Shown here: positions 1-56,555 of the stretch, in pieces
Numbering within the stretch: position 1 is the stretch's first letter
How the letters are laid out: each line of letters starts with the position of its first letter
Source of the DNA: an uncultured Lachnospiraceae bacterium
GTDB lineage: Bacteria; Bacillota; Clostridia; Lachnospirales; Lachnospiraceae
Reading direction: 5' to 3'
Length of the DNA stretch: 56,555 nucleotides
Assembly (NCBI GenBank): GCA_900314255.1
Contig: OMUP01000141.1
Location: forward strand, 1-56,555
Position numbers and translations under genes: made by a program
The notes under the pieces: model-generated
Told to the model about the DNA's origin: nothing
Databases searched by the model: none
The model's input: only the letters and a program-made list of their open reading frames with translations

Positions 1-746
1 ATTTCAAGCCCGGTCTTTTCATAGGCTTTCATCAGTTCCGAAAGGTCTTCCCAGCCTCTGGCCGTCACAAAATGCTGTCCTTCCGGTGTCCTCTCGACCT
101 TGTAGAAATTTTCCTGCCTGGCATCCAGATACGCCAGAATGCTTCCGTGAACGCCTGCTGAGAGCGCATACTCCCGCCAGACAGCGTAGTCCGGTTCCAC
201 GTCGATTTTCTTCACACGGTCCAGCGTGACCACGTCAAATTCCCGGACAGAACGGTTGTACTCCGGCGGATTGCCCGCCGCACAGATAACCCAGCCGTCG
301 GGAATGCGGTGCGAACCGAACATCTTTTCCTGTAAAAACTGCAGCATGACCGGCGTCAGCGTCTCCGACACGCAGTTGATCTCATCGATGAACAGAATTC
401 CCTTGCGCAGTCCTGTCTCTTTCTCCTTGCGGTAGATCGAGGCTATGATTTCACTCATCGTGTATTCAGTCATCGAGTACTCTCGGCCGTCAAATTCTTC
501 CCGGCAGATCTGCGGCAGTCCGAGGGCGCTCTGCCTTGTGTGGTGCGTCATCGTATATGCCACCAGTGCAATTCCGCATTCGCGCGCTGTCTGCTCCATG
601 ATTGCCGTTTTACCGATACCCGGTGCGCCGATCAGCAGAACAGGTCTCTGGTGCACTCTGGCGATCAGCGGCCTGCCAGACGCATCTTCTGCCAGATACG
701 CTTTTACAGTATTCCGGATTTCTTCCTTTGCCCGTTTAATGTTCAT
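1..746 (-). CDS. MoxR-type AAA+ ATPase (3' end cut by window)
   Basis: Partial gene; about 248 N-terminal residues are visible and the C-terminus lies beyond position 1. The protein starts MNIKRAKEEIRNTVK. A Walker A motif (GAPGIGKT) is near residue 41 and a Walker B-like ILFIDEIN near residue 117, followed by the sensor-like stretch WVICAAGNPPEYN. This is the pattern of MoxR-family AAA+ ATPases, which act as chaperones together with VWA-domain proteins. The ATG overlaps the end of the upstream VWA gene by 11 bases, so the two are probably translationally coupled, which fits the usual MoxR/VWA pairing. The substrate is unknown. The family call is firm; the role is inferred from the family. 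Confidence 0.88.
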   Translation of the reverse strand, partial: MNIKRAKEEIRNTVKAYLAEDASGRPLIARVHQRPVLLIGAPGIGKTAIMEQTARECGIALVAYTMTHHTRQSALGLPQICREEFDGREYSMTEYTMSEIIASIYRKEKETGLRKGILFIDEINCVSETLTPVMLQFLQEKMFGSHRIPDGWVICAAGNPPEYNRSVREFDVVTLDRVKKIDVEPDYAVWREYALSAGVHGSILAYLDARQENFYKVERTPEGQHFVTARGWEDLSELMKAYEKTGLE

Positions 747-2082
747 TCTCAAAATCCTCCCACGCACCCAGCTGCATCCTCACGGCCCAGCCCGGCACAT
801 GAATTTCACTGTCATAATCGCCCGGGATCACAAAGCACGTGTCCCAGGACGGCCGTTCCTTCGGGAAAATGCCGTACCCGTCCGTAAAATACAACATTCC
901 GCGCAGACGTGTGAGCTTCTTTTCCCGTATCAGATCCTTTACATATCGGAATACCGGCCGGAAATCGGTGCCTCCGTACCCCTTTACCTGAAACGTCTTA
1001 TCTTCGAGCTCCCGCAGCAGCTTTCCGGTATCCTGCCTGTTTTTCAGCACTCTGTCATCCTGAATCTGATTATCACACTGGATGACATGAATCCGCGTGT
1101 TCTCGAAAAATGAGGCCTCATCCGAAAGAATCGACAGAGTTACAGACAGAAAGCGGCTCAGCATACTGCCGCTGCAGGAGCCGGATGTGTCCAGCACAAT
1201 GCAGAAATCTCCGATCTTCTCGGTGTCACGGTACTCCAGTTCCTCCATCAGAGGAATATTTCCGTACAGCTCTATGCCAAGCTCATAATATCCGTAGTCA
1301 AACGAATCCGGATCCACCTTCATCTCTTCCCTGCGCTCGGTGAATTTGTGCAGAAATTCCCGGTAAGAACCGGCCGGATGGGCAGCGCTTCCCAGAAGCT
1401 TTACAAGCCTTCTTCTTCCGTCTCCCCGTCCCCCGGCCGGTGCAGGAAGCGATGCAGCGAGCGTTTTTGACCGTTTCTTCCAGTCTTTTTTGTCTTCTTC
1501 CTGCTGCTGTTCCTGATTCTTGTCTTTCTTTGTGTACCACAGAGAATGATCGTCTTCTGCAAAGACCGGCGTCAGAAATGCCGCCTGCATCTCCCAGTCA
1601 GGCCTGCCGGACAAATAGCGGTAGATGTTCCCTGCGGACAGCACATGAACGGCCTCTGTCAGCTCCCGGTATACATTTTCCTTCGTCTCATTCTGCACAA
1701 GCCGTGTTGCCTCTGTGTCCAGCCCGTCGATGATGTATTCTGTCTGAATGTCCGAAGCCAGATCCCACAGACAGCGGTTGACACCCTCCGGCGGAAAGCA
1801 GTTGAAAAAAAGAGCGTGAAGTGTGATATGCAGAAATGCCCGGTTAACCTTTACCGGCCGGTCCGTGTACTCCTGCGCCAGACGGATCGGATTGAAATAA
1901 ATCGTCCGCGCGTCATCTGCCAGATACCTGAAGCGGCTTTCTGCCTTGAAGGAAAAACGGGAAAGCGCCGGAAAAAGCTGCCGCATGGAAAGAAAAAGTT
2001 CCTGCCTCGCCTGCCCGAGGATCTGTTCTCCCAGCAGATTCCACTGTTCAGAAGAAGTCGTAGCTTTTTCTCTTCCTGCCAA
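736..2082 (-). CDS. VWA-like (DUF2201-type) protein, MoxR partner
   Basis: About 448 residues. The C-terminal half carries a VWA-like domain with a MIDAS motif (VLDTSGSCSGS, the DxSxS metal site) and a later YFTDGYG segment. The N-terminal half resembles the DUF2201 N-terminal region and includes a low-complexity Gln/Glu/Lys linker. Such proteins pair with MoxR ATPases, and here the MoxR gene overlaps the 3' end. Start choice: the first in-frame ATG (2097) has no Shine-Dalgarno sequence, but it is followed by AAAGGAG and then a TTG five bases later at 2082, which looks like the real start. The gene overlaps the LRR gene upstream by about 35 bases. No signal peptide is seen, so it is probably cytoplasmic. 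Confidence 0.82.
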   Translation of the reverse strand: MAGREKATTSSEQWNLLGEQILGQARQELFLSMRQLFPALSRFSFKAESRFRYLADDARTIYFNPIRLAQEYTDRPVKVNRAFLHITLHALFFNCFPPEGVNRCLWDLASDIQTEYIIDGLDTEATRLVQNETKENVYRELTEAVHVLSAGNIYRYLSGRPDWEMQAAFLTPVFAEDDHSLWYTKKDKNQEQQQEEDKKDWKKRSKTLAASLPAPAGGRGDGRRRLVKLLGSAAHPAGSYREFLHKFTERREEMKVDPDSFDYGYYELGIELYGNIPLMEELEYRDTEKIGDFCIVLDTSGSCSGSMLSRFLSVTLSILSDEASFFENTRIHVIQCDNQIQDDRVLKNRQDTGKLLRELEDKTFQVKGYGGTDFRPVFRYVKDLIREKKLTRLRGMLYFTDGYGIFPKERPSWDTCFVIPGDYDSEIHVPGWAVRMQLGAWEDFENEH

Positions 2083-2917
2083 AATGGCTCCTTTCATAAT
2101 TCAGCAGAACGGACAGAATCTGACTGTGATCTCCCGCCCTTGCGTATTCGATCGTATCTGTCAGAAACTGTTGATCTGTGAGACGCAGATCAAGAAACTC
2201 CATCACTTCCTGCTCCCGGTCCGAATCAATCAGCTTTCTCACGATACTGCGGCCATGTTCTTTCAGATATCCGCTGTACTTCTCCTGCGCCTTCTGCGTC
2301 AGCCCGGCTGGAAAAGTGAGCCGGGCCATGGCGATCCGGGCTGAACAGCCCCTGAGATCGACCGCCAGATTGCTGTCAAACAGCCTGTCATAGAACAGGT
2401 AGTCGATCCCACCGCTGCCGACGCAGTTGCGGTATTCGACACCAGACCCTTCTGCGATCTGGTTTACAATGCGCGCCGGGGTGTTTTCCTCATAGTTCAT
2501 GATATAATAGGGAAAGATAAGGCGCGCCTCTTCTTTTCCGCTCACGTCCGTTATCCGAACTTCGATTTCCTGATGCAGATCTGCGAGAATATCCTTGAGT
2601 CCCCGCATATTGCCGCTCCTGCTGCGGACGAGAAGGCAGCTGATCTTCTCACAGTTTTTAAAGGCACCGTCGCCGATGTCGTCCAGTCCGTCCGAAAATG
2701 AAATGCGCGCCAGACTCCTGCAGTTGTAAAATGCGTGAGCGCCTATTTTTTTCAGACTGTCCGGCAGAAAAAGTTCCTGCGTCTCGCGGTGCTCTGCCAG
2801 CGCAAAAGGCGCAATCTCACGGATCCCTTCGGGAATCTCAAATTTTTCAGACTGCTCTGTAATTTTCTCCAGGCAGCCATTTTCCATTTGCCATTTTGAT
2901 GTGTCCATGCTTCTCAT
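2048..2917 (-). CDS. Leucine-rich-repeat (BspA/LRR_5-like) protein
   Basis: 289 residues. The N-terminal third contains about three BspA-type leucine-rich repeats, for example IPEGIREIAPFAL, LPDSLKKIGAHAFYN and FSDGLDDIGDGAFKN. The rest is an unrecognised domain with a conserved-looking YYIMNYEENTPARIV and a stretch ending SFGRKRKSYDFF-like basic residues. No signal peptide is present, unusual for BspA-like proteins, so it is probably intracellular. It is the first gene of the operon with the VWA and MoxR genes, suggesting a third partner of that system. The first ATG (2917) and a second ATG (2908) are both possible starts; neither has a strong ribosome binding site. Confidence 0.72.
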   Translation of the reverse strand: MRSMDTSKWQMENGCLEKITEQSEKFEIPEGIREIAPFALAEHRETQELFLPDSLKKIGAHAFYNCRSLARISFSDGLDDIGDGAFKNCEKISCLLVRSRSGNMRGLKDILADLHQEIEVRITDVSGKEEARLIFPYYIMNYEENTPARIVNQIAEGSGVEYRNCVGSGGIDYLFYDRLFDSNLAVDLRGCSARIAMARLTFPAGLTQKAQEKYSGYLKEHGRSIVRKLIDSDREQEVMEFLDLRLTDQQFLTDTIEYARAGDHSQILSVLLNYERSHFGRKRKSYDFF

Positions 2918-2960
2918 AATAGCACAAATCGGCGTCCTGCCAGGTCAAAATGGGCAGGGC

Positions 2961-2989
2961 TTGCAAATTATGATGATTCATTATATACT
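2961..2989 (+). promoter_or_regulatory. Probable promoter of the cell-wall hydrolase gene
   Basis: TTGCAA (2961-2966) and TATACT (2984-2989) are separated by 17 bases. This is close to the sigma-A consensus and leaves a leader of about 70 bases before the ATG at 3066. Confidence 0.55.
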
Positions 2990-3011
2990 TGTAGAAGTTT
3001 CGTCACATATT

Positions 3012-3028
3012 TGTTAAATTTCGTAACA
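3012..3028. promoter_or_regulatory. Short inverted repeat TGTTA-N7-TAACA
   Basis: Perfect 5-base arms TGTTA (3012-3016) and TAACA (3024-3028) lie just downstream of the predicted transcription start of the cell-wall hydrolase. It could be an operator. The arms are short, so chance is possible. Confidence 0.25.
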
Positions 3029-3065
3029 TTTATTTGACAATGTTTAAGGAGCAAAGATTCAGTTA

Positions 3066-4406
3066 ATGAAGAAACTCAGACCCAGTAAAAATATCCAGTT
3101 CCGCATCACCGCGGCTGCCGCGGCTGTGGGGATCTTTTCGGCCGCGCTTCCTTCATACACTGTCCTTGCCGACACGCAGGATAACCTGAATGCGGCGCAG
3201 CAGCAGGCGGACAGCTACAGTGCGTCCGGTGCCCAGCTGTCAAGTGAGCTTGATTCGCTTCTCGGAGACCTGAACACATCCATGGAGAATCTGGCGGATA
3301 TTGATTCGCAGATTTCCAAGAAGAATCAGCAGATTGCGGATCTGAGCAATCAGATCGCCGAGGATCAGGCAAAGGCTTCGGATATGTATGATTCGATGGC
3401 CCTCCGCGTCCGCTACATGTATGAAAACAGCCGTTCCAATTCAACAGTCGAACTGCTTCTCTCCTCTCAGGATTTTGCGGAGTTTCTCAAGCGCACATCC
3501 TATGTTGTCTCGATCAGTACGTATGACCGGAGCAAGCTCGAGGAGCTGAGCAGCATCATCAACGGTGAGCAGCAGAAAAAAGAGCAGCAGGAAAGTGATC
3601 TTGCCGCTCTCAATGAGCTCAAGGATTCCCAGACAGCCGCCCAGGCCGGTTTTGAGCAGATGATTGCCCAGAAGCGGGCAGAGCTTCAGCAGAACGCGCA
3701 GCTTCTGGCGGAAGCTGATTCTCTTGTAGAAGTTTACCGCTCACAGATGGAAGCAGAGCAGGAGCAGATTGACAATGAGCGCATCGTCGCTGAGTCTGCC
3801 CGTGCAAGTGAAGAAAGTCAGTCTTCTACGGCATCCGCTTCCACACTGGCAAGTGTTCCGGCCGACACTTCGTCCCAGGCAGACACATCGTCTGAAACTT
3901 CCTCTGCAGCTGCAGAGACACCGGCAGAGACTTCATCCGGGGAAGAAACCTCCGCGGCCCAGTCACAGGAAGAAACGACAGCACCGGCATCGTCTTCTGA
4001 AAGCAGCAGTTCTTCTTCTGCTGCTTCATCCGGTTCCTCATCTGCCTCCTACTCCGCGACAGAGCTTGACGTTATGGCCGCCCTCATGGAAGGCGAAGCC
4101 GGTCCGAGCAACTACGATGCGGAAGTAGCCGTCGGATCCTGCGTCATGAACCGTCTGAATTCCGGTTCCTACGGCAGCTCAGTTCTGGAAGTCATCTACG
4201 CGCCGGGACAGTTCATCGCCTCCTCGCAGTATTCCTACATGTTTGAGGCGATTCTCGCAAGAGGTGCCAGCGCCTCCTGTTATGAAGCAGCCCGCGCCGT
4301 CCTCTCCGGGACCATCACGCATCCGTATGTGCATTTCGTGTCAGCAAAAACCGCTGCCGCCCGCGGTATCAGCGGAACCAACATCGGCGGCAACGTTTAC
4401 TACTGA
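3066..4406 (+). CDS. Secreted coiled-coil cell-wall hydrolase, SleB (Hydrolase_2) domain
   Basis: 446 residues. A Sec signal peptide (basic start, hydrophobic core, likely cleavage near VLADTQ) is followed by a long coiled coil (about residues 40-230) of the kind found at the N-terminus of PcsB/CwlO-type peptidoglycan hydrolases. Then comes a Ser/Ala/Thr/Glu-rich linker (about 245-335) and a C-terminal Hydrolase_2 domain (about 340-446) with LMEGEAGPSNYDAEVAVGSC and FVSAKTAAARG, as in SleB/CwlJ cell-wall hydrolases. The catalytic Glu is expected in the LMEGEA segment. Vegetative rather than spore use is inferred from the CwlO-like N-terminus. AAGGAG lies 14 bases before the ATG, a long spacing. 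An intrinsic terminator follows. Confidence 0.88.
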   Translation: MKKLRPSKNIQFRITAAAAAVGIFSAALPSYTVLADTQDNLNAAQQQADSYSASGAQLSSELDSLLGDLNTSMENLADIDSQISKKNQQIADLSNQIAEDQAKASDMYDSMALRVRYMYENSRSNSTVELLLSSQDFAEFLKRTSYVVSISTYDRSKLEELSSIINGEQQKKEQQESDLAALNELKDSQTAAQAGFEQMIAQKRAELQQNAQLLAEADSLVEVYRSQMEAEQEQIDNERIVAESARASEESQSSTASASTLASVPADTSSQADTSSETSSAAAETPAETSSGEETSAAQSQEETTAPASSSESSSSSSAASSGSSSASYSATELDVMAALMEGEAGPSNYDAEVAVGSCVMNRLNSGSYGSSVLEVIYAPGQFIASSQYSYMFEAILARGASASCYEAARAVLSGTITHPYVHFVSAKTAAARGISGTNIGGNVYY

Positions 4407-4408
4407 TC

Positions 4409-6076
4409 TTAAAACAAATCGGTATTTCTTCCATAGCGGACCCATGCGGCGCAAACGCGCCCGGGGTCCGTTTTTATATCTGCGTCGTGTGAACAGAACA
4501 GGCCGCTCTTCACGCCGACCCACCGGCCGGGCACAGCTTCGCCCCGCAGGATGCTCTCGCTCTCATCCCGGGTCCGCCCCGCCGAAAGCGACACAATCCA
4601 GCGCGTATGTTCAGGCACCACGTCCCCGTTTGCGTCTTTCTCTTCCGGTATCTTTCCCGACGGCACCACACTCATCCGGAAATACAGGATTTTTTCCTTC
4701 TTCATGGCAAATGACGCCGGAAGAATGCTGCTCTCTTTATATTCCTGCGTGTAGCAGTTCTGATGATCAAATTCCTGTCTGCCTTCAATCGTCTCGAGCA
4801 GATATGAATTGCCCTGTCTTCTGACCTGCAGAACCTGGTAATACTGTCCGAGTGAAATAATGCCGGCCCGGTCGCCGTCGTGAAGATCGCTCACATCCAG
4901 CTCACACTCCCAGTAAAACTGCGGCGCCGGCCATTTCTGAAGAAGCAGATTGCGCAGATCACCGGTCGGACGCAGATGGCTTGCCGGTACAGCATTGAGA
5001 ACCAGTCCTTTTCCGTGTTTCTGTGTATCCGTAAAACACGGATCCGGATTGGCATTCCACTGCCAGGCAGGTCCGGGCTCTCCCGTCTCAAACAAGTCAG
5101 AGCAGATCGGCTCTACGCCGGACTGTTCCGCCAGAAGAGCCGCATTTTCCTCCAGATTGCCCAGGATCTTCGGCTTGTTCCATTTCCTGACCGGAACCCC
5201 GCAGGTTTCACCCGGCAATGCCTGGCCAATCACCGGCCAGTCTGATACCCAGCGCATCGGCTCCAGGTGAATCACCCGTCCGGCAGCCTCCTGATCCTGA
5301 AAATGAATAAACCAGTCCTCTCCCGCCGGTGTTGTCACCCAGGCCCCCTGGTGCGGGCCGTTAACTGCCGTGTTTCCCTGGTGAAGAACTACCCGGTATT
5401 CGTAGGGGCCGTGGATACTGCGGCTCCTGAGTGCCAGCTGCCATCCCGTCTTCACGCCGCCGGCCGGTGCAAAAATATAGTACCAGCCGCCACGCTTATA
5501 GAGTTTCGGCCCTTCCACAGTAGGATTGCCGTTCACCGAACCGTCAAAGACGACTTCCGGCCCGGAGATCAGGCTCATGCCGTCCGGTGCCATCTCCGAC
5601 AGATACAGAACGCTCTTTTTGTGGGCCCGCGAACCTGCCAGGGCACTGACCAGATATGCCCGCCCGTCGTCGTCCCAGAACGGACAAGGGTCAATCCATC
5701 CGGCGCCAGGCCGGATGTTCACCGGTTCGCTCCACTCTCCGGCCGGATCATCTGCCGTTGTCACGTAGATTCCCTCATCCGGCATCGGAAAATAGATATA
5801 AAACTTTCCTTCGTGCTGGCGGATCGCAGGAGCCCAGACGCCGCATCCATGTATCGGATTTTCGTACCGGAACTCCGGGATCCGTCTGAGCGCATAGCTG
5901 ATCACTTTCCAGTGAACCAGATCTTTTGAGTGCAGAATCGGAAGTCCGGGCACATTGCTGAAGCTCGATGCTGTCATGTAAAAGTCCTGCCCGGAACGGA
6001 TCACGTCCGGATCAGAATAATCCGTGAACAGAATCGGGTTTGAATAGGTTCCGTCTCCATTGTCAGGCTGCCACAT
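4409..6076 (-). CDS. Glycoside hydrolase family 43 (beta-xylosidase/arabinosidase type)
   Basis: 555 residues, a normal length for two-domain GH43 xylosidases. The N-terminal five-bladed propeller shows the three expected acidic sites: DYSDPDVIR near residue 20 (general base), WIDPCPFWDDDG near 125 (pKa modulator) and VEGPKLYKRGGWYY near 185 (general acid). The C-terminal half, from about residue 330, resembles the beta-sandwich domain found in such xylosidases. No signal peptide is present, so the substrate is probably short xylo- or arabino-oligosaccharides inside the cell. Start: the ATG at 6076 has AAAGGAG nine bases upstream; the reading frame runs further upstream but overlaps coaBC. 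It follows coaBC by 14 bases, so it may share the coenzyme A operon transcript. Confidence 0.9.
   Translation of the reverse strand: MWQPDNGDGTYSNPILFTDYSDPDVIRSGQDFYMTASSFSNVPGLPILHSKDLVHWKVISYALRRIPEFRYENPIHGCGVWAPAIRQHEGKFYIYFPMPDEGIYVTTADDPAGEWSEPVNIRPGAGWIDPCPFWDDDGRAYLVSALAGSRAHKKSVLYLSEMAPDGMSLISGPEVVFDGSVNGNPTVEGPKLYKRGGWYYIFAPAGGVKTGWQLALRSRSIHGPYEYRVVLHQGNTAVNGPHQGAWVTTPAGEDWFIHFQDQEAAGRVIHLEPMRWVSDWPVIGQALPGETCGVPVRKWNKPKILGNLEENAALLAEQSGVEPICSDLFETGEPGPAWQWNANPDPCFTDTQKHGKGLVLNAVPASHLRPTGDLRNLLLQKWPAPQFYWECELDVSDLHDGDRAGIISLGQYYQVLQVRRQGNSYLLETIEGRQEFDHQNCYTQEYKESSILPASFAMKKEKILYFRMSVVPSGKIPEEKDANGDVVPEHTRWIVSLSAGRTRDESESILRGEAVPGRWVGVKSGLFCSHDADIKTDPGRVCAAWVRYGRNTDLF
4437..4475 (+). 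terminator. Intrinsic terminator after the cell-wall hydrolase
   Basis: CGGACCC (4437-4443) pairs with GGGTCCG (4464-4470), with an inner GGCGC/GCGCC stem, followed by five T. It lies inside the 3' end of the convergent GH43 gene. Confidence 0.7.
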
Positions 6077-6090
6077 ACTCTGATACTCCT

Positions 6091-7284
6091 TTACTGCATC
6101 TGTGCGCAGATCAGGTCCAGGATTTTTTCCGCCGTTTCCGATTTGCTCATCAGCGGAAGCTGCGTCTCGGAATCTCTCGTGATCACTGTCACGACATTCG
6201 TGTCTGTTCCGAATCCGGCCCCGGGTGTCCGCAGACTGTTGGCACAGATCATATCTACATTCTTCTTTTGCAGTTTTTTCCTTGAATTTTCTATCAGATT
6301 CTCGGTTTCCATCGAGAATCCGCACAGGAACTGCCCCTGCCGTCTGTTTTTCCCGAGCTGCCCGAGAATATCATCGGTTCTTTTCAGGTTCAGTGTCAGA
6401 TCGCCACTGCCCTTTTTAATCTTTTCATCCGCCCTTGTCACAGGGGTGTAATCGGCCACGGCTGCTGCTTTTATTATGATATCACTTTCAGGGGCATATT
6501 CCATACACGCTTCGAACATATCCCGGGCGCTCTGAACCGGAACCATTCTCACCCACGGCACAGCCGGAAGACTTACTGGTCCGGAGACAAGTGTCACATC
6601 GGCTCCGCGCAGCATGGCATTTTCCGCAAGACAGTATCCCATCCGGCCTGTCGAATGGTTGCTGATAAACCGCACCGGATCAATTGATTCCACTGTAGGT
6701 CCTGCTGTCACAAGCACTTTTCTGCCTGCAAAATCTTTTTTAAACTCACAGGCCGCCCGCACTGCCTCAAAAAGAAGACTGACATCCGGAAGTTTCCCGT
6801 CACCGGTCTCTCCGCATGCCAGGCGCCCGTTCGCAGGCGTAAGAACCCGCACTCCATATCCGGACAGCCGCTTCAGATTGTCCTGCGTGACAGGATTTCT
6901 GTACATCCGGGTATTCATCGCCGGCGCCGCAATCTTCGGGCATTCACATGCAAGCCATGTCGTGGTCAGCATATCATCGGCGATCCCGCAGGCAAACTTC
7001 GCGAGAACATCGGCACTTGCGGGGGCTGTGATAAACACATCCGCCTGTGCGGCGAGCGACACATGCTCCACCGAATACTGGAAGTTCCGGTCAAATGTGT
7101 CGACAAGACACTTGTTGGACGTGAGTGTCTCAAATGCAATGGGATTGATGAAATGGCAGGCATTTTCCGTCATCAGGACGTGAACATCGCAGCCCGCCTT
7201 TACCAGCCGGCTGGCCAGATCCGCCGCCTTGTAGGCGGCGATAGACCCGGAGACGCCCAGCAGTACATGTTTTCCTTTCAGCAT
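6091..7284 (-). CDS. coaBC: Bifunctional phosphopantothenoylcysteine decarboxylase / phosphopantothenate-cysteine ligase
   Basis: 397 residues. It catalyses two steps of coenzyme A synthesis: joining 4'-phosphopantothenate to cysteine (CoaB) and decarboxylating the product (CoaC). The N-terminal flavoprotein domain has GVSGSIAAYKAADLA, the VEHVSLA histidine segment, FACGIADDM and the PAMNTRMY substrate motif. The CoaB half begins at TAGPTVESIDPVRFISNHSTG and contains the KIKKG motif and NSLRTPGAGFGTDTN. The ATG at 7284 has GGAGG six bases upstream and lies one base after the coaX stop codon, showing tight operon organisation with coaX and the ECF gene. Confidence 0.96.
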   Translation of the reverse strand: MLKGKHVLLGVSGSIAAYKAADLASRLVKAGCDVHVLMTENACHFINPIAFETLTSNKCLVDTFDRNFQYSVEHVSLAAQADVFITAPASADVLAKFACGIADDMLTTTWLACECPKIAAPAMNTRMYRNPVTQDNLKRLSGYGVRVLTPANGRLACGETGDGKLPDVSLLFEAVRAACEFKKDFAGRKVLVTAGPTVESIDPVRFISNHSTGRMGYCLAENAMLRGADVTLVSGPVSLPAVPWVRMVPVQSARDMFEACMEYAPESDIIIKAAAVADYTPVTRADEKIKKGSGDLTLNLKRTDDILGQLGKNRRQGQFLCGFSMETENLIENSRKKLQKKNVDMICANSLRTPGAGFGTDTNVVTVITRDSETQLPLMSKSETAEKILDLICAQMQ

Positions 7285-7285
7285 G

Positions 7286-8113
7286 TCATTCCTCCACATT
7301 CTTCAGATAGATAAGCTCAAGGCCTTTGATGAGAAGGCTGTTGTCGACGACAATATCTCTCCGGCGGCAGGCCGGGATCACGATGCGCGCCAGACCGCCT
7401 GTCGCCACGACATGGTAGCGTCCCGGAAGATTTATCAGACAGTCTGCGCCGCGCAGCCCCGCTTCTTCCTCGATGCGCGCAAGCATCCCGTCAATCATGG
7501 AAGCGTACCCGTAGACCGCTCCGCTCTGCATGCAGTCGACGGTGTTTTTCCCGATAACCTTCTGCGGCGCCTCCAGAGAAATGCGCGGCAGCTGAGCCGT
7601 GCGTGTGACAAGCGAATCGACGGCCACCTGAAGACCGGGGATTATGACACCGCCCGAGTAATTTCCGGCAGCATCCACCAGAGAAAATGTCGTCGCCGTG
7701 CCAAAGTCGATAATGATAACCGGAGCGCCGTACTCTGCAAGAGCACCCACCGCGTCCACAATCTGATCGCTGCCAACCTGCTTTGGCTGATCCATGCGGA
7801 TGTTCAGTCCGGTGCGGATGCCGGCGCCGACCAGCAGCGGGCGGATGCCCGTAACTTTTTCCACGGCTTCCCGGATCGGGTGATTCAGCTGCGGAACAAC
7901 GGACGAAAGGATTGCCCCCTGAATCGCATCCGGACTGATCCCGTGCAGCTCAAGCAGCATCTTGAATGACACAGCATATTCCAGTGCCGTCTTCGTGTGA
8001 TCGGTCGAAATCCGTTCCTCGAAATATATCTTCTTTCCGTCTGCGACTCCCACCACAATGTTGGTGTTGCCCATGTCGATTGCCAGTATCGTGCCCCGGC
8101 GGTTTTCCTTCAT
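7286..8113 (-). CDS. coaX: Type III pantothenate kinase
   Basis: 275 residues. It phosphorylates pantothenate, the first step of coenzyme A synthesis. The ASKHA fold is shown by LAIDMGNTNIVVG at the N-terminus, GAGIRTGL and DQIVDAVGALAEYG near the middle, and IIDFGTATTFSLVDAAG with GGVIIPGL after that. Type III kinases are not inhibited by coenzyme A and need a monovalent cation (family knowledge). The ATG at 8113 has GGGAGG seven bases upstream. It sits between an ECF transporter S component and coaBC, forming an uptake-and-activation operon. Confidence 0.95.
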   Translation of the reverse strand: MKENRRGTILAIDMGNTNIVVGVADGKKIYFEERISTDHTKTALEYAVSFKMLLELHGISPDAIQGAILSSVVPQLNHPIREAVEKVTGIRPLLVGAGIRTGLNIRMDQPKQVGSDQIVDAVGALAEYGAPVIIIDFGTATTFSLVDAAGNYSGGVIIPGLQVAVDSLVTRTAQLPRISLEAPQKVIGKNTVDCMQSGAVYGYASMIDGMLARIEEEAGLRGADCLINLPGRYHVVATGGLARIVIPACRRRDIVVDNSLLIKGLELIYLKNVEE

Positions 8114-8190
8114 GATGATACCTCCCAAGCCAGAACCGGCCGCGGTGCGCACACGCCGGATCTGTCAAATCAACTCTCCTTGAAACAAAA

Positions 8191-9048
8191 TTACACGGCT
8201 CTGTTTCTGGCCTTCTTAAGCGGCTTTCCGATGCCAAGTGTCAGAATTCCGGCGATGATCGCCTCAATTACGCCGTTAAACGAAATGACGCCCAGAATCA
8301 CGGTCAGAACCATGTCCGGTGAAACACTCAGAGCTGCCGCATACGAATCTCTGTATAAAATGTAGATCGACGGCATGACAATGAGTGTGTTGGTCAGCGC
8401 TCCTGTGATGCCTGAAAGCGTATACGCGAGCACGTCGCCTTTCTGCTTTCTCACCGCCAGCCAGACAAGAATAAAGACCGCCGCGCCGCCGGCCAGTCCG
8501 ATGACAGTTGACGCTGCTGCTGCAAGCCCGGCTCTTCCGGCAAATGCTCTCACGCCGAAAGCGACAAGAAGCGAAACAAGAATGTTCAGAAGCATCAGGC
8601 CTGAATTTCTTTTTCCGGAACGATTCAGCGCTCCAATGCCCTTAAAGACGTAGTACGGCAGAACACCGACCAGAATCCGGGGCACAAAGCAGATGAATGC
8701 GCTCTTCCAGATACCGGACGGTCCGATGACGGAAAACGCGAGCACCGGCGAAAATACAAACGCAGAAAGTGTCGACGGCATATATGTATTTTTCAGGAAA
8801 CTGGTGAGACCGAAAATGAAGCCCAGGAACGCGCCCTGTGAAGGCCCGAGCAGAATCGCCCCGAGAATGACCGGAACGTGAACAATGGTTGCATTGATGA
8901 CACCCAGAGGAATATACCCGAAAGGTGTAATGCTCATAAAGACAATAATCGCCGTAAAAAAGGCCAGCAGTACCAGGTCTGCCGTTTTTTTGCGTACTCT
9001 GAGTGAACCGCCCTGACCGGACTGGTTCCTTCCCGCTGAAGTTCTCAT
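8191..9048 (-). CDS. ECF transporter S component, probably for pantothenate
   Basis: 285 residues. A basic N-terminus is followed by about six hydrophobic segments. The first carries the S-component hallmark region PFGYIPLGVINATIVHVPVI and LGPSQGAFLGFIFGL. S components bind a vitamin and work with a shared ECF energising module (EcfA/A'/T), which is not in this window. The ligand is inferred as pantothenate because coaX and coaBC follow in the same operon. Start: the ATG at 9048 has GGAGG seven bases upstream; an in-frame codon 42 bases earlier lacks this. Confidence 0.85.
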   Translation of the reverse strand: MRTSAGRNQSGQGGSLRVRKKTADLVLLAFFTAIIVFMSITPFGYIPLGVINATIVHVPVILGAILLGPSQGAFLGFIFGLTSFLKNTYMPSTLSAFVFSPVLAFSVIGPSGIWKSAFICFVPRILVGVLPYYVFKGIGALNRSGKRNSGLMLLNILVSLLVAFGVRAFAGRAGLAAAASTVIGLAGGAAVFILVWLAVRKQKGDVLAYTLSGITGALTNTLIVMPSIYILYRDSYAAALSVSPDMVLTVILGVISFNGVIEAIIAGILTLGIGKPLKKARNRAV

Positions 9049-9063
9049 AAATTTTCCTCCTGT

Positions 9064-9104
9064 TATCGTTCGCTTTGCGCGATACAACACAGTTATTCAG
9101 TATA
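9064..9104 (-). promoter_or_regulatory. Promoter of the ECF-coaX-coaBC operon with a start-site inverted repeat
   Basis: On the minus strand an extended -10 (TGG then TATACT, forward 9099-9104) lies about 50 bases upstream of the ECF start. The -35 region is weak. Just downstream, TATCG (9064-9068) and CGATA (9080-9084) form an inverted repeat that could be an operator or a leader hairpin. No regulator is identified. Confidence 0.45.
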
Positions 9105-9140
9105 CCATCATCCCCTGCTGCCGTCTGCACGAAAAAGAAA

Positions 9141-9169
9141 ACATGCGCCGGCACGGAACGTGGTATAAT
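9141..9169 (+). promoter_or_regulatory. Extended -10 promoter of the 38-residue protein
   Basis: TGG plus TATAAT (9161-9169) is a strong extended -10; the -35 region is weak. Transcription would start near 9176. An 11-base match to the left side of the CodY box consensus, AATTTTCTGAA, is at 9177-9187. Confidence 0.6.
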
Positions 9170-9212
9170 AGTCACGAATTTTCTGAATTCATTATATCGG
9201 AGGCTTTTTTAT

Positions 9213-9329
9213 ATGTCAAAAATGGGGAAGAAAAACAAGGATTCAAAAGAAGCGCAGACCAAAAAGGCGCTGCAGCAGCTTGCCGCCGTCGCGCGCCGTC
9301 AGCAGAAGAAAGCCGCAAAGAAAAAATAA
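9213..9329 (+). CDS. Small highly basic protein, 38 residues
   Basis: The sequence starts MSKMGKKNKDSKEAQ and ends QQKKAAKKK; nearly a third of the residues are Lys or Arg and it is probably one helix. GGAGG (9199-9203) lies nine bases before the ATG, an extended -10 promoter lies upstream, and a strong terminator lies just after the stop, so this is a complete monocistronic gene. I do not recognise the family. Nucleic-acid or ribosome binding is only a guess from charge. A longer in-frame start at 9075 exists but would overlap the promoter. Confidence 0.7.
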   Translation: MSKMGKKNKDSKEAQTKKALQQLAAVARRQQKKAAKKK

Positions 9330-9361
9330 ATTCCGGAATGCCGGAGAACCTTTTATAGTAT

Positions 9362-9388
9362 GGGGCTGCTGTTGCAGCCCCGTTTTTT
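9362..9388 (+). terminator. Intrinsic terminator of the 38-residue protein gene
   Basis: GGGGCTGC (9362-9369), loop TGTT, GCAGCCCC (9374-9381), then G and six T. It ends exactly at the stop codon of the convergent SGNH gene; there is no T-run on the minus strand. Confidence 0.9.
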
Positions 9389-10151
9389 ACTTGTATATAA
9401 CTTTCAGAATCTCCTCTGCCAGAATTCCGGCGATAATATCAGCTCCTTCATCTGACGGGTGCAATCCATCATATGTCATGCCGATAGCCTGCTCCGGATA
9501 TGGGTATTCATCCTTATCCGGGTCATACGGAACGCCGATATAATCCGGGTATGCGAGATCCGTTTCTTTTCCATTCACACGCTTTCTCTGGAACTTTACG
9601 GCATTTGCCACCGTAAAGCCTGAACGGTCGTGCAGATTGATCGGATACACTCTCTCACCGTGCACACAGGAAAAAATCGCCCCTGCCACGTCAGACAGCT
9701 TCTGCCCCGCCTCCGGAGCATAACTTCCATGATCGATGTGATGATGGTCCAGAATATATATGAAATCGCTTCTTTCTACCGGATTCATAACGATTACAGG
9801 TGAAGTGCTCGTCTTACGGATGTTTCGGATTATGCAGGCCAGATTTCCCACAATCGTACCAGGCCGCTGCCCGTCAAAATCCTCTTTTGTCCCGCAGGGT
9901 GTTTTAAACGAGAACCAGTCGTTGGTTCCGAGAAGAATCGTGTAAAAATCAGCGGAAGGAAATGCCGCATCCAGAAAATTTTCCGTCGCCGCGCCATTGA
10001 TCCCCCGGTTGATTACATGTACTGTTCCCAGTTCCGGCATTATTTTTTCAAGCGTGCGGCTGACATACCCCTTGTGAAGCCGGTATCCTGTCTCGTCCAG
10101 ATGATCATTCAGATAAGTAAACGAATCACCGATTGCACACCAGATTTTCAT
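9387..10151 (-). CDS. SGNH/GDSL-family esterase
   Basis: 254 residues. Block I is AIGDSFTYLND at the N-terminus (nucleophile Ser10). A GTNDW segment (block III) lies near residue 75, and the C-terminal DGLHPSDEGA carries the catalytic Asp and His. No signal peptide is present. It is the last gene of the ABC transporter/GH105 operon, so removal of acetyl groups from imported oligosaccharides is a reasonable inference; thioesterase or lipase activity cannot be excluded. AAGGAG lies nine bases before the ATG and is located inside the end of the preceding 34-residue frame. Confidence 0.85.
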   Translation of the reverse strand: MKIWCAIGDSFTYLNDHLDETGYRLHKGYVSRTLEKIMPELGTVHVINRGINGAATENFLDAAFPSADFYTILLGTNDWFSFKTPCGTKEDFDGQRPGTIVGNLACIIRNIRKTSTSPVIVMNPVERSDFIYILDHHHIDHGSYAPEAGQKLSDVAGAIFSCVHGERVYPINLHDRSGFTVANAVKFQRKRVNGKETDLAYPDYIGVPYDPDKDEYPYPEQAIGMTYDGLHPSDEGADIIAGILAEEILKVIYK

Positions 10152-10157
10152 TTTGAA

Positions 10158-10262
10158 TCAACTCCTTAACAGCTTCTTATATTCGGACGGATCCTGCCGG
10201 TAAACTTCTTGAATGCGATACTGAAGTACTGAGAATTGTTCCCATAACCAGTTCATATTCAT
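10158..10262 (-). CDS. Possible 34-residue protein coupled to GH105 and the SGNH gene
   Basis: An open frame MNMNWLWEQFSVLQYRIQEV... of 34 codons fills the whole gap between the GH105 and SGNH genes. Its ATG overlaps the GH105 stop as ATGA, and its TGA lies within the ribosome binding region of the SGNH gene (AAGGAGTTGA). The peptide is Trp/Gln/Tyr-rich, could form an amphipathic helix, and ends in a basic KKLLRS. There is no Shine-Dalgarno sequence of its own, so translation would rely on coupling. I do not recognise it; it might be a leader for the SGNH gene, a remnant, or chance. Confidence 0.4.
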   Translation of the reverse strand: MNMNWLWEQFSVLQYRIQEVYRQDPSEYKKLLRS

Positions 10263-11296
10263 GCTTTGAGAACCGCAGCAAAAAATGCCAGTACAAGTCC
10301 CTGGCCCCAGCCCTGGATCCATCTTTTTGTCACGTTCCGATACCCCTGCGCATCCCGCATGACAGCGGTTCCGCCGGATACATTTTCTACGGTGCCGTCC
10401 TCTGCGACATTTGCAAGGACTCCTTCGATAGCTTTGTTTACGTACTTGTAATGAAGCGGATTGCCTGCGATCGTCATCGCCGCTGCGATGCCGGCAGAGG
10501 CGGAAACTTCCTCATAACTCTCCGGATCATCAATGATTGTGCGCCAGAGTCCGTTTTCCGTCTGATAATTTTTCAGCGCTGAAAGCTGCAGATCGAGGCT
10601 GCCATTGATATCCATGCACTCCGGATACAGATACCAGCCCGGAAGATCCGGCTTCACATGCGACATGGTATAAGCTGCCCACGCGTTTGCGCGTCCCCAG
10701 TGAATGCCGGACATATGACTTTTCTTCACATTCGAATACCCGTGAAAGAACAGTCCGTTTTTATCCTGCAGATACAGAATATGCCAGTACCATTGTTTCA
10801 GCGCGTCAGAAATCAGCGTCTCATCCTTTCTCTCAATCCCGACCCGCAGCAGCATGTAGGCAGCCATGAACAGCGTGTCCGCCCAGCACTGCTCGGGAAA
10901 ATCGTCGCGATCCGAGACCGTGTGCTGCAGAACGCCGTCGCCAAACCGCAGAGCCTTGTTCTCAAGATAATCAATCTGGGCATTCAGATATTTCTGATAT
11001 TTTTCGTCACCTGTCGCCTTATATAAATCAAGCAGGCAGTGTCCCATTGCGCAGGTATTGACATTGAGACCCGGGACGCCCAGATCGATCAGTTCGTCGA
11101 CTCTCTCCTGCACCATCTTCCGGTATTCATCCCGCCCGGTGGCTTCCGCCGCACGGCAGATGCCGTAATATGCCACGCCGCACGGCCACTCCCACGTCAT
11201 GTCCATCTGCATGGTACGCTTCACAATCCGGTCCACGGCGTCAAGAAGTTCGTCTCTTGAATATGACAGTCCGGTTTCAGCCTTAGTTTCGCTCAT
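10259..11296 (-). CDS. Glycoside hydrolase family 105/88 (unsaturated uronyl hydrolase)
   Basis: 345 residues forming an alpha6/alpha6 barrel by family. The motif QCWADTLFMAAYML near residue 135 carries the Asp expected to catalyse hydration of the unsaturated uronic acid, and HWGRANAWAAYTMS near 205 is the second conserved block. GH105 enzymes (YteR type) remove the unsaturated uronic residue left by pectin lyases. No signal peptide is present, so the enzyme works on imported oligosaccharides brought in by the upstream ABC system. Start: of two adjacent ATG codons the second (11296) has the better spacing from GGGAGG. A terminator hairpin separates it from the permease gene, so it should be expressed by read-through. 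Confidence 0.88.
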   Translation of the reverse strand: MSETKAETGLSYSRDELLDAVDRIVKRTMQMDMTWEWPCGVAYYGICRAAEATGRDEYRKMVQERVDELIDLGVPGLNVNTCAMGHCLLDLYKATGDEKYQKYLNAQIDYLENKALRFGDGVLQHTVSDRDDFPEQCWADTLFMAAYMLLRVGIERKDETLISDALKQWYWHILYLQDKNGLFFHGYSNVKKSHMSGIHWGRANAWAAYTMSHVKPDLPGWYLYPECMDINGSLDLQLSALKNYQTENGLWRTIIDDPESYEEVSASAGIAAAMTIAGNPLHYKYVNKAIEGVLANVAEDGTVENVSGGTAVMRDAQGYRNVTKRWIQGWGQGLVLAFFAAVLKA

Positions 11297-11327
11297 CATT
11301 ACCTCCCGTTTCACAAGTAAATTTGTC

Positions 11328-11362
11328 AAAAAAAAGCTCCTGCCGGTACAGCTGGCAGGAGC
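11328..11362 (-). terminator. Intrinsic terminator between the MalG-type permease and GH105
   Basis: On the minus strand a 9-base stem (11354-11362 with 11336-11344), loop of nine, is followed by eight T. It would reduce transcription of GH105 and the SGNH gene relative to the transporter. Confidence 0.85.
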
Positions 11363-11382
11363 AGATAGTAATTGTCTGAAGA

Positions 11383-12228
11383 TCAGCCTTTCAGACCGGA
11401 TGTCGAGATACCTTCCACCAGATAGCGCTGGAATGTAAGGAACAGAACAACGGACGGAATCAGGGATACGCAGGCCATGGCGAACATAGCGCCGTAGTCG
11501 GACGATGTACCCGGGTCAGAGAACAGCTTCAGAGCCAGAGATACAGGGTACATAGCTGACTTGTTTACGTACATGAGGGCGGAAAGGAAGTCATCCCATC
11601 TCCACATGAACGAGAAAATCGTGCCCGTTACAAGTGCCGGTACCATCAGCGGAAGGATGATCCGGATGAAAATCTGCCAGTAGGAGCAGCCGTCGATTTT
11701 CGCTGCCTCGTCCAGGTCCTTCGGAATACCTCCGATGAAGTTGCTGAACAGGTAAACGAAGAATCCCTGAATTGCGAAGCAGTACGGTACGATAAGCGGA
11801 ATGTAGGAGTTAACCCATCCCAGCTGTTTGTACCACAGGTACTGCGGGATCATGAGAACCTGTGCCGGCAGCATCATGGAAAGGAGCATTGCTGTGAAGA
11901 GGATCTTCTTTCCCTTGAATTCAAATCTCGCAAAACCATATCCGACAAGAGACGAGGATACGATTGTACCGAGTGTCGCGCTCAGAGCGATGATCAGGGA
12001 GTTGCCGATGAAGGTTCCGAATCCTACGCCGCCGAAACCTTTCCAGCCGTTGATGTAGTTCTCAGTCGTCCACGTTGTTGGGATCAGCTGTCCTGCCGTC
12101 GCGAAAATGGTGTTGGTCGGCTTGAAGGAGCTGAACAGCATCCAGAGAAGCGGATAGATCATCACGATCGCGAAGGCAAAAATGAAAATATTTTTGATAA
12201 TAAATCCTGCTTTACTTCTCTTTTTCAT
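11383..12228 (-). CDS. Sugar ABC transporter permease, MalG type
   Basis: 281 residues with six predicted membrane helices. The cytoplasmic EAA loop is seen at EAAKIDGCSYWQIFIRIILP, the contact site for the ATPase. It is the second permease of a CUT1-type importer. The ATG at 12228 has GGAGG eight bases upstream and lies one base after the stop of the first permease; a start at 12246 would overlap it and is less likely. The window has no ATPase gene, so a shared MsmX/MsiK-like ATPase elsewhere is inferred. Confidence 0.93.
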   Translation of the reverse strand: MKKRSKAGFIIKNIFIFAFAIVMIYPLLWMLFSSFKPTNTIFATAGQLIPTTWTTENYINGWKGFGGVGFGTFIGNSLIIALSATLGTIVSSSLVGYGFARFEFKGKKILFTAMLLSMMLPAQVLMIPQYLWYKQLGWVNSYIPLIVPYCFAIQGFFVYLFSNFIGGIPKDLDEAAKIDGCSYWQIFIRIILPLMVPALVTGTIFSFMWRWDDFLSALMYVNKSAMYPVSLALKLFSDPGTSSDYGAMFAMACVSLIPSVVLFLTFQRYLVEGISTSGLKG

Positions 12229-12229
12229 T

Positions 12230-13156
12230 TTATAATCCTCCGTCATATACCCAGAACTTCTTGGTTGCGAACAGAACCGCGGTGACAGCCGAGATGATGA
12301 GAACCATTACCCAGGCCATTGCGGCGCCGTAACCGGTGTTGTAATAGGTGAAGGACTGATCATACATGTAAACGGTGTAGAACTCTGTCGAGTACATCGG
12401 CTTGCCCTGTGTGATGATGTAGCACTGTGTGAATGCAAGGAAGCCGTTGATCAGCTGCATAACCAGGTTGAAGAATATGGTCGGTGTGAGAAGCGGGAAT
12501 GTGATCTTCCAGAATCTCTTCCAGCCGTTTGCGCCGTCAACCATCGCCGCCTCATACAGAGACTGCGGGATCTGCTTCAGAGCAGACAGGAAAATCAGCA
12601 TCGAAGAGCCGAACTGCCAAACAGCGAGGATGATCAGAACCCAGATGGCGGTTCTTGTATCGCCGAGCCACGGGAAGTTGATTCCAAGGATCCGGTTGAT
12701 GGTTCCGTCGGTAGCCCACATGCGCTTCCAGAGAACGGATACGGCCACGGATCCGCCGATGATGGACGGCAGATAGTATGTCGCTCTGTAGAAGCCGGAA
12801 AGCTTGTTGTTCTCGAGAAGAAGCATCGCGACAAAAAGCGCGAAGATCAGTCTCAGCGGTGTGGAAACCAGGGCGAAGTAAAATGTTACGCCGATGGATT
12901 TCTGATAGATCGCGTCGCTGGCCATTTTTGCGAAGTTATCCCAGCCGATGAATACCGGCGGCTGCAGGATGTTGTACTGGCAGAAAGCGTAGTACAGCGA
13001 AATTGCCATCGGAACGACCATGAACATGAGGAAGCCGAACGTAAACGGCAGGGTGAAAATGTAGCCGGCCGTTTTCTCGTTATTGATCGGATTGCCGATC
13101 TTGCGCTTCTTGGCAGGCGCAGAGGCGGCAGTCTTCACAGGTTGCTTATTGCCCAT
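12230..13156 (-). CDS. Sugar ABC transporter permease, MalF type
   Basis: 308 residues. A Lys-rich cytoplasmic N-terminus is followed by six predicted membrane helices and the EAA loop YEAAMVDGANGWKRFWKITF. It is the first permease of the CUT1-type importer and precedes the MalG-type gene by one base. The ATG at 13156 has AAGGAG eight bases upstream; a codon 30 bases earlier lacks one. The gene has its own promoter (13188-13253) downstream of a terminator, so it can be transcribed separately from the binding protein. Confidence 0.93.
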   Translation of the reverse strand: MGNKQPVKTAASAPAKKRKIGNPINNEKTAGYIFTLPFTFGFLMFMVVPMAISLYYAFCQYNILQPPVFIGWDNFAKMASDAIYQKSIGVTFYFALVSTPLRLIFALFVAMLLLENNKLSGFYRATYYLPSIIGGSVAVSVLWKRMWATDGTINRILGINFPWLGDTRTAIWVLIILAVWQFGSSMLIFLSALKQIPQSLYEAAMVDGANGWKRFWKITFPLLTPTIFFNLVMQLINGFLAFTQCYIITQGKPMYSTEFYTVYMYDQSFTYYNTGYGAAMAWVMVLIISAVTAVLFATKKFWVYDGGL

Positions 13157-13187
13157 TTCTATCACTCCTTTTTCTGAATATGACATT

Positions 13188-13253
13188 ATTATACGATCTT
13201 GTTTTGTTCATTATAACTCATAAAACCTACCCGTCGCTTCAAAATTTCCTACT
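13188..13253 (-). promoter_or_regulatory. Promoter of the permease genes with the shared upstream motif
   Basis: On the minus strand TATAAT (forward 13188-13193) has a weak -35. AGTAGGAAATTTT begins at 13253, exactly 60 bases upstream of the -10, the same distance as in the two binding-protein promoters. A second half, GGTAGG, follows 22 bases after the first. Confidence 0.6.
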
Positions 13254-13265
13254 TTTTCATAATAT

Positions 13266-13285
13266 TTTTACACACTTTTGTAAAA
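13266..13285. promoter_or_regulatory. Inverted repeat TTTTACA-N6-TGTAAAA
   Basis: Perfect 7-base arms (13266-13272 and 13279-13285) lie between the upstream terminator and the permease promoter motif. Operator function is possible but untested; the AT-rich context weakens the case. Confidence 0.35.
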
Positions 13286-13310
13286 TGTATCCAATTACCG
13301 CTGCTGCCGC

Positions 13311-13344
13311 AAAAACGGGACCGCAGGGTATCCCTGCAGTCCCG
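13311..13344 (-). terminator. Intrinsic terminator after binding protein 1
   Basis: On the minus strand CGGGACTGCAGGG pairs with CCCTGCGGTCCCG across a 3-base loop (one G-T pair), then five T. It separates the abundant binding protein from the permease genes. Confidence 0.9.
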
Positions 13345-13367
13345 CCTGTCAATTCCGGATTCCCGCA

Positions 13368-14753
13368 TCAGCTGCCAGCCTTGGCCGCCAGTGCTGCAGA
13401 GCCCTGAGTGATAAACTCCTCCGCTGCCTGCGAAGCGTCAATCTGTCCGTAGCAGAGCTCTTCCACTACGTTGTTCAGTGCCTTGCCGGCTTCCGCATAT
13501 CCGTCCGGATACGGCGGATTGATAACAGAGCAGTTCGGCTGAACAACATTATAGATGTAGTTGTAAATCTTCTGATCCGTCTCATCCAGCTGGCTCTTGA
13601 TCTTGTCGGCTACATCAGAATTGATCGGAACGCCCCGCTCGCCGAGAAGGATATCATTGCAGTCGGTGCTGTTGATCAGATAATTCAGGAATTTTACAGC
13701 TTCTTCCGGATTTTTTGTGCCTGATGTCACAGAGAAGAACTGACCCGGTTTAATGAAATCAGACTTCTTCGGATCCGGGCTCGGCCATGTGGTCATCTCC
13801 AGATCCATTCCCTCTTTTGCCAGCTTGTTCATCGCTGTGTACTGGTTGGACCACATCAGAGTGTTCCATGCCGATTTATCCGGTGACGTTCCTGCCACTA
13901 TCGGCGCCTGCTCGATGGAACCGATTGTGATGTCTGCGTAGACATCCGGTCCGAGCTCCCATCCTTCTTTGATTCCGTCCTCGTATACCTGGAAGTACTT
14001 CGTCAGCTGTTCTTTCGTGGCATTGAGCTTCCCGTCGCCAAAAAGGACAACGCCGTCCGATCTCAGCAGATAATTCATGGGTTCCTGAACAGTACCATAG
14101 GAAAGATCCGTCTTATATCCTGTCTTTTCATAAATCGTCTTTGCAGCCGTGACAAATTCATCAAGGGTCATATTATCCTTGATTGTAACTCCGGCTTCAT
14201 CAGTAATGGTCTTATTGTAAACCAGAGCCGGCGCATTCATGCCCGCGCATATAGCGATGACTTTGCCATCCACCGTGCCGGCTTCGAGCATATTCTTGTC
14301 CCACTTGGAAGCATCCAGGGTTCCGTTATCAATATACGGCTTCAGATCCAGAAGCTGACCGGATTTCGCATACTGGTTAATATACTGGTAGTCCTGCTGC
14401 ATGATGTCCGGTGCCTGCCCTCCGGCTGCAGCCGTTGCCATCTTCTGCCAGTAGTCATTCCACTCGGAAAACTGACCGTCGATGGTCACGCCCGGATTAT
14501 CTTTCTCATACGCTTCAATCGCATTCTGGGTGCGTTCATTTCTCGTCTGATTGCCCCACCAGGCAAAAACCATGCTGACATCGCCGGACGAACTGTTTCC
14601 GGAAGCTGCCGATGCTGCCGCAGTAGTTTTCTCCGCTGCTGCAGATGTCTTTGCCGCAGCACTTGTCTGGGTTCCTCCCGTACTGCCGCAGCCTGCAAGC
14701 ATTCCTACTCCCATCAGTGCAGCCATTGCGGCTGCTGCACCTCTTTTCGTCAT
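13368..14753 (-). CDS. Sugar ABC transporter solute-binding lipoprotein 1
   Basis: 461 residues. A type II signal peptide ends in the lipobox LAGC (Cys22), then a low-complexity Ala/Ser/Thr linker, then a periplasmic-binding-type fold (family 1) from about residue 58 with VFAWWGNQTRNERTQNAI and DIMQQDYQYINQYAKSGQ. It captures an oligosaccharide and delivers it to the permease pair. It is a close paralogue of the next upstream gene (more than half the positions identical by eye). GGAGG lies nine bases before the ATG. It has its own promoter and a terminator on each side, so it is mainly monocistronic. Confidence 0.93.
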   Translation of the reverse strand: MTKRGAAAAMAALMGVGMLAGCGSTGGTQTSAAAKTSAAAEKTTAAASAASGNSSSGDVSMVFAWWGNQTRNERTQNAIEAYEKDNPGVTIDGQFSEWNDYWQKMATAAAGGQAPDIMQQDYQYINQYAKSGQLLDLKPYIDNGTLDASKWDKNMLEAGTVDGKVIAICAGMNAPALVYNKTITDEAGVTIKDNMTLDEFVTAAKTIYEKTGYKTDLSYGTVQEPMNYLLRSDGVVLFGDGKLNATKEQLTKYFQVYEDGIKEGWELGPDVYADITIGSIEQAPIVAGTSPDKSAWNTLMWSNQYTAMNKLAKEGMDLEMTTWPSPDPKKSDFIKPGQFFSVTSGTKNPEEAVKFLNYLINSTDCNDILLGERGVPINSDVADKIKSQLDETDQKIYNYIYNVVQPNCSVINPPYPDGYAEAGKALNNVVEELCYGQIDASQAAEEFITQGSAALAAKAGS

Positions 14754-14791
14754 ATAAAAGCCTCCTCACGAACTAATATTGTATATTAGAT

Positions 14792-14857
14792 AGAATAGTC
14801 CGGCTTTCATTTCCTTACAAGGTGAAAAAACCGACTAATTTGGTCATATTGCCGACT
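14792..14857 (-). promoter_or_regulatory. Promoter of binding protein 1 with direct-repeat activator motif
   Basis: On the minus strand TTGTAA (forward 14815-14820) and TATTCT (14792-14797) are 17 bases apart. Upstream lie two exact AGTCGG direct repeats beginning at 14857 and 14836, 21 bases (two helix turns) apart; the first is 60 bases upstream of the -10. This is the usual layout for an AraC-type activator. Confidence 0.65.
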
Positions 14858-14919
14858 AAAAAGATTTCATCATAGCTATTTTATGCAATTTATCTTTTCA
14901 CATTCTCATACCAGGAAAG

Positions 14920-14978
14920 AAAGTCTGAATGCAGACTTTTATTTTCAATAAAAAGAGGAAGGACTGTACGTCCTTCCC
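14920..14978 (-). terminator. Terminator (and second hairpin) after binding protein 2
   Basis: On the minus strand GGAAGGAC (complement of 14970-14977) and GTCCTTCC (14957-14964) form a stem followed by CTTTTTATT-like T-rich bases. A second perfect hairpin, AAAGTCTG-N4-CAGACTTT (14920-14939), follows directly and may act as a back-up. Confidence 0.8.
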
Positions 14979-15007
14979 CTCTATCAGCTGTGAACCCCAG
15001 CCTTATG

Positions 15008-16402
15008 TTACTTGCTCGCTGCCGCCTTGGCCGCCAGAGCTGCCGTGCCCTGATCTACGAGATCCTGGCCTGCCTGTTCTGCTGTCTCCTGCCCGTAGCA
15101 TACTGCCTCGAGAATCGTGTTCAGAGCCTTGCCGGCTTCCGTGTATCCGTCCGGATACGGCGGGTTGATGTCGGAGCAGTTCTTCGCAACAACCTCATTG
15201 ACAAATGAGTAAGTCTTCTGATCGTTTTCAGAAAGCTGTGCCGATACCTTGTCAGCGATGTCGCTGTTCATCGGAATTCCGCGCTCACCGAGCAGGATGT
15301 TGTTTGCATCCTCGCTGTTGGTCAGCCAGTTGATGAATGCTGCAGCTGCCTTCGGATCCTTGGCGTTTGCCGATACAGAGAAGAACTGGCTCGGCTTCAG
15401 GAAATCCGACTTCTTCGGATCTGCACTCGGCCATGTGGTCATCTGCATATCCTGGCCTTCCTTGGCTGCCTTCGTGACAGCTACATACTGGTTGGACCAG
15501 CAGAATGTGCACCAGGACTGATTTTCCGGATTGTCGCCATATACAAGCGGATCCTGCTCAACCGATCCGACTGTAATCTCTGCGAATACGGTCGGGGAAA
15601 TCATCCAGCCGTCCTTCTCGCCGTCCTCGTAGATCTTGAAGTACTTCGCAAGATTCTCGGCCGTCGCGTCAACCTTTCCGGTGTTGAAAAGAATTGCGCC
15701 GTCCGCGCGGCACCAGTAGCTGAAGATCTCCTGTGCTGTTCCGTACTGGATGTTTGTCTTGTAGCCGGTCGTCTCGTAAATCTTCTTGGATGCCTCGATG
15801 AACTCATCGATGGACATATTGTCCTTGATGGTTACGCCGGCCTTGTCTGTGATTGTCTTGTCATATACAAGAGCCGGTGCGTTGATGCCGGCGCAGACAG
15901 CTACCAGCTTGCCGTCCATCGTGCCCGCATTGATCATGTTCTGATTCCACTTGGACGTATCGATCGTCCCGTCCTTTGTGAACTCAGTCAGATCATACAG
16001 AAGCCCGGTGTTCATGTACTGATTCAAATACTGGTAGTCCATCTGGATGATATCCGGAAGAGCATTGCCGGCCGAATTGGTCGCAAGCTTCTGCCAGTAG
16101 TCATTCCACTCCGAGAACTGTCCCTCGATCTTGACACCCGGATTCTGCTCCTCGTACTTTGTGATCGCGTTGGATGTTCTCTCGTTTCTGGTCTGGTTGC
16201 CCCACCAGGCGAATACCATGCTTGCATCGCCGGATGAGCTCCCGGAAGCCGCTGTTGTCGTCGCGCCTGCAGCAGCTGTTGTCGTGCTTCCTGCCGCACC
16301 TGTTGTTGTAGTGCCTGACGCACTGCTTCCGCAGCCGGCAAGCAGCCCGGCGCTCATGGCAGCTGCCAGTGCTGCAGCTGCACTTCTCTTTAATCTGCTC
16401 AT
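15008..16402 (-). CDS. Sugar ABC transporter solute-binding lipoprotein 2
   Basis: 464 residues. Lipoprotein signal peptide with lipobox LAGC (Cys near residue 23), a Ser/Thr/Gly/Ala linker, then a family 1 binding domain with VFAWWGNQTRNERTSNAI and DIIQMDYQYLNQYMNTGL. It is a tandem paralogue of binding protein 1 and has no permease genes of its own, so the two probably feed the same channel with different ligand preference or expression. Start: the ATG at 16402 has GGAGGGG six bases upstream; the frame continues 273 bases further upstream but that part looks non-coding. Its promoter carries the shared motif. Confidence 0.93.
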   Translation of the reverse strand: MSRLKRSAAAALAAAMSAGLLAGCGSSASGTTTTGAAGSTTTAAAGATTTAASGSSSGDASMVFAWWGNQTRNERTSNAITKYEEQNPGVKIEGQFSEWNDYWQKLATNSAGNALPDIIQMDYQYLNQYMNTGLLYDLTEFTKDGTIDTSKWNQNMINAGTMDGKLVAVCAGINAPALVYDKTITDKAGVTIKDNMSIDEFIEASKKIYETTGYKTNIQYGTAQEIFSYWCRADGAILFNTGKVDATAENLAKYFKIYEDGEKDGWMISPTVFAEITVGSVEQDPLVYGDNPENQSWCTFCWSNQYVAVTKAAKEGQDMQMTTWPSADPKKSDFLKPSQFFSVSANAKDPKAAAAFINWLTNSEDANNILLGERGIPMNSDIADKVSAQLSENDQKTYSFVNEVVAKNCSDINPPYPDGYTEAGKALNTILEAVCYGQETAEQAGQDLVDQGTAALAAKAAASK

Positions 16403-16456
16403 GTTACCCCTCCCCGAGATAGAAAAGCATATTACAATAACTTGAATACTGGATAT

Positions 16457-16522
16457 ATTATATATGTCAGTCTTTCCGGAGAGGTATACAAAAAAATGAC
16501 CTGATTGAACAAATTGCCTACT
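16457..16522 (-). promoter_or_regulatory. Promoter of binding protein 2 with the shared upstream motif
   Basis: On the minus strand a perfect TATAAT (forward 16457-16462) is paired with a poor -35 (ACCTCT), suggesting dependence on an activator. AGTAGGCAATTTG begins at 16522, 60 bases upstream of the -10, and GGTCAT begins 21 bases later, followed by a T-tract, as at the binding protein 1 promoter. Confidence 0.62.
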
Positions 16523-16577
16523 TTTCAGGCAGGCCTGTGTATAATTTTCATACATATTTGACAAATGCCGGAATGTG

Positions 16578-16994
16578 CTATCTTCTTGCGGTGTGGAGGC
16601 TCCCGATGAAATAAAGCACCAGCAGGAGAAAATCAGCACTGATGAGCAGCGAATAACCGGCCCGCATGCTGGCAATCACAAGCAGAATGATGAGTGCCGC
16701 GGAAATCACAGTGGCCAGAAGGCGCCTGTTCGTGAGACCGGCCACTCCCAGCAGCAGATAGATCACGCCGAACACGACGGTAATTGCCGCCAGCATCATG
16801 TCCTGCCCGCCGAATGAACGGATGGCGCTTGTGGTCAGCAGCCGGTCAAGATAGATGTCCATCACCCCGCGGATATCCGCTGCCGCTGCGCTGTGGGATG
16901 AAACGGCTGTGCAGATGCCGGCCGCCAGCAGGCACACCCCCAGAAGCAGGGAGAATATGGATGTCCACCTCAGAAGCAGATTTGTTTTTCGCAT
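16578..16994 (-). CDS. Small four-helix membrane protein, unknown function
   Basis: 138 residues with four predicted membrane segments (about residues 10-30, 65-85, 90-110 and 115-133) and a short external loop after the first. No recognised motif. The ATG at 16994 has GAGGGG eight bases upstream; an in-frame ATG 48 bases earlier has poorer spacing. It is divergent from the uracil-type permease and upstream of binding protein 2 on the same strand. A TATAAT on the minus strand (forward 17074-17079) may be its promoter. Confidence 0.6.
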   Translation of the reverse strand: MRKTNLLLRWTSIFSLLLGVCLLAAGICTAVSSHSAAAADIRGVMDIYLDRLLTTSAIRSFGGQDMMLAAITVVFGVIYLLLGVAGLTNRRLLATVISAALIILLVIASMRAGYSLLISADFLLLVLYFIGSLHTARR

Positions 16995-17087
16995 ACAGGA
17001 ATCCCCTCTTAATTTGGAATACAGCAGCAAGTCGTCTTCCATCCTTACTCACGCTCCGCCGCTGTTGTCCTTTATTATAACCGCCCC

Positions 17088-17129
17088 GTCCGAAAAGAAA
17101 AACCCTTACGGGTCCGGACTTTCTTTTTT
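17088..17129 (+). promoter_or_regulatory. Hairpin with T-run upstream of the permease gene
   Basis: GTCCG (17088-17092) pairs with CGGAC (17115-17119), enclosing ACCC-TTAC-GGGT, followed by TTTCTTTTTT. It could be an attenuator for the downstream permease, but a TATACT (17143-17148) after it may be the real promoter, and no PyrR-type binding loop was recognised. Confidence 0.35.
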
Positions 17130-17197
17130 CGCTTCATTGCTCTATACTTTTACAAGTTTGAGTTGAAAAATCATACGCACAATGAGGAGGGAAACGT

Positions 17198-18595
17198 ATG
17201 AGCAAAGCCAAAGTGCGGATCGGAGAAGAACCGATCTATGACGCGCGGGAGCTGGGGACCGGAAGGATCCTGATTCTCGCTTTTCAGCACCTGTTCGCCA
17301 TGTTCGGAGCCACGGTGCTTGTGCCGGTTCTGACCGGTATCTCCGTGAGTGACACGCTGCTGTTTGCCGGTATCGGAACACTTCTGTTCCATCTGCTCTC
17401 AAAAGGAAAGGTTCCGGCATTTCTCGGATCTTCCTTTGCATTTCTTGCCGGCTATGCCGCCATTGCGCCAAACGGAGAGCCGGAACTGCTGCCATATGCC
17501 TGCTTCGGCGTAGCGTGCTCCGGACTTCTCTACCTGCTGCTGGCGGCGTTGTTCAAGCTTTTTACCGCCAACAAAGTCATGCGCTATTTCCCGCCGATTG
17601 TGACCGGACCGATCATTATTGCCATCGGCCTGAACCTGTCGCAGTCTGCCATCGACAACTGTTCCACCCACTGGTGGATTGCTCTCACCGCCATTGTCAT
17701 CATTGTAGTCTGCAATATCTGGGGCATCGGCATGATCAAGGTCGTTCCCGTAATTCTGGGTGTCATCGGCTCTTACATCGCCGCTGCCATCGCCGGCGTC
17801 ATTGACTTCACGCCGGTCCGTGAGGCCAGCTGGTTCGGCAGTCCCATCGACTACAGCCGCACCGTGTTTTCAATTTTCACCAGCGGTCATGTGAACACGG
17901 GCCTGCTGGTGACATCGGCCATCACCATTGTCCCCATCGCCTTCGCCACGATGATGGAGCATATCGGTGATATCTCCGCCATCTCTTCCACCGTGGGAAA
18001 AAATTTCATCAAGGACCCGGGCCTTCACAGAACTCTTACAGGCGACGGTCTTGCGACGATCATTGCCTCCCTGTTCGGCGCACCGGCCAACACAACCTAC
18101 GGAGAAAACACCGGTGTTCTGACACTCACAAAGGTGTATGATCCGATGATCATCCGCATCACGGCCGTCCTCGCGATCCTGCTGTCCTTCTGCCCGAAAT
18201 TCGCCGCCATCATCGAAGTCATGCCGGCCGCCACGATGGGCGGCATCTCTCTGGTGCTCTACGGTATGATTTCCGCCGTCGGCGTGCGCAACATCGTCGA
18301 GACCCGCGTGGACTTCAGCAAAAGCCGCAATGTCATCATCGCGGCCCTGATTCTCGTACTTTCCATCGGCATCAACTATTCGGCAGCCGGTGCCATCAGC
18401 TTTGTCATCGGCGGCGTGACCATCAGTTTCTCAGGCCTGGCCGTAGGATCTCTTGTCGGCATTATTCTGAATGCAGTTCTGCCTGGCAAAGACTACCGTT
18501 TCGACAACGACGAGCCCAATCCAACCGGCGTTGACTTCGAGGCTGCCCAGGGCGAAACCCTGAGTGAAATCAAAGAAGCAGAAAAACAGGACTAA
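17198..18595 (+). CDS. Uracil/nucleobase permease, NCS2 (UraA-like) family
   Basis: 465 residues with about 12-14 membrane segments. Family signatures are QHLFAMFGATVLVPVLTG near residue 28 and the substrate-site region with MMEHIGDISAISSTVGKNF and GLATIIASLFGAPANTTYGE near 265-305. It most likely imports uracil by proton symport; xanthine or other bases cannot be excluded. A strong GAGGAGGG lies just before the ATG. The two-component genes follow 23 bases after the stop, an unexpected partner. carAB and upp elsewhere in the window are other pyrimidine genes. Confidence 0.9.
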   Translation: MSKAKVRIGEEPIYDARELGTGRILILAFQHLFAMFGATVLVPVLTGISVSDTLLFAGIGTLLFHLLSKGKVPAFLGSSFAFLAGYAAIAPNGEPELLPYACFGVACSGLLYLLLAALFKLFTANKVMRYFPPIVTGPIIIAIGLNLSQSAIDNCSTHWWIALTAIVIIVVCNIWGIGMIKVVPVILGVIGSYIAAAIAGVIDFTPVREASWFGSPIDYSRTVFSIFTSGHVNTGLLVTSAITIVPIAFATMMEHIGDISAISSTVGKNFIKDPGLHRTLTGDGLATIIASLFGAPANTTYGENTGVLTLTKVYDPMIIRITAVLAILLSFCPKFAAIIEVMPAATMGGISLVLYGMISAVGVRNIVETRVDFSKSRNVIIAALILVLSIGINYSAAGAISFVIGGVTISFSGLAVGSLVGIILNAVLPGKDYRFDNDEPNPTGVDFEAAQGETLSEIKEAEKQD

Positions 18596-18618
18596 TCCTT
18601 TGCACAAGTGAGGTGGAC

Positions 18619-20448
18619 ATGAAAGATTCAGGTAAAACCAGCAGACTGCACCGCATGTTTTCAAATCTGCCGCTGCGGAGAAAATTTCTGTCCATCCTCC
18701 TTCTGTATTCTCTGGTGGTCATCCTTCTCTTCTCGTTCTGCTACCGGCTCCTGGCATCGGCCTACGACAAGGTTTCGTACCGTTCCTTTGCCGCCAACCT
18801 GAATTTCACCGGGTCCTCCATTCACGACAAGCTTCAGCAGACCGAAAGTCTTTCCTATACGATTCTCGCCTCTTCTCAGGTGCAGGAAGCCCTGAGTGAA
18901 CTGAACGATGAAGAAGAGCCTACACCGCGCACAATTGCGTCGGTGTACAACACACTGTCGTCATATCTTCTCACGATGTATGAGACAAACCGGGGCTCCA
19001 TATCCTACATTTCCATCCGAAGCGGCAGCAATGAGTACACCACAAGTCCGTACACAAAGAATATTGATCTGTCCATTCTGACCTCGGCGCAGGCGCAGGC
19101 CAGCGCAGCCCGGGGGGCTGTCTGCTGGGTGATGGGCTCCGAAGATTCGGGATATCTGTATCTCGTCCGGGAAATCCGCAGAATCGAAGGAATGTCTCTC
19201 GATGATCTGGGCTGTGTCATCATTGCACTGGACGTGTCTGATCTTCTTGCGGAATCCGACATCATGATCCGGACATTCGGCCAGTACAATACAGCGCTGA
19301 ATTATAACGGCGCTGTCCGTGTCAACCTGTCGGATGAAACAGCTGTGCTGCCGGATGATATCCGGCACATGGAGCCGGGCAGCTATGCGCGGCTTCGCGC
19401 AGGCGGCCACGATTACTTTGCCGCCTGCTCCTATGTTCCCGGGTACAGCGATTTCACCATCTCGGCTTTCATCCCCTACGATGTTATCACCAGCAATCTG
19501 TACCGCACTGTAATCCTGATTTTCGTCGTTATTCTGATCGGTGTGCTGCTTCTGCTGCAGATCACCGACCGGCTGATCGATTCGATACTCGTTCATATCG
19601 ACCGCCTTGTGGACAAGATTCAGGCTTTTTCCCGTCAGAAGCCTGCCCCCTCCGGCATGCCCGACTACAGCTTCCGGCAGGATGAAATCGGCGTTCTGCA
19701 CCGGCAGTTTGACGATATGACGCATCAGATCACGACACTCATCGATCAGAATTACAAAAACGAAATCCTGTACCGGGAAGCGCAGATCCGCTCGCTGGAA
19801 TCCCAGATCAATCCGCATTTCCTGTACAACACGCTCGACACGATCTACTGGAAAGCCCAGCTTTCCGGAAGCGAGGAAATTTCGCTGATGGCGGAATCCC
19901 TGGGCAAGATGCTGCGCGCCACGCTCTCTTCCCACAAGTCCCTGATTCCGCTCAAAGAAGAACTGTCCCTTATTCACTCCTACATCACCATCCAGGAAAT
20001 CCGCTACAACAACCGGCTTGTGTTCACATTTGCCGTGGATGATGAAACAAAAGAGGCACTGATTCCGACGCTTTGTCTTCAGCCTCTCGTGGAAAATGCG
20101 ATAAAATATGGTCTGGAGGAAATGATCGATACCTGTCACATCACCGTGCAGGCGCATCACGAAGGCGATGACCTTGTCTGCCTCGTGAAAAATGACGGTT
20201 CGGCCTTTCAGGAAAATCTGCTTGAGCACCTCCGCCAGAGCCAGAAAAATCTTCCGGAAAATGCGCACGGAAAACACGGATTCGGCATCGGGCTTCTCAA
20301 TATTGAAACCCGTATCCATCTGCTGTTCGGAGATTCCTACGGCCTGCGTCTTTACAATGAGAATGGATTTGCCGTGGCCGAAATCCGGATTCCATTCCAG
20401 ACTTCAACGGGTGACACAAATGAAAATTCCAGAACAGGAGTTGAGTAA
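18619..20448 (+). CDS. YesM-like sensor histidine kinase
   Basis: 609 residues. The first membrane helix is at about 23-45, an extracellular sensor region runs to about 290, the second helix is at about 293-315, and HAMP-like and coiled segments follow. The His_kinase domain has QINPHFLYNTLDTIYWK with the phospho-acceptor His400. The ATPase domain has LQPLVENAIKYGL and the Gly-rich HGFGIGLLNIETR. This is the layout of YesM-type sugar-sensing kinases that work with AraC-type response regulators. Start: the ATG at 18619 has GAGG just upstream; an in-frame GTG is at 18613. The response regulator gene begins right after the stop codon. Confidence 0.92.
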   Translation: MKDSGKTSRLHRMFSNLPLRRKFLSILLLYSLVVILLFSFCYRLLASAYDKVSYRSFAANLNFTGSSIHDKLQQTESLSYTILASSQVQEALSELNDEEEPTPRTIASVYNTLSSYLLTMYETNRGSISYISIRSGSNEYTTSPYTKNIDLSILTSAQAQASAARGAVCWVMGSEDSGYLYLVREIRRIEGMSLDDLGCVIIALDVSDLLAESDIMIRTFGQYNTALNYNGAVRVNLSDETAVLPDDIRHMEPGSYARLRAGGHDYFAACSYVPGYSDFTISAFIPYDVITSNLYRTVILIFVVILIGVLLLLQITDRLIDSILVHIDRLVDKIQAFSRQKPAPSGMPDYSFRQDEIGVLHRQFDDMTHQITTLIDQNYKNEILYREAQIRSLESQINPHFLYNTLDTIYWKAQLSGSEEISLMAESLGKMLRATLSSHKSLIPLKEELSLIHSYITIQEIRYNNRLVFTFAVDDETKEALIPTLCLQPLVENAIKYGLEEMIDTCHITVQAHHEGDDLVCLVKNDGSAFQENLLEHLRQSQKNLPENAHGKHGFGIGLLNIETRIHLLFGDSYGLRLYNENGFAVAEIRIPFQTSTGDTNENSRTGVE

Positions 20449-21963
20449 ATGCAGAAAATCATGATCGTCGACGACGAACCGATTATTCTGGAAGGTATTT
20501 CAAAAATGATTGACTGGGAATCCATCGGTGCCAAGCTTGCCGGCACCTACAGCAACGGTCTGGATGCCATGACTGCCATCACGGACGACCCTCCGGATGT
20601 ATGCATCGCGGACATCCGGATGCCGGGCATGAGCGGGCTGGACCTGATCCGCAACTGCAGCGAGCTTCATCTGGATACGCAGTTCATCATTCTGTCCGGA
20701 TACAGTGAATTTGAATACGCCCAGCAGAGCATGAAATACGGCGTCCGCCACTATCTGCTCAAGCCCTGCAGCAAGGACGACATTGCGGCAGCCACGGCCG
20801 AAGCGCTTCAGGATGCGCGCAAAGCCAAGGAAAAGCACCCGGTCGACAACGATGTTTTCCTGCTTCTGGACACCGCCAGACAGGGTGTTATGGCTTCCAT
20901 CATCAATGAGGCAATGTTCAAGGATCAGCCGATTGATGATCTCATCCGGCAGTACGAGGCGTATTTTGACTTTAAGCACGGCGCCTTCCGGCTGTTCTAT
21001 ATCTACTATCTGCCGCCGGAAAAGCTGAATGCCTTCCTCGCGGAGCTGAAGGAAGAATACACGCGGAGGATGCCGCAGGTCACTCTCTACTCGGTTTACG
21101 TCCGAAACACGTATATGCTCATGTATTCCGACCCGAAAATGGAGAGCGGATACGTGACCAATTTTCTGGAGCGCGTGAAGGGCGATTTCGGGCCGACCAC
21201 GCTGGAGTGGGAAGACTCTCTGATGGAAAACGGCCGTGAACTTCTCACGGTTCTGATCAGCAAGATCCGCCGCTACGGAAGTTTCTACTACATCAACAAT
21301 TTCCAGCCGTTCATGGAGATCAATTACACCGGCATCTCACGACAGCTTGAAAGTCTGTATGAAAAGGCGGAACACGGCAGCGAGGAGGACGCACAAAATC
21401 TGATCACGGCTTTCGGTGCCATTCAGGACCCTGTGCTCTACCGCCAGACGGCCGTGAGTTTCCTGCTGAAAATCACAAACGACACTGCCGAGAGCTATGC
21501 CATGATCGAATGGCTGAAGGGGATTGAAACGGAAAGTTCCGTCTCAGTGCTTCACAGCAAGGTGAGCGGAAAAATCCTTGAGATCCTCGCGGCGCGCCAC
21601 AAAAAGATGGGAGTCGACGAAAGCCTGACGGACCGCATCTGCGATTACGTCAACCGCAACATAGACAATCCGCTTCTCACCCTCAAGTACATCTGTGAAC
21701 AATACCTGTACATGAACGTGGACTATGTATCCCGGAAATTTCACCATGAAATGGGGCAGAAATTCTCCGCCTATCTGACCGATGTGCGGATCAGCCGCGC
21801 ACAGCAGATCATCGGGAGCAACCCGAACGTCCTGATCGCCGACGTTGCCGAAAAAGTCGGCTTTGGAAACAATCCGCAGTACTTCTCGCAGCTGTTCCGC
21901 AAGAAAACCGGAATCACGCCGAGTATGTACACCGAGCAGGTCAAAGCACAGAAAAAGAAATAA
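20449..21963 (+). CDS. YesN-like response regulator with AraC-type DNA-binding domain
   Basis: 504 residues. An N-terminal receiver domain (IMIVDDEPIILEG, acidic pocket; ADIRMPGMSGLDL with phospho-acceptor Asp55; LLKPCSKDD with the conserved Lys) is followed by a long middle region and two C-terminal helix-turn-helix units (about residues 400-500), with SRKFHHEMGQKFSAYLTDVR and VAEKVGFGNNPQYFSQLFRK. It is co-translated with the kinase; AGGAG overlaps the kinase end. It probably activates sugar-transport genes, and the three motif-bearing promoters of the adjacent minus-strand ABC system are the best candidate targets. Confidence 0.93.
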   Translation: MQKIMIVDDEPIILEGISKMIDWESIGAKLAGTYSNGLDAMTAITDDPPDVCIADIRMPGMSGLDLIRNCSELHLDTQFIILSGYSEFEYAQQSMKYGVRHYLLKPCSKDDIAAATAEALQDARKAKEKHPVDNDVFLLLDTARQGVMASIINEAMFKDQPIDDLIRQYEAYFDFKHGAFRLFYIYYLPPEKLNAFLAELKEEYTRRMPQVTLYSVYVRNTYMLMYSDPKMESGYVTNFLERVKGDFGPTTLEWEDSLMENGRELLTVLISKIRRYGSFYYINNFQPFMEINYTGISRQLESLYEKAEHGSEEDAQNLITAFGAIQDPVLYRQTAVSFLLKITNDTAESYAMIEWLKGIETESSVSVLHSKVSGKILEILAARHKKMGVDESLTDRICDYVNRNIDNPLLTLKYICEQYLYMNVDYVSRKFHHEMGQKFSAYLTDVRISRAQQIIGSNPNVLIADVAEKVGFGNNPQYFSQLFRKKTGITPSMYTEQVKAQKKK

Positions 21964-21974
21964 AGGACATGAAA

Positions 21975-22020
21975 ATCCCGCGGAAGGAAACCGTTCCGGT
22001 CTCCCCCCGCGGGATCTATT
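21975..22020. terminator. Bidirectional terminator between the response regulator and carB
   Basis: ATCCCGCGG (21975-21983) pairs with CCGCGGGAT (22007-22015). T-rich sequence follows on the plus strand and TTTT on the minus strand, so it can serve both convergent genes. Confidence 0.75.
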
Positions 22021-22038
22021 TATTTCCTGCTTTTTAAA

Positions 22039-25000
22039 TCACTGTGCTTCGTGTTCCATCTCCGCTCTCTGATCGATCTTTGCGATGTCGATGATGGAAA
22101 GCTCATTGCTGGCAAATGCGTGCTCCAGCGAACTGATCAGAGCGTGTGCCGTGTCAAGGCTCGTCAGGCAGTGAACGCCCGTCTCGATGGCGGTGCGGCG
22201 GATGGTGAAGCCGTCCCGCGCGTGTTCGATTCCGCTCTCCGGGGTATCGATGACAAGATCAATCTTGTGCGTGAGAATCAGATCCAGCAGCGTCGGAGCC
22301 TCCTGGCCGATCTTGTTCACCCGGATGGCATGGACGCCGTGCTCCTGCAGAACCTTGGCCGTGCCGCGGGAAGCGTAGATCTTGTAACCGAGCTTCTCAA
22401 ATCTCTGGGCGATGTCGACGCCGTCTTCCTTGTCTGCATCGCGCAGCGTCATGATAATCTGCTTGTGCTTCGGAAGCCGGATTCCGGCCCCGAGGAAGGC
22501 CTTGTAGAGCGCCTCGTCGAAGTTCTTCGAGATGCCGAGGCACTCACCGGTACTCTTCATCTCCGGTCCGAGGGAAATATCCGCGCCGCGGATCTTTTCG
22601 AACGAGAACACCGGCATCTTGATGGCGTAGTAATCCGCCTTCTTCTGAAGTCCCGGCCGGTATCCGAGTTCGCGGATGGTCTTGCCCATGATGACCTGTG
22701 TGGCCAGCGGAACGATCGGAATGCCCGTCACCTTGCTGATGTACGGAACGGTGCGGCTCGAGCGCGGGTTGACCTCAATGACATAGACCTGATCGTGATA
22801 GTCGATGAACTGGATGTTGATCATGCCCTTCACGTGAAGAGCTCTCGCCAGCTTCTCGGTGTCCTCGACGATCTTCTTTTCAATCTTCTCTCCGAGATCC
22901 TGTGCCGGATATACGGAAATCGAGTCGCCGGAGTGAATGCCGGCCCGCTCGATATGCTCCATGATGCCGGGGATCAGGATATCCTGGCCGTCGCACACTG
23001 CGTCGACCTCGATTTCCTTGCCCATCAGATATTTGTCGACGAGAATCGGGTGATCCTGCTTGTACCGGTTGATGACAGCCATATAGGCGGTTACATCCTC
23101 GTCAGACACGGCGATCTGCATGCCCTGGCCGCCGAGCACGTAGGACGGACGGACAAGAACCGGATAGCCCAGTTCGTTTGCGACTTTGATGGCCTCTTCG
23201 GTCGTGTAGACTGTTGCGCCCTTGGCTCTCGGAATCTGTGTCTGCTGCAGGATTTCATCGAAGAGCTCGCGGTCTTCGGCCGCGTCGACATCCTTCGCCG
23301 ATGTGCCGAGAATCGGAACCCCCATCTTCATCAGATCCTGTGTCAGCTTGATGGCCGTCTGGCCGCCGAACTGAACTACGGCGCCGTCCGGTTTTTCAAT
23401 GTCGACGACAGCCTTCACATCCTCCGCGGTGAGCGGCTCGAAGTACAGGCGGTCCGCGATGTCAAAGTCCGTGGATACTGTCTCCGGGTTGTTGTTGATG
23501 ATGATGGTCTCGTATCCCATCTTTTTGAAGGCCCATGTGCAGTGAACCGAGCAGAAATCAAACTCGATGCCCTGGCCGATGCGGATCGGGCCGGAGCCGA
23601 GCACAAGAATCTTCTTTCTGTCCTTTCCAGACTCGCGGGACTCGTTTTTCTCGTCTTTGTTTCCATAGATCGAGTAGTAGTACGGCGTCGCCGCGGCAAA
23701 TTCCGCCGCGCATGTATCTACGATCTTGAACACCGGATGAATTCCGTATCCCTTGCGCAGTTCGGCAAGCTCAAGCGTGCTGCGCCCGGTCAGATCCGAG
23801 ATCACCTCGTCCGGGAACTCCATGCGCTTGGCCTCGCGCAGAAGTGCCTCGGTCAGAGGCTCATTCTTAAGCCGGTCTTCCATTTCGACCAGATTGCGGA
23901 TCTTGTAGATGAACCACATGTCGATCTTGGTGATCGCGTGGAGCTGAACCGGATCCATATGGCGGCGCAGACACTCGGCGATCTTCCAAATCCGGCGGTC
24001 ATCGACCACTTTCAGATCTTCGAGAATCTCTGTGTCAGATATCTTCGAGAAGTCATAGGACATCAGGCTGTTGACATGCTGCTCGAGGGAACGGATCGCC
24101 TTCATCAGGGCGCCCTCGAAGTTGGAGCAGATGCTCATAACCTCACCGGTCGCCTTCATCTGCGTCGTCAGCGTGCGCTTTGCGGAAATAAACTTGTCAA
24201 ACGGCAGTCTCGGGATCTTGACAACGACATAGTCCAGAGCCGGCTCGAATGAAGCATATGTCTTGCCGGTGATGGCATTCTTTATCTCGTCAAGCGTATA
24301 ACCGAGGGCAATCTTGGCCGCCACCTTGGCAATCGGGTATCCTGTCGCCTTCGAAGCGAGGGCCGAGGAACGGCTCACACGCGGATTTACCTCGATGACG
24401 CAGTATTCAAAACTGTCCGGGTTCAGGGCATACTGCACGTTGCAGCCGCCGGTAATTCCCAGCTCATCGATGATGCGCAGCGCCGAAGAACGCAGCATCT
24501 GATATTCCTTGTCGGAAAGCGTCTGGCTCGGTGCCACGACGATCGAGTCGCCGGTGTGGACGCCGACCGGGTCGATATTTTCCATGTTGCAGACGGTTAT
24601 GCAGTTGCCCGCACTGTCGCGCATCACTTCGTACTCGATTTCCTTCCATCCGGCAATCGAGCGCTCGACCAGAACTTCATGCACGCGGGAGAGGCGGAGG
24701 CCATTTGCCAGAATTTCCTCGAGCTCCTGCACATTGTGGGCAATACCGCCGCCGGAACCGCCGAGCGTGTAGGCAGGGCGTAAAACGACCGGATATCCGA
24801 TCTTTGCGGCGAACTTTTTGCCCGCCTCAACATCGTGAACGACTTCGGAGGCTGCCACCGGCTCGCCGATCTTCTCCATCGTCTCCTTGAACATCAGACG
24901 GTCCTCAGCCTTCTTGATGGTCAGGGACGTCGTGCCGATCAGCCGGCAGTGATGCTTCTCAAGGAAATCAGTCTCCGCGATTTCCATCGCCAGATTCAGT

Positions 25001-25284
25001 CCTGCCTGTCCGCCGAGCGTCGGCAGAATGCTGTCCGGCTTTTCCTTTTCGATGATTCTCTCGACCGTCTCCACGGTCAGCGGTTCGATATACACCTCAT
25101 CGGCGATATCCTTGTCCGTCATGATCGTCGCCGGGTTGGAGTTCAGAAGAACAACCTCAACCCCTTCCTCGTGAAGGGAACGACAGGCCTGGGTGCCCGC
25201 GTAGTCAAATTCCGCCGCCTGTCCGATGACGATCGGACCGGAACCGATGACCAGAACCTTTTTGATATCCGCAATCTTAGGCAT
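22039..25284 (-). CDS. carB: Carbamoyl-phosphate synthase large subunit
   Basis: 1081 residues, full family length. It makes carbamoyl phosphate from bicarbonate, ATP and ammonia (from CarA glutamine hydrolysis) for pyrimidine and arginine synthesis. Two homologous ATP-grasp halves are seen: the first begins VLVIGSGPIVIGQAAEFDYA, the second ILVLGSGPIRIGQGIEFDF near residue 560. Each has the Gly-rich GGSGGGIA or GGQGMQIA loop and an INPRSSR/VNPRVSR-type segment. The C-terminal allosteric MGS-like domain runs from about residue 945. It overlaps carA by eight bases. Confidence 0.98.
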   Translation of the reverse strand: MPKIADIKKVLVIGSGPIVIGQAAEFDYAGTQACRSLHEEGVEVVLLNSNPATIMTDKDIADEVYIEPLTVETVERIIEKEKPDSILPTLGGQAGLNLAMEIAETDFLEKHHCRLIGTTSLTIKKAEDRLMFKETMEKIGEPVAASEVVHDVEAGKKFAAKIGYPVVLRPAYTLGGSGGGIAHNVQELEEILANGLRLSRVHEVLVERSIAGWKEIEYEVMRDSAGNCITVCNMENIDPVGVHTGDSIVVAPSQTLSDKEYQMLRSSALRIIDELGITGGCNVQYALNPDSFEYCVIEVNPRVSRSSALASKATGYPIAKVAAKIALGYTLDEIKNAITGKTYASFEPALDYVVVKIPRLPFDKFISAKRTLTTQMKATGEVMSICSNFEGALMKAIRSLEQHVNSLMSYDFSKISDTEILEDLKVVDDRRIWKIAECLRRHMDPVQLHAITKIDMWFIYKIRNLVEMEDRLKNEPLTEALLREAKRMEFPDEVISDLTGRSTLELAELRKGYGIHPVFKIVDTCAAEFAAATPYYYSIYGNKDEKNESRESGKDRKKILVLGSGPIRIGQGIEFDFCSVHCTWAFKKMGYETIIINNNPETVSTDFDIADRLYFEPLTAEDVKAVVDIEKPDGAVVQFGGQTAIKLTQDLMKMGVPILGTSAKDVDAAEDRELFDEILQQTQIPRAKGATVYTTEEAIKVANELGYPVLVRPSYVLGGQGMQIAVSDEDVTAYMAVINRYKQDHPILVDKYLMGKEIEVDAVCDGQDILIPGIMEHIERAGIHSGDSISVYPAQDLGEKIEKKIVEDTEKLARALHVKGMINIQFIDYHDQVYVIEVNPRSSRTVPYISKVTGIPIVPLATQVIMGKTIRELGYRPGLQKKADYYAIKMPVFSFEKIRGADISLGPEMKSTGECLGISKNFDEALYKAFLGAGIRLPKHKQIIMTLRDADKEDGVDIAQRFEKLGYKIYASRGTAKVLQEHGVHAIRVNKIGQEAPTLLDLILTHKIDLVIDTPESGIEHARDGFTIRRTAIETGVHCLTSLDTAHALISSLEHAFASNELSIIDIAKIDQRAEMEHEAQ

Positions 25285-26359
25285 CTGCCTTACCCTCCTT
25301 CATCACCTTGACAAATGAATCAAACAGCCAGCCCGTATCCTGCGGCCCGGCGCAGGCCTCCGGGTGGAACTGTACCGTAAAAATCTTCTTTCCTCTGTAC
25401 TGCAGCCCCTCGTTGGTGCCGTCGTTGACATTGACCCAGGCAGGCGAAGCGACCGCCGGATCCAACGTCTTCTCATCGACGGCATACCCGTGGTTCTGCG
25501 TGGAAATGTACACGCGGCCCGTCGTAAGATCCTTCACCGGATGGTTTGCGCCGCGGTGTCCGTACTTGAGCTTGTACGTGTCAGCGCCTGTCGCAAGAGC
25601 CATCAGCTGATGGCCGAGGCAGATGGCAAAGATCGGAACATCGCTGGAGTACAGCTTGCGGATCTCCGCGATCTCCTTTACACATTCCTTCGGATCGCCC
25701 GGCCCGTTGCTGAGCATAATGCCGTCCGGACCATCGGTCAGAATTTCCTGAGCGGTTGTGTACGCCGGATAGATTGTCACTTCACAGCCCCGGCGGTTCA
25801 GCGACCGCGCGATGTTTTTCTTTGCACCCAGATCAAGCAGTGCCACCTTCGGGCCGTCGCCCGGAAGAACTGTCTTTTCCTTGTGCGTCACTCTCTGAAC
25901 AACGCCTGTCACCCGGTACTCATGAATCCGCTTCAGCGCTTCCTCCATGTTCTCCGGAAGCTTCGTCGTGATCATACCGTTGCATGTGCCCTTCTCACGG
26001 AGGATCTGTGTAAGGGCACGCGTATCAATTCCTTCAATGCCCGGGATTCCGTAGCGGAGAAGGAAATTCTGCACAGTATTGGCACTGCGGAAATTGCTCG
26101 GTTCTCTGCAGAGTTCCCGGACAATAAAGCCATCCGGCCATGCCCTGTCAGACTCCATGTCCTCATAGCAGATGCCGTAATTCCCGATCAGGGGATACGT
26201 CATGGTGACAGCCTGACCTGCGTAGGACGGATCCGTGAGGACTTCCAGATATCCTGTCATCGATGTGTTGAACACAATCTCGGATATGACCTCTTTTTGT
26301 GCACCGATCGACGTCCCTGTGAAGACCGTTCCGTCCTCCAGTATCAAGTACGCTTTCAT
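25277..26359 (-). CDS. carA: Carbamoyl-phosphate synthase small subunit (glutaminase)
   Basis: 360 residues. The N-terminal CPSase domain starts MKAYLILEDGTVFTG. The C-terminal class I glutamine amidotransferase domain has the nucleophile Cys in FAICLGHQLMALATG and the His/Glu pair in VQFHPEACAGP. It releases ammonia from glutamine for CarB. The ATG at 26359 has GGAGG nine bases upstream; an adjacent TTG at 26362 is also possible. A 12-base perfect hairpin with a T-run lies only about 20 bases before the start codon. Confidence 0.97.
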   Translation of the reverse strand: MKAYLILEDGTVFTGTSIGAQKEVISEIVFNTSMTGYLEVLTDPSYAGQAVTMTYPLIGNYGICYEDMESDRAWPDGFIVRELCREPSNFRSANTVQNFLLRYGIPGIEGIDTRALTQILREKGTCNGMITTKLPENMEEALKRIHEYRVTGVVQRVTHKEKTVLPGDGPKVALLDLGAKKNIARSLNRRGCEVTIYPAYTTAQEILTDGPDGIMLSNGPGDPKECVKEIAEIRKLYSSDVPIFAICLGHQLMALATGADTYKLKYGHRGANHPVKDLTTGRVYISTQNHGYAVDEKTLDPAVASPAWVNVNDGTNEGLQYRGKKIFTVQFHPEACAGPQDTGWLFDSFVKVMKEGKADA

Positions 26360-26378
26360 CAAAAGGAACCTCCGCTTA

Positions 26379-26409
26379 AAAAGAAAGCAGGAACCCAGGT
26401 TCCTGCTTT
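26379..26409 (-). terminator. Intrinsic terminator or attenuator immediately upstream of carA
   Basis: On the minus strand AAAGCAGGAACC pairs perfectly with GGTTCCTGCTTT (forward 26384-26395 and 26398-26409), then TTTCTTTTT-type bases. It ends the upstream 26540-27859 transcript and/or attenuates carAB, since any carA promoter must lie before it. Confidence 0.75.
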
Positions 26410-26539
26410 TTCGTGTACCGCTTGTCAGGCAGACTCCTGATCCCGCTTAATATAGACAGGAAACGGCGGATTCCCGCCCTTTCCTGCATTTTGACCGTTC
26501 AATGGATTCTAACACAGGCAGTCCGTGATTTCAAGAAAA

Positions 26540-27859
26540 TCAGTCAGTCTGTCCTGTATACGTGAAAGTTTTTCCTTCATCCGTTGAAATATACCGTGCC
26601 ATCGTCTTTCCGTTGTTGTATTTGGTGCCGCCGCCCTGGGTCACATAGACCACCAGATTGCCCTGATCATCAAGTCTTGGCACCAGTGCCTGTACAAACA
26701 CAGAATTCCACGTCAGGCTGCCGGATCCGGAATCCAGCTGCTGGCTGTCCAGCTGCACCAGCGAATAGGTGCTGCCGCCGTCTCTGGTCTCGTAGAGTGT
26801 CCCTTCGTCGCCTTCTTCATAAGCATAGCTGAAGAAGCCGATGTTGTCGTTCAGGAACATAATGCCGGTCAGCGGCTGATTTTTGTATCCGCTGCCTCCT
26901 TCTCTAACCGTGCCGCCTGCCACATAATAGAACTTGCTGTACTCCGTCTGATCGGTTCTCGAATACCCGAGAGCGACGATGATGTCATCCGGTGAAACCA
27001 CGCGCAGATAATACAGGTCCACATCATAAATTTCATCAATTGAAACGCTTTTCCAGTTCTGTCCCATGTCGGTGCTGTACGTGAGGGAAACCGGGGCCCG
27101 GGTTCCGTCCACGACCATGCCGCCCGAGAGAAACGCCGTGATATCCGAAGACACATAGTAGCTGCCCACCGCCAGCTCCTCGGCGCTTGTGCTGGAATAC
27201 GGCAGCCTCGTCACCTCCAGCGGGACATTCGTGTAGGAATTGCCGCCGTTATAGGAGACCTGAAGCGTCGAATTGCGGATCCGGTACAGATAGCTGGACG
27301 ACGATGTCGTCTGTGTGCCGCTCTGAGTATCGGCCTGTCCGGACTTTGACGTGTCGTCTGTCTGCGCATCCGACTTGTAATCCTCGAGCTTCTGAATCGT
27401 CGACACACTGATCGAATATGTCTGGTCGGTGCTTTCCTCCAGGTTAAACGTCACAATCCACTCGCAGGAAAGACTTCCCGATGACGTCATCACGGCATTC
27501 CAGGAAGAGAAAAACTCAGAGTCGCTGCTTGCCAGGGAAAAAGAAAACTTCAGATCGACAATATTATTTTCCTCATCCAGAACCTGAAGCGGCTCGCGCT
27601 TTACATTCCGTATTTTTTTCTCTGCCGGCAGATTGCTCTGCGTAAACTGGGTCAGAAACTTCTGTTCCCAGATATCCGCCGCCGTCTCAATGTCAGACTC
27701 CGAGTCCGAAAGCCCGCTGACGACAAATGTGTACCGGGAATGAATTTCCGCTTCATTCCCGGCCCTGCCCCGGACTGTCGCGACCACAATCAGAATCACA
27801 AGAAAAGCCAGTATTCCCAGCAATATGAGCTGCAGTGCAGCATTGCGCAACTGTTTCAA
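26540..27859 (-). CDS. Single-TM extracellular BNR/beta-propeller-like protein
   Basis: 439 residues. A short cytoplasmic start and one membrane helix (about 9-29) are followed by an extracellular part. Residues about 40-165 form an unrecognised domain; a Ser/Thr/Gln/Asp linker follows (about 165-190). The remainder shows sialidase/BNR-like repeats with Asp-box-like signatures: YSTDMGQNWKSV, YETRDGGSTYS and ISTDEGKTFTYT. No catalytic residues were assigned, so enzyme activity is not claimed. The start is TTG with AGGTGG upstream. A promoter (27900-27928) precedes it; the terminator before carA ends it. Confidence 0.65.
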   Translation of the reverse strand: MKQLRNAALQLILLGILAFLVILIVVATVRGRAGNEAEIHSRYTFVVSGLSDSESDIETAADIWEQKFLTQFTQSNLPAEKKIRNVKREPLQVLDEENNIVDLKFSFSLASSDSEFFSSWNAVMTSSGSLSCEWIVTFNLEESTDQTYSISVSTIQKLEDYKSDAQTDDTSKSGQADTQSGTQTTSSSSYLYRIRNSTLQVSYNGGNSYTNVPLEVTRLPYSSTSAEELAVGSYYVSSDITAFLSGGMVVDGTRAPVSLTYSTDMGQNWKSVSIDEIYDVDLYYLRVVSPDDIIVALGYSRTDQTEYSKFYYVAGGTVREGGSGYKNQPLTGIMFLNDNIGFFSYAYEEGDEGTLYETRDGGSTYSLVQLDSQQLDSGSGSLTWNSVFVQALVPRLDDQGNLVVYVTQGGGTKYNNGKTMARYISTDEGKTFTYTGQTD

Positions 27860-27899
27860 TGTGCCACCTGCCTGATTCTTCGTAAGATGTTTCTGATTT

Positions 27900-27928
27900 A
27901 TCTTACCATCCGCATGACAGCTTCACAA
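27900..27928 (-). promoter_or_regulatory. Probable promoter of the BNR-like protein gene
   Basis: On the minus strand TTGTGA (forward 27923-27928) and TAAGAT (27900-27905) are 17 bases apart, about 40 bases before the TTG start. Confidence 0.5.
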
Positions 27929-27961
27929 GGAAAGAATCAGACCGATGCCGGAAGTCTGTCT

Positions 27962-30900
27962 TCACATGATGACCAGGTACGGATCCTCCTTCTTGAGATC
28001 ACTAATCATCGCCCGGCTCTCTTCCTTCCGGCCAAGTCCGTACAGTCCCATGGCGATCAGTTTCCTGCAGTGGATCCGGTTTCTGGCGTCAAGATCATCG
28101 TCAAACACCTTCAGGTCCGGCAGCGACACGGCGAAGTAATCAACCGTCACATGATCAAAATAATGCTTTTCGCCGTAATCAACAAGTTTGTGGAAGCGTT
28201 TGTCAGCCTCGTCTTTCTCACCGAGCGCAAGAAACGCAAGTCCCTGATACAGAATCATATCCGAAGGCTGATCGTTGTAAAACATCACACCGGCCGGCTC
28301 CATGTCTCCGAGCAGCGCATTCCGGAAGCTCTTTTTCGCCTCTTCTTCTCTGCCCTGAAGCCGCTGTGCTTTCCCGAGCAGATACCAGATGTGGTTGTCC
28401 TTCTCGCCCTCAAGCCTGCCCTCGCCCAGATTTTCCGGGAGTTCAAGCGCCTGATCAAGCAATTCTTCCGCTCTCTTTGCATCCTGCTTATTAAGCGCCT
28501 CCCTTGCCATTCCGACAAGAGACGCCATATACTGCGCAGACACCTTTCCTTCTCCGCCCTCCCACGGGTGAAATTTCCGCGCCTTGATCCGGCCCAGTGC
28601 TTCCTCGTACCGTCCGAGCTGATTCAGAAGACTGCAGGATTCCAGATACAGATCGTCTCTCTTGTCCGCCGTCGCCCGGTTCTCCTCAAGAAACGCAAGC
28701 CTCTCGCGCACCGGCCGTTTCAGGCGCGCGTACAGCTGATCGAGCTCCATCATCACCCGCGCATCACCTCTGTCCATGGCAAATGCTTTCTCAAGCGCCT
28801 CTCTTGCCTTCTCCTTCTCACCTTTTACATTGAAATATCCGAGTGCAAGATTGCGCCATACCGTCGGGAAGTCCGAAAGAAGCCGGCTGCTCTCTTCCCA
28901 GAGAGCAATTGCCTCATCCCGGCGCTCCCGCGCGTACAGCATACAGCCGAGATAATAGCGCGCCATACCGTCTGTTTTATCCGCATCCGCCGCCTGCTGC
29001 AGAACAATCAGATCCTGCGCCCGGTTCGGGAACACATAGGAAGAATCAGCTGCCGCTGCCTTTTTCCTGTATTCTGACGCCTGTTTTTCCTCACCCTGCC
29101 GCGAAGCGATTCCGGCAAGGCGATACAGCACCAGCGGTTTGTCCGGCGCCAGAAGAAGCACCTCCCGCGCGCGGGAAGTAAGTCCGGCCACCGCAAAAAG
29201 GTCCGCCGTCTCCAGATACGTGCTTTCCCGGCTGCCTGCCAGCGTCTTGAATTTCTTCATGTCACCGCTGATTCTGCAGAGCTCAAAGCGGGATGCCCAG
29301 GCAAACGGATCTTTCCTAAGCGTCTCATTTAGCAGTGCCTCTGCCTCTTCGCGCTGCCCGAGCTCGTTTAAAATCACGGCTTTCAGTGCCAGCCCCTTCA
29401 GATTGGCGCTGTTTTTCACAAGAGAATCTTCGATGTGCTCAAGCGCCGTCTCAAAGTCTTTTTTTCGGCAGTCGATGAGTGCCAGATAAAAGAAGCCGAT
29501 GTCCTGCTGCGCGCCGCTCCAGATACTCTTGTAAAAATCATCATACGCCTCGCGGATCCGTCCGAGATAAAGCTCAGCCAGTCCTCTGTCGGCCATGCAG
29601 CGGCTGTCATGCGGGTTCGGGTTGTGCATGGTGCTCCGCCTGACCGCCGCGTCAAAATACGCGAGGCTCTTTTCAAATTCGCCCCGGCGGACAAGAAGTT
29701 CGCCGTACGCCGTGTTGCAGCGGATGTCGCCCGGGTCTCTTCTTAACGCCTCAAGGTAGAACGGATCCGGCTTCCAGTGTGCATGACGGTACTGCTCGAG
29801 ATGTCTGCCCGTGAGATACAGTTCCTCCGTCGTCGGTGTGTCCTTCGCAAGCGCGGGCGATTTCATCGGGTCCGGAATTTTCTCAATTCTATCCTCCGGG
29901 ATGCGCCACGAAATCAGTTCCCGCCCGGAGGCATCCTGTACCGCAATGACCAGATCCTGCTTCCTGCCGTCAAACGGCACTTCACGCACAAGAGGATTCT
30001 CCGGCGAAAACGCCCCGCTCTCCCGGAAAAGTTCCCGCCCAGAGGCAGAATCCTTAAGCGTCACAGAAAGCATCGGGAACTTACACACGGCGTACATTCC
30101 GAGAAGTACCTTTCCTTTGTCTGCGGACAGGCTCACGGCAAGGTCCTTCGTGGCATTTTTCACGTATCCGATCTTTTTGTACGGCAGAAAGTACTGGGTG
30201 AAATGTTTCTCCTCAAACGGTTCCAGCCAGGTGAAATCCGGCTGATTGTCCGTGAAGACGCCGGTCATCAGTTCGATGTACGGACCATTGTGGTCGGTCA
30301 GGTTGCGGTCCCACGCCTCGCCGAAGCTGCCGCAGCCCCAGGTCCACTGCTTCTTGCCGGGGGAAATATGGTGATCGGCGACATGCAGGATTCCAGCCTG
30401 TTTTCCGTAATCATACCCGCCCACGAAGTCATATTCGGAGTGCGCGCACATATAGCTTGTCGGAACCGGAATGTTCTTATAGCGCGAGATATCCACGCCG
30501 GCTCCGTAGTCATGTTTGTAATACACCCCCGTGGCAATCGGAAAACGGCTGACATCGCGCTTGCCGTGGTCGAAAACGGCATGAACATCCGGCGGAAAGA
30601 CCGACTGCGTGTTGTCATTGACGGCGACAGCCGGATTTGCCCACCAGAGAAAGGTCTGCGGCAGCGGTGTCCCGTTGTACAGTTTTCCCTGGATCCGGAT
30701 GGCCGCCCGTCCCGGCTGCACACTGATGCGCGTCTCACCTTTCGTGCCATACATCTGATCCACTTCCGAAAGGATCACTGTCTTCCAGCCATCCTCTTCC
30801 TCGCGGATACAGAAATCTACCGGACTGTATGTCGTCGGGCGGTGGTGCTGCGGCCAGTTGAACTCGATGCCGCCGCTGATCCACGGCCCCAGAAGCCCCA

Positions 30901-31222
30901 CGAGCGCCGGTTTTATCACTTCATTATAGTAGACAAAATCATATCCGTTGGTCTTGTCATATGCGCGCTGAATGCGGCCGCCCAGAGCCGGCAGAACGGT
31001 GACGCGGATGTATTCATTTTCCAGGATGACAGCCGTGTAGTCCACATCCTGTTTTGTGTCATATATTTTCTCGATGATGGGCAGGGGATATACCTTCCCG
31101 CTGCTGCCCTGATACGTCCGGTTGTCAAAGAACATGGGATTTTTGTCAGGGCTTCCGACGCCATACGTCGGAATCGTGACCTTTGTGATCCGCACCTGTG
31201 CTTTTCCTTTGAAATCGTCCAT
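27962..31222 (-). CDS. DUF5107 plus TPR protein, probably carbohydrate-related
   Basis: 1086 residues, no signal peptide. The N-terminal part (about 1-330) matches the DUF5107 type, with VTVLPALGGRIQRAYDKTNG, WISGGIEFNWPQHHRP and HVADHHISPGKKQWTWG, a beta-rich region resembling galactose-mutarotase-like folds. From about residue 460 the protein is helical and built of TPR-like repeats (for example CNTAYGELLVRRGEFEKSLA and YYLGCMLYARERRDEAIALW). Its promoter carries a near-perfect copy of the element found in front of the divergent GH2 gene, so both belong to one AraC-controlled unit. Catalysis is not established; glycoside or sugar-epimer processing is inference. Confidence 0.8.
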   Translation of the reverse strand: MDDFKGKAQVRITKVTIPTYGVGSPDKNPMFFDNRTYQGSSGKVYPLPIIEKIYDTKQDVDYTAVILENEYIRVTVLPALGGRIQRAYDKTNGYDFVYYNEVIKPALVGLLGPWISGGIEFNWPQHHRPTTYSPVDFCIREEEDGWKTVILSEVDQMYGTKGETRISVQPGRAAIRIQGKLYNGTPLPQTFLWWANPAVAVNDNTQSVFPPDVHAVFDHGKRDVSRFPIATGVYYKHDYGAGVDISRYKNIPVPTSYMCAHSEYDFVGGYDYGKQAGILHVADHHISPGKKQWTWGCGSFGEAWDRNLTDHNGPYIELMTGVFTDNQPDFTWLEPFEEKHFTQYFLPYKKIGYVKNATKDLAVSLSADKGKVLLGMYAVCKFPMLSVTLKDSASGRELFRESGAFSPENPLVREVPFDGRKQDLVIAVQDASGRELISWRIPEDRIEKIPDPMKSPALAKDTPTTEELYLTGRHLEQYRHAHWKPDPFYLEALRRDPGDIRCNTAYGELLVRRGEFEKSLAYFDAAVRRSTMHNPNPHDSRCMADRGLAELYLGRIREAYDDFYKSIWSGAQQDIGFFYLALIDCRKKDFETALEHIEDSLVKNSANLKGLALKAVILNELGQREEAEALLNETLRKDPFAWASRFELCRISGDMKKFKTLAGSRESTYLETADLFAVAGLTSRAREVLLLAPDKPLVLYRLAGIASRQGEEKQASEYRKKAAAADSSYVFPNRAQDLIVLQQAADADKTDGMARYYLGCMLYARERRDEAIALWEESSRLLSDFPTVWRNLALGYFNVKGEKEKAREALEKAFAMDRGDARVMMELDQLYARLKRPVRERLAFLEENRATADKRDDLYLESCSLLNQLGRYEEALGRIKARKFHPWEGGEGKVSAQYMASLVGMAREALNKQDAKRAEELLDQALELPENLGEGRLEGEKDNHIWYLLGKAQRLQGREEEAKKSFRNALLGDMEPAGVMFYNDQPSDMILYQGLAFLALGEKDEADKRFHKLVDYGEKHYFDHVTVDYFAVSLPDLKVFDDDLDARNRIHCRKLIAMGLYGLGRKEESRAMISDLKKEDPYLVIM

Positions 31223-31223
31223 C
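31212..31223. promoter_or_regulatory. Partial third copy of the AraC-unit element over a start codon
   Basis: AAATCGTCCATC matches 12 of 12 bases of the copy at 32257-32268 and lies across the ATG of the DUF5107/TPR gene, in the opposite orientation to the full copy 56 bases away. Confidence 0.35.
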
Positions 31224-31256
31224 CTGTCTCAAACCTCCGCCTTGAAATCTGTCTTC

Positions 31257-31314
31257 ATCCTACAGCCTGAGACGTTCTGCGGGGAATGCAGGATTCTTGC
31301 AAAAGATGGACGAT
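31257..31314 (-). promoter_or_regulatory. AraC-unit element, copy 1, with the DUF5107 gene promoter
   Basis: The 36-base element occupies 31279-31314 and, read on the minus strand, begins ATCGTCCATCTTTTGCAAGA and ends CATTCCCCGC. A TAGGAT -10 (forward 31257-31262) follows 16 bases later, so the element covers the -35 position. It lies just after the AraC gene stop codon. Confidence 0.7.
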
Positions 31315-31319
31315 ATTTC

Positions 31320-32213
31320 TCACACCGTGCTGCTGCGGTATGCCCTCGGACTCTGCCCGACTGTGCGCGAAAACACGCGCGAAAAATAGTACGGATCTGT
31401 ATATCCGAGTTCCAGGGCCACCTCGCTGACGTTCAAGGTACTTGTCCGCAGAAGGAAACAGGCTCTTTCCATTTTCATCCGGGTGAAGAAAACAAGCGGC
31501 GCACTGCCCGTGTACTTCCGGAAGAGTGCACTGATGCGGCTGGTGGAAAGTCCGGTTTCTTCCGACAGGTCTGCAAGTGTCAGACTGCGGCTCAGACTGC
31601 GGCCAAAAAGAATGATGATCCGATTCACCACCCGGTTCCCGCCGCTCATTCCCCGGCCTTCTTCCCGGAAAGACACCTCGGCGAAGACTGTCTGCAGCAG
31701 CCTGTCAAGATACCGGAAATTCCCGTCCGTCAGGCCTTCCTGCAGTGTCTGGAAAATCATCTCGAAATACATTTCCATTCTCTGCGCTGCGCGCGGCCCC
31801 GCAAGCTTTCTCCGGACGCCCGTGTCAACCCCGGCGAGCGCCGCGCCGCCTGCGTGCACCCAGAACAAAGACCACGGCTCCTGCCGGTCTGCAAAGTAAA
31901 GATGCGGTGTCCCGGGCGGTATGACAAATGCTTCATTTTCCGAAAGCTGCACGGTTTTACCGGGAAGCTTCACAGTTCCCCTGCCTTTTCGCACGTAGAG
32001 CAGAATTGCCGACGGACAGCCGGATGGCCTTGCGCGGTAATGGCCTGCTGCATCCGGATAAAATCCCACGTCTGTCAGATACAGTCCTGTGTCACCCGTG
32101 AGCATCTGAAAACGCTCTGATGCCTGTGCATTCAGAACGAACATCTGCTCATGCCTGAATCCGTCCGAAAGCCGTGCTCCGTCTTCATCCGGCATCTCAA
32201 CTTGTTCCGTCAT
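31320..32213 (-). CDS. AraC-family transcriptional regulator with cupin sensor
   Basis: 297 residues. The N-terminal cupin-like sugar-sensing domain has LPGKTVQLSENEAFVIPPGT and HLYFADRQEPWSLFWVHAGG. The C-terminal two helix-turn-helix units have LADLSEETGLSTSRISALFR and VSEVALELGYTDPYYFSRVF. It very likely controls the flanking DUF5107/TPR and GH2 genes through the 36-base element on each side of it. Start: the ATG at 32213 has AGGAAGG five bases upstream; the open frame extends further upstream across the operator, but that part is regulatory DNA. Its own -35 lies inside the operator, suggesting autoregulation. Confidence 0.9.
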   Translation of the reverse strand: MTEQVEMPDEDGARLSDGFRHEQMFVLNAQASERFQMLTGDTGLYLTDVGFYPDAAGHYRARPSGCPSAILLYVRKGRGTVKLPGKTVQLSENEAFVIPPGTPHLYFADRQEPWSLFWVHAGGAALAGVDTGVRRKLAGPRAAQRMEMYFEMIFQTLQEGLTDGNFRYLDRLLQTVFAEVSFREEGRGMSGGNRVVNRIIILFGRSLSRSLTLADLSEETGLSTSRISALFRKYTGSAPLVFFTRMKMERACFLLRTSTLNVSEVALELGYTDPYYFSRVFSRTVGQSPRAYRSSTV

Positions 32214-32250
32214 AATCGCCTTCCTGTCATCTTTTATTTCTTTACAGGGT

Positions 32251-32294
32251 ATCATAAAATCGTCCATCTTTTGCAAGAATTCTGCATTCCCCGC
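32251..32294. promoter_or_regulatory. AraC-unit element, copy 2, in the divergent AraC/GH2 promoter
   Basis: The 36-base element at 32259-32294 differs from copy 1 at one position (T for C) and faces the GH2 gene. A TACGAT -10 for GH2 follows 15 bases later. On the minus strand TTCTTG (32274-32279) and TATGAT (32251-32256), 17 apart, form the AraC gene promoter, which the element overlaps. Confidence 0.72.
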
Positions 32295-32386
32295 GTGTGC
32301 CGGCCGCGGTACGATACAGTAAACCAGAACGGCCACGGTGTGGCTGGCGGCGGGAGCTCACCCGCGCAAAAGAAAGGAATTCTGTC

Positions 32387-35131
32387 ATGAAATATCCTCT
32401 GAACGGAACATGGGAATGCACACTGCCGGACGGAAGCCGGTATGAAGCGGTACTTCCCGGAACACTTGACGAAAACAAAATCGGGCATGCCGACACCATC
32501 TTCCGTCCTTCGCATCCGGAAGAATCCGCCGGCACTTCCGCTGAAAACAAGCCGTCATCTGTCATCCGCACCCGGCTCACGCGGCGCTTTACATTTGAAG
32601 GGGCGGCTGTTTTCACGCGGACATTCAACGATAACGTTCCGGAAGATAAGCGTATCTTCCTCATGGCGGAGCGCGCGCGCTGTCTGTCCCTTTCCATCGA
32701 CGGAAAAAGAGTCGTTCCGTACGACTTTGACACGCTTGCCGCGCCGCATGTTTTTGAAGTGACCGGACTGCTTCGCAGAGGAAGCCGCATCAGCCTCATC
32801 TCGGACAATCACTATCCCGGTCTTCCCCGCGAGGCGATTCTGAATTCCTCGGCTGCCACCGATGAAACCCAGACCAACTGGAACGGAATCCTCGGCGATT
32901 TCTGTCTTTTCACACGTCCGGCCGCCTTTATCCGCCGCCTCACAGTGATTCCTTCAGAGGATCTGGCCAGCCTGTTCGTGCGCGTTGAAACTGATTCTCC
33001 TGCAGATTTCAAAGGAATGCTTCACCTGGAAAGCGATGCTCTCGAAAAGCCTTTCAGCATGACTCTGGATATTCCGGCCGGAAAGCAGAGTCTTTCTCTT
33101 CCAGCTCTGCGCGTCAAAAAGGATGCAGAGCGCTGGGACGAGTACGAAGGAAATCTGTATGAGATGAAGGCATCTCTGATCCCGGAAAACCGCACCGCAT
33201 CTGACGAGTTCACCGCCCGTTTCGGAATACGGCGCATCGGCGTGAACAAGGACCGCCGCCTGACGCTCAACGGCCGTCCCTTCTTCCTGCGCTCGGAAGC
33301 CAACTGTGCTGTGTTCCCGGAGACAGGGTACGAGCCCATGGACCTTGACACCTGGCTTTCGGTCATGAAAACGTATAAATCCTATGGTGTGAACCTTGTC
33401 CGTTTTCACTCGCACATTCCGCCGGAAGCGGCATTTGAGGCCGCGGACCGGTGCGGGATGATGGTCGAGCCAGAGCTGGACGACTGGGACCCGAGACACG
33501 CACTCGCCGATGACGTGAGCGTTTCCTATTATACCCGCGAGCTGCTGTCAGTTCTTGAAACTTACGGGAATCATCCGTCATTTGTCATGCTGACACTGGG
33601 GAATGAGCTTTATACCGATGAGACCGGATACGAGAACATGGGCACTCTCCTGCATCTTGCGCGCCGGACGGACCCGAGCCGCCTGTACGCAAACGCCTCC
33701 AACGGGAAGCGGGAGCGCGAAAAGCCAGCTGCGTTCAACGATTTTCACACGGCGATGGCCTTCGACGGGGAACCTCTTCGCGGCATAAGTCCCGGCACGC
33801 CGCTTCCGGGTTTCATCAACAATGAATATCCCGACACGCGCCGCAATTACAGCGATCTGATCCGCCGTCTGCGCCAGGAATCTGACCAGCCCGTCTTCGG
33901 CTTTGAAGTCGGACAGTTTGAAGTTCTGCCGGACTTTGACGAAATCGACTGCTTCCATGGCGTCACCGATCCGGCCAACTACCGGATCATCCGCGAGGAA
34001 GCCTCTGCCCTGGGGCTGCTTGACAAATGGAAAAACTACGCAGAAGCAACCGGTGAGGCCGCCCTTCTTTCCTACCGCGCGGAGGTGGAGGCGGTGCTCA
34101 GAACGCCGGAGATGTCCGGCCTTTCGCTGCTCGGTCTTCAGGATTTTCCGGGGCAGGGAACAGCGCTCGTCGGCATGATGAACAGCCACATGCAGCCAAA
34201 GCCGTACGCCTTTTCAAAGCCGGAAAACTTCCGCTCCTTCTTCACAGATCTGGCGCCGCTGGCTCTTCTTCCGGCCCGCACTTTCACAGTGCAGGACACG
34301 CTCCGGTTTGAGGTGCGTGTGGCCAACTACAGCCGTTCGGATGTGACCGGTACACCGGACATCACCCTCACTCTTCACGAGGGGACCGGAAGCCGGGTTG
34401 TGCCGGGGAAAGATACGCAGGCACACTGCCGGGGAAAGCAGGTGAATGTCCGCACAGGCACACTTGTTTCTGCCGGAGAATTTGAAATCCCGCTTGCTGA
34501 TTTCGCTGCGCCGGCGCGTTTTGATCTTGCGGTTTCATTTGCCGGGAAACGGTGCGTGTGGCCGATATGGATCTACGAAGACAAACCTGTCGCGTGCCCG
34601 GAAGACGTGCACGAATTCAGAACCTTTAATGAAGAGGCAAAAGCGGTCCTTGAACGCGGCGGCACGGTGTACCTTTCACCCGCGTCCACGCCGGAGGCGA
34701 TGCCTGGATCTGTCCGGGCCCAGTTCACACCTGATTTCTGGTCTGTCGGAACTTTCCCTGAACAGACCGGGTGCATGGGACAGTACATCGACACAGACTG
34801 TCCGCTGTTTGAACAGTTCCCGACGGAGTTTCACACCAACTGGCAGTGGTGGCCGATGGCAAACCGCCAGGCAGTTATCGTTCCACAGCATATCCGCCCG
34901 ATCGTGACCGAGATGGACAGCTGCATGCGTCTGCGGCACATGGCGCAGATTTTTGCCGGCAGGTGCCTGAACGGGCGGCTTCTCTTCTCTTCCGTCGGCC
35001 TGCAGGATCTCCAGGCGTATCCGGAAGCGCGGGCACTTCAGTCTGCCATCTACCGGTATCTGTCGTCAGACAGCTTTGACACAGGCGTTACGATCCTTCC
35101 GGAAGAGCTGGAAAAAATAATGTCATCATGA
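32387..35131 (+). CDS. Glycoside hydrolase family 2 (exo-glycosidase)
   Basis: 914 residues. The N-terminal sugar-binding jelly-roll domain (MKYPLNGTWECTLPDG onward) and immunoglobulin-like domain are followed by a TIM barrel from about residue 285 (LTLNGRPFFLRSEANCAVFP). The acid/base is Glu407 in MLTLGNEL; the nucleophile is probably Glu507 or Glu512 in FGFEVGQFE. The last 250 residues are extra beta domains. No signal peptide is present, so the substrate is imported. Activity (galactosidase, glucuronidase, mannosidase or other) cannot be fixed from sequence. AAAGGA lies nine bases before the ATG. Divergent from the AraC regulator; a PAP2 protein gene follows. Confidence 0.9.
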   Translation: MKYPLNGTWECTLPDGSRYEAVLPGTLDENKIGHADTIFRPSHPEESAGTSAENKPSSVIRTRLTRRFTFEGAAVFTRTFNDNVPEDKRIFLMAERARCLSLSIDGKRVVPYDFDTLAAPHVFEVTGLLRRGSRISLISDNHYPGLPREAILNSSAATDETQTNWNGILGDFCLFTRPAAFIRRLTVIPSEDLASLFVRVETDSPADFKGMLHLESDALEKPFSMTLDIPAGKQSLSLPALRVKKDAERWDEYEGNLYEMKASLIPENRTASDEFTARFGIRRIGVNKDRRLTLNGRPFFLRSEANCAVFPETGYEPMDLDTWLSVMKTYKSYGVNLVRFHSHIPPEAAFEAADRCGMMVEPELDDWDPRHALADDVSVSYYTRELLSVLETYGNHPSFVMLTLGNELYTDETGYENMGTLLHLARRTDPSRLYANASNGKREREKPAAFNDFHTAMAFDGEPLRGISPGTPLPGFINNEYPDTRRNYSDLIRRLRQESDQPVFGFEVGQFEVLPDFDEIDCFHGVTDPANYRIIREEASALGLLDKWKNYAEATGEAALLSYRAEVEAVLRTPEMSGLSLLGLQDFPGQGTALVGMMNSHMQPKPYAFSKPENFRSFFTDLAPLALLPARTFTVQDTLRFEVRVANYSRSDVTGTPDITLTLHEGTGSRVVPGKDTQAHCRGKQVNVRTGTLVSAGEFEIPLADFAAPARFDLAVSFAGKRCVWPIWIYEDKPVACPEDVHEFRTFNEEAKAVLERGGTVYLSPASTPEAMPGSVRAQFTPDFWSVGTFPEQTGCMGQYIDTDCPLFEQFPTEFHTNWQWWPMANRQAVIVPQHIRPIVTEMDSCMRLRHMAQIFAGRCLNGRLLFSSVGLQDLQAYPEARALQSAIYRYLSSDSFDTGVTILPEELEKIMSS

Positions 35132-35181
35132 TACGATAGCCTCGTATGTCTTAAACGGCACTTACACGGGGTGATGTCACA

Positions 35182-35913
35182 TTGAACAGCAGACCGGATA
35201 TTACTTCCAGACTGAACGCCTTTTTTACGCCGAACCGGCGCAAGCGCATTTTTGCCGGTGTTCTGCTCTGGGTGATCTATGGAATTTTCTTTGCACTGGA
35301 TGAGCGGATCATCCGTCCGGATAATCCGCGGCTTCATTATATTCACACGCCGCTCGATGACAGGATTCCCTTCATCGAGTGGTTCGTTTTCCCTTATCTG
35401 TACTGGATAGGCCTGATCCTGATCGTATGGCTTATCATGCTGATGAAGGCAAGCGACGAAGAATATATTCACTTCTGCCGGCTGGTTATGGCCGGTTCAT
35501 ATGCGATTCTGACCTTTTACCTGATCTGGCCGACCGCCCTGAATCTGCGCCCGGAAGTCATTCCGGACAACATCGCCGGCCGGCTCGTCAGCTGGATCGA
35601 AGGGACGGACTCTCCGACCAATGTGTTCCCGAGCCTGCACGTCTATATTTCTCTCTGCCTCTACGACGGCATCAGCACCTGCCGGGCACTGAAAGGAAGA
35701 CGCGGCCTGAAACTCTGGGTCCTTGTCTCCATCCTTCTGATCATCGTCTCCACCGTGTTCATCAAACAGCACTCTGTGCTGGACCTCATCGCCGGCGGCG
35801 TAGCCGCGCTGATCTCCTTCCTTGTCTTCTACGCTCTTCCGTATTTCCGGACAGAGAAAAAGGAAAACAACACCTCCGGGCACCAGGATCCGGCTCAGGA
35901 GAGAATCGGATAA
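35182..35913 (+). CDS. PAP2-family membrane phosphatase-like protein
   Basis: 243 residues with about six membrane helices. The PAP2 active-site segments are PTNVFPSLHVYISL (about residue 150) and FIKQHSVLDLIAGG (about 195), in the style of the inositol phosphorylceramide synthase/lipid phosphatase branch. The substrate, probably a lipid phosphate, is not known. The start is TTG (35182) preceded by GGGGTGAT; the only nearby ATG is out of frame. It lies 50 bases after the GH2 gene and may be co-transcribed. A strong bidirectional terminator follows. Confidence 0.82.
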   Translation: MNSRPDITSRLNAFFTPNRRKRIFAGVLLWVIYGIFFALDERIIRPDNPRLHYIHTPLDDRIPFIEWFVFPYLYWIGLILIVWLIMLMKASDEEYIHFCRLVMAGSYAILTFYLIWPTALNLRPEVIPDNIAGRLVSWIEGTDSPTNVFPSLHVYISLCLYDGISTCRALKGRRGLKLWVLVSILLIIVSTVFIKQHSVLDLIAGGVAALISFLVFYALPYFRTEKKENNTSGHQDPAQERIG

Positions 35914-35928
35914 GCCGCATTTCCCGTC

Positions 35929-35983
35929 AAAAAACCGCAGCAGCCACTTCTTTTTTTGAAAAGTGGCTGCCGCGGATTTTTTT
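35929..35983. terminator. Bidirectional intrinsic terminator between PAP2 and pgm genes
   Basis: A 15-base stem (35935-35949 with 35961-35975, one mismatch) is flanked by six A on the left and seven T on the right, so it works on both strands for the two convergent genes. Confidence 0.92.
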
Positions 35984-36005
35984 GTTATCTGAAATTCTTT
36001 ACTTT

Positions 36006-37688
36006 TTATGCCAGCAGCGGCTTCACGGCCTCGGCCAGCTTGTCTTTTTCTGCCTCTGCCTCGGCCAGATCCCTGCCCTTCGTGGTGAAGTAGGTCTTGA
36101 TCTTCGGCTCGGTGCCGGACGGACGGATCACGATGGTAGAGCCGTCATCCAGTGCGTAGATGAGAACATTGGCCTTCGGAAGGCCGGTCTCTTCCGGCTT
36201 CTCGTAGTCGGTGACCTTCGTTACCTTCTTGCCGGCGAATTCCTTCGGCGGATTCTTGCGGAGATTCTCCATAATGCCAGCCATCTTGTCCATGCCGGAA
36301 AGTCCCGGGAAGGAATACGAATCCACTTTGTTCAGGTAGCGGCCGTACTGCGCGTAGATCTCTTCCAGCCTCTGCTTGATCGAGGAACCGATCGAACGGT
36401 AGTAGGCAGCCATCTCGCAGATGAGCATTGATGCAATGACGGCGTCCTTGTCTCTTACATACGGTCCAGCCAAGTATCCGTAGGATTCCTCAAATCCGAA
36501 GATAAAGCGGTCAACTTCGCCGTCTGCCTCAAGTTTTGCGATCTGATCGCCGATCCACTTGAAGCCCGTCAGCGTCTCGCGCAGCTCAACGCCGTAGTGC
36601 TTCGCCACAAGATTGGCAAGCGGCGTGGAAACAATCGACTTCACCGCAACCGGATTCTTCGGCATCGTGCCCTTTTCGATGCGTCCTGCGCAGATATAAT
36701 CCAGAAGCAGAACACCCATCTCATTGCCCGTCACGAGCTCATACGTGCCGTCCGCACACTTCATGGCGATACCGACGCGGTCCGCATCCGGGTCCGTCGC
36801 AAGCATCAGATCAGCTCCCGTCTTCTTGGCGAGCTCAAGTCCCTTTTCAAGAGCCTCGAAAATCTCCGGGTTCGGGTACGGACAGGTCGTAAAGTATCCG
36901 TTCGGATACTCCTGCTCCGGTACAATCGTGATGTCATCGATGCCGATGTCATTGAGCACATGCGTGACCGGAACAAGGCCGGTTCCGTTGAGCGGCGAGT
37001 AAACCAGCTTCAGGCCGGAACCCTTTGCAGCACCCGGGCGGATCTGCCGCGCCTCGATGGCATCATACAGTCCCTGTTTGCAGTCTTCTCCGACAAAGCG
37101 GATAAGCCCCTTCTCAACACCTTCCGCAAAGCTCATGTACTTCGCGCCGGTCAGCACATCCGTCTTCTGAATCGAATCATATACGACAGCCGCCGCATCG
37201 TCGGTCATCTGGCAGCCGTCCGGCCCGTACGCCTTGTAGCCGTTGTACTGCGCCGGGTTGTGGGATGCCGTGATCATAATGCCGGCGTTGCAGTGATAAT
37301 ATCTCGTGGCAAATGAGAGCGCCGGCACCGGCATAAGCTCATCATAAATCCGGACATGGATGCCATTGGCAGCCAGGACACCCGCCGCGTCTCTCGCAAA
37401 AGTCCAGCCCTTGAGCCTGGAATCGTAGCTGATCGCGACCGTCTGCGTGCCGCCCTGCGTCTTCACCCAGTCGGCGACGCCCTGTGTCGCCTGACGCACA
37501 ACCCAGATATTCATCCGGTTCGTGCCGGCGCCAAGCGTTCCGCGCAGTCCCGCTGTTCCGAATTTCAGGGCAACGGCAAACCGCTCCTTGATGGCCGCGT
37601 CGTCATCCTTGATGCTGCGCAGTTCCATCTTCAGGTCCACATCTTCAAGATCCGCAGCCAGCCAGCGTTCATATTCATCTCTGTACAT
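36006..37688 (-). CDS. Phosphoglucomutase/phosphomannomutase (alpha-D-phosphohexomutase)
   Basis: 560 residues. It interconverts hexose 1- and 6-phosphates (glucose and/or mannose). The four conserved regions are present: catalytic Ser in TASHNPAQYNGYKAY (about 145), metal loop DPDADRVGIA (about 305), sugar-binding GFEESYGYL (about 400) and phosphate-binding RPSGTEPKIKTY (about 525). The length fits the PgcA/ManB type of Firmicutes. The ATG at 37688 has AGGGGG seven bases upstream. It could supply glucose 6-phosphate from glucose 1-phosphate released by the glycogen phosphorylase at the window end. Confidence 0.95.
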   Translation of the reverse strand: MYRDEYERWLAADLEDVDLKMELRSIKDDDAAIKERFAVALKFGTAGLRGTLGAGTNRMNIWVVRQATQGVADWVKTQGGTQTVAISYDSRLKGWTFARDAAGVLAANGIHVRIYDELMPVPALSFATRYYHCNAGIMITASHNPAQYNGYKAYGPDGCQMTDDAAAVVYDSIQKTDVLTGAKYMSFAEGVEKGLIRFVGEDCKQGLYDAIEARQIRPGAAKGSGLKLVYSPLNGTGLVPVTHVLNDIGIDDITIVPEQEYPNGYFTTCPYPNPEIFEALEKGLELAKKTGADLMLATDPDADRVGIAMKCADGTYELVTGNEMGVLLLDYICAGRIEKGTMPKNPVAVKSIVSTPLANLVAKHYGVELRETLTGFKWIGDQIAKLEADGEVDRFIFGFEESYGYLAGPYVRDKDAVIASMLICEMAAYYRSIGSSIKQRLEEIYAQYGRYLNKVDSYSFPGLSGMDKMAGIMENLRKNPPKEFAGKKVTKVTDYEKPEETGLPKANVLIYALDDGSTIVIRPSGTEPKIKTYFTTKGRDLAEAEAEKDKLAEAVKPLLA

Positions 37689-37758
37689 CAAAATACCCCC
37701 TTGGTATTCATTTCAGGGCAGCCTGAAACTGCCCGTTCACGCTGTGTTTCTGTCCTAT

Positions 37759-37787
37759 ATGATACCAACACAGCCCGGTGAATTCAA
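37759..37787 (-). promoter_or_regulatory. Probable promoter of the phosphohexomutase gene
   Basis: On the minus strand TTGAAT (forward 37782-37787) and TATCAT (37759-37764) are 17 bases apart, about 65 bases before the ATG. Confidence 0.5.
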
Positions 37788-37815
37788 GATTCCGGGGCCT
37801 GGGAAGCATGATCAT

Positions 37816-37855
37816 AAAAAAACACCAGGATGAGCGTCCTTTCCTCACCCCGGTG
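37816..37855 (-). terminator. Intrinsic terminator after the YczE-like gene
   Basis: On the minus strand CACCGGGGTGAG pairs with CTCATCCTGGTG (one mismatch), followed by seven T. Confidence 0.85.
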
Positions 37856-37869
37856 ATAATCACGTTTAT

Positions 37870-38598
37870 TCAGGCTGCCTGCCTCTTCAGAACTCTGTCT
37901 GCTGCAGCCCCTTTTCCGTACAGCATCGGTTCCGCCACAGTCCGTCTGAACACGTCGATCAGCGGCCCCATGAAAAATGCGGTCACAATCGTTCCCAGCC
38001 CGACGGCCGCTCCGAAGTGAAAACCAATCAGGACGCAGACGAGATCACAGGCAATTCTGCACCAGCGGAACGACACTTTGCGCTCTTTCTCTGTGATTGT
38101 AAGCGCAACCGCGTCATACACCGACACGCCGAGATCCGCCACATAGTACAGAGCCGACGAAAGGCACATGATCACGATGCCGGAGAAAAGAAGAATCAGC
38201 CGCTTCACCAGTCCTGGTTCCGGGAACAGCTGTCTGCAGACAAATCCTGAAAAATCAGCGATGTACCCCACGAGGAACAGATTGAACAGAGTCCCCAGTC
38301 CCATCAGTTTCCGGTTTACAGCGGCCACAGCGATGAACATGATCAGTGAAAGAAACATGTAATATACGCCATATGAAAACGGATGCCCGGAGATTGTGTC
38401 AAACTCGGCCCACGTCCCGTGCGCAAAAACCTGGAACGGATCGAATCCCATTCCGGAAGCACTGAAAAGCCCGACACTGACACCGGAAATCGAAACTCCG
38501 GTGATAGTCATAATCACGCGGCGCTTCATCTCTGCATCCATATCCGGCACTTTGCCCGCAAGTCTGCGGAAAAATCCCTCTCCTGAAAACTTCCCCAT
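37870..38598 (-). CDS. YczE/YitT-like integral membrane protein
   Basis: About 242 residues with roughly five membrane helices. The pattern SGVSVGLFSASGMGFDPFQVF in helix 1-2, YYVADLGVSVYDAVALTIT and FRWCRIACDLVCVLIGFHFG matches the YczE/YyaS-type family of unknown function. The start is uncertain: the ATG at 38598 has GAGG only two bases before it; a TTG at 38676 and an ATG about 45 bases further inside are alternatives. It is upstream of, and separated by a terminator from, the mutase gene. A 13-base inverted repeat lies in its 5' region. Confidence 0.72.
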   Translation of the reverse strand: MGKFSGEGFFRRLAGKVPDMDAEMKRRVIMTITGVSISGVSVGLFSASGMGFDPFQVFAHGTWAEFDTISGHPFSYGVYYMFLSLIMFIAVAAVNRKLMGLGTLFNLFLVGYIADFSGFVCRQLFPEPGLVKRLILLFSGIVIMCLSSALYYVADLGVSVYDAVALTITEKERKVSFRWCRIACDLVCVLIGFHFGAAVGLGTIVTAFFMGPLIDVFRRTVAEPMLYGKGAAADRVLKRQAA

Positions 38599-38725
38599 AT
38601 CCTCAAAAACCCCATAAAACAGCCAGAACTGTGCCTTTTCCGGCACCGGAACTATCCTAATGCGCGGTCCAGGCAAATGTCATGTATTTTTTCCTGTTTC
38701 CGCGCAATTTCAGCATATCGTACAG

Positions 38726-38763
38726 GCATTCTGACAATCTCAACCTGAATATTGTCAGAATGC
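38726..38763. repeat. Perfect 13-base inverted repeat
   Basis: GCATTCTGACAAT (38726-38738) and ATTGTCAGAATGC (38751-38763) are separated by 12 bases. No T-run follows on either strand, so it is not an ordinary terminator. It may be an operator or a structured leader of the YczE-like gene. Confidence 0.7.
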
Positions 38764-38889
38764 GGGCAGCATATTTTCCGCATTTGTGCAGTTTTAAGGC
38801 ACATGTTTCACAAGGGTTTGGGAAGCTCCCGAAGCGGAATGAAAAATAAGAGCAGATCGCGCTTTTTTTATTTTTTTTAAAATTAGCGC

Positions 38890-38918
38890 TTGACACATCT
38901 GGAAAAATCATGTATATT
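38890..38918 (+). promoter_or_regulatory. Strong promoter of tRNA-Pro
   Basis: TTGACA (38890-38895) and TATATT (38913-38918) are 17 bases apart. A T/A-rich tract directly upstream (38863-38884) looks like an UP element. Confidence 0.85.
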
Positions 38919-38955
38919 AGCAAAGTCGGCAGTGAGACATCTCACAGAACCGCAT

Positions 38956-39029
38956 CGAAGCGTGGCTCAGTTTGGTAGAGCGCTGCGTTCGGGACGCAGA
39001 GGTCGCGTGTTCGAATCACGTCGCTTCGA
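38956..39029 (+). tRNA. tRNA-Pro (anticodon CGG)
   Basis: A 74-base cloverleaf: acceptor arms CGAAGCG and CGCTTCG, D-arm with GCTC and TAGAGC, anticodon stem CTGCG/CGCAG around the loop TTCGGGA (anticodon CGG, reads CCG), T-loop TTCGAAT, discriminator A. The 3' CCA is not encoded. It stands alone between its own promoter and terminator. Confidence 0.95.
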
Positions 39030-39033
39030 CTCA

Positions 39034-39067
39034 TAAAAAGCAGTTTCCTTTCGGAAACTGCTTTTTT
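39034..39067 (+). terminator. Intrinsic terminator of tRNA-Pro
   Basis: AGCAGTTTC (39039-39047), short loop, GAAACTGCT (39054-39062), then six T. The mirror A-run on the left also lets it serve the convergent minus-strand gene. Confidence 0.9.
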
Positions 39068-39080
39068 GTTTTTGTACTTC

Positions 39081-41066
39081 TCAGTTTTCTCTCTTCCACT
39101 CGTCCGCTAAAATCGGCATGTAGATTCCGCCCTGAACACTGCGTCCTTTAAAATGGCAGTACTGCCCGGTTTTTGTATTGTACCAGTCTCCGAACGGGTA
39201 GCGTGTCGGCGTCTGTCTCAGGTATTTTGCCACGCCGGAAATAAGCTCCGCGCGCGCCGCTCTGTCATTTGTCATAGCACTTACCCAGAGAATCCAGTCG
39301 CTCTTGGTGTAGTCCGCACGGGAATCAAGCGGCACGCCGTATTCATTGGCCTTCGTGAGGTAATACTCTGTGTCGTGCTTCATTACATCCGGATGAAACA
39401 GTCTGCTGTCAAACAGCTGATCCCATACCATGTTATACTTGAGACTCCAGGTGTCCGGGTGACCGAAGGCGAGCATCGTGTGATCTTCTGCTGCTGCGCG
39501 CACCTCCCAGGAATGTGCCATTTTCACGGCCGCCGTATGCGCCGTTCCCGCCTCACCAGTTCTCCCCGTCATGGCGCAAAGCCGGCCGTACGACTCTACG
39601 CCCATCACAGCCTTCACTGACAGATTCGCATTGTGCGAAAGGTGCCCGGCAAAATCATCCGTGCAGAGCTGTTCAGCCGGGTCCTGCCCGTACTGCAGCA
39701 GATACTCTTTCCACTGCGTAAGAGTCTTCATATGCGCTTTGGCAAAGTCCGCATTCTTCTCCGCCAGGCAGACCGCCAGCGTCATGATAATCATGTTGCC
39801 GCACTCTTCCACCGGCATCTGATACCGGAAATCATACAAATCATCGCGGCCGCCGGACTGATAAAACGGCGGATAAACATCTCCGTCTGCTCCGGACCAG
39901 AAATCCTGCGCACCGCCGGGAGCTTTGTTCAGGCCATACACCTGCCCCCATGCATACGGGTAACGCCCGACGTCATGCGGTGCAAAATCAAACGTCCAGG
40001 CATCCATGTCCGCAAAGCGGAAGATCGGGCGGAGCATACCTTTCACCAGCTCCGGGTTCAGCCACAGGAAAAGCGGGACAGAAGGATAGCTGACATCCAC
40101 GGTTCCGATACAGCCGTTCGAGTCATTTTCCTTGGACAAGTAAAGAATATTTCCTTCTTCATCCTCAATCAGTTTGTGTGCCGCAGCTGTCTGCCGGTAA
40201 GAAAGATCACAGAGAAATACATACTCGTCTCCGCCGGCCTCCTGTGCCTTTTTCTCAATCAGACTGTCAAACTCTTCCGCCTTTTTAAAACGTTCTTCCC
40301 GGTCCTGCATCGCGGCATCTATCGCTTTCGTAATGCAGCCATACGTCTTTGTCCAGTATGCCCGTCTCCACTGCCCGAAATAATTAATCGAAATCAGGTC
40401 ATCATAGGCAAACAAGATATGCGCCGCACCGCACTCAAACACAGCCTCCGCCGTGATCGTGCCGCGCTCCCTGCTGTGGCTGAGTTTTCCCGCTCCGCCT
40501 GCCAGTGCCAGATACGCATAGCCCCAGTCAATCGTCACATTGTCGCCGCTGCCGCCGAGCGGATGCTGCTGTGCTCTACCCATGGAGATGTAACAGCCGG
40601 AAGCTGTCGTGCCCGCCGGAAAAACGAGCGGCGCCGCCGGGTCGCTGCTCACAAGATCCCGCGTCAGCGTCACTGCCAGACTGGCCTGCGGATCCGACCC
40701 ATCTTTCATCCGAATTTCGGCGTCAATGTAACTGCACGGTCTTGAACAGATCGTCAGATCCCGGACATCCAGCGGCGTCATAAAGCTTAGTTCAAGTCTG
40801 GCATCCTCCGTCTCAAACGTAAACTTCGTCTGAAGCGCCGTGACATCCACAGCGGTCTGCTCCATCGGAACAGCGTCACCGCTCTCGCCGACAAGCCGGT
40901 ACATCTTCCCGTTCAGATGTACATCGACATAAATCCGCTGTTTCTTTCCCGACCAGTGCGTGGTATCTCCGACGCCCGCTTTGTCGCACGCGCACCAGAC
41001 CGACGTATACGGATCCTGCACAAGGAGCGGGATACACGCAGCTCTTTGAATCTTCATATCATGCAT
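39081..41066 (-). CDS. GtaA-like protein (DUF5127/DUF4965/DUF1793 architecture)
   Basis: 661 residues. The N-terminal beta-rich part (IQRAACIPLLVQDPYTSVWCA onward) corresponds to DUF5127, the middle (YRQTAAAHKLIEDEEGNILY, DVSYPSVPLFLWLNPELVKG) to DUF4965, and the end (alpha-barrel-like, WSLKYNMVWDQLFDSRLF, RSVQGGIYMPILA) to DUF1793. Fungal GtaA glutaminase has this layout, but many bacterial members lie in polysaccharide loci, and the alpha-barrel suggests a carbohydrate role. No signal peptide is visible, unlike secreted relatives. I leave the activity open. A minus-strand promoter (41095-41123) lies just upstream. Confidence 0.82.
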   Translation of the reverse strand: MHDMKIQRAACIPLLVQDPYTSVWCACDKAGVGDTTHWSGKKQRIYVDVHLNGKMYRLVGESGDAVPMEQTAVDVTALQTKFTFETEDARLELSFMTPLDVRDLTICSRPCSYIDAEIRMKDGSDPQASLAVTLTRDLVSSDPAAPLVFPAGTTASGCYISMGRAQQHPLGGSGDNVTIDWGYAYLALAGGAGKLSHSRERGTITAEAVFECGAAHILFAYDDLISINYFGQWRRAYWTKTYGCITKAIDAAMQDREERFKKAEEFDSLIEKKAQEAGGDEYVFLCDLSYRQTAAAHKLIEDEEGNILYLSKENDSNGCIGTVDVSYPSVPLFLWLNPELVKGMLRPIFRFADMDAWTFDFAPHDVGRYPYAWGQVYGLNKAPGGAQDFWSGADGDVYPPFYQSGGRDDLYDFRYQMPVEECGNMIIMTLAVCLAEKNADFAKAHMKTLTQWKEYLLQYGQDPAEQLCTDDFAGHLSHNANLSVKAVMGVESYGRLCAMTGRTGEAGTAHTAAVKMAHSWEVRAAAEDHTMLAFGHPDTWSLKYNMVWDQLFDSRLFHPDVMKHDTEYYLTKANEYGVPLDSRADYTKSDWILWVSAMTNDRAARAELISGVAKYLRQTPTRYPFGDWYNTKTGQYCHFKGRSVQGGIYMPILADEWKREN

Positions 41067-41094
41067 ACCTGCCTTTCACGAATGCTATGCTATG

Positions 41095-41123
41095 ATTTTA
41101 TCAGATTCAGAATTCGGTCACAA
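41095..41123 (-). promoter_or_regulatory. Probable promoter of the GtaA-like gene
   Basis: On the minus strand TTGTGA (forward 41118-41123) and TAAAAT (41095-41100) are 17 bases apart. Confidence 0.5.
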
Positions 41124-41182
41124 TCTCCGCTTCCCGATCTGTTACAATGCCCTTGGCAAATGCCGGAAAGGAGGCGCAGAAC

Positions 41183-42205
41183 ATGAAAAAAAGCCGCCGG
41201 AGGAAGCGGACAAAACATCTCTTCATAATACTGCTGATATATCTGCTTGCCGCATACACCGCAGCTGTCAATTTTATGGTCAGCGCCGCTCTGGTTCCTT
41301 CCTTCATGCAGAAACTGGACGCCTTTCAGACAATTTCCGACGAGTCCTTTTCCGAGCTTGTCCAGACCGATTCGCTCACCGAAAATGCGAACGCACAGTC
41401 TGCCGTGACAGATGAATGGATGGACTCTGTCACGCACGAAAATCAGACCGTCACGACTTCGGACGGTTATACACTGGACGCGGAAATTTTTGACCCGGCG
41501 CCAGGCGGCACTGAGCTTACCGCTCAGGACAATTCCCACACCTGGGTGCTTCTTCTGCACGGCTACACCGGATGGAAACAGGATATGTACCCGTACGCAT
41601 GCTGGTACAGCCGGATGGGCTGCCACTGCGTCGTGCCGGATCTGCGGGCGCAGGGCTCCTCGGAAGGTGATTTCATCGGCATGGGTGCAACCGACCGGTA
41701 CGACTGCCTTCTATGGCTCGACCGGATTCTGCAGCTCGACCCGCAGGCAAAAATCATCATCCACGGGCAGTCCATGGGCGCCGCCACAGCTCTGATGATG
41801 AGCGGACTGCCGCAGCTTGTTTCAGGTCAGTACCCGGTGACAGCCATCATTTCCGACGCTTCCTATACAGACGCCGCCTCGATGTTCGTCGACAAGGCGA
41901 AGGAATGGTTCAACGTTCCGCCGGCTCTCTTCGTGCCGGCCGCCGCCGTGTGCCTTAAACTGCGGGGCGGCTACTGGCTCTACAGTGCCTCCGCAATCGA
42001 CGCCGTGAAAAAGAGCAGCATTCCGACTCTGTTTATCCACGGAACCGAGGACAAAATGATCGACGTATCCGCGTGTACAGAATTGTACGACGCAGCCGCC
42101 TGCAGAAAACAGATTCTGCTCGTGTCCGGGGCAGGACACTGTCAGGCTGCCCAGGCCGACCCCGTCACATATTTCCAGACGATAAAGGACTTTGCGGGGC
42201 TCTGA
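41183..42205 (+). CDS. Membrane-anchored alpha/beta hydrolase
   Basis: 340 residues. A very basic start (MKKSRRRKRTK) and one membrane helix (about 11-33) anchor the protein with the enzyme outside. The alpha/beta-hydrolase core shows the oxyanion segment LLLHGYTGWKQD, the nucleophile elbow IHGQSMGAA (Ser), Asp in FIHGTEDKMID and His in SGAGHCQA. YqkD-type peptidase/esterase proteins are similar; the substrate is unknown. AAAGGAGG lies eight bases before the ATG. It is divergent from the GtaA-like gene and ends 16 bases from the convergent patatin gene, without a clear terminator. Confidence 0.88.
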   Translation: MKKSRRRKRTKHLFIILLIYLLAAYTAAVNFMVSAALVPSFMQKLDAFQTISDESFSELVQTDSLTENANAQSAVTDEWMDSVTHENQTVTTSDGYTLDAEIFDPAPGGTELTAQDNSHTWVLLLHGYTGWKQDMYPYACWYSRMGCHCVVPDLRAQGSSEGDFIGMGATDRYDCLLWLDRILQLDPQAKIIIHGQSMGAATALMMSGLPQLVSGQYPVTAIISDASYTDAASMFVDKAKEWFNVPPALFVPAAAVCLKLRGGYWLYSASAIDAVKKSSIPTLFIHGTEDKMIDVSACTELYDAAACRKQILLVSGAGHCQAAQADPVTYFQTIKDFAGL

Positions 42206-42221
42206 CGTACTTTTCCTTCTC

Positions 42222-43145
42222 TTACTGCGGATTCTTCTCCAGATATTCCCGCAGCCTGTCAATCTCACCGTACATGTCATTGTATCCGCGGTAGTAGATC
42301 TGGGCCAGCCTGTCCACATCCGGCTCAAAGCGCCCCACTTCCAGCGGTACACTCGGTGCAATTGTAAAATTCCGCCCCGCCATGGCATCGGCCTCGATCC
42401 GCTCCAGAAGAGAATTGTAGTTCATCGGATTCAGCTCCAGGCCCTTCTCAAACTCCGGATACTGGTGATATAAGAAGCGGTTGACCGGCGCTGTCGTAAT
42501 CTTCGTCACATCGGCCCTGTAGGCTCTGTCGCGCGTCTTCACGACAATGATGCGCTTGAACTCCTGTCTCACGGCCCAGTCATACGGAATATTGGTGCTC
42601 CCTGTCGCACCGCCGTCAAGATACAGCCTGCCGCCAATTTCAACCGGTCTGGACACGTACGGAACCGTGGCAGAAGCCTGAATCGCCTTGAAAATATCAC
42701 GGCATTTTCCGCGCTCAAAATACGCCGGCCTGCCCGTCACCACATCCGTCGCACATACAAGAAAACGGCGTCGCGGGTCATTGAACCGCTCGAGATTAAA
42801 CGGAAAATCTTTCATCAGCTCGTCGTACAGATAGGAAAATCCGGTGATGCCGTGATCATGCCGCATGGCTCCCAGCCCGATGTAATTGCTGTCGTGCCGG
42901 AACTCCAGGTTGATCCGTGCGCACCAGCCGATCTGCCCCGCCACGTAGCCGGCGCCGCACATCCCGCCGGCGGATACGCCGATGACAGTCTGAAAGTTGA
43001 GATCATTTTCCATGAGGGCGTCGAGCACCCCCTGCGAGTAGAGGCTGCGGAACGCGCCGCCCTCCAGCACCAGACATCCTGCTGTGATGTTGTCTGAAGC
43101 TTCCCCCTTCGGGAGATTGTCCGTGCCTGTAAATTGTCTGTTCAT
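42222..43145 (-). CDS. Patatin-like phospholipase
   Basis: 307 residues. The patatin catalytic dyad is clear: oxyanion loop LVLEGGAFRSLYSQGVLD, nucleophile Ser in GVSAGG (GxSxG), and Asp in LYLDGGATGS (DGG). The family hydrolyses acyl lipids; it is of the bacterial YjjU/RssA type and is probably cytoplasmic. The ATG at 43145 lies ten bases after the S66 peptidase stop, with GAGGGG just upstream; the frame continues upstream into that gene but is not used. Last gene of the mecA-S66-patatin operon. Confidence 0.9.
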   Translation of the reverse strand: MNRQFTGTDNLPKGEASDNITAGCLVLEGGAFRSLYSQGVLDALMENDLNFQTVIGVSAGGMCGAGYVAGQIGWCARINLEFRHDSNYIGLGAMRHDHGITGFSYLYDELMKDFPFNLERFNDPRRRFLVCATDVVTGRPAYFERGKCRDIFKAIQASATVPYVSRPVEIGGRLYLDGGATGSTNIPYDWAVRQEFKRIIVVKTRDRAYRADVTKITTAPVNRFLYHQYPEFEKGLELNPMNYNSLLERIEADAMAGRNFTIAPSVPLEVGRFEPDVDRLAQIYYRGYNDMYGEIDRLREYLEKNPQ

Positions 43146-43155
43146 ATTCCCCTCA

Positions 43156-44190
43156 TCACCGGCCAAAATCGTACCGGATGCTGAAATTCTCCGTATCCGC
43201 GCAGATCCTGCCCCACGCTCCCGTGACAAATGGCACGGCCGGCGGAAGGTGTCCGAGATCTGCGTCAAAAATCACCGGCTTCCCGAGATCTCTTATCACA
43301 CCGAGCGCCGCTTCGTGAGCGTCAAGTCCCATCACCGCGGCGCCGTTAAGCGGACGTCCGAAAACAAAGCCGGAAGCCGCCTCAAACCAGCCTGCCTCGC
43401 GCATCTGCCACAGCGACCGGCGGATGGCCAGCGGATTCAGATCGCACGCCTCCAGAAACCAGACGATTCCTTCCCCGCCATAGCGGCTGTTAAATTCCTG
43501 CACCTTGTCATATTTCGTGCCGCACAGAATTGTCAGGATATCCAGGCAGCCGCCGAGCAGCCGTCCCTCCATGGCCGTCTCCCGCACGGCTTTTCCGCCT
43601 TTGCACAGTGTGAGCACTTTCTTTTCTGTGCAGTTGTACGGCGCCAGCGGATTGTCCTCTGTTTTCAGGGACTGTGTCTCATACGCCGCAAACCCTGAAA
43701 CGGTGGTGCGCCCGCCGCAGAAAAGTTCCATGTCCTGCCGGATTGACTCGTGCCACGGCTTCATTCCGAAGGAAGGTGCACACGGGCAGTAAATCGAAGC
43801 GGTATCCAGGATGGTCGGAAGTGTAAACGTAAGATTGGTGTTGTCAGAATATCCGGCGAAGAACTTCGGCTTAGCCTCCGCGAGCCGGTCAAAATCCACA
43901 TTCGAAAGCGTCCCGCACATCAGTTCTCCGCCGCCAGCCGAAAGAATGATGTCAACACTGCTGTCCGTGTAAAGCGACATGAATTCTCTGGCGCATTCCT
44001 TCGGATCCGTGGATATTCCGATTCCGTCATCCATAAAGCAGTCCGGGGTCGTTCTGACCCGGTATCCCATATCCTGAAACACCCGCAGCGCATTGCCGAA
44101 AGCGCTCGCATACGGCTCGCTCACGCAGCCGAACGACGGTGCCGTGACGCCGATCGTACCGCCCTTTGGAAGGAAATCCGGAATTTTCAT
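43156..44190 (-). CDS. S66-family peptidase (LD-carboxypeptidase/MccF-like)
   Basis: 344 residues. The Ser nucleophile is in FAGYSDNTNLTF (about residue 112), preceded by the Gly-rich LSAGGGELMCG. The expected Glu is in the WFLEACDLNPL segment and the His in DADLGHLPPAVPFV near the end. S66 enzymes cleave L,D-peptide bonds in recycled cell-wall peptides (LdcA) or detoxify peptide-nucleotides (MccF); the insert around SIYCPCAPSFG is more MccF-like. Start codon and mecA stop overlap as ATGA, showing coupling. Confidence 0.88.
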   Translation of the reverse strand: MKIPDFLPKGGTIGVTAPSFGCVSEPYASAFGNALRVFQDMGYRVRTTPDCFMDDGIGISTDPKECAREFMSLYTDSSVDIILSAGGGELMCGTLSNVDFDRLAEAKPKFFAGYSDNTNLTFTLPTILDTASIYCPCAPSFGMKPWHESIRQDMELFCGGRTTVSGFAAYETQSLKTEDNPLAPYNCTEKKVLTLCKGGKAVRETAMEGRLLGGCLDILTILCGTKYDKVQEFNSRYGGEGIVWFLEACDLNPLAIRRSLWQMREAGWFEAASGFVFGRPLNGAAVMGLDAHEAALGVIRDLGKPVIFDADLGHLPPAVPFVTGAWGRICADTENFSIRYDFGR

Positions 44191-44846
44191 AAATATTTCC
44201 TCACTTTGTTCACGGCATTGCCGTCGATGAACGGTTTCGAATGCTCCATCAATTCGTCCTGATGCACCTGCGTCGTGTTGTGATCCGCCTGTGCAAAATC
44301 AAGCAGTCTCAGCCGGAACGCCTTGTACTTCTCCTCCGACGCGCGGTTTCTGCTCACAAAAAGCAGATACCGGCCGTCCTCCGCCTTGCGGAGACTGTTG
44401 TCAATTCCCCAGGTCTTGCCGTTCTGCTGCGCAAATTTCTCAAAATCTCCCAGCGTGGCAAATGCGTAAATCCTCGTCTTCGTCTCCGCAGATGCCGGTC
44501 TTTTCATCTCTCTGGGCCGGTTTGCTTCCCTCGTCTTGGGTGCACTGCCCATGCGCTTCTCGAGATCACTTTTCAGATCATCGAACATGTCTTCGACATT
44601 GTTTTTTGCCGAGACCGTCAGAACGGTGGTCTGGTCCGGCTGCTGCGCCATTGAAATCGACATGACATGTCCCTGGAGATGAATACCGGTCTCTTCCTCC
44701 GCCTTCTGGCAGATATCGGTGATAAATGATTTGATCTTTTCAGAATCCTGCGCGATGAAATCGTGCATCGTAAGATTGTAATCTTCAAAATCTCTCTTGT
44801 CTAACACACACTTGAACGAATTGGAAGCGACTTTGATGAACTTCAT
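44187..44846 (-). CDS. mecA: Adaptor protein MecA
   Basis: 219 residues. An N-terminal domain (KRDFEDYNLTMHDFIAQ) recognises substrates and a C-terminal domain (TRIYAFATLGDFEKFAQQ) binds ClpC, with a charged linker of Arg/Lys/Glu between (about 105-125). MecA delivers regulators such as ComK in Bacillus to ClpCP (family knowledge). AAAGGATC precedes the ATG. It has its own promoter just after the tsf terminator and a long GC-rich hairpin in its leader. The S66 peptidase and patatin genes follow in the same unit. Confidence 0.9.
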   Translation of the reverse strand: MKFIKVASNSFKCVLDKRDFEDYNLTMHDFIAQDSEKIKSFITDICQKAEEETGIHLQGHVMSISMAQQPDQTTVLTVSAKNNVEDMFDDLKSDLEKRMGSAPKTREANRPREMKRPASAETKTRIYAFATLGDFEKFAQQNGKTWGIDNSLRKAEDGRYLLFVSRNRASEEKYKAFRLRLLDFAQADHNTTQVHQDELMEHSKPFIDGNAVNKVRKYL

Positions 44847-44866
44847 TCTGATCCTTTCTTCTCTCA

Positions 44867-44900
44867 GACAGGGCGGCAGCTGGCTGCCGCCTGGCCTGTC
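44867..44900 (-). promoter_or_regulatory. GC-rich leader hairpin of mecA
   Basis: On the transcribed strand the inner stem GGCGGCAG-CCAG-CTGCCGCC (forward 44872-44891) is extended by an outer GACAG/CTGTC pairing. It lies between the promoter and the ribosome binding site; a role in translation control or stability is inference. Confidence 0.55.
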
Positions 44901-44921
44901 CCGTTTCTTCGTTCCGGTTTC

Positions 44922-44930
44922 ATTATATCA
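44922..44930 (-). promoter_or_regulatory. Extended -10 promoter of mecA
   Basis: TGA plus TATAAT on the minus strand begins at the last T of the tsf terminator T-run; the -35 position falls within the terminator hairpin loop. Confidence 0.65.
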
Positions 44931-44961
44931 AAAAAGGAGCCCTCTGAAATCAGAAGGCCCC
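44930..44961 (-). terminator. Intrinsic terminator after tsf
   Basis: On the minus strand an imperfect 12-base stem, GGGGCCTTCTGA with TCAGAGGGCTCC, is followed by six T. Confidence 0.82.
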
Positions 44962-44986
44962 TCTTTCATAATAATTTCAGGATTGA

Positions 44987-45919
44987 TTACTTCGCAGCCT
45001 GTGCCTGTGCAGCAACTTCCGCGGCAAAATCCTCATTCTTCTTCTCAAGTCCTTCGCCTGTCTCGAAGCGGACGAACTTCTTGATGGTGATGTGTGCGCC
45101 ATTTGCCTTCGCCACGGAATCAACATACTGCTTGACGCTCTGCTTGCCGTCCTCAGCCTTTACGTAGATCTGGTCGAGCAGGCAGATTTCCTTCAGCTCC
45201 TTGTTCAGACGGCCCTTTACGATGCCGGTGATAACCTTCTCCGGAGCATTCGGCTTTTCGTTCTTCGCAGCAGCTGTGAGAACTTCGGTCTCCTGAGCGA
45301 TGTAAGCCGGATCTACTTCCTTGTCGCTTGTGTAAACCGGGCGGAGAGCTGCAGCCTGCATGGCAACATTTTTGCCCATCTCGCGGATCTCGTCGTTGAT
45401 CACATCGGTCTGTACATCAACAAGAACGCAGATCTTGCCGTCCATATGCGTATATCCTGCAACAAAGCCATCCGGTTCCTCAACCTGGGCAAAGCGGCGG
45501 ATCTTGAGGTTCTCACCGATAACAGCGATCTGGCCCTTCAGTGCCTCTTCAACTGTCTTGTCCGGCTCTGCTTCCGACTTCTCGGCGAGGAAACTCTCGA
45601 TATCAGCAGCTTTTGTATTAAGAGCCTGCTCAGCAACAGTCTTTACATAATTTCTGAACTTTTCGTTCTTTGCCACGAAGTCGGTCTCGGAGTTAACCTC
45701 GACAACGGCAGCCTTCTTGTCGTCGCCAGCGATCATGCAGATACCTTCTGCCGCGATACGGCCTGCCTTCTTGGCAGCCTTGGCCATACCGTTCTCGCGA
45801 AGGAACTCAACAGCCTTGTCCATATCGCCGTCAACGGCATTCAGAGCCTTTTTGCAGTCCATCATGCCGGCGCCGGTCATCTCACGTAACTCTTTAACCA
45901 TCGATGCGGTAATTTTCAT
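44987..45919 (-). CDS. tsf: Translation elongation factor Ts
   Basis: 310 residues. EF-Ts exchanges GDP for GTP on EF-Tu. The N-terminal UBA-like domain MKITASMVKELREMTGAGMM and the EF-Tu contact motif VEVNSETDFVAKNEKF are intact, followed by the two core subdomains (ADIESFLAEKSEAEPDKTV, IRRFAQVEEPDGFVAGYTH). Length is typical. AGGAG precedes the ATG. It is transcribed with rpsB 47 bases upstream, the standard order. Confidence 0.98.
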   Translation of the reverse strand: MKITASMVKELREMTGAGMMDCKKALNAVDGDMDKAVEFLRENGMAKAAKKAGRIAAEGICMIAGDDKKAAVVEVNSETDFVAKNEKFRNYVKTVAEQALNTKAADIESFLAEKSEAEPDKTVEEALKGQIAVIGENLKIRRFAQVEEPDGFVAGYTHMDGKICVLVDVQTDVINDEIREMGKNVAMQAAALRPVYTSDKEVDPAYIAQETEVLTAAAKNEKPNAPEKVITGIVKGRLNKELKEICLLDQIYVKAEDGKQSVKQYVDSVAKANGAHITIKKFVRFETGEGLEKKNEDFAAEVAAQAQAAK

Positions 45920-45966
45920 GTTTGTGTTCTCCTGGTCAAAAACAACAGTATATGTCTGGGAATGAA

Positions 45967-46740
45967 TTACTCAGCGTCGGAAGCGGTCTCCTGCTGTCCT
46001 GCCTCTTCGGCCGGCTGTTCCTCAGCATCGGACTCCTCGGCAGCCTTTGCAGCCTCGTCGCCCTGCTTGGCCTCGATGACAGCATCAGCCATCTTGGAGA
46101 CAATAAGACGTACGGCGCGGATTGCATCATCATTGCCCGGGATGACGAAATCAAGCTCATCCGGATCGCAGTTCGTGTCGCAGATACCGATCAGCTCGAT
46201 GCCCAGAGAATGAGCCTCGTTTACGCAGATCTTCTCCTTCTTCGGATCAACGATGAAGATAACATCCGGAAGGCGCTTCATATCGCGGATACCGTTCAGG
46301 TTCTTGTGAAGCTTGTCCAGCTCCTTGCGCAGATTGATAACTTCCTTCTTCGGAAGGCGGTCAAATGTGCCGTCCTCTTCCATCGTCTCAATCTCCTTCA
46401 TCTTCTTGATGCGGGACTGAATTGTGCGGAAGTTGGTGAGCATGCCGCCCAGCCATCTCTCGTTTACGTAGAACATGCCGCAGCGCTCAGCTTCCTGCTG
46501 AATGGAATCCTGTGCCTGCTTCTTCGTGCCTACGAACAGAACGGTGCCGCCGTTGGCAACAACATTCTCGATTTCCTTGTACGCGGCGTCAACCATTCCT
46601 ACAGACTTCTGCAGGTCGATGATATGAATGCCGTTGCGCTGTGTGTAGATGTACGGAGCCATCTTAGGGTTCCATCTTCTCGTCTGATGGCCGAAATGTA
46701 CGCCTGCTTCCAGCAGCTGCTTCATGGATACTACACTCAT
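45967..46740 (-). CDS. rpsB: 30S ribosomal protein S2
   Basis: 257 residues. The start [20 protein letters not shown] and the blocks [20 protein letters not shown] and [20 protein letters not shown] are diagnostic of S2. After about residue 228 there is an acidic low-complexity tail ([17 protein letters not shown]) beyond the S2 core, common in related clostridia. GGAGG lies seven bases before the ATG. The leader (about 110 bases from the 46857-46862 -10) contains a GCGGGA-GGAA-TCCCGC hairpin and may be an autoregulatory site. Confidence 0.98.
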
Positions 46741-46856
46741 TTTGTACCTCCGATAGGTTTTTCTTTTGCGGGATTCCTCCCGCCGCTCGACCGCGAAGCC
46801 TCGCCCGCGGCACCACGCAGCGATCCACCCGCATGCTTAATGCACATACGAACAGA

Positions 46857-46886
46857 AGTATAGCAAAGTAAAAGCCGCGCTGTCAA
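46857..46886 (-). promoter_or_regulatory. Promoter of rpsB-tsf
   Basis: On the minus strand TTGACA (forward 46881-46886) and TATACT (46857-46862) are 18 bases apart. The -35 hexamer lies in the loop of the codY terminator. Confidence 0.8.
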
Positions 46887-46911
46887 CACCCGTTTGACCG
46901 CCGCGGCTTTT
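46868..46911 (-). terminator. Intrinsic terminator after codY
   Basis: On the minus strand AAAAGCCGCGG (forward 46901-46911) pairs with CGCGGCTTTT (46870-46879), ending in a T-run. The loop holds the rpsB -35. Confidence 0.75.
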
Positions 46912-46914
46912 CTT

Positions 46915-47664
46915 CTATAAAATATCGTAAATTCTCTCATTGATGACCCGGACCGAAGTGCCCAGGCGTCCGCCGGATTTTGTCTCGAGAATCCCGGCGC
47001 TGACGCATTTTTTCAGAGCATTGACAACGGAAGCACGCGCCACGCCGATGGAGTCGGCCAGTGTTGTCCCGACGATGACCTGATCGCCGCTTTTTACACG
47101 GGCAAGTACTGCCCGCAGTGCCGTCATCTCCGAGCGGGAAAGCGTCTCGACAACTGCCTTCACGTTCTGTTCACTGCGCAGATCCGCCGCTTTTTCTTCC
47201 TTCAGCGAGCGGAATATTTCCATGCCGATCACAGTCGCGCCGAACTCACAGATGATGATGTCATCGATGCTCAGCGTTCTGTCCCTGAACGTTACCAGCA
47301 GCGTGCCCAGCCGGCTTCCGGCCAGGACTACAGGAGAGACCAGGCACCGGCAGCCGTTCGGATTTTCAATGCCAAGCAGCCCCGGGTCTGTATTTTCGCT
47401 TGTTGAAAGGACATTTACAAGCCGCTGATTGATTTTCTGGTCAAGCCGGCTTCCGGTCTGGGCACAAGCGAGTGCAGGGATCATCCGCTCTCCCGGCACC
47501 ACACCGCGCCCCAGCACTCTGCCCCGCTGCCCGATCACATACACATCGGACTTGAGGATGTCACTCATCACCCCGCAGATATCGCTGAATTCAATTCTGG
47601 GAGCAGAATACTCATGGAGAAGCTTTTCGATCCGTCTGGTATTGTCCAGAAGTTCAACACTCAT
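46915..47664 (-). CDS. codY: GTP- and branched-chain-amino-acid-sensing regulator CodY
   Basis: 249 residues. The N-terminal GAF-like sensor (MSVELLDNTRRIEKLLHEY, DVYVIGQRGRVLGRGVVPGE) and C-terminal winged helix (LADSIGVARASVVNALKKC, SGGRLGTSVRVINERIYDI) match CodY throughout. CodY controls metabolism and nutrient uptake genes in low-GC Gram-positives by binding AATTTTCWGAAAATT-like boxes (family knowledge). It begins three bases after the topA stop, with GAGGAAT overlapping the end of topA, and ends in a terminator shared with the rpsB promoter. Confidence 0.97.
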   Translation of the reverse strand: MSVELLDNTRRIEKLLHEYSAPRIEFSDICGVMSDILKSDVYVIGQRGRVLGRGVVPGERMIPALACAQTGSRLDQKINQRLVNVLSTSENTDPGLLGIENPNGCRCLVSPVVLAGSRLGTLLVTFRDRTLSIDDIIICEFGATVIGMEIFRSLKEEKAADLRSEQNVKAVVETLSRSEMTALRAVLARVKSGDQVIVGTTLADSIGVARASVVNALKKCVSAGILETKSGGRLGTSVRVINERIYDIL

Positions 47665-47667
47665 ACT

Positions 47668-49734
47668 TTATTCCTCTTCCACATATCCGCAGTCCGGATT
47701 GCTGCAGACTTTCTTTTTTCCGCGGAATACCATATACGAACCGCAGCGCGGGCAGTTTTCACCGGCCGGACGGTTCCAGCTCATGAAATCGCAGTTCGGA
47801 TTATCTTCACATCCGTAATAGATCCTGCCCTTGCGCGTCCGCTTGATGACAACTTCCTTTCCGCACTTCGGGCATTTCACGCCGATCTTTTCAAAATACG
47901 GCTTTGTATTGCGGCACTCCGGAAATCCCGAGCACCCGAGGAACTTTCCGTGAGGGCCGTACTTTATCAGCATCGGACGGCCGCAGACATCGCACTTCAC
48001 ATCGGAGACTTCGTCGGCGATCTTGACCTCGGCCAGTTCTTTCTCCGCCTTGTTCACGGATGCCATCAGATCCGGATAAAAATTCTCGATGATTGTCTTC
48101 CAGCGGACATTGCCCTGTTCTACGCCGTCAAGCAGGGATTCCATGTTGGCTGTAAACTGAACATTGACGATCTCCGGGAATGCTTCGCACATCATCTTGT
48201 TGACCGCATCGCCCAGTTCAGAGACAAACAGATTTTTCCCTTCTTTTACGATATACCGTCTCTTGAGAATGGTCGAAATGGTCGGAGCGTATGTACTCGG
48301 CCGTCCGATCCCCTTTTCTTCCAGAGCATGAACGAGACTGGCTTCCGTGTAGTGTGCCGGCGGCTGCGTAAAATGCTGCTCCGGATCGGTGGACAGCAGC
48401 GTCAGCTTCGTGTCGGTGCTGATGCCGGCCGGAACGCTTGTTTTATCGTCCTTGTCCGCATCATCCTTATAGACGGAAAGGAAACCGTCAAAAAGCTTCT
48501 GGGATCCGGAAACCGTGAAGATGTACTCTCCCGCCGATATCCGCACCTGCGTCGCCGCAAACTTCGCCGCACTCATCTGGCTGGCGGTGAATCTTCTCCA
48601 AACCAGGCTGTAGAGCTTATACTGCTGCGGTGTCAGCTCTTCCTTGACCATCGCCGGCGTCAGCGTAATATCGGTCGGGCGGATCGCCTCGTGCGCATCC
48701 TGCACATGGTTCTCACCGGTCGCCTTCACAGCCGAAACCGGATGGCCGACATACTCATTTCCATAGTTTTTTCCGATATAATCGGCTGCAGCCGTCTGCG
48801 CTTCCTGCGCCACGCGCGTCGAATCGGTACGAAGATACGTGATGAGACCGATGGAACCGCGCCCTTTGATGTCAACACCTTCATACAGCTGCTGGGCAAT
48901 CTGCATCGTGCGCCCTGTTGAGAAATTCAGCTGCCGTGAGGCCTCCTGCTGCATAGTAGAAGTCGTGAACGGAAGCGGTGCCCGGCGGATCCGGTCGCTC
49001 GTCTTTACACTCTCCACGGCAAATTCCGCGCCATTCACCGCCTGAATGACCTTCTCGACATCCTCCCGGCTTTTCAGCTCAATCTTGCCTTTGCGGTCCC
49101 CGTAAAACTTCGCCGTGAACGGCCGCCTGCTCCCGGAAGCCTGCAGAGAAGCATCCAGTGACCAGTACTCTTCCGGAATAAAAGCTGCAATTTCATTTTC
49201 CCGGTCGCAGATGATGCGAAGCGCCACAGACTGTACGCGTCCGGCAGACAATCCGCGTTTGATTTTCTTCCAGAGGATCGGTGAAATTTCATATCCCACG
49301 ATGCGGTCGAGCACACGTCTTGCCTGCTGCGCGTCCACCAGATTCATGTCAATGGCTCTCGGCTGTTTTAAAGAAGCCTGAACAGCCTTTTTGGTGATTT
49401 CATTGAACGTAATCCGCTTCATATTCGAATCGTTCAGATCCATCGCCGCCGCCAGATGCCAGGAAATCGCCTCTCCCTCACGGTCCGGATCGGTTGCCAG
49501 ATACACGGTGTCTGCCTTCTTGGCAGCCTTCTTCAGACTTGCAAGAAGCGGTCCCTTGCCCCGGATGGTTATATATTTCGGCTCAAAGTCATGCTCCACA
49601 TCGATTCCAAGCTGACTTTTCGGGAGATCCCGGATGTGCCCCTGTGATGCCATGACCTCATAATTCTTGCCCAAAAATTTCTTGATAGATTTCACCTTTG
49701 CGGGTGACTCCACGATAACAAGATTCTTCTGCAT
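47668..49734 (-). CDS. topA: DNA topoisomerase I
   Basis: 688 residues. The N-terminal TOPRIM domain has LVIVESPAKVKSIKKFLG and DPDREGEAISWHLA. The catalytic Tyr is in IGLITYLRTDSTRVA near residue 295. The C-terminus carries three four-Cys zinc elements (CDVCGRPMLIKYGPHGKFLGC.., CPKCGKEV.., CPRCGSYM..CSNPDC). It relaxes negative supercoils. Start: the ATG at 49734 has GGAG five bases upstream; a GTG six bases earlier is possible. Member of the comM-dprA-topA-codY operon. Confidence 0.97.
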   Translation of the reverse strand: MQKNLVIVESPAKVKSIKKFLGKNYEVMASQGHIRDLPKSQLGIDVEHDFEPKYITIRGKGPLLASLKKAAKKADTVYLATDPDREGEAISWHLAAAMDLNDSNMKRITFNEITKKAVQASLKQPRAIDMNLVDAQQARRVLDRIVGYEISPILWKKIKRGLSAGRVQSVALRIICDRENEIAAFIPEEYWSLDASLQASGSRRPFTAKFYGDRKGKIELKSREDVEKVIQAVNGAEFAVESVKTSDRIRRAPLPFTTSTMQQEASRQLNFSTGRTMQIAQQLYEGVDIKGRGSIGLITYLRTDSTRVAQEAQTAAADYIGKNYGNEYVGHPVSAVKATGENHVQDAHEAIRPTDITLTPAMVKEELTPQQYKLYSLVWRRFTASQMSAAKFAATQVRISAGEYIFTVSGSQKLFDGFLSVYKDDADKDDKTSVPAGISTDTKLTLLSTDPEQHFTQPPAHYTEASLVHALEEKGIGRPSTYAPTISTILKRRYIVKEGKNLFVSELGDAVNKMMCEAFPEIVNVQFTANMESLLDGVEQGNVRWKTIIENFYPDLMASVNKAEKELAEVKIADEVSDVKCDVCGRPMLIKYGPHGKFLGCSGFPECRNTKPYFEKIGVKCPKCGKEVVIKRTRKGRIYYGCEDNPNCDFMSWNRPAGENCPRCGSYMVFRGKKKVCSNPDCGYVEEE

Positions 49735-49804
49735 ATTCACTCCGATTCTTTCCAGATAAACAAGCTAAAGCATATTCCAAGGGATACGGAATGTCAAATG
49801 CCGA

Positions 49805-50710
49805 TTATTCATCCTGTCTTCGCAGTTTCTTCTGAATATCCGGATGCCGGACGATGTCTGCCGGAGTGAGAAGGATCTGTGCTCCCTGCGCCAGAAGACG
49901 GTTGCAGCCGCTGCTCATCGCGTCATTCATTCTCCCGGGCACGGCAAGAATGTCCTTTCCCTGCTCCGCCGCCTGATCGGCCGTGATCAGGGATCCGGAC
50001 TTTTCCGCCGCTTCGACCACCACACAGACATCCGCCAGACCGCTGATGATGCGGTTGCGCACCGGAAAGTGCTCGCGCAGCGGCTCCGTTCCCGGCGGAT
50101 ACTCCGAGAGTATCCCTCCGCCGCTCTCCAGAATTGCTTCAAACAGATCGATGTTTTCTCTCGGATAGCAGATGTCCACACCGCAGCCCAGAACCGCCCA
50201 GGTTCTGCCGCCAGCCTCCACGGCCGCTCTTCCGGCAGCAGCGTCAATCCCGGATGCCAGGCCGGAAATAACGGAAACGCCGTTTTCCGCGCACACTCTG
50301 CCGATCTGTGCAGCAGCCATCTTCCCGTACATCGTGCACCGTCTGGATCCCACAACTGCAGCGGCGGGTGTGTCCTCTTCCGGAAGAGTTCCGCGCCAGA
50401 AAAGGCATAGAGGCTTTCCCGGGATCATGGTCAGCTTTTCCGGATATCCCGCACTTCCCTCGCAGACCATCCGGATACCCGCGCGCTTCATATTCTGATA
50501 CCGCCTTGCAGCCTCTCCGCTTTCCCGCAGGCGGATAAATTCCTGTGCCTGTCTTTCCTTCAGTCCGGCCGCCTTTTCAATTTCTTCCCGGCCGGCATGA
50601 AGAATCCGTTCCGGATCATTTCCGAAAAATGCCAGCAGCTTCTGCGCCCGGACTGTCCCGACGCCTGGCAGACAGCTGAAAAGAAAATACAGGTATTCTT
50701 TCTGATTCAT
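49805..50710 (-). CDS. dprA: DNA-processing protein DprA
   Basis: 301 residues. An N-terminal helix-hairpin-like region (FFGNDPERILHAGREEIEKA) is followed by the Rossmann DprA domain: AAVVGSRRCTMYGKMAA, ISGLASGIDAAAGRAAVEAG, LGCGVDICYPREN and HFPVRNRIISGLADV. DprA loads RecA onto incoming single-stranded DNA in transformation. The protein stops soon after the Rossmann domain, so the C-terminal winged-helix domain found in many DprA proteins is absent. Its start overlaps the comM stop by four bases. Confidence 0.95.
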   Translation of the reverse strand: MNQKEYLYFLFSCLPGVGTVRAQKLLAFFGNDPERILHAGREEIEKAAGLKERQAQEFIRLRESGEAARRYQNMKRAGIRMVCEGSAGYPEKLTMIPGKPLCLFWRGTLPEEDTPAAAVVGSRRCTMYGKMAAAQIGRVCAENGVSVISGLASGIDAAAGRAAVEAGGRTWAVLGCGVDICYPRENIDLFEAILESGGGILSEYPPGTEPLREHFPVRNRIISGLADVCVVVEAAEKSGSLITADQAAEQGKDILAVPGRMNDAMSSGCNRLLAQGAQILLTPADIVRHPDIQKKLRRQDE

Positions 50711-52245
50711 GTCTCTCCTTTGTTTCCCAGATCTTCAATTCCGCTTCGGTATGACACAGCCTCCAGCAGATGTTCTTCGCGGATGATGCTGCTTCCTGCC
50801 AGATCCGCAATCGTTCTGGCTGTCTTTAAAATCCGGTGATATCCCCTTACGCTGATGGAATTTTTACGGCAGAATGCCGCCAGAAGCTTCTCACCTTCTG
50901 CGTCCGTCCGGCAGAAGCGCTGAATCTGTCCCGGTCCTATCTGTGAATTGAACTTCAGGCCGCTGTCCCGGAAGCGCTGCAGCTGTCTTAATCTGGCCTC
51001 TTCCGCCGCCTGCTGCATTCCGGCCGTTGTATACACTTCTTCCTGTCCTGTCGGATTCATGCTCAGACTGTCGTATTCGACCGCGTTCAGACAGACGCCG
51101 ATGTCAAAGCGGTCCCAGAGAGGACGGGAAATGCGGGTCAGATACTTTTTCGGATTTTCCCCTTCGCCCGTTTTGTCCGGATTCATACTCGCTGCCAGCA
51201 GAACTCTGGCCGGGAATGTATACGCCGACTTAAGTCCGGTGACCCTTACAAAGCCGTCCTGCAGAGGAGCTCTCAGCGCTTCCAGAATCCGCAGATCAAA
51301 TTCAGGCATTTCATCCAGAAACAGAACGCCCTGATCTGCCAGCGTCACCTCACCGGGTCTTGCATCTGCCCCGCCGCCAAGCATCGCCGGAAGGGTAATG
51401 CGCGTCCCGGGTGAGCGGAACGGCCTTTGTTTCATGAGCCCGCTTCCGCTCAGGAGTCCGGCAGCGGAATATATTTTGGTCAGTTCAAGACTTTCTGCGT
51501 ACGTGAGAGAAGGGAGAATCCCGGACAGTCTCCTGGCGATCATCGTCTTTCCGCTGCCGGGCGGCCCGATAAATGCGATGTTGTGCATGCCGCTTGCCGC
51601 CACCAGCGCAGCCCGCTTTGCTTTTTCCTGTCCGCGGACATCCGAAAAGTCCTCTGAGAGCACATCTGGATAAGCGTCCGGAAAGGCAGAAGTCTTCTGC
51701 TTTCGTCCGCCGCTGCTGACACCGGTGAGCGTTCCCCGGCCGTTGATGAATTCGCAGCACTCGCGCAGAGACGACGCGCCGAACACCTGAACATCGGTCA
51801 GTTCTTCGCACTCCGCGAGATTGGCCACAGGAACGATGCAGGCTGCCTTTCCCGATTCCCGCGCCGCGCAGACCCCCGGAAGCACACCGCGAACAGGCAG
51901 TATGTCGCCGTTCAGGCTCAGTTCTCCCATGAAAAAAAGATACGGGATTCTGTCCGGTCTGATGAGCTCATTGGCAAGAAGAATGCCGATCGCAATCGGA
52001 AGATCCAGGGCGGTCCCGTCTTTGCGCACACCTGCCGGAGAAAGATTGATAAGAATTTTCTGCTGCCGCAGCGTATAGCCGGTATTCCTGATCGCTATCC
52101 GCACACGCTCACGGCTCTCCCGCACTTCGCTCCCGGGGACACCGACAACCTCGATCGAAGGAATCCCGAACGCAGCATCGGTCTCAACGCGCACAATCTG
52201 CGCGTAAATGCCCGCGAACGCACATCCGGACACACAGCTGAACAT
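50707..52245 (-). CDS. comM: ComM/YifB-family AAA+ Mg-chelatase-like helicase
   Basis: 512 residues. The N-terminal Lon-like domain (AAFGIPSIEVVGVPGSEVRE, LNLSPAGVRKDGTALDLPIAIG-like region) is followed by the AAA+ domain with Walker A GPPGSGKTMIARRL near residue 225, Walker B VLFLDEMPEF and the C-terminal ISVRGYHRILKTARTIADL helices. ComM is a branch-migration helicase in transformation in other bacteria. The start matches relatives, but no Shine-Dalgarno sequence is seen before the ATG. First gene of the dprA-topA-codY operon. Confidence 0.93.
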   Translation of the reverse strand: MFSCVSGCAFAGIYAQIVRVETDAAFGIPSIEVVGVPGSEVRESRERVRIAIRNTGYTLRQQKILINLSPAGVRKDGTALDLPIAIGILLANELIRPDRIPYLFFMGELSLNGDILPVRGVLPGVCAARESGKAACIVPVANLAECEELTDVQVFGASSLRECCEFINGRGTLTGVSSGGRKQKTSAFPDAYPDVLSEDFSDVRGQEKAKRAALVAASGMHNIAFIGPPGSGKTMIARRLSGILPSLTYAESLELTKIYSAAGLLSGSGLMKQRPFRSPGTRITLPAMLGGGADARPGEVTLADQGVLFLDEMPEFDLRILEALRAPLQDGFVRVTGLKSAYTFPARVLLAASMNPDKTGEGENPKKYLTRISRPLWDRFDIGVCLNAVEYDSLSMNPTGQEEVYTTAGMQQAAEEARLRQLQRFRDSGLKFNSQIGPGQIQRFCRTDAEGEKLLAAFCRKNSISVRGYHRILKTARTIADLAGSSIIREEHLLEAVSYRSGIEDLGNKGET

Positions 52246-52322
52246 AGATTTTTAAAGGCTGATGAATGAAACAGAAGAAAAATACAGTGTTATAGTAGCA
52301 TGAATCCTTCTGAAACTCAAAT

Positions 52323-52351
52323 AAAAAAAGCTCTGCCAAAGCCGCAGAGCT
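52323..52351 (-). terminator. Intrinsic terminator after the A24-like membrane protein
   Basis: On the minus strand AGCTCTGC pairs with GCAGAGCT across a 7-base loop (52329-52351), followed by a run of at least six T. Confidence 0.88.
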
Positions 52352-52357
52352 CATTCT

Positions 52358-52930
52358 TTAGAAAAATCCGACATACCATGTCATAAACCGCGCGCCGCAG
52401 ACCGCACACAGCCAGCAGGCGGCAAAGGAAGCCACTCCTGTCGGAATGCGTCTGTCAAGCCGGATATTTCCGGCGATCAGAGCCACAAGCAGTTCGATGA
52501 AAAATCCCGGAATGCCGACGGCAATCCCGAAATAAAAGCCCGGAAGAGCGAGCAGGATGCAGTCTGTCACCGAAAAAAACACGCCTTCCTGCTCATGCCG
52601 CTTCCAGTATTTTTTCGCGAGAACCTGCAGAAGAAACGCCAGGCCAAGCAGCACACCGCCGCCGAGCAGCCCGGACAACAGCCGGCTTCCCCAGGCCGCA
52701 TATGTATCACCCGTGAGCAGGATCGTCACGAGCCACCAGATAAGAGCAAATACGGCAAATTCCCTGGTCCCCCTGCCAGATGTCTGCCGGAATGCAGCCC
52801 CCGCCGTGGCAGCAGCAAGCCCGAGCAGAGGAATGACGTCAATGTCTTCCCCGTAAACGAAGAACAGGCTTACATACTGCAGGGCCAGCAGCACAAGGAT
52901 GACAATTCCGGCGCGGTTTGTGCGCTTCAT
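52358..52930 (-). CDS. Six-helix membrane protein, divergent prepilin-peptidase (A24)-like
   Basis: 190 residues with about six membrane helices. The middle and end (LSGLLGGGVLLGLAFLLQVL, SVTDCILLALPGFYFG, RRIPTGVASFAACW) align in style with prepilin peptidases, whose second catalytic Asp sits in GxGD before KLLAALG; here GxGD is replaced by SVTD. The first catalytic Asp motif (D..RR.IP) is not recognisable. It may be an inactive or divergent A24 member, or an unrelated membrane protein. The ATG overlaps the upp stop by one base, so it is co-translated with upp. Confidence 0.6.
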   Translation of the reverse strand: MKRTNRAGIVILVLLALQYVSLFFVYGEDIDVIPLLGLAAATAGAAFRQTSGRGTREFAVFALIWWLVTILLTGDTYAAWGSRLLSGLLGGGVLLGLAFLLQVLAKKYWKRHEQEGVFFSVTDCILLALPGFYFGIAVGIPGFFIELLVALIAGNIRLDRRIPTGVASFAACWLCAVCGARFMTWYVGFF

Positions 52931-53574
52931 TATTTCGTACCGAAAATTCTGTCCCCGGCATCCCCGAGCCCAGGGCAGATATATGCGTCTGCGTTCAGCT
53001 CGCGGTCGAGCTGTCCGACATAAATCTGAATATCCGGGTATGTCTTCGCAAGTCTCTCCAGTCCTTCCGGAGCGGCGATGATGCACATAAACTTGATTTT
53101 GCGCCCGCCGTGCTGACGGATCAGTTTGATGGCATCACACGCGGAACCGCCGGTGGCCAGCATCGGATCGGTCACCACGATGGTCCGCTCTTCGATCGGA
53201 CTTGGAAGCTTGCAGTAATACTCGTGCGGTTCATGTGTCTCAGGATCTCTGTAAAGACCGATATGTCCGACTTTGGCCGTCGGCACAAGATCCAGAATAC
53301 CTTCCACCATGCCAAGACCCGCGCGCAGAATCGGAACAACCGCCAGCTTTCTGCCGGCGATGACCGGAGACATGCATTTCTCGATCGGTGTTTCTACTTC
53401 AATGTCTTTCATCGGAAGATCACTGAGCGCCTCATAGCCCATCAGCATTCCGATTTCCTCGACGAGTGCGCGGAATTCGTTCGTTCCGGTCGATTTGTCG
53501 CGAAGTCTTGTGATTTTGTGCTTGATCAGCGGATGTTCCATGATCGTAATGTTTTCATTGTCCTTGTAATGCAT
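52930..53574 (-). CDS. upp: Uracil phosphoribosyltransferase
   Basis: 214 residues. It makes UMP from uracil and PRPP. The N-terminal [20 protein letters not shown] and the PRPP loop [18 protein letters not shown] are diagnostic, and the C-terminal [13 protein letters not shown] binds uracil. The ATG at 53574 has AGGGG four bases upstream; an internal ATG at 53541 is less likely. Its promoter lies at the end of the HAD gene. With the UraA-like permease it forms a uracil salvage route. Confidence 0.97.
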
Positions 53575-53629
53575 AACTCCCCTTTCGCCGCATGACTGCC
53601 AGCGGCCTGGTTTTCGATGTATTTTCTAG

Positions 53630-53658
53630 ATTATAGGCTTTCCGCGCTCTCAGCACAA
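53630..53658 (-). promoter_or_regulatory. Promoter of upp
   Basis: On the minus strand TTGTGC (forward 53653-53658) and TATAAT (53630-53635) are 17 bases apart. The -35 overlaps the last codons of the HAD gene. Confidence 0.6.
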
Positions 53659-54498
53659 CCCGAAGTGGCGGAATGCATTTCGTATCCCGTCCTTGTCATA
53701 GTCATCGGTCACGTAATCCGCCTGTCCCTTCAGATCCGGGTTGGCATTGCCCATGGCCACGCTGATGCCTGCTGCAGCCAGCATCTCCCGGTCGTTGGCG
53801 CCGTCTCCGAACGCTATAGTCTGACTCACGGGAACATTCAGCGCTTCGCAGATCAGGGAAATGCCATCCGCCTTCGACACGCCTTTCTCACTGATCTCGC
53901 CGATCCCCTGCTGTCCTTTCAGGAAGCTTGACGGAAGGACAAGACATCCCGGCATCGCTGCCTGCATTTCGCCGGCCGCATAACGGCTGTGATAGTACAG
54001 AATCTTGTTCACGCCGTGCGTTCCGGCAAACTCGCGGGCCTGTTCGTCGGAAAAATTTCCTTCGCAGATCGGGCGGACAATTTTTGCATAATTGGCTTCG
54101 ACTCTTGCCCTTTCCCCCTCGCCGAGGCGCTTCACGGCACCTTCGATCAGATTGTCGATCGAATTCCGGTACTGGTACATGTAATCATTGCACTCGCAGA
54201 TGAAATCGGCTTTACTCGCCTGCAGCCAGGTCATCACGCGCACTGTCATGTCCGCTGGCATCGGCCGGCTGCGCAGCACTCTGCCGTCCAGTTCCACATA
54301 GGCGCCGGCACCGGCCACATAGCCGGAAAAAAGACCGCTCTCGCGCATGTGCGGATAAATCTCACACATCGAACGGCCCGATCCGATGATCAGGCGGTGC
54401 CCGTTATTTTTTGCCTCTTCCAGCGCCTCCCTCGTCGAATCCGGAATCGTGCCGCGCATATCCGTCAGTGTGCCGTCAATATCAAGAAAAATCAGCAT
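53650..54498 (-). CDS. HAD-superfamily hydrolase, Cof type
   Basis: 282 residues. Motif I is FLDIDGTLTD at the N-terminus (Asp6 nucleophile), motif II is IIGSGR near residue 35, motif III is the Lys in FLKGQQGIG, and motif IV is AFGDGANDREMLAAAG near residue 240. A type C2B cap domain fills the middle. These enzymes dephosphorylate sugar or cofactor phosphates; the substrate is unknown. It lies between glycogen phosphorylase and upp. The ribosome binding site is weak. Confidence 0.92.
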   Translation of the reverse strand: MLIFLDIDGTLTDMRGTIPDSTREALEEAKNNGHRLIIGSGRSMCEIYPHMRESGLFSGYVAGAGAYVELDGRVLRSRPMPADMTVRVMTWLQASKADFICECNDYMYQYRNSIDNLIEGAVKRLGEGERARVEANYAKIVRPICEGNFSDEQAREFAGTHGVNKILYYHSRYAAGEMQAAMPGCLVLPSSFLKGQQGIGEISEKGVSKADGISLICEALNVPVSQTIAFGDGANDREMLAAAGISVAMGNANPDLKGQADYVTDDYDKDGIRNAFRHFGLC

Positions 54499-54540
54499 AA
54501 TCGTCTCTCACTTGTAAGACCTCTTGTAAATCCTTCCCCT

Positions 54541-54571
54541 AAAAAACGGCATGAAGAATTTCTTCATGCCG
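54541..54571 (-). terminator. Intrinsic terminator after glycogen phosphorylase
   Basis: On the minus strand CGGCATGAAGA pairs with TCTTCATGCCG across a 3-base loop (54547-54571), followed by six T. Confidence 0.92.
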
Positions 54572-54593
54572 CAAAAAGCAAATTATATGGAAC

Positions 54594-56555
54594 TTACTGT
54601 TCCTCCGGCATTGTAACATGGACCTTGTCAAGATGCCAGATGTCCCTTACGTATTCCTCGATGGTGCGGTCGGAGGAGAACTTGCCGGAGCAGGCGGTGT
54701 TGAGCAGTGCGCTTCTGGTCCAGGCAGTTCTGTCTCTGTAGCGTCTCTCGATTTCATCCTGAGCCTGGATGTACGAGCGGAAGTCCTTCAGAATGAAGTA
54801 GGTATCCGCCCGGCGTCCCGGTGTGCTCACGAGCAGTGAATTGTAAATGTCGCGGAACAGCTCCGGATTGTCCGGCGCGTACTTGCCATTGACGAGTTCC
54901 AGCAGGACCTGACGAATCTCCTGGTCGTTGTTGAAGATCTCCATCGGATCGTATCCGCCGTTGTTCTCGTAATTGACGACCTCCTCGGCGCTCATTCCGA
55001 AAATAACCGCATTTTCTTTGCCGACCTCCTGAACGATTTCGACGTTTGCTCCGTCCATGGTTCCAAGCGTAATCGCTCCGTTGAGCATGAACTTCATGTT
55101 GCCGGTTCCGGACGCCTCCTTGGACGCCGTCGAAATCTGTTCAGACACGTCTGCAGCGGCAAAAATGATCTCGCCGTTGCTCACGCGGTAGTTCTCGATG
55201 AAGACAACCTTGAGCTTGCCGTTTATGGATTTGTCATTGTTGATGACATCTGCCACGCTGTTGATGAGCTTGATTGTCTTCTTGGCGATCGCATAGCCGG
55301 CCGCTGCCTTTGCGCCGAAGATAAATGTCCTCGGGTAGATATCCATTTCCGGATGCATCTTGATCTTGTCGTACAGATACATCACATGCAGAATATTCAG
55401 CAGCTGTCTCTTGTACTCATGCAGACGCTTTACCTGAACATCGAAGATCGAATCCGGATTTACCTCGATCCCGTTGTTCTTGTAAATGTACTCCGCCAGA
55501 CGTTCCTTGTTCTTATGCTTGATCTCCGCGAAATCCTGAAGTGCCTCCGGATCATCCGCATAGACTTTAAGCTTTGAAATCTGCGAGAGATCGCGGATCC
55601 ATCCGTCTCCGATCTTGTCGGTGACCCAGTCTGCCAGAAGCGGATTGCCGTGCAGAAGGAAGCGGCGCTGGGTGATTCCGTTGGTCTTGTTGTTGAACTT
55701 CTCCGGGAACATCTCGTAGAAGTCTTTGAGTTCCTGCTTCTCAAGAATTTCCGTGTGAAGCCTTGCCACTCCGTTGACCGAGAAGCCGGCGCAGATCGCC
55801 ATATTGGCCATCTTGACCTGTCCGTCATAAATCACGGCCATCTTGCGGATCTTTTCGTTGTTGTTCGGATACTTCGCCTTGATCTGCTCGATGAAACGGC
55901 GGTTGATCTCCTCGACAATCTGGTAGATACGCGGCAGGAGTCTCGAGAACAGCTCGATCGGCCATTTCTCAAGAGCTTCCGCCATGATCGTGTGATTGGT
56001 GTAAGCGACGCAGTGGGTCGTGACTTCCCACGCCTCGTCCCAGCCGAATCCGTGTTCATCCATCAGAATGCGCATCAGTTCCGGAACAGTCAGCGTCGGG
56101 TGGGTGTCGTTCATCTGGAACACAACCTTCTCCGGCAGCTTGTGCAGATCGTCGTTGTGCTCAAGGAAATGCGCGATCGCCTGCTGCAGGGAAGCGGAAA
56201 CAAAGAAATACTGCTGCTTTAAGCGCAGTTCCTTTCCGGCATAATGGTTGTCGTTTGGGTACAGAACCTCCACGATCGTCTTTGCCAGATTCTCCTCTTC
56301 CACCGCCTGGTTGTACTCGCCCTTGTCAAATGAGCACAGATTGAACGTATTCACAGGCTCCGCGTCCCAGATCCGGAGCGTATTGACGGTGTTTACGCCA
56401 TACCCCAGAATCGGAATATCGTAGGGAACCGCGTACACCGCGTTGTAGCCTTCCTGTGAGAAGACATTTTTCTTGTTGACATCATCCCAGGTGACCTTGA
56501 CGTATCCGCCAAACATGACTTTGTGGCGGTATTCCCGCTTGATCTCAAACGGATA
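54594..56555 (-). CDS. glgP: Glycogen/alpha-glucan phosphorylase (5' end beyond window)
   Basis: Partial: about 653 C-terminal residues of a protein that is usually about 800-830 long; the start lies beyond 56555. It releases glucose 1-phosphate from glycogen or maltodextrin. The pyridoxal-phosphate Lys is in EASGTGNMKFMLNGAITLGT; other conserved blocks are VFQMNDTHPTLTVPELMRIL, FNNKTNGITQRRFLLHGNP and DVQVKRLHEYKRQLLNILH. An in-frame ATG at 56516 is internal, since homologous sequence continues before it. The phosphohexomutase at 36006-37688 could process its product. Confidence 0.96.
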   Translation of the reverse strand, partial: YPFEIKREYRHKVMFGGYVKVTWDDVNKKNVFSQEGYNAVYAVPYDIPILGYGVNTVNTLRIWDAEPVNTFNLCSFDKGEYNQAVEEENLAKTIVEVLYPNDNHYAGKELRLKQQYFFVSASLQQAIAHFLEHNDDLHKLPEKVVFQMNDTHPTLTVPELMRILMDEHGFGWDEAWEVTTHCVAYTNHTIMAEALEKWPIELFSRLLPRIYQIVEEINRRFIEQIKAKYPNNNEKIRKMAVIYDGQVKMANMAICAGFSVNGVARLHTEILEKQELKDFYEMFPEKFNNKTNGITQRRFLLHGNPLLADWVTDKIGDGWIRDLSQISKLKVYADDPEALQDFAEIKHKNKERLAEYIYKNNGIEVNPDSIFDVQVKRLHEYKRQLLNILHVMYLYDKIKMHPEMDIYPRTFIFGAKAAAGYAIAKKTIKLINSVADVINNDKSINGKLKVVFIENYRVSNGEIIFAAADVSEQISTASKEASGTGNMKFMLNGAITLGTMDGANVEIVQEVGKENAVIFGMSAEEVVNYENNGGYDPMEIFNNDQEIRQVLLELVNGKYAPDNPELFRDIYNSLLVSTPGRRADTYFILKDFRSYIQAQDEIERRYRDRTAWTRSALLNTACSGKFSSDRTIEEYVRDIWHLDKVHVTMPEEQ

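Follow-up and report, generated by a model that had tools for sequence, protein, structure and literature searches.

Three minus-strand promoters in a 56,555-nt stretch of DNA from an uncultured Lachnospiraceae bacterium (GCA_900314255.1, contig OMUP01000141.1; hereafter the window) carry sites of one design, which are very probably the operators through which an AraC-type response regulator encoded at 20449-21963 activates three transcription units. The sites, their spacing, their conservation, their association with the regulator and the terminator hairpins can all be read directly from the sequence, and the original prediction, in which this regulator would drive two binding-protein genes and the permease genes of an ABC transporter, is well supported. 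In the proposed mechanism, the kinase at 18613-20448 would sense a ligand and phosphorylate the regulator, whose subunits would occupy, in head-to-tail order, a pair of half-sites spaced by 21-22 nt along the same face of the helix. The half-site closer to the promoter core lies just upstream of the -35 position. The bound regulator would then recruit RNA polymerase to promoters with a poor or absent -35. As binding protein 1, binding protein 2 and the permease-GH88-esterase group form terminator-separated units, each with its own copy of the site, one signal could turn on three independently settable transcripts.

Gene content and terminators of the locus

The locus comprises the following genes and intrinsic terminators, the latter given as folded stretches:

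9387..10151, minus strand: SGNH/GDSL esterase-like protein
10259..11329, minus strand: GH88/GH105-type hydrolase (PF07470)
11383..12246, minus strand: ABC permease (PF00528)
12230..13156, minus strand: ABC permease (PF00528)
13306..13350, minus strand: terminator after binding protein 2 (-29.6 kcal/mol, z -6.6)
13368..14753, minus strand: solute-binding protein 2 (PF01547; best solved relative YesO, 5z6b, E 1.8e-67)
14938..14990, minus strand: terminator after binding protein 1 (-21.6 kcal/mol, z -4.3)
15008..16402, minus strand: solute-binding protein 1 (PF01547)
18613..20448, plus strand: YesM-like sensor kinase (PF06580, PF02518; H-box at residue 400)
20449..21963, plus strand: YesN-like response regulator, the proposed binder (receiver and AraC-type HTH)

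Kinase and regulator have the make-up of a YesM/YesN pair, the one with PF06580 and a HATPase domain and the other with a receiver and an AraC-type HTH; the receiver aspartates, the receiver lysine and the kinase H-box are all present. A YesO-like binding protein, CUT1-type permeases and a GH105-type hydrolase occur together, as in a YesOPQ/GH105 cluster, and the label "YesN-like" was apt, the best solved relative of the binding protein being B. subtilis YesO. From family membership, the cargo is likely to be unsaturated rhamnogalacturonan (pectin) oligosaccharides. A nucleobase permease gene sits between the kinase and binding-protein genes, an interval in which the window, unlike its relatives, has no site to serve the regulator genes.

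The strong terminators between the three units fit the predicted single regulon with separate promoters. In one of two related species (L039), the counterpart of the binding-protein-1 terminator is nearly identical in sequence (z -4.7) and that of the binding-protein-2 terminator is weaker (z -2.3, with 4 of 200 shuffles as good); in the other (L040), the latter was recognised by sequence alone.

Architecture of the three promoters

The promoter elements are as follows, the -10 hexamers being predicted:

16510..16522, minus strand: upstream half-site, binding-protein-1 promoter, AGTAGGCAATTTG, kept in L039 and L040
16490..16501, minus strand: downstream half-site, binding-protein-1 promoter, GGTCATTTTTTT (GGTCAT starts at 16501, +21 nt)
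16457..16462, minus strand: -10 hexamer TATAAT, binding-protein-1 promoter, 60 nt from the first half-site
14845..14857, minus strand: upstream half-site, binding-protein-2 promoter, AGTCGGCAATATG
14825..14836, minus strand: downstream half-site, binding-protein-2 promoter, AGTCGGTTTTTT (AGTCGG starts at 14836, +21 nt)
14815..14820, minus strand: -35-like hexamer TTGTAA, binding-protein-2 promoter, 17-nt spacer (by eye)
14792..14797, minus strand: -10 hexamer TATTCT, binding-protein-2 promoter, 60 nt from the first half-site
13241..13253, minus strand: upstream half-site, permease promoter, AGTAGGAAATTTT
13220..13231, minus strand: downstream half-site, permease promoter, GGTAGGTTTTAT (GGTAGG starts at 13231, +22 nt)
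13188..13193, minus strand: -10 hexamer TATAAT, permease promoter, 60 nt from the first half-site

The claim that the three sites (16522, 14857 and 13253) begin exactly 60 nt before a -10 proved correct to the base, and the second halves were confirmed 21, 21 and 22 nt further on, at 16501, 14836 and 13231, each directly followed by a T-rich stretch. Tandem AraC-type operators are characterised by direct half-sites repeated after roughly two turns of the helix, as is seen here, and the position of the half-sites upstream of and adjoining the -35, at a fixed distance from the predicted -10s, likewise suits an operator. By eye, a recognisable -35 is present only in the 14857 promoter; in the permease promoter a second TATAAT occupies the expected -35 position. 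A plain sigma-70 consensus scan of the sequence listed none of the three promoters, as is to be expected with poor -35s, and the -10 calls depend on position and conservation.

A degenerate 13-mer pattern matched the window three times with zero mismatches, each match having a -10-like hexamer (at least 4/6, with A2 and T6) at +60, and four times with one mismatch, against 0.63 expected (100 shuffles). In the intergenic regions concerned, such hexamers occur at about 3.9% of all positions, which puts the chance of three at one fixed offset at about 6e-5, a value that ignores the choice of hexamers made in the original prediction. A chance origin of the three-site match was ruled out by the shuffles, the conservation and this offset probability. 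Across the genome the half-site letters are not enriched (one mismatch, 33 matches versus 48 for a reversed control pattern), and a search for one half-site that allows a mismatch carries no information at that scale.

The binding proteins are paralogues (~63% identical), and two of the promoters may therefore share one ancestor. It is nonetheless very improbable that the likeness merely reflects descent from a tandem duplication of promoter and gene, free of functional constraint: half-sites, T-tracts and -10s are alike while the flanks differ (by eye), the permease promoter stands before an unrelated gene, and distant loci retain the elements despite different flanks.

Recurrence of the motif beside related regulators

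Conservation of the motif and of its 60-base spacing in orthologous promoters had been proposed as the test of the prediction, and it holds in close and distant species. The sites and spacing recur in L039 and L040, with one of six copies diverged: the second-binding-protein promoter of L040 has changed first-half letters and a 1-nt deletion, giving a spacing of 59 nt. At 14 distant loci, de novo analysis of the region between divergent YesM/YesN and transporter genes recovered the direct repeat again, as two copies of AGTCGGTTTTTT at a 21-nt interval. In 12 of the 14 the repeat lies 58-60 nt before a -10 of at least 5/6, and the other two fit after a shift by one repeat, one of them (L056) then with a 4/6 hexamer. 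A matrix trained on the distant loci alone ranked the window's three sites 1 (the 14857 site), 4 and 15 of 113,044 positions; the 14857 site alone was separated from the window background. In Markov-shuffled windows, the score of the 14857 site was reached at 0.05 positions on average, that of the 16522 site at 0.7 and that of the 13253 site at 5; in one shuffle the top score (17.2) was above that of the best window site (15.0).

Among unused loci, 11 of 17 regulator-adjacent regions contained both a -10 at 59-60 and a site at a shuffle p of at most 0.01, whereas none of 14 regions without a detected regulator contained the two together. These 14 include one incomplete region and two with a kinase farther off (L089 and L090, where kinase and site lie ~1 kb upstream and an additional gene follows them). 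By the matrix, a strong site was absent from six of the 17 regulator-adjacent loci (L075, L078, L085, L091, L093 and L094). L081, with 28 nt of upstream sequence, is uninformative. A motif-free lag test on 27 -10-anchored promoters (30 before removal of the near-duplicates L052, L091 and L047) gave 59% self-match at lag 21, although the blindly picked -10 is wrong in several kept rows (e.g., L044, L050, L056, L092 and L094); 500 shuffles gave 28% (sd 2.2%, maximum 35%).

Across 397 genomes, a promoter model returned seven matches that were new (E up to 1e-4). This number is a lower bound, as the family scan applied stricter filters and scoring was limited to 12 candidates in each genome. All seven adjoin a divergent YesM-like kinase and five precede a binding protein of a different kind from the window's, so the motif follows the regulator and not the transporter; that it is a property of the binding-protein gene was ruled out on the same five matches. 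Twelve further matches fell between E 1e-4 and 1e-3, and none of the 10 examined had a convincing adjoining kinase, L155 showing a 24% stretch at E 0.004. L162, from the same group, is a plausible match in that an esterase-like gene follows it. In a scan of the phylum, genomes other than the own one gave four matches with E up to 1e-4, two of which (L174 and L176, one genus) lie between regulator and binding-protein gene, and two of which (L175 and L177) look like noise.

In a genus sample of 11 genomes, the three with a close regulator were searched with models R1, R2 and R3, the first two built including the window's three sites. With R2, all candidates scored, the three locus sites alone stood above noise in each of G000, G001 and G008, and no further operator did so in the own genome (3 matches up to E 10). 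R1 agreed, its fourth own-genome match having E 2.57 (150 of 314 candidates scored). The distant-only R3 is weak genome-wide: its two best own-genome matches fell at this locus (E 0.15 and 0.37; 150 of 331 candidates scored), one in the wrong register, and the 16522 site was missed. G005, the sole genome listed in the family scan among the other eight of the genus, gave no match.

The half-site letters correlate with the DNA-reading helix of the adjacent regulator. CGG half-sites accompany the helix MN[VTIA]DY[VIL]S in 22 of 25 systems, the misses being L074 and L051 (both AGG) and L056, and accompany SVGYLS, NVGYLS or SVRYLS in none of six; these counts ignore the relatedness of systems and take the best of several -10 candidates per region. 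Of three systems set apart, L062 (MNVNYVS) and L078 (MNVSYVS) are without CGG, and L085 (MNEDYFG) has it, an exception to the helix-letter rule. We consider it evenly balanced whether a general rule holds for one YesN-type branch in Firmicutes. Under such a rule, the two half-sites would be spaced by 21-22 nt and the first would precede the -10 by 58-60 nt; the T-tract would be constant, and helix 3 of the first helix-turn-helix would determine the leading letters (MN[VTIA]DY[VIL]S specifying CGG, and SVGYLS-like helices ACG/CGC/CCA-like letters).

These associations bear on whether a regulator encoded elsewhere, of AraC type or not, binds the sites, with the adjoining pair a bystander. The genome has many related regulators (30 matches to the receiver or HTH domains), so cross-binding is possible; moreover, two of the three sites receive low scores from the distant-only models, and binding by the linked regulator is something we infer. 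Such a bystander role is nevertheless unlikely, given that the motif recurs beside divergent YesM-like kinases in varied transporter contexts and that the adjacent regulator's helix and the letters of the motif are correlated.

Known systems and implications

The locus resembles B. subtilis yesMNOPQR in its YesM/YesN pair, YesO-like binding protein, two permeases and GH105-type hydrolase. It differs in having a second binding protein, a division by terminators into three units, and a nucleobase permease gene in between. The open-licence PMC literature searched yielded no B. subtilis YesN site for comparison. AraC itself is able to repress, and activation here is a prediction; still, operators for repression or a dual-purpose element seem extremely improbable, the sites lying wholly upstream of the -10 and the -35s being poor. 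A further argument for activation comes from Caldicellulosiruptor bescii, where, of five AraC-type two-component regulators with tandem sites upstream of mapped starts, three were read as activators (PMC8579813).

Tandem AraC-type response-regulator sites upstream of promoters are already in print, and the C. bescii sites are alike in being repeats with large spacers, belonging to AraC-domain response regulators that control sugar transporters locally, with activation inferred (PMC8579813). In the sections of that paper compared there is neither a CGGTTTT consensus nor a constant 60-nt layout nor a correlation with the helix, a comparison of texts and not of motif letters. In the CuaDSR system of Ruminiclostridium cellulolyticum, a YesN/AraC-type regulator likewise adjoins an ABC transporter: CuaR recognises the region upstream of cuaA and a second binding protein feeds the kinase, and the text compared gives no operator sequence (PMC10384115; PMC5663094). 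The window also encodes two binding proteins, for which signalling to the kinase would be a hypothesis. For pneumococcal YesN, the authors suggested runs of thymine and perhaps a direct repeat but found no clear repeat motif, and a conserved AATTC and, for RR07, CTWWWWWWAG were reported; the regulator type is alike, but these motifs are unlike the window sites in the excerpts compared (PMC11034029). XydR of the XydS/XydR pair of Clostridium cellulolyticum, an AraC-domain response regulator, binds upstream of its targets by EMSA, and the candidate shared sequences in the extract compared (AAAAT repeats, GATTTATA and others) are unlike the window motif (PMC3572039). No description of the window motif was found in the excerpts of the open-licence PMC literature searched, relative to which motif and regulon are new.

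Relatives indicate that the site is that of the nearby two-component regulator, which would sense sugar and switch on this plant-polysaccharide uptake system. In this genus, each of three promoters is preceded by a site of one type and the operon is divided by terminators, and the three natural promoters, with their differing half-site letters, are ready test cases for activation by AraC-type response regulators. YesM/YesN pairs are abundant in gut Firmicutes and, to our knowledge, few have a known operator; because the operator is conserved and its geometry rigid, a regulator can be tied to its target by sequence alone. If the helix rule is true, the operators and targets of many uncharacterised sugar-sensing systems would be predictable from regulator sequence.

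Transport promoters of the window

On its minus strand the window has genes for two solute-binding proteins, two permeases, a GH88/GH105-type hydrolase and an SGNH esterase-like protein; those for a nucleobase permease, a YesM-like kinase and a YesN-like regulator are on the plus strand. Among solved structures, binding protein 2 is closest to YesO and the hydrolase to GH105 proteins, so the cluster is similar to the yes locus that serves rhamnogalacturonan uptake in B. subtilis. In the window's genus, the interval between kinase and binding protein (16578-18595) holds a nucleobase permease (NCS2) and a 154-aa ORF, so the window's regulator genes have no shared intergenic operator; in distant relatives the kinase and binding-protein genes are directly divergent, without intervening genes.

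16522, minus strand, start of first half-site, binding protein 1
14857, minus strand, start of first half-site, binding protein 2
13253, minus strand, start of first half-site, permease
18613-20448, plus strand, YesM-like kinase
20449-21963, plus strand, YesN-like response regulator

The three site positions, their 60-nt distances to the -10 and the second halves 21, 21 and 22 nt further on all agreed with the original prediction when checked against the sequence. The window holds three exact matches to the 13-mer class, each with a -10 at +60. The -35 position, which the downstream half-site adjoins, is poor at two promoters (at 14820 and 13216) and absent at the one with the 16522 site, as expected of an activator that would contact polymerase; none of the three appears among the ordinary promoters listed by a consensus scan. 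Sugar-transport promoters preceded by tandem sites of AraC-type response regulators are already known (PMC8579813), and the passages of open-licence literature searched yielded no description of this operator, its regulon or the helix-letter correlation discussed below.

Elsewhere in the window, a 39-nt sequence occurs twice, inverted and 95% alike (31279-31317 and 32256-32294), in the same orientation upstream of 27962-31222 (minus strand) and of a GH2-like gene, an interpretive label, starting near 32387 (plus strand). Between the copies lies an AraC-type gene (31320-32336), of whose product they are probably operators.

Conservation in close and distant relatives

When the window was compared by footprinting with an uncultured Lachnospiraceae MAG (L039) and with Lachnospira sp. 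UBA4285 (L040), identity islands covered both half-sites and the -10 while the spacers otherwise drifted, except that the promoter 2 copy of L040 has altered first-half letters and a 1-nt deletion. At promoter 2 the L039 comparison tells little because the two sequences are nearly the same (94% identical).

In 14 distant loci (L043-L053, L056, L057 and L062; Hungatella, Enterocloster, Lachnoclostridium, Blautia and others) the regulator-kinase pair is divergent to the adjoining binding-protein gene, and expectation maximisation on the intergenic regions returned the motif AAGTCGGTTTTTTGAAAAAGGAAATCGGTTTTAT. A -10 (at least 5/6) begins 58-60 nt past the first half in 12 of them, and the remaining two fit after a shift by one repeat. 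By eye, the half-site of Blautia parvula (L062, about 9760-9850) occurs about four times in a row, not twice.

With a matrix trained without the window, the window sites rank 1, 4 and 15 of 113,044 positions (0.05, 0.7 and 5 positions expected to score as high in shuffled background), such that only the first is clearly above background; the third also loses score through its 22-nt spacing. Weak scores for two of three sites are what might be seen if an unlinked regulator, AraC-type or other, bound here and the neighbouring pair were a bystander, a reading we consider improbable. They also slightly lower our confidence in the reading of the three sites as operators of the neighbouring AraC-type response regulator, which stays very probable.

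In the window's own genome and two same-genus genomes with a close regulator (G001, G008), R1 and R2, promoter models that both contain these sites, found only these three above noise in each, except for a weak R1 match in G008 (E 0.04) upstream of a second binding protein. That match is the promoter of a second YesM/YesN and binding-protein/permease system, between GH88 and esterase genes (L039 14545-20547). R3, built from distant loci alone, placed its two best own-genome matches, both weak, at this locus and missed the third window site. Further binding-protein genes, sharing about 58-65% identity with the window's, occur at L041, L042, L061, G000:C194 (with one internal stop) and G000:C68; around the first three, no permease or regulator was detected and no operator found.

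Unused loci and regulator helices

Among 31 binding-protein upstream regions outside training, 17 have regulator or kinase genes detected nearby, and 11 of these carry the site (shuffle p ≤0.01) with a -10 at 59-60. Site and -10 occurred together in none of the other 14, which include L081 (28 nt upstream) and L089 and L090 (kinase and site about 1 kb upstream). With the -10 as sole anchor, self-similarity across 27 promoters peaked at lag 21 (0.59; 500 shuffles: mean 0.278, sd 0.022, maximum 0.354), and was 0.32 at that lag in 10 promoters without a detected regulator.

Across 397 family genomes, R1 gave 22 matches at E ≤1e-4: six in G000 (the window's genome) and G008, nine in the model or near-identical, and seven new. 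All seven flank a divergent YesM-like kinase, and five lie upstream of a binding protein that showed no similarity to the window's by tblastn, so the motif travels with the regulator. We infer that these dissimilar proteins are of CUT2 type (PF13407 in both of the two scanned). The other two matches (L164 and L165, one genus) have an extra gene between operator and binding-protein gene, of the uroporphyrinogen-decarboxylase family (PF01208) in L165, the one scanned.

Where helix 3 of the regulator has the form MN[VTIA]DY[VIL]S, CGG is in register in 22 of 25 systems, whose second recognition helix is GNNPQYFSQ or near. In six systems the regulator has SVGYLS, NVGYLS or SVRYLS instead; the layout there is unchanged but the letters ahead of the T-tract differ (CGG in 0/6). 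L085 (MNEDYFG), outside the pattern, has CGG too. Helix 3 and the leading half-site letters are linked by correlation only.

Terminators and an apparent operon split

Strong hairpin terminators are predicted downstream of both binding-protein genes. Across the 11 distant relatives inspected, the permease is preceded by a gap of about 0-137 nt, in which no site copy was seen by eye; some have a hairpin there. Taken together, the terminators here and the lack of a pre-permease site in those relatives suggest an operon split in the window's genus, each piece of which would have its own site copy. On this genomic evidence the operon appears to have become, in this genus, one regulon of three separately tunable units.
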